Positions 1-34,642 of a DNA stretch of 34,642 nt are shown piece after piece. Both the position numbers and the translations under genes were made by a program. The notes under the pieces are model-generated. The model was not told the DNA's origin. It saw nothing but the letters and a program-made list of their open reading frames with translations, and made no database searches. Positions within the stretch are counted from its first letter, which is position 1. Each line of letters opens with the position of its first letter. The DNA lies in the IMG/VR virus record IMGVR_UViG_3300046787_000552, positions 1 to 34,642 of that record, one strand, 5' to 3'. The DNA is from a virus.

Positions 1-464
1 ATAAGAAACATCTTGTACAATACAATCAAAATATCTACACAGATGAAATGTCAGAACCTTATTTAAGAGTTTGGACAAAACCTGTAACATCTTACGCTAA
101 AAATTATTCAAAATTTGATGTATCTTTGGCCCCAATTAAAAACCATATGTTTAATAGAATGAAATCTCAATTAAAAGTTATTGAAGCAGGATTCTACAAG
201 AAAGCATTAATCGCCTCAAACATTGGACCATATACTTTGGATTTGAAACATTGTTTGAAAAATGGTGAATATGTTGATGGGAATGCTTTATTAGTAGATG
301 AGGTTAGAAACCACTCTGATTGGGCAAAACACATGGAGAAATTAATCAAAAACCCTAACATGGCGAAAGACATGGGAGAAAGATTGTATGAAACCGTTAA
401 GGATAAATATGATTTGAATATAGTAACAAAAGACAGAGCAGAATTTTATAAGTCAATTATATGA
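1..464 (+). CDS. Glycosyltransferase, C-terminal part (5' end outside window)
   Basis: The reading frame is open from base 3 with no stop upstream of the first ATG at 48, so this is the 3' part of a longer gene. The visible 150 or so residues look like the C-terminal Rossmann half of a GT-B (GT4/GT1-like) glycosyltransferase. A segment beginning FDVSLAPIKNH is followed by KSQLKVIEAGFYKKALIAS, the usual place of the donor-binding E-x7-E region. A helical tail (MAKDMGERLYETVKDKYDL) is typical of the end of these enzymes. The acceptor cannot be read from the sequence. The stop overlaps the next start by four bases (ATGA), so the two are translationally coupled. It opens the sugar-gene island that runs through the next 13 kb. 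Confidence 0.7.
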   Translation, partial: KKHLVQYNQNIYTDEMSEPYLRVWTKPVTSYAKNYSKFDVSLAPIKNHMFNRMKSQLKVIEAGFYKKALIASNIGPYTLDLKHCLKNGEYVDGNALLVDEVRNHSDWAKHMEKLIKNPNMAKDMGERLYETVKDKYDLNIVTKDRAEFYKSII

Positions 465-1162
465 TACACATACCATTAAATAAGATTTTATTTTTAGATA
501 TTGAAACCGTTGGTATTGAACCGACTTGGGAATCTTTATGTATGAATAGACCGGAACTTTCATTCCAATTTGAGAAATATTTTGATTGGTTTCAAAAACG
601 ATTTCCTGAAGATGCGGATGAAGGTCCGGGAAAAATGTTCGTAAACAGGGCTGCATTAGTACCTGAATTCTTAAGAATTGCTTGTGTTAGTGTGGCATTT
701 GTTGCACCTGATGGTACCACAAAAATGGAATCATATAGTAATGTTGACGAAAAAGAATTATTGAAAGATGTTCAAAAAATGCTTCATCGTACCGGTGAGT
801 TAGGATTTTTCCTTTGTGGTCATAATGTTAAAGGATTTGATATTCCTGTTCTTGCAAAAAGAATGATTATGAACGGGTTATTACCACCAAAAATATTACC
901 AGGTCATGACACTAAACCTTGGGAAGTTAAGGCACTTGACACTAAAGAAGTTTGGCAGTATGGAGGTTATGGTTCAATCGCATCATTAGAATTAATGTGT
1001 GTTTGTTTAGGCGTTGAATCTTCTAAGAATATGGAAGTTACCGGTAATAAAGTTCATGAGGCGTTTTGGGATAAAAAAGATATCAAAGGAATTGTTGAGT
1101 ATTGTGAAAAGGACGTTGAGGTATTGATAGACGTAATTAAAAAATTAAAAGAATTAGTATAA
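461..1162 (+). CDS. PolB-type 3'-5' exonuclease (DnaQ-like fold)
   Basis: A 233-residue protein consisting of a single exonuclease domain. Exo I is FLDIETVG (Asp13, Glu15), Exo II is GHNVKGFDIPVLAKR (Asp127) and Exo III is EYCEKDVEVL (Tyr214, Asp218). All four metal-binding acidic residues are present, so it should be catalytically active. The layout fits the stand-alone predicted 3'-5' exonuclease family related to family B polymerase proofreading domains. No polymerase domain follows, so it could act as a separate proofreading or DNA-processing nuclease in phage replication or repair. It is coupled to the preceding gene (ATGA) and to the following dUTPase gene (TAATG). Confidence 0.85.
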   Translation: MIHIPLNKILFLDIETVGIEPTWESLCMNRPELSFQFEKYFDWFQKRFPEDADEGPGKMFVNRAALVPEFLRIACVSVAFVAPDGTTKMESYSNVDEKELLKDVQKMLHRTGELGFFLCGHNVKGFDIPVLAKRMIMNGLLPPKILPGHDTKPWEVKALDTKEVWQYGGYGSIASLELMCVCLGVESSKNMEVTGNKVHEAFWDKKDIKGIVEYCEKDVEVLIDVIKKLKELV

Positions 1163-1779
1163 TGATTGAAGGTATTAACGGTAATCAAGAACTTTGGAAT
1201 GAAATCCAAAAACAATTTGAACAAATTAAATTAGAATCAGGGATAGACCCTGATGAGGGTTATCAAAAAGAACTTGAAGAGCTTTTGGGAATGTCATTTG
1301 AAGAAATGAACACCGAAACTGAAATTGCTATGAAAACAAGAAATCTTAAAGTTGAATTAATGAATGACGATGCGGTGTTTCCTAAATACGCATATCCAAG
1401 TGATTCAGGATTTGATTTATTCTCAACAGAAGAAATCATCTTACAACCTTTTGGACGTTCATTAGTACCAACAGGAATTAAATTATCAATTCCTGATGAG
1501 TATGAGGTTCAAGTTAGACCTAAAAGTGGGTTAGCGATTAACCAAGGATTAACAGTCCTAAACACTCCGGGAACTGTTGATTCCGGTTATAATGGTGAAA
1601 TTAAAGTAATTGTTTTTAACACAAACAACATATCTGTAGTAATCCCTAAAGGGACTAAAATTGCACAAGCTGTTTTATGTCCCGTAGTGAATGGGAAATA
1701 CGTCAACTTAGTTCAAGTTGATTCAATAACTGATGGAGATAGAGGTGATAACGGATTTGGTAGTACAGGATTAGTATAG
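1162..1779 (+). CDS. dut: dUTP diphosphatase (dUTPase) with N-terminal extension
   Basis: Hydrolyses dUTP to dUMP and pyrophosphate, keeping uracil out of phage DNA and feeding dTMP synthesis. All five motifs of the trimeric dUTPase family are visible: PSDSGFDLFS (79-88), RPKSGL (119-124), TPGTVDSGYNGEIKV (135-149, catalytic Asp140), GTKIAQAVLC (164-173) and RGDNGFGSTG (194-203). The core starts near residue 60. Residues 1-57 are an acidic, helical extension not normally found in the family. I keep the first ATG because it overlaps the upstream stop (TAATG). Met57 would give a standard-length enzyme and is the alternative start. Confidence 0.93.
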   Translation: MIEGINGNQELWNEIQKQFEQIKLESGIDPDEGYQKELEELLGMSFEEMNTETEIAMKTRNLKVELMNDDAVFPKYAYPSDSGFDLFSTEEIILQPFGRSLVPTGIKLSIPDEYEVQVRPKSGLAINQGLTVLNTPGTVDSGYNGEIKVIVFNTNNISVVIPKGTKIAQAVLCPVVNGKYVNLVQVDSITDGDRGDNGFGSTGLV

Positions 1780-1780
1780 T

Positions 1781-3406
1781 ATGGTAACAGTAGGATATTC
1801 AACAAGAACTCATAACCCTGAGTTCATAGAATACTTGAAGAAGAGTTCAGGTTTCAAAAAAATTGAGGTTATTGAAAAAATAAATAATGGTGAGAAATCT
1901 CTTTCTGAGGTTTACAACGAAATACTATCCGAGTCAAATACGGATATTGTTTTATTATGTCATGACGACATTTATTTTGATACGACTGCTTGGTATTCAA
2001 AAATAATCAAACATTTTGATAAATCGGATTTCGGTATTCTTGGAATGGCCGGGACTACTGAAATGCCCGAAAGTGGTATGTGGTGGGAGAATCGTAAGAA
2101 AATGGTTGGTATTGTTAACCACGAACATGAAGGGAAAAAATGGGAATCAAAATACTCAGATAGTCTTGGGAATGGAATTCTTGAAACAGTTATTGTTGAT
2201 GGTCTTTTCATGGCAATCCACAAAAAAAGAATTAAGAAAAACTTTAATGAGAATTTCAAGGGATTTCACTTCTACGATATCCCATTTTGTTTTGAAAACC
2301 ACATTGAGGGTGTTAAAGTTGGTGTAATCACCAATATTAGAATCACTCACAAATCTATTGGTCAGACTAATGAACAATGGGAGGAAAATAAGAAATTATT
2401 TGCTGAAACATACAAATCAAATTTACCGGTTAAATTACCATACGATGAACAAAGAAAACTAAAAGTACTAATTACTGGGTTATTTTTCAAAACATTTACT
2501 GGGTCGGAAGTCTATATGTTTGAATTGGCGAAAAGTCTTATGAAATTAAATTGTGATGTTACCGTAATGTCTCAAATCGGGGGACCGCTAACTGACTTGG
2601 CAAAAAGAAGTGGGATTAAATGTGTTTCTTTTGAGGAAGCTCCGGGATTCAAAATGGGTGATGGGAAATGGGGACATAATACAGAACAAGGTTTTCAACC
2701 ATCAACACCAAAAGTTTTGTATAGAGTGTCTGAAGTTAATTTTGATATTATCCATATGCAACATAAACCTGTCGCGGAACGAATCTTACAATTTTATCCT
2801 GAGATTGATAAAATTTATTCAATCCACTCAGAAGTTATTGAATTGGAAAATCCGATTAAAGACCCATCAATTAAAAAGTATATTGCAATAAGACCCGAAA
2901 TTAAGGATTATCTTATTAACGGATTTGAAATACCGGAATCAGACATTGAAGTTATCTATAACCCGATTGATAATGAGAAATTCAAACCAAAACCAATAAA
3001 AGAAGAAAATAGTGTTCTATTTGTTGGAACAATTGATTACCTAAGAAAAGAAACCATTTTAGACTTAATGGAAAGAACTAAAGAAGAAGGTAAAGAGTTG
3101 TGGTTAGTTGGGGAAGATAAAGGAAATTACTTACAACAAGTATTATTTGAACCTCACGTAAAACATTTCCCTCCGACTTGGAACGTAGAATCATTCATCT
3201 CACGATGTTCAGAAACCGCGGGAATCCAATTAGGTAGAACAACAATAGAAGGATGGTTATGTGGAAAACCGGGATGGATTTATAAAGTAGATTCAGGAGG
3301 ATTTATTCTTAGTAAAGAAAAATTTGAAACCCCGTTAGACGTTGAGAAGTATTATTCATCAAACGTTGCAAAACAAATAAAAGAAGAATATCTAAAAATA
3401 ATTTAA
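1781..3406 (+). CDS. Two-domain glycosyltransferase (GT-A plus GT-B)
   Basis: A 541-residue fusion. Residues 1-215 resemble a GT2-like GT-A domain: it starts MVTVGYSTRTHNP and has an acidic CHDDIYFD motif near residues 60-67, in the place of the nucleotide-sugar/metal site. From about residue 226 a GT-B domain follows, beginning KVLITGLFFKTFTGSEVYM and ending with TTIEGWLCGKPGWIYK, the donor-binding E region of GT4 enzymes. Two transferase domains in one chain suggest that two successive sugars are added to the same acceptor. It starts two bases after the dUTPase stop. Donor and acceptor are unknown. Confidence 0.75.
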   Translation: MVTVGYSTRTHNPEFIEYLKKSSGFKKIEVIEKINNGEKSLSEVYNEILSESNTDIVLLCHDDIYFDTTAWYSKIIKHFDKSDFGILGMAGTTEMPESGMWWENRKKMVGIVNHEHEGKKWESKYSDSLGNGILETVIVDGLFMAIHKKRIKKNFNENFKGFHFYDIPFCFENHIEGVKVGVITNIRITHKSIGQTNEQWEENKKLFAETYKSNLPVKLPYDEQRKLKVLITGLFFKTFTGSEVYMFELAKSLMKLNCDVTVMSQIGGPLTDLAKRSGIKCVSFEEAPGFKMGDGKWGHNTEQGFQPSTPKVLYRVSEVNFDIIHMQHKPVAERILQFYPEIDKIYSIHSEVIELENPIKDPSIKKYIAIRPEIKDYLINGFEIPESDIEVIYNPIDNEKFKPKPIKEENSVLFVGTIDYLRKETILDLMERTKEEGKELWLVGEDKGNYLQQVLFEPHVKHFPPTWNVESFISRCSETAGIQLGRTTIEGWLCGKPGWIYKVDSGGFILSKEKFETPLDVEKYYSSNVAKQIKEEYLKII

Positions 3407-3407
3407 T

Positions 3408-4565
3408 ATGAAAATTGGTGTTATCGGTGTGAGTGATTTAAGTTTATCATTTGCACTATTATGCGAGAAAGCGGGATTTGTTGTACAAATATCTGACGAA
3501 GATGAAGATATCGTATATAATTTGAATCAAGAGATTTATCTTACGAAAGAACCTTTATTACAGAAAATGTTGTTTGAGTCTGATGATTTAACTGCAACGA
3601 CAAACCCAATTGAATTAATTGAAAATTGTAATGTTATCTTCACATTTGTTGACACACCCCCAACTATCAATGGTGACAATGACACCACCAAAGTATTTGA
3701 AGTTGTAAACCATTTTTTTACCGCATCTCAGTTAGATAAGATTGTGTTTGATAAAAAATTCATTATTGGTACCACAATGAACCCCGGAGATGTTAGTCAA
3801 ATTCAATCAAAGCTGAATATGTTTAACATACAGGTTGGGTATAACCCTCATGTAACATCCGAAGGTACTATTGTTAATGATTTTGAAACTTCCGATATCG
3901 TATTAATCGGTACCGAATACCCTCAAGTATCAAGTGAGTTAATTAAAATTTATTCAAGAATTCAAACAAATCCAGTTAATGCGTTTGTCATGAGTTCAAA
4001 AGCCGCTGAGGTAACTAAATTGGCAATCAATTCTTATATCACATCAAAAATCACTTTCGCAAATACATTAGGTGAAATAATTCTTAAATCCGGATTAGAA
4101 CCGGAACGTGATTTAATCTTAAAATCAATGACAAATGATAAGAGGATTGGTGAGGGTAATTTCAAATACGGTTTTGGATATGGAGGATTATCTTTACCAA
4201 GAGACCTAAAAACATTTACTGAGTACGGACAAACACTTAATATTGACAGTACATTATTACAATCAATTAAAGAAAGTAATGATAATCATCATAAATTCCT
4301 AAAAGAATATTACATGACCCAAAACCCTAACAAAACAAATCCTTTTGTTTTTGAATATTTAGGTCATAAAAAAGAGTCGGATAGTTTAGTTGATTCTCAG
4401 TCATACAAATTATGTATTGAACTTCTTGAGGAAGGGTATTATGTGAATGTCATTGATGACTTATCTTTAAGTAAAAAATTAAACGAAATCTCTCAATCAT
4501 ACGATGGGAAATTAAAATTTTTCAAAAAAGGAACCACTCCTGAGGGGTATTTAATTAAACTATAA
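3408..4565 (+). CDS. UDP-sugar 6-dehydrogenase-like protein with altered active site
   Basis: A 385-residue protein with the architecture of the UDP-glucose/GDP-mannose dehydrogenase family. It has an N-terminal Rossmann start (MKIGVIGVSD), a VDTPP segment (81-85), GTTMNPGD (121-128), a central helix with Lys204 and Asn208 (KLAINSY), and a C-terminal UDP-binding-like domain from about residue 325. The active-site loop, normally GFGGSCFPKD, reads GYGGLSLPRD (257-266), so the nucleophilic Cys is Ser262. The usual PE after the substrate loop reads PH (147-148), and the NAD glycine motif is degenerate. Oxidation to a uronic acid by the standard mechanism is therefore doubtful. It lies between glycosyltransferase genes with gaps of one or two bases. 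Confidence 0.72.
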   Translation: MKIGVIGVSDLSLSFALLCEKAGFVVQISDEDEDIVYNLNQEIYLTKEPLLQKMLFESDDLTATTNPIELIENCNVIFTFVDTPPTINGDNDTTKVFEVVNHFFTASQLDKIVFDKKFIIGTTMNPGDVSQIQSKLNMFNIQVGYNPHVTSEGTIVNDFETSDIVLIGTEYPQVSSELIKIYSRIQTNPVNAFVMSSKAAEVTKLAINSYITSKITFANTLGEIILKSGLEPERDLILKSMTNDKRIGEGNFKYGFGYGGLSLPRDLKTFTEYGQTLNIDSTLLQSIKESNDNHHKFLKEYYMTQNPNKTNPFVFEYLGHKKESDSLVDSQSYKLCIELLEEGYYVNVIDDLSLSKKLNEISQSYDGKLKFFKKGTTPEGYLIKL

Positions 4566-4567
4566 TC

Positions 4568-5275
4568 ATGAGCATACGAATACTAATTGTTAACTTAAAC
4601 AATAAAGAGTACACAAAAAATTGTGTTGCGAATTTATTATCACAAAGTCATACCGATTATAAACTTACAATTGTGGACCAAAACTCATCTGAAGAAGGTA
4701 CTGAAGAGGTTCTAAGTCAATTAACCGATTCTCGTATAGAGATTATTAGAAACCCTGAGAATCGTCCGTTAAATCACGTATGGAATTGGTTTTCTCAAAA
4801 TTACTCTGAAGACATTTTATGTTTCCTAAACAATGATGTAATCATCACTGATAATTTTATTTCTGATGTTGTTGAAGTCTTTAATAAAGAACCTCAAGTT
4901 GGTGTTGTAGTTCACTCAACTAACCATGAAAATTATACAGTAAAAAAACCAACCTTAGAGTATACCGTTGTTGAAAGAAGTAAATTTATGCAAGGGTGGG
5001 ATTTTAGTATTAGAAGAAACCTATTCACACTAATACCTGAACAAATTAGAACATATTGTGGGGATGATTTCTTATATCATCATCTATATCAAAAGGGTTA
5101 CGACATGGCATATATAACCAGTTCCCCGATGATTCATTTTGAAGGTCAGAGTAAAAAGTTTATGAAGACTAGCGGTGTTGAAGACATCCATACTTATATT
5201 AGAATGGGGTTTCCACATTATCTAAAAATAAACCCGGAATTCTCAAGAATTAAACCAACGTCAATGTTCTTATGA
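4568..5275 (+). CDS. GT2 family glycosyltransferase
   Basis: A 235-residue single-domain GT-A enzyme. It begins SIRILIVNLNNKEYTKNCV, the typical first strand and helix, followed by LTIVDQNSSEEGTEEVL, the nucleotide-binding strand with its Asp and Ser. FLNNDVIITDNF, near residues 87-98, is the DXD-equivalent metal site. A CGDDFLYHHLYQKG segment near residue 160 occupies the place of the catalytic base (ED/DD motif). Length matches the small members of family GT2. Its stop overlaps the next start (ATGA). The acceptor is unknown but the context points to a surface glycan. Confidence 0.8.
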   Translation: MSIRILIVNLNNKEYTKNCVANLLSQSHTDYKLTIVDQNSSEEGTEEVLSQLTDSRIEIIRNPENRPLNHVWNWFSQNYSEDILCFLNNDVIITDNFISDVVEVFNKEPQVGVVVHSTNHENYTVKKPTLEYTVVERSKFMQGWDFSIRRNLFTLIPEQIRTYCGDDFLYHHLYQKGYDMAYITSSPMIHFEGQSKKFMKTSGVEDIHTYIRMGFPHYLKINPEFSRIKPTSMFL

Positions 5276-5937
5276 TTAAAATAGCAATCGCAACAAATAA
5301 AAATTTTTATGAATTAAGTTTACCGATAGTAATACCATCATTATTAGAAGCCGGGATTGAACCAAAAGATATTTTTGTTTTTAACTCCGGTTTTGATGTG
5401 TTTAATATGGAAATTATAGATGGGATTACTCATTACTATTTAGACCATAATTCATATGAATATAGTCCATTAATTGAAATTTGTGATAAAGAATTTTCAT
5501 CCGAATACTGGTTTTTAATTCACGACACTTGTAAAGTCGGTCCAAAATTCAAAGAATTGTTGAATAACATACCCGAAAGTAAACCTGAGAAATTATCATT
5601 AAAAACTTCTCCGGCAATGTCAATTGGACTATACCGATATGATTATCTACAAACATTAAAGGATAAATTATTATCTATTAAAAATACTGATTATAGCCCA
5701 CAATCCATGATGAAATGGAAAAAATGGGGAGTACATAATGAAGATTTTATTTTATGGAAGTCATCTCCTAAACCAATAGTTTATAATAACAATGACAATT
5801 GGGAAATTGTTGATTATGAAAATTGGTTTAACACAAAAATAACTAGAAGAACTGAATATTACCCATCATTAGATTTATATAAAAATAAGTCTAACTGGGG
5901 ACAAACCAATGGGGGTAATATGATACTTAACATTTAG
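5272..5937 (+). CDS. Hypothetical protein, possible GT-A-like transferase
   Basis: A 221-residue protein that I cannot assign with certainty. The start MIKIAIATNKNFYELSLPIV and the segment YWFLIHDTCKVGPKFKELL (near residues 82-100) resemble the first strand and metal-binding region of GT-A glycosyltransferases, with HDT instead of DXD. It is coupled to the GT2 gene before it (ATGA), and the FAD-enzyme gene starts three bases after its stop. It probably takes part in the same glycan pathway. No signal peptide or membrane segment is visible. Confidence 0.5.
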   Translation: MIKIAIATNKNFYELSLPIVIPSLLEAGIEPKDIFVFNSGFDVFNMEIIDGITHYYLDHNSYEYSPLIEICDKEFSSEYWFLIHDTCKVGPKFKELLNNIPESKPEKLSLKTSPAMSIGLYRYDYLQTLKDKLLSIKNTDYSPQSMMKWKKWGVHNEDFILWKSSPKPIVYNNNDNWEIVDYENWFNTKITRRTEYYPSLDLYKNKSNWGQTNGGNMILNI

Positions 5938-5940
5938 AGA

Positions 5941-6927
5941 ATGAAAATAGCAATTATCGGTGGTGGATGGGTTGGATGTCATTTGGCATTCAAACTGAAA
6001 GACAACCACAAAGTCACAATATTTGAAAAACATAAAGAATTGTTTACTGAGACATCATATAACAATCAAAATAGATTACATCTCGGATTTCACTACCCTC
6101 GTAGTGCGAAGACGAGAAATCTTTGTTTAGACACGTTTGATAGATTCATTAGTGATTACGGATTCATAACCAAAAATGTTGATAAGAACTTATATTGTAT
6201 ACCACAAAATGAATCATTTATTGATTATGAAACATTCAAACAAATATTCAAAGAATATAATATTGAAGACCACCCTCATTCACTAAAAAATATTGAGGGG
6301 TGTGTCAATACAAATGAAAAACATATTAATTTCAAAAAGATTAATAAGTTTTTTAATGAAACCTTATCTGATATTGTTGTTGAAGATAATATTACCGATA
6401 AAAAATTAGACAGATTACAGAAAGAATATGATTTAGTTATTAACTGTACTAATAACCATATCACGGATAAGAATTGTGATAATTCATTTTATGAAACAAC
6501 ATTAACTTTAATCTACAAAAAAATTACACCAATAGATTTTGATGGGTTAACATTAGTGGATGGGGATTTATTTTCAATTTACCCTTACGATGAAGAACGA
6601 TTTACATTAACCGATGTTGAGTATACCCCATTAAAAAAGTTTAAGACTATAAAAAAATTGAAGTCTTACAATAAGAAAATCACATCATCATTGGTTCATG
6701 AAAGAAAAAAATTAATTGAGAAAAAAGTACTAAAATACTATCCGGATTTCTTAAATCATTTTAAGTACGACACTTATTTTATATCAACCAAAACAAAAAC
6801 AAATAATACCTCAGACGATAGGTCACCTGTCATAACTAAAGAAAATAATTTAATAAATTGCTTTACAGGTAAAATTCAAGGGATATACTTAATAGAAGAT
6901 TATTTACGAAAAGAGTTATCACTATGA
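5941..6927 (+). CDS. FAD-dependent oxidoreductase (DAO family-like)
   Basis: A 328-residue flavoprotein. The dinucleotide-binding motif IAIIGGGWVGCHLA (residues 3-16) carries GxGxxG, and the acidic end of the second strand is present (KVTIFEKH, 25-32). The next segment, NNQNRLHLGFHYPRSAKTR, resembles the flavin-contacting region of amine or hydroxy-acid oxidases of the DAO family. The substrate is not evident. Within a glycosyltransferase island it may oxidise a sugar or a nucleotide-sugar intermediate. Its end overlaps the next gene by four bases. Such a gene is unusual in a T4-like phage. Confidence 0.7.
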   Translation: MKIAIIGGGWVGCHLAFKLKDNHKVTIFEKHKELFTETSYNNQNRLHLGFHYPRSAKTRNLCLDTFDRFISDYGFITKNVDKNLYCIPQNESFIDYETFKQIFKEYNIEDHPHSLKNIEGCVNTNEKHINFKKINKFFNETLSDIVVEDNITDKKLDRLQKEYDLVINCTNNHITDKNCDNSFYETTLTLIYKKITPIDFDGLTLVDGDLFSIYPYDEERFTLTDVEYTPLKKFKTIKKLKSYNKKITSSLVHERKKLIEKKVLKYYPDFLNHFKYDTYFISTKTKTNNTSDDRSPVITKENNLINCFTGKIQGIYLIEDYLRKELSL

Positions 6928-7964
6928 CAAGAGAAGAATTAACGGGTATATTTAACCAGTACTTAAACCGAGATTTCACAAATAAAGAATGGTTAAGTCA
7001 TGGGAATAAAGACCCTGAGTCCTTTAGGAGAGAAATTTCTAAATGCGACGAATACAATGATTTACAAATAGCATCAGGCCCATCACCGAAAATTGGTATT
7101 CTATTAACCGGACATATCCGAAAAAAAAATATCTTAAGAGGGTTTGTTAATTTTTTAAGTAAATACGACTATGACGTGTTCATCCATACATGGGACACTA
7201 TTGGAGTTAAAGGTGAAGAGATGAATCTTAATGCTAAAGAGGCTTACGATGAAGTGGTAAGTGAAATACGCCAAATCCCAAATGTTATAAAATATGTTAT
7301 TGAGAACAATAAAGAATATATTGACACATTAGAAGATGTAACTGGGTATTTTAATTTCTCATCACCCGAAAAATTCATTAAATCCCAACTATACTCGGTC
7401 AATTCTGCATTCAAACTTTTGGAAGAATACACGCAAGAATCTGATACAAATTACGATGTCATATTCAAATTTAGATTTGATAATGATATTACGTCATTCA
7501 ATTTTTTAAAAAATCAAATTGAAAACATTAAGAATAATAAAATCATCTTTGTACCAAATAGTGATTGCAATCACTCTCATTTAGATAATGGAACGTCTTG
7601 TTATGCTTGTGACAATATGTACTACAAACATAAATTGACAAATGTACATATATTCCCTCATACAAATGTTGTGTGCGATATATTTGCATATGGTAATTTT
7701 GATGCCATGAAAAGTTATTGCTCATTATACGAACATTATGACGAATTAAATAAATCTTTTTTATCCGATAATCTAAAATCTCTTGAAGTTAATAATAAAA
7801 ACGTAAAATTAACAGATGGTGATTATGTATTAAAAAAACATATTGGTCATGTAGAGTCTCTATATTACTTCTATTGTTCATACCCTGAAAGATTATTACA
7901 AATGCATTTGAAAGATTATATGTTAATTGAATCTAAATCAGTAAAAGTTTTATTCAAACGATGA
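6924..7964 (+). CDS. Putative glycosyltransferase-like protein
   Basis: A 346-residue protein. A variable N-terminal stretch of about 50 residues is followed by PKIGILLTGHIRKKNILRGF and then YDYDVFIHTWD. This pattern (GHxR with a following VFIHTWD) is seen in uncharacterised surface-polysaccharide proteins that are probable transferases. Near residue 177 FKFRFDNDI contains an RxDND motif that could bind metal or nucleotide-sugar. There is no signal peptide. It overlaps both neighbours by four bases, so it is part of the same translational chain. The family assignment is by pattern only. Confidence 0.5.
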   Translation: MTREELTGIFNQYLNRDFTNKEWLSHGNKDPESFRREISKCDEYNDLQIASGPSPKIGILLTGHIRKKNILRGFVNFLSKYDYDVFIHTWDTIGVKGEEMNLNAKEAYDEVVSEIRQIPNVIKYVIENNKEYIDTLEDVTGYFNFSSPEKFIKSQLYSVNSAFKLLEEYTQESDTNYDVIFKFRFDNDITSFNFLKNQIENIKNNKIIFVPNSDCNHSHLDNGTSCYACDNMYYKHKLTNVHIFPHTNVVCDIFAYGNFDAMKSYCSLYEHYDELNKSFLSDNLKSLEVNNKNVKLTDGDYVLKKHIGHVESLYYFYCSYPERLLQMHLKDYMLIESKSVKVLFKR

Positions 7965-8731
7965 AAATACTTGTAGGAAACACCGGATTAATCGGAACAA
8001 CATTAACCGAGACCATGGAATTTGATTTAACATTTAATTCCAAAAATATTAATAAATTTAACGAATTGGTTACCGAGGATGGTCATGAGATATACTTGTC
8101 TTGTCTACCCGCAACCAAATGGATGGTGAATAAAAATCTACCAAGTGATTTAGATAATATTCACAACATTATTAACATTTTAAGAAAACAAACATATTCT
8201 AAAATAGTCCTGTTCTCAACAATTGATATTTACAATGACTCACCTCTTGGGGTTAATGAGGATTACAAACCAAATTTTGGGAATTTAAGTTATGGAAATA
8301 ACCGATACTTGTTTGAACTAATGGTTAGGGAATATTTGGAATCGGAGGACTTAAAGGTGTTTAGACTACCAGCGTTATTCAACAAACACATTAAAAAGAA
8401 TGTTTTATTTGACCTGGTTAACAATAATAATGTCGACCAAATAAACTCAAACTCAATGTTTCAGTGGTACAATTTAGATAACCTACACAACGATATTACT
8501 AAATATTCAACTGAATTCCCCTACGAAACAACATTCAATTTATTCACAGAACCTGTTGAAACTATTGACATTGTATCATTATTTGAAAACTCAAAAGATT
8601 TGGTTAAACACAACAATATCAAAATATCTTACGACTATACTACAAAATACCACAATAGTGGTTATATTAAAACTAAAGACGAAGTTTTAATAGAAATAAA
8701 AAAGTTTATAGATGAAGTTAGCGGTAAGTAA
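7961..8731 (+). CDS. NAD-dependent epimerase/dehydratase-like protein (extended SDR)
   Basis: A 256-residue Rossmann protein. MKILVGNTGLIGTTL carries the SDR GxxGxxG motif (residues 6-12). LFSTIDIY (84-91) corresponds to the catalytic Ser/Thr strand, and YGNNRYLFE (111-119) corresponds to YxxxK with the lysine replaced by Arg115. It is shorter than typical nucleotide-sugar epimerases (about 300-340 residues), so the C-terminal substrate domain is reduced. Reactions of this family would be epimerisation, dehydration or 4-keto reduction of a nucleotide sugar. Its last 20 bases overlap the next gene. Confidence 0.68.
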   Translation: MKILVGNTGLIGTTLTETMEFDLTFNSKNINKFNELVTEDGHEIYLSCLPATKWMVNKNLPSDLDNIHNIINILRKQTYSKIVLFSTIDIYNDSPLGVNEDYKPNFGNLSYGNNRYLFELMVREYLESEDLKVFRLPALFNKHIKKNVLFDLVNNNNVDQINSNSMFQWYNLDNLHNDITKYSTEFPYETTFNLFTEPVETIDIVSLFENSKDLVKHNNIKISYDYTTKYHNSGYIKTKDEVLIEIKKFIDEVSGK

Positions 8732-9476
8732 TTTAGCATGGGATGTTCAAGATAATCAAAAAGTATTCAATTCACTTAATGAATTAGACATTAATAATGT
8801 TGAGGGAGTTTTATCTAAAATAGACAGTTGGGATAACCTAACCGAAGAAAAGATACAATCTTACTCAGACTTATTAAAATCTAACAACCTTGGTATTAAT
8901 TCTCTCCAATCATTATTTTTTAACGTGGAGTGTAATGACATATCAAATGTGGAGATAATTCTTAACCATTTCCAAAGACTTATCAATTATTCAAAAATCT
9001 TATCGGTAAATGTCTTAGTTTTTGGAACACCATCCCTAAGAAAAAAAATTGATGGGTGGGAAAATTATCTAATTAAAATCTTTACCAAATTAGATGAGAT
9101 GTTAGACGGGACCGGAATTTATGTTTTAATAGAACCAAATTCAAAAGTCTATGGGGGAGAGTTCTTCCATAACTTATCTGAAATCACTGATTTTATCATA
9201 ACAAATAAATTAAAGAACATCAGAACAATGATTGACACCCATAACCTATTATTAGAAGGAGACGACCCAATCACAGAAATTGAAACTCACTACCACCTAA
9301 TTAATCATATTCACATATCGGAAGAAAAGTTAAAACCATTAACAGACCATTCTTTCCATATTAAATTTTCAAACAAAATTAAGTCAATGGGATACGATAA
9401 AACCGTAACCTATGAATTAAATAAGTGTGATAACCTACAAGATACCTTGGAAGTCTTCACGGCATTATATCAATAA
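8712..9476 (+). CDS. Sugar phosphate isomerase/epimerase-like TIM-barrel protein
   Basis: A 254-residue protein with the pattern of the xylose isomerase-like/AP-endonuclease-2 TIM-barrel family. It starts MKLAVSNLAWD. Putative metal ligands are Glu in VLIEPNSKVYGG, Asp and His in MIDTHNLLLEG, His in HIHISEEKL, and the terminal Glu in TYELNKC. The complete ligand set suggests an active enzyme, unlike several neighbours. Likely substrates are sugars or sugar phosphates. The start lies inside the end of the SDR gene in another frame. An 18-base gap separates it from phoH. Confidence 0.72.
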   Translation: MKLAVSNLAWDVQDNQKVFNSLNELDINNVEGVLSKIDSWDNLTEEKIQSYSDLLKSNNLGINSLQSLFFNVECNDISNVEIILNHFQRLINYSKILSVNVLVFGTPSLRKKIDGWENYLIKIFTKLDEMLDGTGIYVLIEPNSKVYGGEFFHNLSEITDFIITNKLKNIRTMIDTHNLLLEGDDPITEIETHYHLINHIHISEEKLKPLTDHSFHIKFSNKIKSMGYDKTVTYELNKCDNLQDTLEVFTALYQ

Positions 9477-9494
9477 ACTACGATATTAATTTAG

Positions 9495-10241
9495 ATGCAA
9501 CAAAAACCAACTAAAGGTGGAAAACCAAAACCAACCCCAACACCAATGAGTGATAAGGTTGAGACAAGAACAAAAAAACAATTAATTTGTTCGTTAGTCA
9601 AAAAGAAAACTAAACAAAAGTTCTTATCCGAGAGTCAACGAAAATATTATGACATCTTACAGAACAGTCAGATTACAATTTGTTCCGGACCTGCAGGGGT
9701 TGGTAAAAGTTATATAGCAATGAAAGCCGCTGTTGACCTATTATTAGACGAAACAAATCATTATGAGAAAATTATCATCGTTAGACCAGCGGTAGAGGCC
9801 GAAGAAAAACTTGGAAGTTTACCCGGAGGTGTTGAAGAAAAGTTAGACCCTTACATCTTCCCATCTTATTATTTACTGAATAAAATCATCGGTAAAGAAA
9901 CGAGGGAAAAATTAAAAGATATTGAGGCCATTGAAGTATTTGCATTGGCGTACATGAGAGGGATGAATATTGATAATTCAATATTAATATTTGAAGAAGC
10001 CCAAAACTCAACACCAAGTCAAATGAAACTTCTTCTAACCAGAATTGGTTTTAATTCAAAATTTTTCATCTCAGGTGATTTAGAACAATTTGACAGACAT
10101 AAAGATAAAACACAGACCGGATTATGGGATGCATTGAAAAAGTTTCAAGATTTAGAAGATGTCGGAACTTTTGAGTTTAACCCGGAAGATGTGGTGAGAA
10201 ACCCACTTATTTCAAAAATATTAAAACGATACGAACAATGA
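9495..10241 (+). CDS. phoH: PhoH-like ATPase
   Basis: A 248-residue P-loop ATPase. Walker A is GPAGVGKS (65-72), and IIIVRPAVEAEEKLGSLPGG matches the PhoH family signature. The Walker B region is ILIFEEAQNSTPSQMK (163-178), with Glu167 where DEAQ is usual. SGDLEQFD follows as sensor region. The N-terminal 45 residues are basic and low-complexity; there is no PIN domain. PhoH proteins are common in phages of marine bacteria and are thought to act on RNA or in phosphate-stress-linked metabolism, but their phage role is unsettled. Its ATGA stop/start overlap links it to the next gene. Confidence 0.9.
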   Translation: MQQKPTKGGKPKPTPTPMSDKVETRTKKQLICSLVKKKTKQKFLSESQRKYYDILQNSQITICSGPAGVGKSYIAMKAAVDLLLDETNHYEKIIIVRPAVEAEEKLGSLPGGVEEKLDPYIFPSYYLLNKIIGKETREKLKDIEAIEVFALAYMRGMNIDNSILIFEEAQNSTPSQMKLLLTRIGFNSKFFISGDLEQFDRHKDKTQTGLWDALKKFQDLEDVGTFEFNPEDVVRNPLISKILKRYEQ

Positions 10242-10837
10242 GAATCGGAATAGAGTTAAATGGGGTGTTGAGAGACACCCTTAAAAAAATACAACAAGAA
10301 TATGAAAAATGGTATATTGAAAACCCATTTAGAGAAGATGAAGAAGATTCTTTCGTATATGAGGTAATTTCTGACGTGACAACATTAGACATCATGAGTC
10401 ATTTGAAGTTCAAGGATGAGGATGAGTTATATGATTTTTTGTACAAAGAACATACTATGGAAATTTTTGGACACGCGGGGTCTACCGAAGTTTCAAGTAT
10501 GATGGACTTTAATGAATTTTATTTAGATGTTAGAGATAATCACGACATCTTAATTGTTTCCGATGAGATGGGAAAATCAAAACCAGCATCATTATTCTTT
10601 ATCTCTAAGTTCGGATGTTTAGTAGAAACGGTGAAATTTTATAGTGAATCAACAATAAATTCAATGTGGGATTCAATAGACATTTTACTTACGGCAAATC
10701 CTAAACTATTATTAAACTATCCTGAAAATAAAAAGGTTATTAAATTTAACACAACTTATAATACGGATATTAACACGGAGCATTCAATTTCAACAATTAA
10801 AGAGCTCAAATCAAAAATAGAAGAAATTTATGATTAA
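10238..10837 (+). CDS. HAD-like protein with degenerate catalytic motif
   Basis: A 199-residue protein whose start, RIGIELNGVLRDT, lines up with motif I of haloacid dehalogenase phosphatases/5'-nucleotidases, but both catalytic Asp are replaced (Glu6 and Asn8). A central DILIVSDEMGKSKP matches motif II (Ser) and the motif III lysine, and SIDILLTANPK matches motif IV. The HAD fold is thus plausible but phosphatase activity is not. It may be a nucleotide- or sugar-phosphate-binding pseudoenzyme. It is coupled to phoH (ATGA) and overlaps the next gene by eight bases. Confidence 0.5.
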   Translation: MRIGIELNGVLRDTLKKIQQEYEKWYIENPFREDEEDSFVYEVISDVTTLDIMSHLKFKDEDELYDFLYKEHTMEIFGHAGSTEVSSMMDFNEFYLDVRDNHDILIVSDEMGKSKPASLFFISKFGCLVETVKFYSESTINSMWDSIDILLTANPKLLLNYPENKKVIKFNTTYNTDINTEHSISTIKELKSKIEEIYD

Positions 10838-11108
10838 TGTATTAGGAGAGACATATTATGTTGACTTAGATATGGTTGAGGAGTATATTGGTATTCCACA
10901 AGAACCTGAAGAAATTGAATCGGGGTCAACTGAGGTAAAAATAAATATTGTCAAATTTGACTTGGTTAAAATGATGTTAGATACTGTCTTAACCGAACAT
11001 GAAGAATTTGACGAAAAACTTGGGTCATCATTGGGTTCAAAAACAAGTATACCGTTTAGAATCGCTTTCAATAGCTTATTAAATAAAAAACTAATCAATC
11101 ATTATTAA
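10830..11108 (+). CDS. Small hypothetical acidic protein
   Basis: A 92-residue protein of unknown function, acidic in its first two thirds (EEYIGIPQEPEEIESGST) and with no recognisable motif, signal peptide or membrane segment. It overlaps the HAD-like gene by eight bases and lies three bases before a glycosyltransferase gene. Codon use and base composition match its neighbours, which supports it as a real gene. Confidence 0.55.
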   Translation: MINVLGETYYVDLDMVEEYIGIPQEPEEIESGSTEVKINIVKFDLVKMMLDTVLTEHEEFDEKLGSSLGSKTSIPFRIAFNSLLNKKLINHY

Positions 11109-11111
11109 AAT

Positions 11112-12164
11112 ATGGAAAATTCATTACAAGACAAAGTCAAACAGTCCATTCAAACTCTGAGAGACAAACAAGCAAGAATTTATCTTTTGGTACAAGATAC
11201 TAAAGGTAATGCCAGAGCCTCTGTTAGATATATCTATCAAATGGCAAAAACATTAAAAGACAATGGGTTTAACCCGATAATCCTACACGAGAAAGCCGAT
11301 TATGCTGGAGTAGTGGCATGGTTAGATGAGTCGTATATGGAAATCCCTCACCAATCAATTGAGGGTCAAAATTTACAGATTTCACCGGAAGACTTCTTAG
11401 TGGTTCCTGAAATTTTTGGTTATGTTATGGACCAAGTTAAACAACTTCCTTGTGCAAAAATTGTTTTAACTCAATCATATTCGTATATGTTAGAAACATT
11501 ACAACCGGGGCAAAGTTGGCAACAATTTGGTTTCATGAAATGTATCACAACCAACGCAAAACAAAAAGAATACATTGAATCTGTTATGAGAAACTGTTCA
11601 TTTGATATTCTTGAACCTTATATTAGTGAAGTTTTTGAACCAAAAGCACTCCCTCCAATGCCAATTATTGGAATCCACACTAAAGACCAATCAGACGCAG
11701 TTAACTTAATTAAAACTTTTTATCTAAAGTTCCCTCAATACAGATGGTTTACTTTTAGAGACTTAAGAGGTTTATCTGAAAAAGAATTTGCAAGTTCTCT
11801 TAAAGATTGTTTTGTGAGTGTTTGGGTTGATGATGATAGTGGTTTTGGAACATTCCCATTAGAGTCAATGAAATGTAACGTTCCTGTTATTGGTAAAGTA
11901 CCGAACTTAGTACCTGATTGGATTAACGAAGAAAACGGAACTTGGATTACAGACCAAACATTATTGGCTGACGTTGTTGCTGACTTCATTCAAAATTGGT
12001 TAGAAGACAATATTAACCCTGAACTTTATGAGGGTATGAAAAAAACCTCTGAAAAATATTCAGATAAACAAAAATTTGAATCTACGTTAATCTCTTTATT
12101 TGAAGGTTACTTAAACACAAGAGCAGATTCATTCGAACAACAAATTTCAAAAACAGAAGAATAA
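11112..12164 (+). CDS. Glycosyltransferase, GT-B (GT4-like)
   Basis: A 350-residue protein. The N-terminal half begins after about 20 helical residues with RIYLLVQDTKGNARASVRYIY, a GT-B first strand with its binding loop, and continues with a helix-strand pair (TLKDNGFNPIILHEKAD). The C-terminal half contains VSVWVDDDSGFGTFPLESM followed by CNVPVIGKVPN, the donor-binding E-x7-E-like region of GT4 enzymes. The start is supported by its position three bases after the previous stop. It forms a pair with the next gene, a GT2 enzyme, directly before the late sigma factor. Confidence 0.72.
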   Translation: MENSLQDKVKQSIQTLRDKQARIYLLVQDTKGNARASVRYIYQMAKTLKDNGFNPIILHEKADYAGVVAWLDESYMEIPHQSIEGQNLQISPEDFLVVPEIFGYVMDQVKQLPCAKIVLTQSYSYMLETLQPGQSWQQFGFMKCITTNAKQKEYIESVMRNCSFDILEPYISEVFEPKALPPMPIIGIHTKDQSDAVNLIKTFYLKFPQYRWFTFRDLRGLSEKEFASSLKDCFVSVWVDDDSGFGTFPLESMKCNVPVIGKVPNLVPDWINEENGTWITDQTLLADVVADFIQNWLEDNINPELYEGMKKTSEKYSDKQKFESTLISLFEGYLNTRADSFEQQISKTEE

Positions 12165-12165
12165 T

Positions 12166-12972
12166 ATGAGCAATACTTTATCACTTTCAATTATATTACC
12201 AATTAAATCGTCAAAGGCTAAAAACTTTGAGGAGTATTTTAATAAAGCAATTACCTCAATTAAAGACCAATTAGTTGGACCTGAAGAGTTAGTAATTATT
12301 CATACGCAAGAAGAATCACTAGTATCTTTCTTGGAGTCATATGATTTCGGAGACCTTTCAGTTACTAAACTATTATGGGATAAAACCCCTAATTATGCAG
12401 ACCAAGTAAACCACGGTATTAAAAATGCTAAAGGTAAGTGGGTTTCATTATTTGAATTCGATGACGAATATTCATCAATTTGGTTCAAAAACGTGAAAAA
12501 ATATACTGAGGCATATCCTGAGATTCAAATGTTCTTACCTGTTGTTGTTGAGACCGATGAAAAAGGTGTATTTGCCGGATTTACAAATGAAGCAACATTC
12601 GCAGCTAATTTCACACAAGAAGTTGGTTATTTGACTAATGAAACATTACAAGATTATCAAAATTTCCAAACAGCAGGTTCTGTTTTCAAAAAAGAAATTA
12701 TTGAAGATTTTGGAGGATTCAAACCATCAATCAAATTAACATTCATTTATGAATTCTTATTAAGATTAACTTACAACTCAGTAACTATTATGACAATCCC
12801 TAAATTAGGGTACAAACATACTAATATGAGAGAAGGTTCAATCTTTTGGAACTACAAATACGGTGAGTCAGTAATGGTTGAAGATGAGGTTAAATTTTGG
12901 ATTCAAACGGCAAAAAGAGAATACTTCTTCAATGAAGACAGAACCATAAAATTTGAACCGGAAAATGTATAA
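12166..12972 (+). CDS. GT2 family glycosyltransferase
   Basis: A 268-residue GT-A protein. LSLSIILPIKSSKAKNFEEY gives the first strand and helix, PEELVIIHTQEES the second strand, NYADQVNHGIKNAKGKWVSL the conserved helix-strand before the metal site, and FEFDDEYSS (near residue 99) the DXD-equivalent. A later QTAGSVFKKEIIEDFGGF matches the acceptor/catalytic region of GT2 enzymes. It starts one base after the preceding stop, and the sigma gene starts directly after its own stop. Its place next to late regulators, rather than inside the first sugar cluster, could mean late expression and a virion acceptor. Confidence 0.75.
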   Translation: MSNTLSLSIILPIKSSKAKNFEEYFNKAITSIKDQLVGPEELVIIHTQEESLVSFLESYDFGDLSVTKLLWDKTPNYADQVNHGIKNAKGKWVSLFEFDDEYSSIWFKNVKKYTEAYPEIQMFLPVVVETDEKGVFAGFTNEATFAANFTQEVGYLTNETLQDYQNFQTAGSVFKKEIIEDFGGFKPSIKLTFIYEFLLRLTYNSVTIMTIPKLGYKHTNMREGSIFWNYKYGESVMVEDEVKFWIQTAKREYFFNEDRTIKFEPENV

Positions 12973-13719
12973 ATGCAAGAAACACTATCTGCGTCAACAG
13001 AAGATGTTTTATCAAAAAAGAGGGGAAGAAAAACTGTTAATGTAAATTATTTTGATGTTAAGGAAGAACTAGCAGTTAGAAATTTTTTATTGGCGGAAAC
13101 TTTTGAAGAGAAGAATAAAATCTACAATGAGTTTCTAAGAGGTCCACTTGATAAAATGATTTCATCTATCATTAGACGATACAAGTTATATCGTAAAGAT
13201 ATGGATTTTAAGGATATCCATACAGATACACATTCTTTTTTAATGACCAAGGTTGATAAATTCAAGCCGTCAAAAGAAAAAAAGGCGTATTCTTATTTTG
13301 GAACTATCTGTAAAAACTACTTAATGGGTCAAATCATTAAGGACCAAAAAGAAACAAATAGGAAAGTGTCCTATGAAGATATCTCCTCAAGTATTGAGGA
13401 AAGACCTGACATGGTTTATAGAATTGATGATGATATTGTGGAATCACAAGTCATCATCAATGAATATTTGAAAGAACTAAAAGAATTTATTGAAAAAGAA
13501 TCCCTTAACGATAACGAAAGAAAATTAGGTTATGCGTTGATTGATTTGTTTGACAATTACGAAGAAATTTTCTCAGGTGCGGATAATAACAAATTTAATA
13601 AAAATGTAATTCTTTTATCCTTACGAGAGATGACGAATTTAAGTACAAAAGAAATTCGTAGTTCAATCAAAAGGTTCAAAAAACTTTATCTAATTATTCA
13701 GGTAAAGATGAAAAACTAA
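12973..13719 (+). CDS. Late-transcription sigma factor (T4 gp55-like)
   Basis: A 248-residue protein resembling the divergent sigma factors of T4-like phages, which direct host RNA polymerase to late promoters. A DIHTDTHSFLMTKVDKFKPS segment is followed by AYSYFGTICKNYLMGQIIKD (near residues 113-132), matching the region-2 core-binding/-10-recognition helices (SYFxxIxxNY). The C-terminal 60 residues are helical and basic. Family knowledge predicts that it needs the sliding clamp and a gp33-like coactivator, neither of which is in this window. The TATTTAT boxes before head and tail genes are its probable targets. Its start follows the preceding stop directly. Confidence 0.8.
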   Translation: MQETLSASTEDVLSKKRGRKTVNVNYFDVKEELAVRNFLLAETFEEKNKIYNEFLRGPLDKMISSIIRRYKLYRKDMDFKDIHTDTHSFLMTKVDKFKPSKEKKAYSYFGTICKNYLMGQIIKDQKETNRKVSYEDISSSIEERPDMVYRIDDDIVESQVIINEYLKELKEFIEKESLNDNERKLGYALIDLFDNYEEIFSGADNNKFNKNVILLSLREMTNLSTKEIRSSIKRFKKLYLIIQVKMKN

Positions 13720-13727
13720 AGAAAAAC

Positions 13728-13734
13728 TATTTAT
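13728..13734 (+). promoter_or_regulatory. TATTTAT box, possible late promoter (weak)
   Basis: TATTTAT in the 19-base gap between the sigma gene and the next gene, followed by TAG. It ends only four bases before the ATG, so transcription from it would begin at or inside the start codon. That makes it the weakest member of the set. Confidence 0.25.
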
Positions 13735-13738
13735 TAGT

Positions 13739-14104
13739 ATGGCAAGACCGACAAGAAAGGAAATTAATTTTTCCAAAGACTCAATATTATCGCTTATGCA
13801 AGAAATCTATAATGAACTTGTTGAGCAAAGACAGACCGCAATTAGAATCCAAAATAAAATGTTGGCAATGTTAAAAGACCCTGCCGACATGGTGACTATT
13901 GGTCCCGTTATAGAAAAACAACAAAAAATTGTTAATGATTGTGTTGAGAAAAAAATTAGTTTATCCAAACTACAATCAAGTATTTGGGAGAAATCAAATA
14001 ACAATACTGAATCATTTTCAATGGCCGATTTAGACGACGATTTAATTCAAAATCTTATAGATAAAGATGTGTCTAATGATGAAGAAGCTTATAAAATGAA
14101 ATAA
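13739..14104 (+). CDS. Hypothetical helical protein, probable virion or assembly protein
   Basis: A 121-residue protein. It is mostly helical, with the stretch SILSLMQEIYNELVEQRQTA and a second helix around KQQKIVNDCVEKKISLSKLQ that could form a coiled coil. It has an acidic tail and no recognised domain. It lies 19 bases after the late sigma gene and three bases before a large structural gene, so it is probably expressed with the baseplate genes. A small chaperone or adaptor role is possible but not shown. Confidence 0.55.
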   Translation: MARPTRKEINFSKDSILSLMQEIYNELVEQRQTAIRIQNKMLAMLKDPADMVTIGPVIEKQQKIVNDCVEKKISLSKLQSSIWEKSNNNTESFSMADLDDDLIQNLIDKDVSNDEEAYKMK

Positions 14105-14107
14105 TAT

Positions 14108-16246
14108 ATGCCGACATTATCTAATAGTGCACCCCAAAAACCTTCAGGAGATTCTGGCTCGTTATCAAATACTGCTCAAGTTATTGAGTCGAAAATAAAA
14201 TCATATAAGACATATAAAGAAGTTTCAGGTGCCTTTAATGATTTATCAAAATCTGCAGGTAACTCAGCATCTAACGCCATTGGAAAAACCGCAACCCAAC
14301 TTGATAAAATCAAAGACCAACAAAAAAGATATCTAAGAGATGCAACAACCTCTATGGATAATTTGTTAGGGTTTCTTGATGGTACCCGAGGTAGTGGTTC
14401 TAGTACCATGAAGTATTTAAGAAAAGTGGTTTTAGAGGCTGCAGCAAAAATTGAACCTAAAATGGTTTCAATTGTTAAAGACCAAACCCTTAAGACTTTA
14501 GGGTGTTCTCAAGAACAAACATATAAGGGAGTGTCTCCTGTTTTACAAGATGGTACTCCATCACCACTTGGAACAATTCCCCCATTATCTCAATTACCAC
14601 AAGCGACCGGAATATACATACCCGTTCAATCAATTGATTTATTTTATAACTTAAAAAATTCACCTCAATCTAAAGTAGGCCAAATTTACTATGAAAAGGC
14701 CGAACCATCAGGAGATGATAAATTCAGACCTTATGGTGGAGACGAACCATTTCCGATGAACAAACAACTTTATCAATTGATGGATAGTCAAAATGTTGAT
14801 AAATCGTTTAATCAAATTAATGGTAAAAATTACCAAGGTAAGTCGGGTCAAAATTTATTTGATTTTGTATACACAACAACTAATAGTTTTGGTGTTACCG
14901 GCGACTATTATAGAATGGTTTTAATTGATAGATTTGATGAAAATGGTAAAATACAAAACAATGTAGGAGAATTTATTTCAGACTATTATAGTACTATTAA
15001 GTTAATTGATACGACTGACATTACAAGTCAATTAGTTAATTTATTATCGGGGGCTATCAGTATTCAAGGTCAAATTGGGATTGGAGAAATTGAAAACCAA
15101 TCTAAGTTTAGTTTAATCGTTCAAAGAATTTTAGGATTATGTTTTGATAGTAGGAGAGAAATTGATGTTAGCGGTATTGCAAAAATCCCTGAATTAGATG
15201 GGGTTGATGATAGTTTCTTTGAATTAACCGAAGTTGATTTAAGAAATATCGAAATCAATATCTCAAACATTCAAAATGGGGTGATGGAATTTGAAGATTG
15301 TGAGAATGTCAAATTACCCGTAGATTACGAATCATTAACTGATGAGTTAATCAATCTTAGAGACTCTGAATTGACTATTGAGAACCAAGTTTCGGCAATG
15401 GAAAGTATTATTGATAGTATTTCTCAAAATCCGGATTGGAATCTACCACCTAATTTTAATGCTATTGTGGCAATTGACAAGAACGTTATTAAGAAAATAC
15501 CAATGGCCATTGCTGCGGGTATCTTAACCCCTAAAACATTATTACCACTTTATACTTTATTATCGGTAGTTCAGTCAGGTGCAACATATACTTACAACCA
15601 AAACATCACATCCGCAAATACTTTTGTTAATTCCGCAAATACTTTTAGTAGTTCTGCGAATACTGTTACATCGGAAATAAGTAATGTGGTGACAAGCGCT
15701 GCGGATTTTTTAAAGAAATATAAAACATTTTCAACTGAAATTATTTCTAAAATCAATGAAGAATTCCTTAAAGTACTTTTTGAAATATTAAAAAGGGATA
15801 TCATCAATTTAGTGTCTTCAATTATTGTCGATACTGTTGCGGATAGGTATAAGAAAAAGATGGCAATGATTCTTAAATTAATTCAAATCGCAATGTTAGT
15901 TTCACAATTGGTGGAAGATTATAGAAAGTGTAAATCATTATTAGATAATATATTATTATTGTTAAATTTGATTAGTGGAATTGTAAGACCTCAACGAGAA
16001 ATACCATTACCACTATTATTATTGTCATCAATGTTACCGGGAATTTCAGGGACTGAAATGACCATTGGTTCAATTGCCGGATTACAAGGAGCCGGAATGC
16101 CAACAGGTCCTATGCCGGATGGTTCACCAAATTTAATGATGGTCTATAATTTAGTCTCTAATAATTCCACAGTGTCTAACATAGCGGAAAATGGTAAAGT
16201 TGAGACAATTGGCCCGGGAGGATTATCAATAGGTAAATTTATATAA
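14108..16246 (+). CDS. Large putative baseplate/virion protein
   Basis: A 712-residue protein without a recognisable family. The N-terminal 120 residues are helical and Ser/Ala-rich. The middle is mixed, with many Asn and Asp. A three-fold seven-residue repeat starting SANT occurs at about 502-522. Two long apolar stretches (about 465-490 and 610-650, the second containing ILLLLNLISGIV and LPLLLLSSMLPG) are unusual for a soluble structural protein. The C-terminus is Gly/Pro-rich. Its place just upstream of the gp5-like hub gene suggests a baseplate hub, tail-tube-end or ejected protein. The apolar segments would fit membrane contact during injection. Confidence 0.6.
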   Translation: MPTLSNSAPQKPSGDSGSLSNTAQVIESKIKSYKTYKEVSGAFNDLSKSAGNSASNAIGKTATQLDKIKDQQKRYLRDATTSMDNLLGFLDGTRGSGSSTMKYLRKVVLEAAAKIEPKMVSIVKDQTLKTLGCSQEQTYKGVSPVLQDGTPSPLGTIPPLSQLPQATGIYIPVQSIDLFYNLKNSPQSKVGQIYYEKAEPSGDDKFRPYGGDEPFPMNKQLYQLMDSQNVDKSFNQINGKNYQGKSGQNLFDFVYTTTNSFGVTGDYYRMVLIDRFDENGKIQNNVGEFISDYYSTIKLIDTTDITSQLVNLLSGAISIQGQIGIGEIENQSKFSLIVQRILGLCFDSRREIDVSGIAKIPELDGVDDSFFELTEVDLRNIEINISNIQNGVMEFEDCENVKLPVDYESLTDELINLRDSELTIENQVSAMESIIDSISQNPDWNLPPNFNAIVAIDKNVIKKIPMAIAAGILTPKTLLPLYTLLSVVQSGATYTYNQNITSANTFVNSANTFSSSANTVTSEISNVVTSAADFLKKYKTFSTEIISKINEEFLKVLFEILKRDIINLVSSIIVDTVADRYKKKMAMILKLIQIAMLVSQLVEDYRKCKSLLDNILLLLNLISGIVRPQREIPLPLLLLSSMLPGISGTEMTIGSIAGLQGAGMPTGPMPDGSPNLMMVYNLVSNNSTVSNIAENGKVETIGPGGLSIGKFI
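15611..15673 (+). repeat. Three tandem 21-base repeats inside the 712-residue gene
   Basis: Three consecutive 21-base units begin TCCGCAAATACTTTT, TCCGCAAATACTTTT and TCTGCGAATACTGTT. They encode SANTFVN, SANTFSS and SANTVTS. The first two share 15 identical leading bases; the third has diverged, mostly at third positions. The seven-residue period suggests a short coiled-coil or helical spacer. Confidence 0.8.
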
Positions 16247-16247
16247 T

Positions 16248-16454
16248 ATGAAAAAAGAAGAACTTGAAAATATAATCAAAGAACAGACAAGTCTGAAAGA
16301 TTTGCCTAATCAAAAATTAATTGAGTATATGGATTTATTATCCTCGGATTTTGAATTGACAAAAGAAAACATTATCAAATCAACAATGTATTTGGATAAA
16401 ATTGAAGAGTTGTATAATAATACATTAAAAGTTTATCAAGAAAGAACAAAATAA
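16248..16454 (+). CDS. Small hypothetical helical protein
   Basis: A 68-residue, almost entirely helical and charged protein (KKEELENIIKEQTSLKDLPN at the start). It is wedged between two structural genes: it starts one base after the previous stop, and its last base is the first base of the next gene (TAATG). Tight coupling to the gp5-like hub gene suggests a baseplate assembly chaperone or small hub component. No family is recognised. Confidence 0.55.
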   Translation: MKKEELENIIKEQTSLKDLPNQKLIEYMDLLSSDFELTKENIIKSTMYLDKIEELYNNTLKVYQERTK

Positions 16455-17974
16455 TGAGTAAACCTATTTTTTATCAATGTATTGTAATGGATAATCAAGA
16501 CCCATTAATGCTCGGAAGAGTTAGGGCGAGAATTGTTACAGACAATTATGAAGATGTATTAAAGAGCGTTAATGACCCAGCATGGAATCCTGAGAAAGAC
16601 CCATGGACCGCAAGAGACCCTTTAGTCTTTAACTCGTTATTACCATACTTTGTTTATCAAGTACCAAAAGTTGATGAGTTAATTCAAGTAATGTTTCTTA
16701 ATTCGGATTTCAAATACCAAAATCAATATTATATACAAAACGGATTTTCAACTCCAACAGCAACTTACAAAGAATTTAACTTTGGTGGTAATAAATTTAC
16801 CGGTACAGGTCTTCAAATAGCCAACCCAAAACCACTAAAAAACCAAAATGGTACGTTTACGGAAAATGGTGTTCATTCAGGTGTATTTCCTCAACCGGGA
16901 GATAATGCTTTATTGGGTAGGGGTAGTGCCGATTTAATTATTAAACAGGATGAGGTTTTATTAAGAGCAGGTAAATTTAGTGATGCAACATTACAACCTA
17001 ATGTGATACCGGTTGCCAGCCCTCAAAGAGCATTTATACAATTAACAAGATTTACAAGTACTAAAAAGTCGTTAGAACCTAAAGTTTATTACGAACAGAA
17101 AGATAATGTAACTCTCACCAAACATTTGATTGAATGGGTTGTAACAAACCCTGAGAATACTAAAGATTTATTTTCCGGTAATGTTTACCTTTACCAACTA
17201 AAGGCAGACGCGTCTATCAACACAAAGAATTTAACCGTTGGGAGTGTTGTTGATGAAAAATTAAAAAGGATTGTCGCATCTGAACAATTTTCATTATTAT
17301 CTAAAGTTGATGTCATAAAATTTATTAATGGTTTTATTAAGACTTGTAATGTATCCGATGTTAGTCCAACAGGAAATATATTATTCGCAGATAATCAAGC
17401 CGATGCGAAATTTCCAATATTTTACAGACCAAACAATTCAATGTATAGAAAGATTAACTCATCATCTAGCTCTGTTGAATCTAAAAACTTATCTGAAATA
17501 TTCAAAGGAGTTAAATTGAATTCTTCAGTTCCGGGGGGATATGCATTTATCTTAGCTCAAAATAAAGTTAGTACAACAACCCCAACAACCTCAGTTAAAA
17601 AAGTATTACCACAGAACAAATATATTAATGGTAATACCACTTACGGAGCATTGGGTGCTGATAAATTTTTCTTTTTATCCCATAATTCTCAAATTCCGGG
17701 TAAATCAAAAATTAACTTTTCGGACACTTTATATGGTATTAGCACCGAAAAATTCGCAGATGATATTTTACCAAACACATCAAGTATGGTAAGAGGTGAG
17801 GAACTTATGGAATTAATCTCACTAATTGTTAGATTCTTATCCACCCATACCCATGCATATCCAGGATTACCTCCAGTTCCTGTAACTCAAGATGGTTCAA
17901 ACGTCAATGATATACTATCAGAACTACAAAACGCAGCAAACAAAATACTTAATGGAAATATTAGACTTAATTGA
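16454..17974 (+). CDS. Baseplate hub/spike protein with gp5-like OB fold
   Basis: A 506-residue protein. The N-terminal 110 residues match the OB-fold of phage baseplate hub proteins (T4 gp5, gpV and VgrG relatives): CIVMDNQDPLMLGRVRARIV, then DPWTARDPLVFNSLLPYFVY and VPKVDELIQVMF. Near the C-terminus (about 455-465) STHTHAYPGLPPVP is the His/Pro-rich segment commonly found after the OB fold in these proteins. No lysozyme domain is recognisable in between, unlike T4 gp5. The protein should sit at the tip of the tail tube and contact the host envelope. Confidence 0.75.
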   Translation: MSKPIFYQCIVMDNQDPLMLGRVRARIVTDNYEDVLKSVNDPAWNPEKDPWTARDPLVFNSLLPYFVYQVPKVDELIQVMFLNSDFKYQNQYYIQNGFSTPTATYKEFNFGGNKFTGTGLQIANPKPLKNQNGTFTENGVHSGVFPQPGDNALLGRGSADLIIKQDEVLLRAGKFSDATLQPNVIPVASPQRAFIQLTRFTSTKKSLEPKVYYEQKDNVTLTKHLIEWVVTNPENTKDLFSGNVYLYQLKADASINTKNLTVGSVVDEKLKRIVASEQFSLLSKVDVIKFINGFIKTCNVSDVSPTGNILFADNQADAKFPIFYRPNNSMYRKINSSSSSVESKNLSEIFKGVKLNSSVPGGYAFILAQNKVSTTTPTTSVKKVLPQNKYINGNTTYGALGADKFFFLSHNSQIPGKSKINFSDTLYGISTEKFADDILPNTSSMVRGEELMELISLIVRFLSTHTHAYPGLPPVPVTQDGSNVNDILSELQNAANKILNGNIRLN

Positions 17975-17982
17975 TATTTATA
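17975..17982 (+). promoter_or_regulatory. TATTTATA box, probable late promoter
   Basis: TATTTATA lies directly after the stop of the hub gene and ends 13 bases before the next ATG. The spacing puts a start site a few bases before the ATG. It is the only member of the box set found in the + strand tail block at a spacing typical of the others. Confidence 0.5.
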
Positions 17983-17995
17983 ATTAAAAAGGTAA

Positions 17996-19498
17996 ATGTC
18001 AATTTTAAGGTCTTACATAGATAAAAATAATACCATCATATCAAACTCACTTGTCAATACGGCCAGGAACCCTGTTATTGAGTTGAATTTTGGTGCGTCA
18101 GATTTAATAGTTCCTAACTTCGGGTATACAAGATTCATCTTTGATTTGGACTTAACTCTATTGAGAGAAAGTATTCAATCAGGAACAATCTCAACCGGTT
18201 GTACCTCAGGTATGACCCATGTCCTAAATATGACTAATACGTCATCATTTGATAACGAATTGTTAAATTCAGTTATGTCAAATGAAAGAAGAAGGGCAAC
18301 TTCTTTTGATTTAATCTTATTTAGAATCCCACAAACATCAGGAGATACCGGAAATCCACAACTATGGGATGAAGGCGTTGGTTTAGATTATAGTAATTTC
18401 AATCTTGCAACAGGTAGTCCTAACGGTGGAATGTCCCCATTAACTTATGTGGATAGCAGAGCCTTTTCAACAAGACCATCAAATTGGTACCAAACAACAA
18501 CAATATCTGATTGGTCTCAAGAAGGAATTTATGATAACAAAGATTTAGGCGTTGTTAATTTTTCAGGACTTACCATCATTGCTCAACAACATTTTGAGTT
18601 GGGTAATGAGGATTTAAGTATGGATATGTCAGATGAGATTAATGGTGTCTTAGATGGGACCATTACAGGTGTTACCGGGTGGGGAGTCGCATACTTACCA
18701 CAAATCGAAAACATCACAGGATTAACCGATAGTTACAGTGTCGCATTCTTTTCAAGACATACCCAAACATTTTACCAACCATACCTACAAACAACGTATG
18801 ATGACCTAATTCAAGACGATAGAAATCAATTCTTGAAAAATCAAGAAAACAAGTTATTCCTATACATCTACCAAAATGGTGATTTAGTTAATTTGGATTC
18901 TGACCCGTTTGTGAGAATTGAAGACCGAAATGGTGTTGCCGTTACGGGTATGGAATCTCTATCAACTTGTTTAAGAACTAAAGGAGTTTATGAAGTTATT
19001 GTACCTAATGGATTTACATCACAACCTACACCTTGTCAATTCTACGATATTTGGTCAGGACTAACAATTAATGGTCAAGGTATACCAAGTGTTCAAAATC
19101 AATTTACCCTTCAAAATTATAGTTCAGGAATCCAAATTGGGTCTACATCAAGAGAACCTCAAAAATTTGGTTTTAATTTCTATGGTATTCTACAGAACGA
19201 ACAAATACTAAGTAGTGATGTTAGAAAAGTTGGTGTAACAATTAAAAAGGCATACACTGCACAACAAATGTTATTAGATGTCTCAGCGTTTTATCGTGTG
19301 TACGTTAAAGAAGGTACGACAGAAGTTCAAGTTCAAGATTGGACACCAATCAATAGAACACCTAACGAATATTATTTTATGTTCGATACGAGAGATAAAA
19401 TCCCAAATCAATACTATGTTGACATTCAAGTTAACACATCAGGTGAAAAAGATACCTATAAAAAACAATTAACATTTAATATTGTAAATCACAAATAA
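17996..19498 (+). CDS. Putative virion structural protein (beta-rich)
   Basis: A 500-residue, predicted beta-rich protein. The start SILRSYIDKNNTIISNSLVN is followed by PVIELNFGASDLIVPNFGYT and then YTRFIFDLDLTLL. FDLILFRIPQTSG and LWDEGVGLDYS resemble the beta-sandwich domains seen in phage and surface proteins with a W(D/T)EG motif. A possible Ig-like C-terminal domain starts near residue 400. There is no signal peptide. A tail sheath-terminator, neck or baseplate-peripheral role fits the context; the family is not known to me. The start is supported by the box upstream and the AAAAAGGTAA leader. Confidence 0.6.
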   Translation: MSILRSYIDKNNTIISNSLVNTARNPVIELNFGASDLIVPNFGYTRFIFDLDLTLLRESIQSGTISTGCTSGMTHVLNMTNTSSFDNELLNSVMSNERRRATSFDLILFRIPQTSGDTGNPQLWDEGVGLDYSNFNLATGSPNGGMSPLTYVDSRAFSTRPSNWYQTTTISDWSQEGIYDNKDLGVVNFSGLTIIAQQHFELGNEDLSMDMSDEINGVLDGTITGVTGWGVAYLPQIENITGLTDSYSVAFFSRHTQTFYQPYLQTTYDDLIQDDRNQFLKNQENKLFLYIYQNGDLVNLDSDPFVRIEDRNGVAVTGMESLSTCLRTKGVYEVIVPNGFTSQPTPCQFYDIWSGLTINGQGIPSVQNQFTLQNYSSGIQIGSTSREPQKFGFNFYGILQNEQILSSDVRKVGVTIKKAYTAQQMLLDVSAFYRVYVKEGTTEVQVQDWTPINRTPNEYYFMFDTRDKIPNQYYVDIQVNTSGEKDTYKKQLTFNIVNHK

Positions 19499-19959
19499 TG
19501 AAAAGAATAGTTAAACTAACAGAATCAGACTTAAACAGAATTATTGAAAAAGTCATTAAAGAACAAGAAGTTGCGGATTATATGTTCTTCAGTAATCTAC
19601 AACAAATTAAAAGACAATGCGAAATATTGTTAGAAATGGACCCTCAACAAATTGATGAGATTATTAATGAAGGTGGTCATGATTGGGCTGATGACCATGT
19701 AACTGAGGCTAAAAATAATATGGACCAAGTATTTGATTTTTTAATGAATGAAACTAAAAAAGAATATGTTGATTACGAGGACATTACCGAAGGTGAGAAA
19801 AAAACCGGAACTAAATTATGTTCAAGAGGTAAGGCGGCTGCGAAATCTAAATTTGACGTATACCCTTCGGCATACGCTAATGGATACGCGGTACAAGTTT
19901 GTAAGGGTACAAAACCCGGTTTAGACGGAAAAAAAAGGTGTTCATCACCATATTGTTAA
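19498..19959 (+). CDS. Small phage protein with N-terminal KVIKE tag and Cys/Lys-rich C-terminus
   Basis: A 153-residue protein. It begins MKRIVKLTESDLNRIIEKV followed by IKEQ, an amphipathic N-terminal segment that I recall from many uncharacterised proteins of marine phages. The middle is acidic and helical. The C-terminal 50 residues are a compact basic segment with KLCSRGKAAAKSKFDVYPSA and paired Cys at the end (CSSPYC). The acidic-then-basic layout suggests an internal, DNA-contacting virion protein. It overlaps the previous stop by one base (TAATG) and is the last gene before a strong terminator. Confidence 0.6.
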   Translation: MKRIVKLTESDLNRIIEKVIKEQEVADYMFFSNLQQIKRQCEILLEMDPQQIDEIINEGGHDWADDHVTEAKNNMDQVFDFLMNETKKEYVDYEDITEGEKKTGTKLCSRGKAAAKSKFDVYPSAYANGYAVQVCKGTKPGLDGKKRCSSPYC

Positions 19960-19966
19960 TAAATAA

Positions 19967-19992
19967 AAAACCCCCAATATCTTGGGGGTTTT
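19967..19992. terminator. Bidirectional rho-independent terminator
   Basis: An 11-bp stem, AAAACCCCCAA / TTGGGGGTTTT with loop TATC, lies between the convergent ends of the + strand tail block and the - strand receptor gene. A/T runs flank both sides, so it can stop transcription in both directions. Confidence 0.92.
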
Positions 19993-20013
19993 ATTTTATA
20001 AGTAATTCTATTA

Positions 20014-22716
20014 TTAGAAATTATAACGTAGTGTAACATTCCAAGTTCTACCTAACCCAAAATAACCTTGATTACCATCAGCAATACCATTATAAACCCT
20101 ACCATTTGATTGGTAAGTACCTAAAGATGGATTACTTGAACTAAGATTATCTGTTGTTTTAATATTACTTGATAATTCAGATAAATATACTTCGTCAAAA
20201 ACATTATTAATGTTTACTCTAACTACTAAATTATCTTTTTTATTCTTTCCTAAAAACATTTTATAAGAAACACCTGCATCTACTAAATCATAACTTGGTA
20301 GTAATAAGTTTTCTTTAACCGCCCCAACACTAGAATATAAATCATCATAATTTCTCCAATCAGCGTCAACTGAGAATCTCGGTAATACTTCATATTTAAC
20401 ACCTAATCCCCATGTTGTTTGAGCCGCGTCTCCAACTTTACCTCCATCAACATCAACCAATGTTTCTGATAATAAATTTTGGTTTTCATCTGTTTGTCTT
20501 GTTGTTGAAACACCTTTGTATTCCCAATTTCCAACTGACGCAAAACCTTTAATATCTAAAGTTTTAATCGGTTTCACAACAAAATCTAATTCTAATCCAC
20601 TATGAATTTGTTGTACACCTAAGTTAGATTTATAAACTAAATCACCTTGCGTTAATACTGCAGAACCAATGGTTTCTGTAGTAGTTGTTACGACTCTTGA
20701 AGATGAAACAACTCTATCTTCCCAAGATGTTCTATAAGCATTCAAACTACCACTAAAAAATGACGATTTGAATGTATAACCCGCCTCTAAACCAAAGATT
20801 TTTTCATTTGAGGTTAATGGGTTTACTTCATTTGTGAAGTTTAAATAAATGTTATCGTGATATGGTTGACGAGAATATAATCCTGTGTTCACATATAAAG
20901 TATGGTTATTCTCAATCGTATAACTAGTACCCGCCTTAACATTATATCCTAAGTTATTAACTTTATCAGAATTTTTATATTCAGGTAAATAATCAAATCT
21001 ATCAAATCTTTGGTGAGATTGGTTAGACAATGACCCTTGTACGAAAGCAGATAAATCGTCTTTACTGTATTCTAATTGACCAAATACCCCACCATATGTA
21101 ATTGTCTCACTATAATCATAATCAATTCTTTGACCTTCACCTAAACTGTTAAATGAGGCACCCCAAGGGTTTGTTGACAATGATTGATTAACAGTTTGGT
21201 TAATATTAAGACCTTGTGTTTGATGATTAACACCTCTAAGTTTTCTTGCGTCTGTAAAATTATTTAACCCTAAGAACTCATTAACTTGTCGATAGTGAGT
21301 TCCATCATATGTTCTCAAATCAACACCAAAGTTCAAATTAAGGGTTTTGTTTAACTTAGTGTTTAAATTAGAAACAACACCATACCAAGCGTGGTTATTC
21401 ATTGATGACCTGATTAAATAACTATTTGCGAATGTCCCAGCTCTGTTGGTAACAGCACTGTTGTTTGTATATATTTGGTCAAAATTAATATAGGTACTTT
21501 GTGTTTGGTTAGTATATGGGTTAAGTTCAGTTATGTATTTTTTATTCCCTGACGCACCATAATTCCCGGTACCACCACCTTTACCCCATGATGCATAAAC
21601 CACCGTAGATAAATTTGTCTTATCATTAATTTTATAATCCCAGTTAATGTTAGCAACCGGTTTGTGATAAAAATTAACTCTTTCTGATAAAAATTGTCCG
21701 TTTAAATAACCATAGTTATTGTTGTATTTTCTACCAAAACCTAAATAATCCGATATCTTTTTACTGAAGTTTTGATTGTGCCATTGAGGAGCTCCCGTAA
21801 CTAAAAAGTTAAAGTTATGTTTATCGTTTAATTTATACCCTATCGATACAAAATAGTTTTGACCTGCGCCTTGTGTTCCGTCATTATAACCGTCACCTTG
21901 CCAATGAGAAAACATTGTTGTTACCGCTAAACCATTTTTCATTAAGCCAGTACTATAACTAACAGTACTTTTAAGGTAATTGTCGTTAGCAGTCCCGGTT
22001 GAAATAAATCCACCTTCTTTTTTATCGATAGTTTTAGTTACAAAGTTAACTGTACCACCAACTGAAGATATTGCTAATTTAGATGAACCTAATCCTCTTT
22101 GAATTTGAATTGCATTTGCAATATCACCCATACCTGACCAGTTCGACCAATACATCTTACCATCTTCCATACCATTAATTGGTTGACCGTTCAATAAGAA
22201 TGCAGTGTTGTCTTGTTGAAAACCACGGACAGAGATTCTTGAATCACCAAATCCTCCTGATTGACCCGCAACATAAACTGATGGTGTATTAACCAAAGTC
22301 TGTGTAACATCATTAGTACCTATTTTAGCTTGTATTTCAGCCATTTTAATAGTAGATACCGCGATTGGTGTTTTACGACCCTGAGAAACGTCAATAACCC
22401 CTTTACCAACAACAACTACTTCAGATAATGAGTTTTCTTCAGAGGATAAAGAAATAACAACATTATTACCGGTAATTCTATATTGTTTTTTCCCAAAACC
22501 CAAATAAGATATTGTAATAACATCATTAGTTTTTGTTGATTTCAACTCAAATGAACCGTTAAGGTCCGTAGTGGTTGATTCTTTTTGAAATTGGACGTAA
22601 GCCCCGACCAATGGTTCATTTGTAGATTGGTCAACTACTTTTCCTTTTGTTTGGGAGAAAGCCCCATACGAAATTGCTAACATTAAAAGTAGCGTTCCGA
22701 AAATTTTTGTTTTCAT
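20014..22716 (-). CDS. TonB-dependent outer-membrane receptor, complete
   Basis: A 900-residue receptor with all expected parts. A signal peptide covers residues 1-21 (cleavage after AFS, before Gln22). A carboxypeptidase-regulatory-like domain (about 24-92) begins GKVVDQSTNEPLVGAYVQF. A TonB-box-like LSEVVVVG lies at 97-104. The plug (about 114-230) contains RISVRGFQQDN, FLLNGQPINGMEDG and SSVGGTVNFVTK. The remainder is a beta-barrel ending in WNVTLRYNF, with the terminal Phe of outer-membrane insertion signals. This is the standard Bacteroidetes design for import of iron complexes or other large nutrients; the plug resembles iron-complex receptors, which is inference. No frameshift is seen. 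The gene stands alone between terminator hairpins in a phage structural region. Confidence 0.95.
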   Translation of the reverse strand: MKTKIFGTLLLMLAISYGAFSQTKGKVVDQSTNEPLVGAYVQFQKESTTTDLNGSFELKSTKTNDVITISYLGFGKKQYRITGNNVVISLSSEENSLSEVVVVGKGVIDVSQGRKTPIAVSTIKMAEIQAKIGTNDVTQTLVNTPSVYVAGQSGGFGDSRISVRGFQQDNTAFLLNGQPINGMEDGKMYWSNWSGMGDIANAIQIQRGLGSSKLAISSVGGTVNFVTKTIDKKEGGFISTGTANDNYLKSTVSYSTGLMKNGLAVTTMFSHWQGDGYNDGTQGAGQNYFVSIGYKLNDKHNFNFLVTGAPQWHNQNFSKKISDYLGFGRKYNNNYGYLNGQFLSERVNFYHKPVANINWDYKINDKTNLSTVVYASWGKGGGTGNYGASGNKKYITELNPYTNQTQSTYINFDQIYTNNSAVTNRAGTFANSYLIRSSMNNHAWYGVVSNLNTKLNKTLNLNFGVDLRTYDGTHYRQVNEFLGLNNFTDARKLRGVNHQTQGLNINQTVNQSLSTNPWGASFNSLGEGQRIDYDYSETITYGGVFGQLEYSKDDLSAFVQGSLSNQSHQRFDRFDYLPEYKNSDKVNNLGYNVKAGTSYTIENNHTLYVNTGLYSRQPYHDNIYLNFTNEVNPLTSNEKIFGLEAGYTFKSSFFSGSLNAYRTSWEDRVVSSSRVVTTTTETIGSAVLTQGDLVYKSNLGVQQIHSGLELDFVVKPIKTLDIKGFASVGNWEYKGVSTTRQTDENQNLLSETLVDVDGGKVGDAAQTTWGLGVKYEVLPRFSVDADWRNYDDLYSSVGAVKENLLLPSYDLVDAGVSYKMFLGKNKKDNLVVRVNINNVFDEVYLSELSSNIKTTDNLSSSNPSLGTYQSNGRVYNGIADGNQGYFGLGRTWNVTLRYNF

Positions 22717-22742
22717 TTAATTTTATTTTTGGTTTATAATAA

Positions 22743-22776
22743 AAAAGTCCCAAAGACTATTAGCCTAGGGACTTTT
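22743..22776 (-). terminator. Terminator-like hairpin in the receptor leader
   Basis: A 9-bp stem AAAAGTCCC / GGGACTTTT with a 16-base loop. On the - strand it is followed by T-rich sequence, so it reads as a rho-independent terminator 26 bases upstream of the receptor ATG. It would either stop read-through from the late genes or act as an attenuator for the receptor. The + side is also T-containing. Confidence 0.7.
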
Positions 22777-22823
22777 GTTATTTCTCGTTAAGTAAGTAAC
22801 TATATGTATACTTCATCATTTTG

Positions 22824-22852
22824 TTTTTACATTTATAAGTATAATGTAAAAA
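22824..22852. repeat. 10-bp inverted repeat upstream of the receptor gene
   Basis: TTTTTACATT and AATGTAAAAA are separated by nine bases (tataagtat). The perfect arms and short AT-rich centre fit a protein operator or a promoter-overlapping site in the 229-base divergent region between the receptor gene (-) and the small gene at 22946 (+). There is no T-tract beyond what the arms provide, so a terminator is less likely. Confidence 0.55.
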
Positions 22853-22891
22853 TATTAAAAAGTAAAATAAGTGATTATTTTTTTGTTATGT

Positions 22892-22922
22892 TTTGGCATT
22901 TCCAAAAATATGATTATCTTTG
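22892..22922 (+). promoter_or_regulatory. Bacteroidetes-type promoter (TTTG-N19-TAnnTTTG)
   Basis: TTTG at 22892-22895 and TATCTTTG at 22915-22922 are separated by 19 bases, an exact fit to the -33/-7 elements of the Bacteroidetes primary sigma factor. Transcription would start near 22929, which rules out the upstream GTG at 22871 as the start codon of the following gene. Confidence 0.8.
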
Positions 22923-22945
22923 TGGTGTTAAAAAACACTAAACAA

Positions 22946-23356
22946 ATGATAAAATATTTTAGAAGATTATTCAAAAGAATGGGATTGAAAGTTTACTTGA
23001 GATTTAAGAGAATTTCAAGGACCAATATGTCTTTAATTGACGAGAACGAAGTTAAATCATCCGCAATATGTAGAAGATTGATTTCTCACCCTGATTCTAA
23101 ATTCTTAATAGCACCTTTATCACATAAAAGGTATATTAAGAACGACCCATTGGGGATGTTTATCGTATTGTCAAATAACCGAATAAACATCACTAACCAT
23201 GTTTATAATTACGATGTTAATTTAACTCAAGTTGTTTCTGATAAATTAAACGATATGTTTGATAAAAAAGTGGAGTCTTTAAGATTAGAATTTGAAACTG
23301 AAATCAAAGGACAAATAAAACATTCGTTAACCACAATACTTGGAAAACTTACATAA
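22946..23356 (+). CDS. Small basic hypothetical protein, early-type expression
   Basis: A 136-residue protein starting MIKYFRRLFKRMGLKVYLRF, strongly basic and amphipathic for about 25 residues, then a mixed central region (SHPDSKFLIAPLSHKRYIKN) and a helical C-terminus. It has no known domain. I chose the ATG at 22946 because the promoter just upstream would begin transcription at about 22929; the open frame extends back to a GTG at 22871, but that lies upstream of the promoter. It is oriented against the surrounding late genes and ends one base before the convergent gene at 23358. A host-interaction role is possible. Confidence 0.65.
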   Translation: MIKYFRRLFKRMGLKVYLRFKRISRTNMSLIDENEVKSSAICRRLISHPDSKFLIAPLSHKRYIKNDPLGMFIVLSNNRINITNHVYNYDVNLTQVVSDKLNDMFDKKVESLRLEFETEIKGQIKHSLTTILGKLT

Positions 23357-23357
23357 A

Positions 23358-24053
23358 TTATTTATGAATTTCCTCTTTAATTACTTTTAATATTAAACCT
23401 CTTAACGATTCGTTTTGAGGTTTTTTCGGTTCATAACTAACCATTGTTGGTTTGTTACCCTTACCTGATTTTGGATTCTTTTTCTCTTCTCTACGTTTTT
23501 GAGAACAAGCGGATTTTTTTTGGGAGTCACTCATTTTTCCTGCAACTCCGGCAGCACGACATTTCGGATAACCTTTTGAGTCGGCATCAGGTCGCCCACA
23601 TGGAGGATGTTTTCCATCAACTTTACGACAAATATTAACCCAAGGTCCTTTTGGTTGTGAACTACCCTTAGGTTTCTTTTTAGTACCGAACCAAACACCT
23701 AAATCTTCTTTTAAGATATCCTCTTTAAGAGGACCTCCATTTAAGGTGGGGTTAACAGCCGACCCTTCTTCATCATTTTGACCTTTATAACTTTTTTTCT
23801 GATTCATTAAAATCTTGGAAATTTTCGATGTTTTATTTTCAATTTCTTTTCGTTTTTGTGGTGTTTCCTTAAAATCACCATCAGCCTCCTCATAAGCTAA
23901 TTCAGCATTTGTATATTCATATACATCATCAGTAAAAGGGGCTAATTGTTTTTTTTCCCAAATTTGAGGGGCTAATACAATAGGCGTCTTAAAATGACCT
24001 GAATTTCCGGAACCGGTTGCTTCACTAATCTTATTCTTTTTCATATATTTCAA
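23358..24053 (-). CDS. Lys/Cys-rich phage protein with C-terminal KVIKE tag
   Basis: A 231-residue protein. The N-terminal half is charged and low in order. The region 125-195 is basic with spaced cysteines, including GPWVNICRKVDGKHPPCGRP, then GYPKCRAAGVAGKMS and SACSQKRREEKKN. This Cys pattern could bind zinc or nucleic acid. The C-terminus reads LRGLILKVIKEEIHK, closely like the tag at the N-terminus of the gene at 19498. The start at 24053 lies only five bases after a TATTTATA box; Met4 (24044) would give 14 bases of spacing, as at other genes, and is a good alternative. Probably an internal virion protein. Confidence 0.6.
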   Translation of the reverse strand: MKYMKKNKISEATGSGNSGHFKTPIVLAPQIWEKKQLAPFTDDVYEYTNAELAYEEADGDFKETPQKRKEIENKTSKISKILMNQKKSYKGQNDEEGSAVNPTLNGGPLKEDILKEDLGVWFGTKKKPKGSSQPKGPWVNICRKVDGKHPPCGRPDADSKGYPKCRAAGVAGKMSDSQKKSACSQKRREEKKNPKSGKGNKPTMVSYEPKKPQNESLRGLILKVIKEEIHK

Positions 24054-24058
24054 TTAAC

Positions 24059-24066
24059 TATAAATA
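24059..24066 (-). promoter_or_regulatory. TATTTATA box, probable late promoter
   Basis: On the - strand TATTTATAGT lies just upstream of the gene starting at 24053. The + strand reads TATAAATA, identical to the T4 late promoter core, and a + gene starts at 24082, so either or both orientations could be used. Confidence 0.5.
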
Positions 24067-24081
24067 TACAATTAAAGAATA

Positions 24082-24321
24082 ATGGAACAAGAAAGACAAC
24101 CAATGGGATTATTATTTGACAGTGTGGGGTATAATAATCCCGAAGATGTTGATATTCTAATTGATGAAATGACAATAGAACAATCTTTTTACTTGTTAAC
24201 ACAGTCATTACATTATGTTCACAATACCCGATTGTTCACTATGCAAGAAACGGAAGTAGTATCAAAAGCTTTGAGAGTTCTTCACAGAAAAATGTCAACT
24301 AATGATGAGGTAATTGAATAA
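24082..24321 (+). CDS. Small hypothetical protein
   Basis: A 79-residue acidic, helical protein (start MEQERQPMGLLFDSVGYNNP). It has no recognised domain, signal peptide or membrane segment. It is monocistronic, on the strand opposite the late genes, with its own terminator two bases downstream. No TAnnTTTG promoter was found close upstream. TATAAATA at 24059 is the only candidate element. Expression time is therefore uncertain. Confidence 0.6.
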   Translation: MEQERQPMGLLFDSVGYNNPEDVDILIDEMTIEQSFYLLTQSLHYVHNTRLFTMQETEVVSKALRVLHRKMSTNDEVIE

Positions 24322-24323
24322 AA

Positions 24324-24347
24324 AAAAAGGTCTCACGGGACCTTTTT
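24324..24347. terminator. Bidirectional terminator between convergent genes
   Basis: AAAAAGGTC / GACCTTTTT, a 9-bp stem with loop TCACGG, lies directly after the stop of the + strand gene and seven bases from the end of the - strand gene at 24354. Confidence 0.85.
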
Positions 24348-24353
24348 CTGTTT

Positions 24354-25139
24354 TTATAATTTATTACCACAAGATGGACAAAACTTAAAGTTTGGTTTTG
24401 TTTTAACACCACACTCCGTACAATATTGTCTGATATCCTGAGATGTCTTATTTTTAGTACTCAATGGTTGTATCTTATATGATATTTGATGAGAAGTGTA
24501 AGAATTAAATTCCTCATATGAATTTTGGAAATTTTGATTAGATTTCTCACCTTTTTCAACTCTACCTGTATCAATATTTTTACTAAGAGATAGTGATGAT
24601 GTATTAGTATAATATGCGTTTGAACCTCCAATAAAACTTGCTGTATTAGTTGTAAATGTTTGTGGAGAAAGAGAACCACCTGTATGATTAATATTTGTAC
24701 CAATTAAAGTACTATTCCACGGTTGACCATTCCACGGTTGAAAACTACCTGTACCTGAATTACCAAGTGTAAGATTACTAATTGGTAATGTTTTTTCATC
24801 GTAGAACTCCACCCTAACATCCCCATTCAACACTATTGCCGATTGATTCTCGGTAGTATTTGTAACTGAGTAGGTACTGAACTGAAATTTATTATTAGTG
24901 TCTAAAAACCTCTCTAAAAAGATTCTTTCTCCCGGTCTTAAAACTAAACCACTTTGAGAGATGTAATCCCCGTTCAGTTTAATCTTACAAAGTACCGTTT
25001 TTCTTGTTGGATTATGAATTTCGAATTCAAAATTGTCTTTGTCTTCCATGAAGACTACGTGTCCGTTGTAGATTTTTAGACGCGATTTTTTCTTTGTGAT
25101 GTGAGCATTTGGTTTGCTCACCGCAGTTGTGTAATTCAT
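24354..25139 (-). CDS. Beta-sandwich-like phage protein with C-terminal zinc ribbon
   Basis: A 261-residue protein. The N-terminal domain (about 15-115) contains FEFEIHNPTRKTVLCKIKLN and GLVLRPGERIFLERFLDTN, a pattern of beta strands I recall from uncharacterised virion proteins of large phages. A Gly/Ser/Asn/Thr-rich linker follows (about 125-195). The C-terminus is a zinc ribbon with two CxxC pairs (YCTECGVKTKPNFKFCPSCG), which should bind one Zn. There is no signal peptide. It could decorate or reinforce the capsid, but this is inference. Its leader appears long (about 100 bases) if the TATTTAT box at 25244 is its promoter. Confidence 0.65.
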   Translation of the reverse strand: MNYTTAVSKPNAHITKKKSRLKIYNGHVVFMEDKDNFEFEIHNPTRKTVLCKIKLNGDYISQSGLVLRPGERIFLERFLDTNNKFQFSTYSVTNTTENQSAIVLNGDVRVEFYDEKTLPISNLTLGNSGTGSFQPWNGQPWNSTLIGTNINHTGGSLSPQTFTTNTASFIGGSNAYYTNTSSLSLSKNIDTGRVEKGEKSNQNFQNSYEEFNSYTSHQISYKIQPLSTKNKTSQDIRQYCTECGVKTKPNFKFCPSCGNKL

Positions 25140-25243
25140 TTTACTTAATTTTATAATAGTTAATGACTATGTTACTGATACCTTCGTGTCCGTGAATACT
25201 CTAAAGTCAAAATGACTCGGGACCAATAATCTAAAATCTATTA

Positions 25244-25250
25244 ATAAATA
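25244..25250 (-). promoter_or_regulatory. TATTTAT box, possible distant late promoter
   Basis: CTATATTTATTAATAG on the - strand, about 104 bases upstream of the ATG of the zinc-ribbon gene. It matches the box but lies much further away than at other genes. Confidence 0.3.
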
Positions 25251-25263
25251 TAGTTGAAAATAT

Positions 25264-25294
25264 TTTGCAGTGAAGATTTTGTTTTGTATTTTTG
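25264..25294 (+). promoter_or_regulatory. Bacteroidetes-type promoter (TTTG-N19-TAnnTTTG)
   Basis: TTTG at 25264-25267 and TATTTTTG at 25287-25294, again exactly 19 bases apart. Transcription would start near 25301, about ten bases before the ATG at 25312, giving a very short leader without a Shine-Dalgarno site. Confidence 0.78.
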
Positions 25295-25311
25295 TTGAAA
25301 AATATATTATA

Positions 25312-25551
25312 ATGAAAAACTTATTAATCACATTATTATTACTAATTTCAAGTTCAGTAATGTCGCAAACAAATAAAACCCTTAAATCCGGTAATGTGGA
25401 TAAAAGGGTTTGTTTCAGAATGGATTCGTTATCCAAAAAATATAAAAAAGATGTTGTGAGTTATATGGTTAGAATTTCTAACGGTAAGACATTGAGATAC
25501 CTCACATATTATAAAAATGATAAATTATTCAAAGAAGAAATTTTTGATTAA
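25312..25551 (+). CDS. Small secreted (periplasmic) protein
   Basis: A 79-residue protein with a clear Sec signal peptide: MKN, then the apolar core LLITLLLLISS, then SVMS with probable cleavage before QTNKT. The mature part is about 60 residues, basic, with one Cys and a YMVRISNGKTLRYLTYYKND beta-like segment. An in-frame upstream ATG at 25270 exists, but the promoter at 25264-25294 overlaps it, so 25312 is the start. It is on the strand opposite the late genes. An exported single-gene unit of this type would fit superinfection exclusion or envelope modification; no family is recognised. Confidence 0.68.
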   Translation: MKNLLITLLLLISSSVMSQTNKTLKSGNVDKRVCFRMDSLSKKYKKDVVSYMVRISNGKTLRYLTYYKNDKLFKEEIFD

Positions 25552-26687
25552 CATTTCCCCTTTATTTGATACCCGGTGTTCCCAATAGGTGACATAACAA
25601 CAACTGATTTATCTCCAGTGCCACCATCAAACGGTAACACCGATGCCCCATTAATTATAGTGTATAGTACAAATTTTCTAATACCTGAATCAAATAATTT
25701 TTTTAGGTTTATAACTCCTGAGGATACTTCTCCACCCATTCTTGTTAATTCCACATTGGTTGGGATTTTATTTGGGTCAACCAATAATTGTTTCATTAAC
25801 TCTTCAAAACTTTGTACTTCAATAACAACCAATTTATTTCCTGATACCGCCACGGTACCATTTAATGTTGTTAATTGTGAAACGTATAATGGTACATACT
25901 TAAATGAGGTATATCTATGAGGTTCAGTTGCAACATATCCGGTGTCTTTCACAATTTGTTTTTGCTCATTATAAATCACCATCCTATCCGGAATGGACCC
26001 TGTTGTTAAAACTAAATCACCATTACCGTCAAGAGGTTCGTTTGTTGTAACATAATTAGATTTAGAATAACCTTGTTTACCTTCACCATCTATATTGGTA
26101 TTACAAACACTACCTTTTCCCGTTGTTTGACCACTCCCCTTAATATCAAAGGTTACAAATTGTTCTTCTTTATATTTCTTAACTAATTCAGGGTTTTTAT
26201 TATCACCTTTTGTTTTATCGTATGGTGTTTTACCTATTGCAACTTCAGATTCTGATTTTGGGGTATTAATAATTAAAACACCCTGTTTAATTAAATCAGA
26301 AAATATTTCTTGAAAATATTTTTTAACCGAATTAGCTCTAGCAAGACCTAAACTACCTTTAGTTTCAAAACCTTTAGGGTTAGTCACATTAGATTCTCCG
26401 GATGAAATATCAACAACAAATTGATTACCCCCTGAGTTTTTAATAAACTCTTCAATTTTAGGTTTTAATGCTAATATATTATTTTTAACATTTTGAGAAT
26501 CATATTCCCCAAACGCAAATTTATCCCCAATATTTTGAGAGGGAAATGTGGTCTTACTAGTATTAGTGTTTATTTTACTAGGGGCTAATTGTTCATTAAC
26601 TAAATATAAATTTTTAGTCGCATTCTCATGAAGATTAAGAATTCTATTTTTCTCATCGTCATTTATATTCCAAGTTTGTTTAATCAT
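25548..26687 (-). CDS. OmpA-like domain protein with phage N-terminal tag
   Basis: A 379-residue protein. It opens MIKQTWNINDDEKNRILNLH and continues to YLVNEQ near residue 33, an N-terminal motif that I recall from many marine phage proteins. Residues about 60-185 look like an OmpA-type fold: FAFGEYDSQNVKNNILAL, then a FVVDISSGESN strand, a GLARANSVKKYFQEIF helix corresponding to the RAxxV helix, and EEQFVTFDI as final strand. The Asp of the usual TD peptidoglycan-binding motif is not evident. The C-terminal half is unknown. There is no signal peptide, so it probably acts in or on the virion. It follows the capsid gene but has its own box; its stop overlaps the convergent gene by four bases. 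Confidence 0.62.
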   Translation of the reverse strand: MIKQTWNINDDEKNRILNLHENATKNLYLVNEQLAPSKINTNTSKTTFPSQNIGDKFAFGEYDSQNVKNNILALKPKIEEFIKNSGGNQFVVDISSGESNVTNPKGFETKGSLGLARANSVKKYFQEIFSDLIKQGVLIINTPKSESEVAIGKTPYDKTKGDNKNPELVKKYKEEQFVTFDIKGSGQTTGKGSVCNTNIDGEGKQGYSKSNYVTTNEPLDGNGDLVLTTGSIPDRMVIYNEQKQIVKDTGYVATEPHRYTSFKYVPLYVSQLTTLNGTVAVSGNKLVVIEVQSFEELMKQLLVDPNKIPTNVELTRMGGEVSSGVINLKKLFDSGIRKFVLYTIINGASVLPFDGGTGDKSVVVMSPIGNTGYQIKGKC

Positions 26688-26701
26688 TTTGAATGTTTTA
26701 C

Positions 26702-26709
26702 TATAAATA
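26702..26709 (-). promoter_or_regulatory. TATTTATA box, probable late promoter
   Basis: CTATTTATAG on the - strand, 14 bases before the ATG at 26687 and directly downstream of the capsid-gene terminator. The terminator-box-gene order makes promoter function likely, because the gene is cut off from upstream transcription. Confidence 0.6.
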
Positions 26710-26718
26710 GTTTATAAA

Positions 26719-26749
26719 AAAAAAGAGGACAATTTCTGTCCTCTTTTTT
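26719..26749. terminator. Strong terminator after the major capsid gene
   Basis: AAAAAAGAGGACA / TGTCCTCTTTTTT, a 13-bp stem with a five-base loop, 20 bases downstream of the capsid gene stop. On the - strand the stem ends in six T and continues into T-rich sequence. Confidence 0.93.
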
Positions 26750-26769
26750 GGTATATCATAAGATATTGA

Positions 26770-28557
26770 TTATCTCAATTCTCTTAAGTCAAATGTTCTA
26801 ACACCATCAACTGTGATACGTCCGTAGAAACGGTTATTAACCATTTTCTTAGCGTAACGTGTCATAATACCTTTGATAGGTGTAAAGTTGAATGGGTTGT
26901 ACATTGTTGGAGTTAATTGTAATGGTACGTATGGTGCGTAGATGTATCCTGTGTCTAACAATGATGTTCCTTTATGTCCCATTAACACTTGGTTTGGTGG
27001 GAAGTAAGGGTCACGGTAAACTTGGTAACGTCCTGCTAGAGTACCAACTCTTTCAATACCCATGTTGTATTGGTCTTGCTCAGGAGAAGCATTTGATACG
27101 TGGAAGTATTCTAAATCGTCAAAGATAGCTGAGATTTCAGAAGAAACTACAATCCAGTTAGCTCCACCTCTTAATGTAGATTTGTGGATTTGAGCCGAGA
27201 TTTGGTTAATCGCTGTAATAAGCGTTTGGTTCCAATCTTTTTGAGTGTAAGGTTGAGCATTTCCACCTAAACGTTTCCATCCATTGTAATCCCATCTCAA
27301 GTTCCATGCAGCACCTTTACGTAAATCTCTTAAGATTTCACGGTCGATTTCCGCAGCAACTTGTTCTGATAATAAAGCTGTTAATTCAGCCTCAGCATCG
27401 ATGTTGTGGAATGCGGCAACGTCTTGAGCCATCTCAGGAGACCATTGTGCTCTTAATTTTCTTTCTGTTACAGAAACAGTAACTGACATAAGGTCAAAAG
27501 ATACCTCACCAATTTTATCTTCAAACTCTAAGTTTTTGTAGATTTTGTAAGTAGCAGTAAACGCATTGTTAACAGCTGTTGTAGATGAGAATGTAGAACC
27601 TGTGTAACCGTCCATTGAACCTCCACAAGTAATACAAACCGGTACTTGTAAATCAACTTCTAAATAGATTTTTCCTTCAGCATCACATACGTTATCGTAT
27701 TGACCACCACCTGTTTTACTTTCAGGGAAAGCTAAAGTTGAATTATTATTTCCGTATTGAACGATACCTTTACCATATCTTTGAGTAACAACTCTAAATA
27801 AGTAAGCGTTATTCACATTAGCAGATGTGTTTGTGTTTCCAGAAACACCTTTGATTGTCAAATCAGACAAGAAAGATTCGTTATCCATTGGTTGACCATC
27901 AGGACCGATTAATTTACCAGCTCCGTCAGAAGCAAAACCTGACATAACAACTAATACTTTTCTATAGTTATCTTCAGTATAAGCTGAACCAATTAATTGG
28001 TCACCAGCCCAAGCTACAGTAGCAACATTAGCAGTAATAGCAGAGAATTGTCCTTTAGAATAGTCATATAAACCTGGTGGGTCTAATGCTGGTTCATTAC
28101 CTTCGTAGAATCTATCGTAAAGGTCTTTTGTGTTATTGTAGTCATAACCACTGTTTGGAGTTTGTCCTTCAGTTGCGTTTGGTGCTCCATAAGGTGCGTA
28201 GTGAGCTCCTTCAGTTTCATACGCTTGAATGTTTGGTACGAAGTAGAATAATTTACCAATTGGTAAGTTCATAGCTTGTACAGAAACGATGTCGTTAGAT
28301 AATAATTTAGAGAATACTCTTCTAACAATTGGGAAAACCACTGTTTCAAATGCACCTGTATCAGATGTAGATGATGCTTCGTTAATTAAATACGATGCTT
28401 GGTTTTCATATAATTGTGCAACGTTTTCTCTCATGTGACCTTTAAGACCCTCTAAGAATCCTAATTTGTCCCATTTGTTGATTGTGTCTTCTTTGATAAC
28501 TTTAAGGTGTTTTAACCCGATGTTACCAACTAATCCTGATTCTAATAATGCTCCCAT
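26770..28557 (-). CDS. Major capsid protein (T4 gp23-like)
   Basis: A 595-residue shell protein of the HK97 fold, T4 branch. The N-terminal 60 residues form the scaffold-binding propeptide (including INKWDKLGFLEGL). A sequence SYLINE followed by ASSTSDTGAFETVVFPIVRR predicts prohead-protease cleavage after Glu60, equivalent to the T4 gp23 site after LTE65. SVQAMNLPIGKLFYFVPN is the characteristic conserved segment that follows. The protein is longer than T4 gp23 (521 residues); the extra length lies in the region 140-340, with a VDLQVPVCITCGGSM segment, probably a surface insertion domain. The C-terminal part contains MAQDVAAFHNIDAEAELTAL, typical of the family. It lies 42 bases after the scaffold gene and has no box of its own. 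Confidence 0.95.
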   Translation of the reverse strand: MGALLESGLVGNIGLKHLKVIKEDTINKWDKLGFLEGLKGHMRENVAQLYENQASYLINEASSTSDTGAFETVVFPIVRRVFSKLLSNDIVSVQAMNLPIGKLFYFVPNIQAYETEGAHYAPYGAPNATEGQTPNSGYDYNNTKDLYDRFYEGNEPALDPPGLYDYSKGQFSAITANVATVAWAGDQLIGSAYTEDNYRKVLVVMSGFASDGAGKLIGPDGQPMDNESFLSDLTIKGVSGNTNTSANVNNAYLFRVVTQRYGKGIVQYGNNNSTLAFPESKTGGGQYDNVCDAEGKIYLEVDLQVPVCITCGGSMDGYTGSTFSSTTAVNNAFTATYKIYKNLEFEDKIGEVSFDLMSVTVSVTERKLRAQWSPEMAQDVAAFHNIDAEAELTALLSEQVAAEIDREILRDLRKGAAWNLRWDYNGWKRLGGNAQPYTQKDWNQTLITAINQISAQIHKSTLRGGANWIVVSSEISAIFDDLEYFHVSNASPEQDQYNMGIERVGTLAGRYQVYRDPYFPPNQVLMGHKGTSLLDTGYIYAPYVPLQLTPTMYNPFNFTPIKGIMTRYAKKMVNNRFYGRITVDGVRTFDLRELR

Positions 28558-28599
28558 TTTAAAATATTTGGTTTTTAATTTTTATTTATTTATGTTTGA

Positions 28600-30132
28600 T
28601 TACCCTAATTTACTCATCAAATCTTTCATTCTCATGAATTGAGGATTCTCGTAAGTTTTTGATTCAATTAAAGTAGCCGATGAACCTGTAGATACAGTTT
28701 TTTGAATTTTGTTCTCCACTGATTCACTAATTGATTTTTTAATTTCTGGTGTAGACAATTCATCTTTGATTGACTTGTAAAGATTTTTAGATTCTTTCAA
28801 AGTTTCAACATCGTCAAATCTTCTTAAGATATTAATTTTCTCTTTTTTAGTAGTCGAATGTTCAGTGAACAATCTAGTCGCATAAGCTAAGTTTGAATTG
28901 AAGATAGCAACTTCGTTAAGTTTTTCTCTGAAAACATTTAACGCTTTTCTGTACTCTTCATTTTTCTCTCTTAACATATTCACCTCTTCAGTAGATTCTT
29001 TGTAAACAATATTACGGTTTGGTGTAATACCTTTTCTTAATCCTCTACCTGATTTAGAACCGTTCCCATAAGTGTGTGCAGCTTCTTTAGTTTCTTCCTT
29101 TTCGAAAGCTTTTCTTTTCAAAGTATCACCTTTTTTAGTTGTGAAATCTTTATCACCTTTAATGGTTTTAGATTTGTCACCCTTATTCATTCCGTAATCA
29201 CCTTCTTTAGTTTCCGCTTTAACAACTTTAGAACTTCCTTCCATATTAGCACCTTTCTTATATTCGAATTTTGCCTTTCCGGTACCTACTGATTTTGGCC
29301 CTTGTTTTTTGTCTTCTTTAAATCCTCCCGCAGCTTTATCTTTGTATGAGAATTTAGGTCCTGACCCAATACCAACTCCTTTAGGTTTAACTGTAGATTT
29401 TGATTCTCTAACAGTTCTTCTTGATTTGTAAGATTCTTCTAAATCTTCTTCTTCTTCTTCTTCTTGTTCGTCCAAATCTTCTTCCTCTTGTTCGTCGAAT
29501 TCAATTTCAAAGACTACGTCTTCTTCCTCTTCTTCTTCGTCTAAGTCAAAATTTCCTTCGTTAAAAATAGCGTCAATAATTTTGTCAGTGTCCGCATCGT
29601 CAGATTCGTCATCACCATCAAAATCATAATCTTCGTCCATTTCTTCTTCGTCCATTTCTTCTTCGTCAAATTCTTCTTCAGACTCTCCAAGCTTGATTAG
29701 ATATTCATCATCAGATTCATTGTCAGTTAAATGAATGTTATCACCATCTTTTTGAACGATAATACCATCTTCTTCACCCATAGCTTTGAATACTTTAAGA
29801 ATTTCTTCATCAGACGCTCCAGTTAAATCAATTGGACTTTCATCTGAATCCATGTCCATGTCAAAATCCATGTCCATTTCTTCATCTTCGTCATCATTAT
29901 CCATATCAACATCTAATTCCATGTCTTCTTCGTCAGAATCCATTTCATCGTCTGTATCAACATCTAATTCAATCTCATCTTCTTCTTGTTCTGATAGAGA
30001 TTCTTTTACTAACTGATTGATTTCTTCCTTCATCGTTGAAGCAAGTATTCCTTTTGCGTTCTCGGCTATTGCTTCTTCAACTTGTTTCATTTGAATAAGT
30101 GCCTCTTGTACTAATGTTTTATTTTCTTGCAT
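28600..30132 (-). CDS. Prohead core scaffold protein (gp22-like), extremely acidic
   Basis: A 510-residue protein. After a helical start (MQENKTLVQEALIQMKQVEE) it contains about 200 residues dominated by Asp, Glu and Met (about 45-235), encoded by repetitive TTC/TCT-rich DNA on the + strand. A basic Lys/Gly-rich stretch (about 240-380) is followed by a helical C-terminus resembling the gp22 core (EKNEEYRKALNVFREKLNEV, then NLAYATRLFTEHSTTKKEKI), ending RMKDLMSKLG. In T4, the equivalent forms the internal core and is degraded by the protease. Position between protease and capsid genes supports the call. It is about twice the length of T4 gp22, mainly from the acidic part. Confidence 0.82.
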   Translation of the reverse strand: MQENKTLVQEALIQMKQVEEAIAENAKGILASTMKEEINQLVKESLSEQEEDEIELDVDTDDEMDSDEEDMELDVDMDNDDEDEEMDMDFDMDMDSDESPIDLTGASDEEILKVFKAMGEEDGIIVQKDGDNIHLTDNESDDEYLIKLGESEEEFDEEEMDEEEMDEDYDFDGDDESDDADTDKIIDAIFNEGNFDLDEEEEEEDVVFEIEFDEQEEEDLDEQEEEEEEDLEESYKSRRTVRESKSTVKPKGVGIGSGPKFSYKDKAAGGFKEDKKQGPKSVGTGKAKFEYKKGANMEGSSKVVKAETKEGDYGMNKGDKSKTIKGDKDFTTKKGDTLKRKAFEKEETKEAAHTYGNGSKSGRGLRKGITPNRNIVYKESTEEVNMLREKNEEYRKALNVFREKLNEVAIFNSNLAYATRLFTEHSTTKKEKINILRRFDDVETLKESKNLYKSIKDELSTPEIKKSISESVENKIQKTVSTGSSATLIESKTYENPQFMRMKDLMSKLG

Positions 30133-30154
30133 GAAAAATTGTTTTAATTTATCT

Positions 30155-30162
30155 AATAAATA
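30155..30162 (-). promoter_or_regulatory. TATTTATT box, probable late promoter of scaffold and capsid genes
   Basis: CTATTTATTAG on the - strand, about 22 bases before the scaffold ATG. No terminator separates scaffold and capsid genes, so both could be transcribed from here. Confidence 0.5.
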
Positions 30163-30187
30163 GTGTTATAATTTAAAAAAGATTAAA

Positions 30188-30523
30188 TTATTGTAGTAAT
30201 ACGTATGAAATTTTTTGATACATAATATTTCTAATTACCATATCCCCCTGATTGGCAATCCAATTTGTAACCGATTCAAAACTACTGTCCCACACATAAT
30301 ATTGTGTTGTAGAATTTCCCGATGAGATATCTGTCACCACAAAACAGCTAGTAATTCCTGAAACATTAATAATGGGTGTTACTGAAGATGTTGATAATTG
30401 ATTAATACTTCTAATGTTTTCCCCTGTATTCTCACAGTATGAAACACAATTGGACCAAGAAGAGGTCTCAATAAATAATTGTTCAGAGTCTTGTCCTGAC
30501 CCTAAGTTTGCGGTGAATATCAT
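30188..30523 (-). CDS. Small hypothetical head-region protein
   Basis: A 111-residue protein rich in Ser, Thr and Asn with three Cys (WSNCVSYCENTGENIRSINQ) and a predicted beta-rich C-terminal half (SCFVVTDISSGNSTTQYYVW). No family is recognised and there is no signal peptide. It is monocistronic in appearance: a terminator and a TATTTATA box lie directly upstream. This and its size would fit a small decoration or head-completion protein, but that is inference. Confidence 0.58.
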   Translation of the reverse strand: MIFTANLGSGQDSEQLFIETSSWSNCVSYCENTGENIRSINQLSTSSVTPIINVSGITSCFVVTDISSGNSTTQYYVWDSSFESVTNWIANQGDMVIRNIMYQKISYVLLQ

Positions 30524-30535
30524 AGTTTCTTTTAC

Positions 30536-30543
30536 TATAAATA
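30536..30543 (-). promoter_or_regulatory. TATTTATA box, probable late promoter
   Basis: ATATTTATAGT on the - strand, 12 bases before the ATG at 30523 and just downstream of the terminator at 30556-30581. Confidence 0.6.
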
Positions 30544-30555
30544 TATCTAAAACAA

Positions 30556-30581
30556 AAAAGTGGTCCTATTGGACCACTTTT
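30556..30581. terminator. Strong bidirectional terminator
   Basis: AAAAGTGGTCC / GGACCACTTTT, an 11-bp stem with loop TATT, followed by a T run on both strands. It ends the - strand unit of protease and 69-residue protein. Confidence 0.92.
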
Positions 30582-30585
30582 GTTA

Positions 30586-30607
30586 AATTGGTTGATATAA
30601 ACCAATT
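30586..30607 (-). repeat. Second hairpin in front of the terminator
   Basis: AATTGGTT / AACCAATT, an 8-bp stem with loop GATATA, overlaps the stop codon of the gene ending at 30606 and lies five bases from the main terminator. The two stems may act together or protect the 3' end of the mRNA. Confidence 0.6.
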
Positions 30608-30815
30608 ATTCAATAACTTCATCAATCTTACTTTCAGAGACTGCAGTAATTCTCCACTCATGAGTGAATCCTTCATACTTCTTTGTAACTTTAGCCTCAA
30701 CATCTGTTACTGAGTACCCTTCTACAAGTTTCTCTTCTCTAATCTTTTTAATTTTACCTGTATTCTCATCAGGTAAATCGTACTGAATTTTTGCTACGAA
30801 ATACTTTTCTTCCAT
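30606..30815 (-). CDS. Small protein resembling DUF4494
   Basis: A 69-residue protein. The pattern YFVAKIQYDLPDENTGKIKK, then EEKLVEGYSVTDVEAKVTKK and a FTHEWRITAVSESKIDEVIE ending resembles the DUF4494 family of short proteins from Bacteroidetes and their phages, as far as I can recall it. Function is unknown. It starts eight bases after the protease stop, so it is likely co-transcribed with the protease gene. Confidence 0.6.
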   Translation of the reverse strand: MEEKYFVAKIQYDLPDENTGKIKKIREEKLVEGYSVTDVEAKVTKKYEGFTHEWRITAVSESKIDEVIE

Positions 30816-30823
30816 GTGTTATT

Positions 30824-31540
30824 TTATTTTCCTAAAAAATCGTTTAATTTTTTCATTAAGTCAACTGACTTCTCAACATAGGTGTCTTTTTGTTTGTATT
30901 TTTTTTCTTCTTCTAAATTTTCTTCGTACTTGTCTCTATCATCAGCATTTGAAAATAAGTAAGCCCCCGGTGTAGATGGTGACGATACTAAGTCAAAACA
31001 AATTAATTCAAAGTCATCTTGAACTTCATTTCTTTCACCAACTTTCTTAAGTGAACCAACCCCACGAGAAGAAATACCTAAAGTAACTCCTTGTCTCATT
31101 AAATTTGCTGCTTGGTCACCCTTAGTTGAAACGATACCTCTTTCATGGAATCCCGGAGAAGTTAATAATTTAAGTTTCCCCATCAATATATTTCTATCCC
31201 ACCATACTTCAGTAATGATGTGTGATACACGGTCTAAATCAATTAGAGACGATTCAGGGTGATTTAACTCAGAAGTGGACAAACCCTTATCAATTGCAAT
31301 TTTATAATTGTCGGCCTCTCTTTTCAATATTCTTTCAGGGTATGTTCTCCCGTTTCTATTAGGTGTGTCGTATTTTTGTAAAACAGCGTAAAATTCAAAT
31401 GGGTTTCTATAATCCATTTCTTTAGCTTCTCTCAAAACCTTTTCATTATGTTTGTCTTTAGGTGATACCCAACCTGCGTCAGCCTCAACTAATATACCAT
31501 GTCCGGTTTCCGTTGCTTCTAATATTCTTAATTGTTTCAT
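30824..31540 (-). CDS. Prohead core protease (T4 gp21-like)
   Basis: A 238-residue serine protease that matures the prohead by cutting scaffold, capsid protein and internal proteins. DTPNRNGRTYPERILKREAD (58-77) is the family signature. ELNHPESS gives catalytic His94, GISSRGVGS gives the Ser (157 or 158), and ICFDLVSSPSTPGAYL (180-195) is the conserved strand that follows. ILVEADAGW near residue 20 could be a self-cleavage site of the L-x-E type. Length matches T4 gp21 (about 212 residues) with a charged C-terminal tail. It is preceded by a TATTTATC box. Confidence 0.92.
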   Translation of the reverse strand: MKQLRILEATETGHGILVEADAGWVSPKDKHNEKVLREAKEMDYRNPFEFYAVLQKYDTPNRNGRTYPERILKREADNYKIAIDKGLSTSELNHPESSLIDLDRVSHIITEVWWDRNILMGKLKLLTSPGFHERGIVSTKGDQAANLMRQGVTLGISSRGVGSLKKVGERNEVQDDFELICFDLVSSPSTPGAYLFSNADDRDKYEENLEEEKKYKQKDTYVEKSVDLMKKLNDFLGK

Positions 31541-31553
31541 TTATTCTTTTTAA

Positions 31554-31561
31554 GATAAATA
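31554..31561 (-). promoter_or_regulatory. TATTTATC box, probable late promoter
   Basis: GATATATTTATC on the - strand ends 13 bases before the protease ATG. It lies in the short gap after the 145-residue gene. Confidence 0.5.
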
Positions 31562-31580
31562 TATCAATTGTGATAGTTTG

Positions 31581-32018
31581 TTAATTTAGTTCTTTTTTTG
31601 TTGTTGAAAAATCAAAGTATTTGTTTGTTGTGATATTATCGTTGAATACCGATTGGACAATTGTTTTCACAGATTCTTTAATCTCCGGACACTTAAAGTC
31701 CAATTCATTTGTTGTGTATAAGTTAATTTCTAAATTGAAGAATGATTTTTTACCGTGTGATATTCCACTCGTTCTTAGGTCTAAATCAACAATACTTTTA
31801 TCTTGAAATATATTTGTGTTTATTGACTTAAACACCGAATGTTTTATTTCCCTACCCAAATTAGAGACTACTCGGTTCCAATTATCATAGTCGTCTTTTG
31901 GTGTGACCCATGATTGGATATTTATGTAAACTGATTTTAGATTCTTTGAGTCTACCGTCCCGTAGACCGATTTAATTGGATTGTATAAATTTAGTTTTAC
32001 ACTCTTTCCCTTTTTCAT
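31581..32018 (-). CDS. Hypothetical head-module protein
   Basis: A 145-residue protein of unknown family with mixed alpha/beta character (start MKKGKSVKLNLYNPIKSVYG; later SFFNLEINLYTTNELDFKCP). It lies between the portal and protease genes, the place of the small core proteins gp67/gp68 in T4, but no sequence similarity is visible to me. It lacks the strong acidity expected for gp67, so a different role (head vertex or portal-associated) is equally possible. Its upstream region holds a strong terminator but no TATTTAT box. Confidence 0.6.
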   Translation of the reverse strand: MKKGKSVKLNLYNPIKSVYGTVDSKNLKSVYINIQSWVTPKDDYDNWNRVVSNLGREIKHSVFKSINTNIFQDKSIVDLDLRTSGISHGKKSFFNLEINLYTTNELDFKCPEIKESVKTIVQSVFNDNITTNKYFDFSTTKKELN

Positions 32019-32090
32019 TAATGTTTTTCATTATAACTGTTTATTGGTTGTAAGGAAATTATAATAAAAATTATAGGTTATGTCAAAAAA

Positions 32091-32130
32091 AATACACATC
32101 CCAACATAATTTTATGTTAAAATGTGTATT
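32091..32130 (-). terminator. Long two-part hairpin terminator
   Basis: AATACACAT / ATGTGTATT (9 bp) encloses a CCC/AAA internal loop and a second stem AACATAA / TTATGTT (7 bp, loop TT). On the - strand it is followed by eight T, so it terminates the 232-residue gene. The remaining gap (32019-32090) shows no other feature. Confidence 0.85.
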
Positions 32131-32152
32131 AATTAATAACGTTTTTATCGAA

Positions 32153-32851
32153 TTAGATAGATTCCTCTAAACTCTTTAACTTTAGAAAATTCATTTGGTC
32201 AAATTTCTCAACCTTTAATCTATCAATAGTTTCTGAGATTTTTGTTTTGATTTCAAACTCATTCTCATTTTCTAAAATGGTTTCAAGTTTGTTAATTGTA
32301 TTCTCACGTAGTACCTCAAATTTATTTTCAAGAGTTTTAGTATCTTCAGAAATTAATTGGAAAAATTCTTTTTTGGATGCCTCATCTAAATTATCAATAT
32401 ACCCTCTTAAAGTTTGATTAGCGATACTAACCATAGATTTAATTGGTATGTTGATTGATTCTTTTACAGTTTCTTTTTTTGATGTTAAAACTTTGATAAT
32501 ATTTTTCTTAGCATTAACTCTTTCAAGTAAATTCAAATTTGTTGAATTAATTAAGGTGTCTAAATCAGAATATTTATTATCCACAGATTCTTTAATGCCC
32601 ACCGGTAATTTAATCGTTGGTAAGATTCTATTTAACAAACTAATACCTTCCTCTAAAAATTCCTTAGCATCTTGTTCTGATAAACCTTGAGGTGTACTCA
32701 ATTGGTCATATAAAGCATATGCCTTAGACATAGATTTATTATTCAAAACATTATGTTTGAATTCTCTCAAAGATTTTTTAAAGTCTACTTCATTACTGTA
32801 CGATTCAAGTAGATTTTTTTCAATTATGGATTTTACGTTTCCGAAGGTCAT
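32153..32851 (-). CDS. Helical head-module protein, candidate prohead core component
   Basis: A 232-residue, almost wholly helical and charged protein (TFGNVKSIIEKNLLESYSNE at the start; ETIDRLKVEKFDQMNFLKLK near the end). It occupies the position directly after the portal gene, like the small core proteins of T4, and has several L-x-E type sites, for example NLLE and FEVLRE, where the prohead protease could cut. It has no known domain. A TATTTATG box overlaps the boundary with the portal gene and a terminator follows, so it looks like a separate unit. Confidence 0.6.
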   Translation of the reverse strand: MTFGNVKSIIEKNLLESYSNEVDFKKSLREFKHNVLNNKSMSKAYALYDQLSTPQGLSEQDAKEFLEEGISLLNRILPTIKLPVGIKESVDNKYSDLDTLINSTNLNLLERVNAKKNIIKVLTSKKETVKESINIPIKSMVSIANQTLRGYIDNLDEASKKEFFQLISEDTKTLENKFEVLRENTINKLETILENENEFEIKTKISETIDRLKVEKFDQMNFLKLKSLEESI

Positions 32852-32868
32852 TGTGATTAGTTTTATTA

Positions 32869-32876
32869 CATAAATA
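32869..32876 (-). promoter_or_regulatory. TATTTATG box, probable late promoter
   Basis: TATTTATG begins directly after the portal stop codon on the - strand, 17 bases before the ATG at 32851. Confidence 0.45.
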
Positions 32877-34642
32877 CTACGAATTCAATAACTTATTCAA
32901 TTGTTTTGACATTTCTCCTAAAGATTCTTGTCCATGACCCAAATTAATCATTTGAGCCCCCTCAATTAAATTATTTTCAACCAAAATATTTAAGTGGTTT
33001 ATTCTTGATTCAGGCGTTACTTCTGCCTCTCCTCCTGCCGGTGGTGGTGCAACTGATTCTTCACCTGCCGGTATTTCTTCTCCACCGCCTAAATCGGCAG
33101 TTTCAAATCCTCCACCTCCACCAAACGATGGTGTTGGTTCTGATGTTTCAGTAGATGCGGTAGTTGCCGTAGCCCCTGATGGATTACCATAAAGTTTATC
33201 AATATTATCAAATAAACCTGTTTTGGTAATAACCGTTGCGGTTGCTTTAAGTTCTTCACCAACAGCTCTCTCAATTCTTTGTTGTTGTAAATCCAAACGA
33301 ACTTCTTCATCTGACCATCCAAAGATATGTTTCTTAGCCCATGTAGATGAGGTCGCCTGAATTCCGTTACCAGGGTCGGACACCAAATCTTTATATAAAA
33401 GAACTTTTTCTTTCCAAACATCAATTTTTAATAAGTCTGCTTGTGTTGAAGGGTTTGATAAACCTAATGTAAAGTTATCTAATTCATCTTCAAACCCAAG
33501 TAAAAATAAGTGTACGATTGCAATTTTATTTAGTTCTGCAATCATACTTTTTTGAATTCTATTAATAGTTCTTGCGAAACGAATATCTTGTAATGATAAA
33601 TTTTTACCATCACCCACAACTTCTTCAAACCCTAAAAACGCTTTAGGAACACGAAGAGCCGTTAATAATTTCTTTTGGATGTATTCAATATCGGCAATCT
33701 CAGAAAGGTTTGTCGCTCCCGGTAATGTCGTAATTGGGTCCGGAGCCGCAGGGTCTCTTACCGGAATGAAATAATCTTGGTCAACCGCCATTTGATTGAA
33801 TCTCATATCCACGTTACCCGTTTTATTGTCAACAACTTGTTCTCTTTTGAATTTGTTTGCAACACGATTAACGTAAGCTTCAACATCATCATCGTTCATA
33901 TTACCCACAAACACCTTAAACATTCTTCTTTCAGGTGCTCTTGATGTACGATAAATTAACATCGCATCTTCAGATAATAATAATTGTTTCCAAATTCTTC
34001 TAGCCTTTTCTAACATAGAAGTACCATACGGAAGTTTTCGGTCATCACCTAACAATCTAAAGTGACCAATCTCCCATGACTGAAATTCCATGTTTTTATT
34101 CTTCCAAGTAAAATGAAGAGCCTTTTTGTCTTTATCTACTTCATGAGTAATGTCAGTTGAAATTTTTGCACTTACACCGACCTCATGACGTTCAATTTCA
34201 ATCGTAGGTAATTGTTGAACCCCTACGATACCCTTTTCAGGGTCTAATTTCAAATAAATAAAGTTATCACCATACTTACAAGTGTTTCTTGTCCACATTG
34301 GTAAATTGGTGTTAATATCAAGTGAATTGTTAAATAAATCCGCCAATACTCCTTTAATCCTTTTTGATTCGGAATAAATTTGTAGAATAAATCCATCCTC
34401 ATTTGTCGTTGTAGATTCTTCGGCGTAGATATCTAACGCCGCTGATATCTCAGGAGTATACTCCATTGACTCGTAATCGTATTGTGCGGATAACCTTGAT
34501 GGTTCGTAATAAATCGCTTGTGAATATAAGTTATTCTCAACTTTAGCCCATTGGTTTGTTAAGTAATAGGTTTGTTGTGCCTGTAACTTTTCTTTTTCGT
34601 ATTCACCTTTATTGTTGGTACGTAATAATTCCTTCTTATCAA
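32877..34642 (-). CDS. Portal vertex protein (T4 gp20-like), 5' end outside window
   Basis: The frame stays open from the ATG at 34466 to the window edge, adding about 58 residues (including YYEPSRLSAQYDYES), so the true start lies beyond 34642. The protein forms the dodecameric portal for DNA packaging and tail attachment. Family signs are MEYTPEISAALDIYAEESTT, the NTCKYGDNFIYLKLDPEKGI strand pair, LLLSEDAMLIYRTSRAPERR, KVFVGNMNDDDVEAYVNRV and LRVPKAFLGFEEVVGDGKNL. All match the conserved core of T4-like portals. The C-terminus has a Gly/Pro/Glu-rich linker (GFETADLGGGEEIPAGEE) and a short helical tail not needed for the fold. Confidence 0.95.
   Translation of the reverse strand, partial: DKKELLRTNNKGEYEKEKLQAQQTYYLTNQWAKVENNLYSQAIYYEPSRLSAQYDYESMEYTPEISAALDIYAEESTTTNEDGFILQIYSESKRIKGVLADLFNNSLDINTNLPMWTRNTCKYGDNFIYLKLDPEKGIVGVQQLPTIEIERHEVGVSAKISTDITHEVDKDKKALHFTWKNKNMEFQSWEIGHFRLLGDDRKLPYGTSMLEKARRIWKQLLLSEDAMLIYRTSRAPERRMFKVFVGNMNDDDVEAYVNRVANKFKREQVVDNKTGNVDMRFNQMAVDQDYFIPVRDPAAPDPITTLPGATNLSEIADIEYIQKKLLTALRVPKAFLGFEEVVGDGKNLSLQDIRFARTINRIQKSMIAELNKIAIVHLFLLGFEDELDNFTLGLSNPSTQADLLKIDVWKEKVLLYKDLVSDPGNGIQATSSTWAKKHIFGWSDEEVRLDLQQQRIERAVGEELKATATVITKTGLFDNIDKLYGNPSGATATTASTETSEPTPSFGGGGGFETADLGGGEEIPAGEESVAPPPAGGEAEVTPESRINHLNILVENNLIEGAQMINLGHGQESLGEMSKQLNKLLNS

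Follow-up and report, generated by a model that had tools for sequence, protein, structure and literature searches.

Related viral glycan loci

The bS21-encoding jumbo phages of Bacteroidetes, in which the bS21 gene lies close to the capsid genes, have genomes of 293–331 kb with a GC content of 31–33.7%, universally encode PhoH, carry their head genes on the reverse strand and, according to the main text of their description, contain sugar and lipopolysaccharide (LPS) genes (Chen et al. 2022, PMC9723584). The occurrence of sugar genes as such in this phage lineage is already published; that main text reports no fixed-site cassette, cassette alleles, DAO–SDR–TIM module or inactive dehydrogenase. 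In the T4-like pelagimyophages and cyanomyophages a large hypervariable host recognition cluster with many glycosyltransferases lies in the structural region with the tail fibres, from VrlC to gp14, and the LPS-related genes include UDP-glucose dehydrogenase (UGDH) (PMC7029224). Cyanophage S-SCSM2R has a glycan cluster that combines a NadE-like gene with UGDH and GT10/GT11 genes. Chloroviruses encode their own GDP-sugar enzymes, along with glycosyltransferases for which no membrane helices are predicted (PMC4691112).

The locus described here is likewise T4-like, large, hypervariable and rich in glycosyltransferases but, unlike the pelagimyophage island, lies between exonuclease/dUTPase genes and a PhoH gene and has near-constant glycosyltransferases at its edges. 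Its UGDH-like protein is 37% identical to the dehydrogenase of S-SCSM2R, in which the catalytic cysteine is intact; S-SCSM2R has no annotated DAO–SDR–TIM module. The dehydrogenase here looks inactive and has no NadE-like partner. Cassettes at this locus recall chloroviruses in their GMD-like enzymes and soluble-looking glycosyltransferases, although virion glycans are proven in chloroviruses and proposed here, and the viruses, enzymes and hosts differ.

A hypervariable cassette between constant flanks

We analysed a 34,642-nucleotide stretch of viral DNA (IMG/VR record IMGVR_UViG_3300046787_000552; hereafter, the window). All ORFs of the island that a sequence-only reading had placed at positions 1–13,000 are present, on the + strand and mostly end-to-end or overlapping, as it had described (Table 1). 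Its exonuclease, dUTPase and PhoH assignments are confirmed by family matches, as are the FAD oxidoreductase (DAO-type) and the TIM barrel (AP_endonuc_2), whereas its late sigma factor finds a match that is only weak. Of its seven clear or probable glycosyltransferases, five genes (six GT domains) have family support; ORF7 and ORF9 do not.

Table 1. Predicted genes of the glycan locus, in window coordinates
Feature	Coordinates	Strand	Evidence and context
GT4 glycosyltransferase, C-terminal part, cut by contig start	3..464	+	phrog_7162 E=8.5e-21; constant left edge
DnaQ/PolB-type 3'-5' exonuclease	461..1162	+	PF10108 E=2.4e-11; phrog_25228 1.6e-32; constant left flank
dUTPase	1162..1779	+	PF00692 E=1.1e-27; in 44/44 cassettes; constant left flank
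GT2-GT4 fusion glycosyltransferase	1781..3406	+	PF13712 7.8e-30; PF13439 5.8e-10; near-constant left edge
UGDH-like pseudoenzyme, full-length	3408..4565	+	PF03721/PF00984
GT2 glycosyltransferase, cassette-specific	4568..5275	+	PF00535 E=1.1e-18; family 31, 5 cassettes
ORF7, unclassified	5272..5937	+	no family match; often directly upstream of DAO gene
DAO-family FAD-dependent oxidoreductase	5941..6927	+	PF01266 E=8.8e-11; first gene of module
ORF9, viral superfamily related to DUF7796	6924..7964	+	between DAO and SDR genes
Atypical extended SDR, RmlD-like fold, YxxxR not YxxxK	7961..8731	+	weak dTDP-4-dehydrorhamnose reductase match 1.3e-5
TIM-barrel sugar isomerase/epimerase (ketose 3-epimerase superfamily)	8712..9476	+	PF01261 2.7e-14
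PhoH ATPase	9495..10241	+	PF02562 2.3e-62; right anchor, 72 loci; constant right flank
HAD/NT5C-like protein	10238..10837	+	weak PF06941 E=0.018; constant right flank
GT4-like glycosyltransferase (GT4b)	11112..12164	+	PF00534 1.6e-5, just under cut-off; constant right flank
GT2 glycosyltransferase	12166..12972	+	PF00535 7.1e-7; constant right flank
Putative late sigma factor	12973..13719	+	phrog_234 E=0.0024, weak match; constant right flank

In loci of large T4-like phages, most of them on metagenome fragments, the left edge (exonuclease, dUTPase, GT2-GT4) and the right edge (PhoH, HAD-like, GT4, GT2, sigma) of this region are near-constant. Full-length homologues of the truncated first glycosyltransferase (403–406 amino acids, 71–86% identical) occur in loci L003, L004 and L009, and the window's GT2-GT4 family is found in 40 of the 44 distinct cassettes, a second GT2-GT4 allele taking its place in the remaining four. 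Next to PhoH in relatives is the HAD/NT5C-like protein (60–87% conserved). GT4b has more than 550 relatives among viral contigs and is adjoined in relatives by the GT2 protein (63–88% identical), and the putative sigma factor shows 76–94% identity. No homologue of GT4b or of GT2-GT4 was found in 50,697 phage records.

Between these flanks the locus is hypervariable. Anchoring on the exonuclease (left) and PhoH (right) gave 72 complete loci with 44 distinct centres, whose 578 ORFs fall into 105 families, 37 of them singletons. Even eight phages with exonucleases at least 94% identical have 36 families in union and none common to all. Cassettes other than that of the window encode GDP-mannose 4,6-dehydratase, DegT aminotransferases, acetyl- and methyltransferases and GT10/GT11 enzymes. 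The gene order is far beyond chance, since these flanks and this module are met again in dozens of other contigs; promoter and terminator matches were no more numerous than in shuffled sequence. The 'sugar island' of the sequence-only reading is real as a glycan-making locus, but it is one allele of a hypervariable cassette and not a single fixed pathway; that reading missed both the swapping of alleles at a fixed site and the mobility of the DAO-ORF9-SDR-TIM genes as a unit.

The large T4-like phages of this lineage probably infect freshwater Bacteroidota. Seven of nine long relatives encode bS21, which marks a related lineage. The window phage very probably shares its wider lineage with the bS21-encoding phages; bS21 was not found in the 34.6-kb window or in the long relatives G001 and G006.

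A mobile DAO-ORF9-SDR-TIM module

The DAO, ORF9, SDR and TIM-barrel genes form a mobile unit, their order being held in 23 of 25 phage loci with a full-length ORF9, in differing phage backgrounds. Purifying selection on these genes is strong (dN/dS ~0.08–0.13). In the DAO protein, I5, G7, G9 and G12 of the N-terminal FAD motif are invariant, and this motif and NQxRLHxGxHYxR are conserved without change from phages through bacteria. The SDR proposed by the sequence-only reading is real but atypical: in place of the classical Ser/Thr and YxxxK it has S86-T87 and YxxxR, and Y111, R115, S86 and T87 are invariant in phage and bacterial copies. Decay of the active site was considered and rejected, since the arginine is invariant in bacteria too, making YxxxR a family trait. 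The TIM-barrel gene, whose start overlaps the end of the SDR gene, encodes a protein with profile matches to TM0416 and ketose 3-epimerases (1.4e-12); residues of metal-site type (E141, D175, H199, H201 and E235) are invariant in 19 sequences from phages and bacteria.

The two remaining proteins of this stretch are less readily placed. DUF7796 is a domain of unknown function; its profile (PF25072) is matched by 16 of 29 members of the ORF9 superfamily, and a profile search with ORF9 against solved structures gave no match. ORF9 is possibly a glycosyltransferase. ORF7 has homologues (54–81% identical) at seven loci in several phage backgrounds, and a fold prediction from eight of these was too poor to use (mean pLDDT 47.8).

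The FAD oxidoreductase and isomerase had been called unusual for phages, and so they are: in 50,697 phage records their sole carrier is a fecal fragment that is probably bacterial in origin. On bacterial chromosomes, 43 of 79 DAO loci have both an SDR and a TIM-barrel gene within six genes, and in 40 loci the latter two are direct neighbours. The DAO-SDR-TIM core is thus a neighbourhood conserved in bacteria and apparently uncharacterised; a literature search for clusters of these three genes returned nothing relevant.

DprE1 and DprE2 epimerise decaprenyl-phosphoryl-ribose: oxidation of a sugar carbon by an FAD enzyme is followed by its reduction, with inverted geometry, by an SDR. The logic that we propose for the DAO and SDR proteins matches this oxidise-then-reduce epimerisation, but the module adds a TIM-barrel isomerase, and its FAD enzyme is of the DAO family, to which DprE1 does not belong. 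Judged from fold class only, the FAD enzyme may convert a sugar hydroxyl to a ketone, the TIM barrel may then epimerise or shift the keto-sugar, and the SDR may reduce it to a rare sugar with no uronate step.

A UGDH-like protein lacking catalytic residues

In UGDH, Cys260 of the GGxC motif is invariant across 229 sequences (PMC4794789). The dehydrogenase-like protein of the sequence-only reading is full-length but has lost catalytic residues. Alignment to the solved UGDHs 3gg2 and 3vtf places Ser262 (GYGGLSLPRD) at the position of the cysteine; the glutamate of the active-site loop, part of an invariant Pro-Glu141, is His148 (NPHV versus NPEF), and the GxGxxG NAD-binding motif is degenerate (GVSDLS). 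K204, N208 and D266 are kept (Lys204, Asn208 and Asp264 in the reference). Residues required for uronate formation are absent, which leaves the claim that the gene set suffices to make and polymerise a modified sugar unsupported.

Among 33 homologues the cysteine is present in 11 of 11 with a NadE-like gene, the pairing seen in S-SCSM2R, versus none of 22 without one. The Fisher probability for this association (p=5e-9) ignores shared ancestry, and a fairer figure is the at least three losses counted on the tree. Such losses, together with the gain and loss of cassette genes among phages, could mean that the cassette centre is a graveyard of decaying host genes, captured by chance and functionless now. 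This is barely credible and mostly refuted already: dN/dS is far below 1 for the module genes and for the Cys-less copies (~0.11–0.17 in the latter, which rejects a dying pseudogene), the ORFs are full-length and the module order is conserved. From its residues, the UGDH-like protein probably no longer catalyses the UGDH reaction and is retained for some other role.

The glycan acceptor

Searches of nine long relatives for the initiating phosphoglycosyltransferase (PF02397), flippase (PF01943), Wzy_C polymerase/ligase (PF04932; also absent from the window) and GtrA (PF04138) families returned nothing, although positive controls were found. The absence of these polysaccharide-export and GtrA families disfavours polymer export and with it the proposed polymerisation. 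In a loose hydrophobicity test only 6 of the 578 cassette proteins passed, four of them UGDH-like. Given soluble-looking enzymes and the lack of any hit to export machinery, glycan assembly is probably cytoplasmic.

DNA, rated a less likely acceptor by the sequence-only reading, is disfavoured. DNA glucosylation is a well-known trait of T4-like phages, and the sugar genes stand among exonuclease and dUTPase genes, so that the glycosyltransferases might decorate modified bases of phage DNA. Thymidylate synthases, however, have the canonical LPFNIASYG motif in seven of eight relatives with a gene of this family (the eighth is divergent), giving no sign of dCMP or dUMP hydroxymethylation, and cassette hypervariability and GDP-deoxysugar pathways are ill-suited to base modification. 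A search for T4 beta-glucosyltransferase, run without a positive control, gave no matches. We consider modification of DNA very unlikely.

A stronger competitor places the glycan on the host. During infection the cassette would act on cytoplasmic precursors of host LPS or capsule and thereby change the cell surface, blocking adsorption of competing phages, and cassettes would vary with host surface polysaccharides. Sugar and LPS genes of related bS21 phages are read in this way in the main text of their description (PMC9723584), as are the glycosyltransferases of pelagimyophages (PMC7029224), and on bacterial chromosomes DAO-SDR-TIM sits among glycosyltransferases. In many proteobacteria it adjoins a GT2 gene, and the locus checked also has a small EamA-type membrane protein; this context would suit a lipid-linked sugar and counts against a virion acceptor. 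The missing export, initiation, polymerase/ligase and GtrA families and the near-absence of membrane proteins from the cassettes speak against a host-surface acceptor, but host machinery could serve, and LPS glycosyltransferases can be soluble, so that absent membrane helices are compatible with it. We regard this reading as plausible, at somewhat below an even chance, and a virion acceptor as slightly favoured over it.

Proposed model and implications

We tentatively propose, as close to an even call, a serotype-like swappable cassette in which the module makes a rare sugar, the glycan is assembled in the cytoplasm and the acceptor is a virion protein. Phages would trade the middle sugar-making genes with one another, the probable route being recombination within the conserved flanks; the near-constant edge glycosyltransferases would be soluble in vivo. 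In the window phage the middle would comprise the DAO, DUF7796-like ORF9, SDR and TIM-barrel proteins with partner proteins. With a virion protein as the likeliest acceptor, each phage strain would have a different coat.

A broader version is doubtful, taken as a whole: DAO-SDR-TIM would be an undescribed, bacteria-wide pathway that epimerises carrier-attached (lipid or protein) sugars and not free nucleotide sugars; the mobile phage module and about 100 swappable families would give a strain-specific virion 'serotype'; and UGDH, freed of its NadE-like partner, would repeatedly have turned into a non-catalytic subunit that is retained.

If entire glycan pathways are indeed swapped among phages at a single locus, this would parallel bacterial capsule and O-antigen loci, and the phage surface, or the host surface that it imposes, would be a fast-evolving trait that can be typed from sequence alone. 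The cassettes are a catalogue of sugar enzymes, among them DAO-SDR-TIM, which is common in bacteria yet for which we found no curated family or paper describing it. The joint loss of the UGDH active site and the NadE-like partner, at least three times, offers a testable case of an enzyme becoming a retained non-enzyme.

A variable cassette at a fixed site

The open reading frames (ORFs) named by the sequence-only reading are all present in plus-strand order. Five glycosyltransferase genes with six domains are supported, the first being incomplete only through the contig end, and two other ORFs lose that assignment: ORF7 has no family match and ORF9 falls in a DUF7796-linked viral superfamily (16 of 29 scanned members match DUF7796). 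The FAD oxidoreductase and the isomerase both stand, and the TIM barrel is closest by profile match to ketose 3-epimerases and TM0416. The SDR is present but remote, closest to RmlD-type reductases. The sole structure model obtained, that of ORF7, was too low in quality for use.

Features of the window
Feature	Position	Strand	Match
Exonuclease	461-1162	+	
dUTPase	1162-1779	+	
GT2-GT4	1781-3406	+	
UGDH-like	3408-4565	+	solved UDP-glucose dehydrogenases
ORF7	5272-5937	+	
DAO (FAD)	5941-6927	+	DAO, PF01266, 8.8e-11
ORF9	6924-7964	+	
SDR	7961-8731	+	
TIM	8712-9476	+	AP_endonuc_2, PF01261, 2.7e-14
PhoH	9495-10241	+	
HAD-like	10238-10837	+	
GT4b	11112-12164	+	
GT2b	12166-12972	+	
Putative sigma	12973-13719	+	
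TonB-dependent receptor	20014-22716	-	

Among the matches listed, 72 loci span exonuclease to PhoH and have 44 distinct centres; collection scans covered up to 80 loci each, so these counts are lower bounds. The dUTPase is found in all 44 cassettes and GT2-GT4 in 40, the remaining four carrying a second GT2-GT4 allele. In relatives that reach far enough to the right, PhoH, HAD-like, o14, GT4b, GT2b and sigma follow with few gaps. The cassettes comprise 578 ORFs, 105 families and 37 singletons, including GDP-mannose 4,6-dehydratase, epimerases, DegT aminotransferases, hexapeptide acetyltransferases, FkbM and other methyltransferases, and GT10/GT11. Eight phages, the window among them, have exonucleases that match the window's copy at 94% identity or more; they hold 36 cassette families, none common to all, and overlap with the window's cassette is 0 to 0.27. 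In six of these close relatives PhoH shares about 93-96% identity with the window's copy, but 74% in one (L097), as would be seen if exchange joints lay in the flanks.

Loss of the dehydrogenase active site

The window's dehydrogenase aligns with solved UDP-glucose dehydrogenases (UGDHs), but Ser replaces the catalytic Cys and His the invariant Glu, residues whose roles are described in PMC4794789. Its NAD motif is GVSDLS. The Cys is kept in 11 of 33 cassette UGDH homologues, and a NadE-like gene (PF02540, 1.1e-49) accompanies all 11 of these versus none of the other 22; the cyanophage S-SCSM2R has the same pairing of a Cys-bearing UGDH with a NadE-like gene. This pattern is seen across the window's gene, L066, L103, L105, L113 and other loci. 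On the tree, the Cys was lost at least three separate times (a large clade including the window, L107 with L117, and L119), and the Cys-less copies are full-length with dN/dS of about 0.11-0.17. The window protein no longer appears to be an enzyme. On the simplest reading, UGDH and NadE-like proteins, where both are present, would make a uronamide, and the dehydrogenase would be retained for another purpose once the pair breaks up.

A mobile module with a bacterial core

The order DAO, ORF9, SDR, TIM is kept in 23 of 25 loci with full-length ORF9 (some near-identical copies), including several with quite different surroundings (L254, L257, L269, L271, L273 and L274 among them); in some relatives two GT47-like genes are inserted between SDR and TIM. 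DAO identity is 64% against 98% for the exonuclease in L092/L018, and 80% against 88% in L003. Module genes that are much more divergent than the backbone, or nearly as similar, are as would be expected for horizontal movement. Their dN is about 0.05-0.18 and dS 0.6-1.8.

Viral contig L300 carries seven ORF9/DUF7796-like ORFs in about 7 kb (1047-8311), mostly head to tail. On four other virus contigs (L277, L286, L287 and L293), ORF9-like proteins lie directly downstream of about-500-aa ORFs, which have a methyltransferase-looking N terminus and are themselves recognized as ORF9-related.

The DAO-SDR-TIM core is bacterial. Among 79 loci listed from public bacterial genomes, picked solely by FAD-protein similarity, SDR and TIM homologues both lie within six genes of DAO in 43, TIM alone in 12 and SDR alone in 2; SDR adjoins TIM in 40. 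The organisms include Alpha-, Beta- and Gammaproteobacteria, Clostridia, Brachyspira and Cyanobacteria. In phages and bacteria alike, the metal-site-type residues of TIM (E141, D175, H199/H201 and E235) and S86-T87 and Y111-x3-R115 of SDR are invariant. Because neighbourhood and residues recur across both, the trio looks like one co-evolving set, for which we found neither a curated family nor a describing paper. The proteins would oxidize, epimerize and then reduce their substrate, a logic analogous to that of DprE1/DprE2. In several proteobacterial loci (L201, L207, L212, L224, L250 and others) the trio is followed by an about-118-aa ORF, EamA-like in the one scanned, and a GT2, an arrangement suggestive of a lipid-linked substrate in those bacteria.

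A 4-kb "Bacteriophage sp." record (L002, MT839812.1) has SDR, TIM, GT2 and DAO genes that share about 40-60% identity with chromosomal loci of Clostridia; from this likeness it probably represents a piece of bacterial DNA deposited under a phage name.

Phage lineage and probable host

The window, a 34,642-base fragment of an uncultivated virus, has T4-type head genes on the reverse strand of its second half. For its major capsid protein there are matches in Rhodothermus phage RM378, Flavobacterium phage immuto and Microcystis phage Mel-JY01. Searches with the exonuclease and GT4b proteins brought up close relatives, all metagenomic, on contigs of up to 309-326 kb. Ribosomal protein bS21 is encoded by seven of nine long relatives and was not found in the other two (G001, G006) or in the window. 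These phages agree in size, GC, PhoH and gene content with the freshwater Bacteroidetes phages of Chen et al. 2022 (PMC9723584); the host is therefore probably a Bacteroidota bacterium.

Between baseplate-side and head genes the window encodes a full-length 900-aa outer-membrane TonB-dependent receptor. The gene occurs in six viral contigs at 84-86% identity, at the same site in all five that extend beyond both its sides, and in none of the nine long relatives. L342 keeps the site with neighbours at only about 33-58% identity. This phage-borne gene seems to spread on its own.

Possible acceptors

Initiating PGT, Wzx, GtrA and Wzy_C families have zero matches in the nine long relatives (control genomes were positive), and 6 of 578 cassette proteins, four of them UGDH-like, pass a loose hydrophobicity test, which would fit cytoplasmic transfer to a protein. 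Decoration of the virion is slightly favoured by analogy with chloroviruses (PMC4691112). Remodelling of the host surface is nearly as likely: soluble enzymes could act on host LPS precursors too, and it is the view published in PMC9723584 and PMC7029224. DNA, raised earlier as a less likely acceptor, is disfavoured, as seven of eight thymidylate synthases in the relatives are canonical; a β-glucosyltransferase search, run without a control, gave no match.

Sugar genes of this phage lineage had been reported before. For three features we found no earlier description: the architecture of the cassette, the DAO-ORF9-SDR-TIM module, and the recurrent joint loss of the UGDH active site and the NadE-like partner. 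The glycan locus is genuine, its genes are ordered, and selection maintains it.
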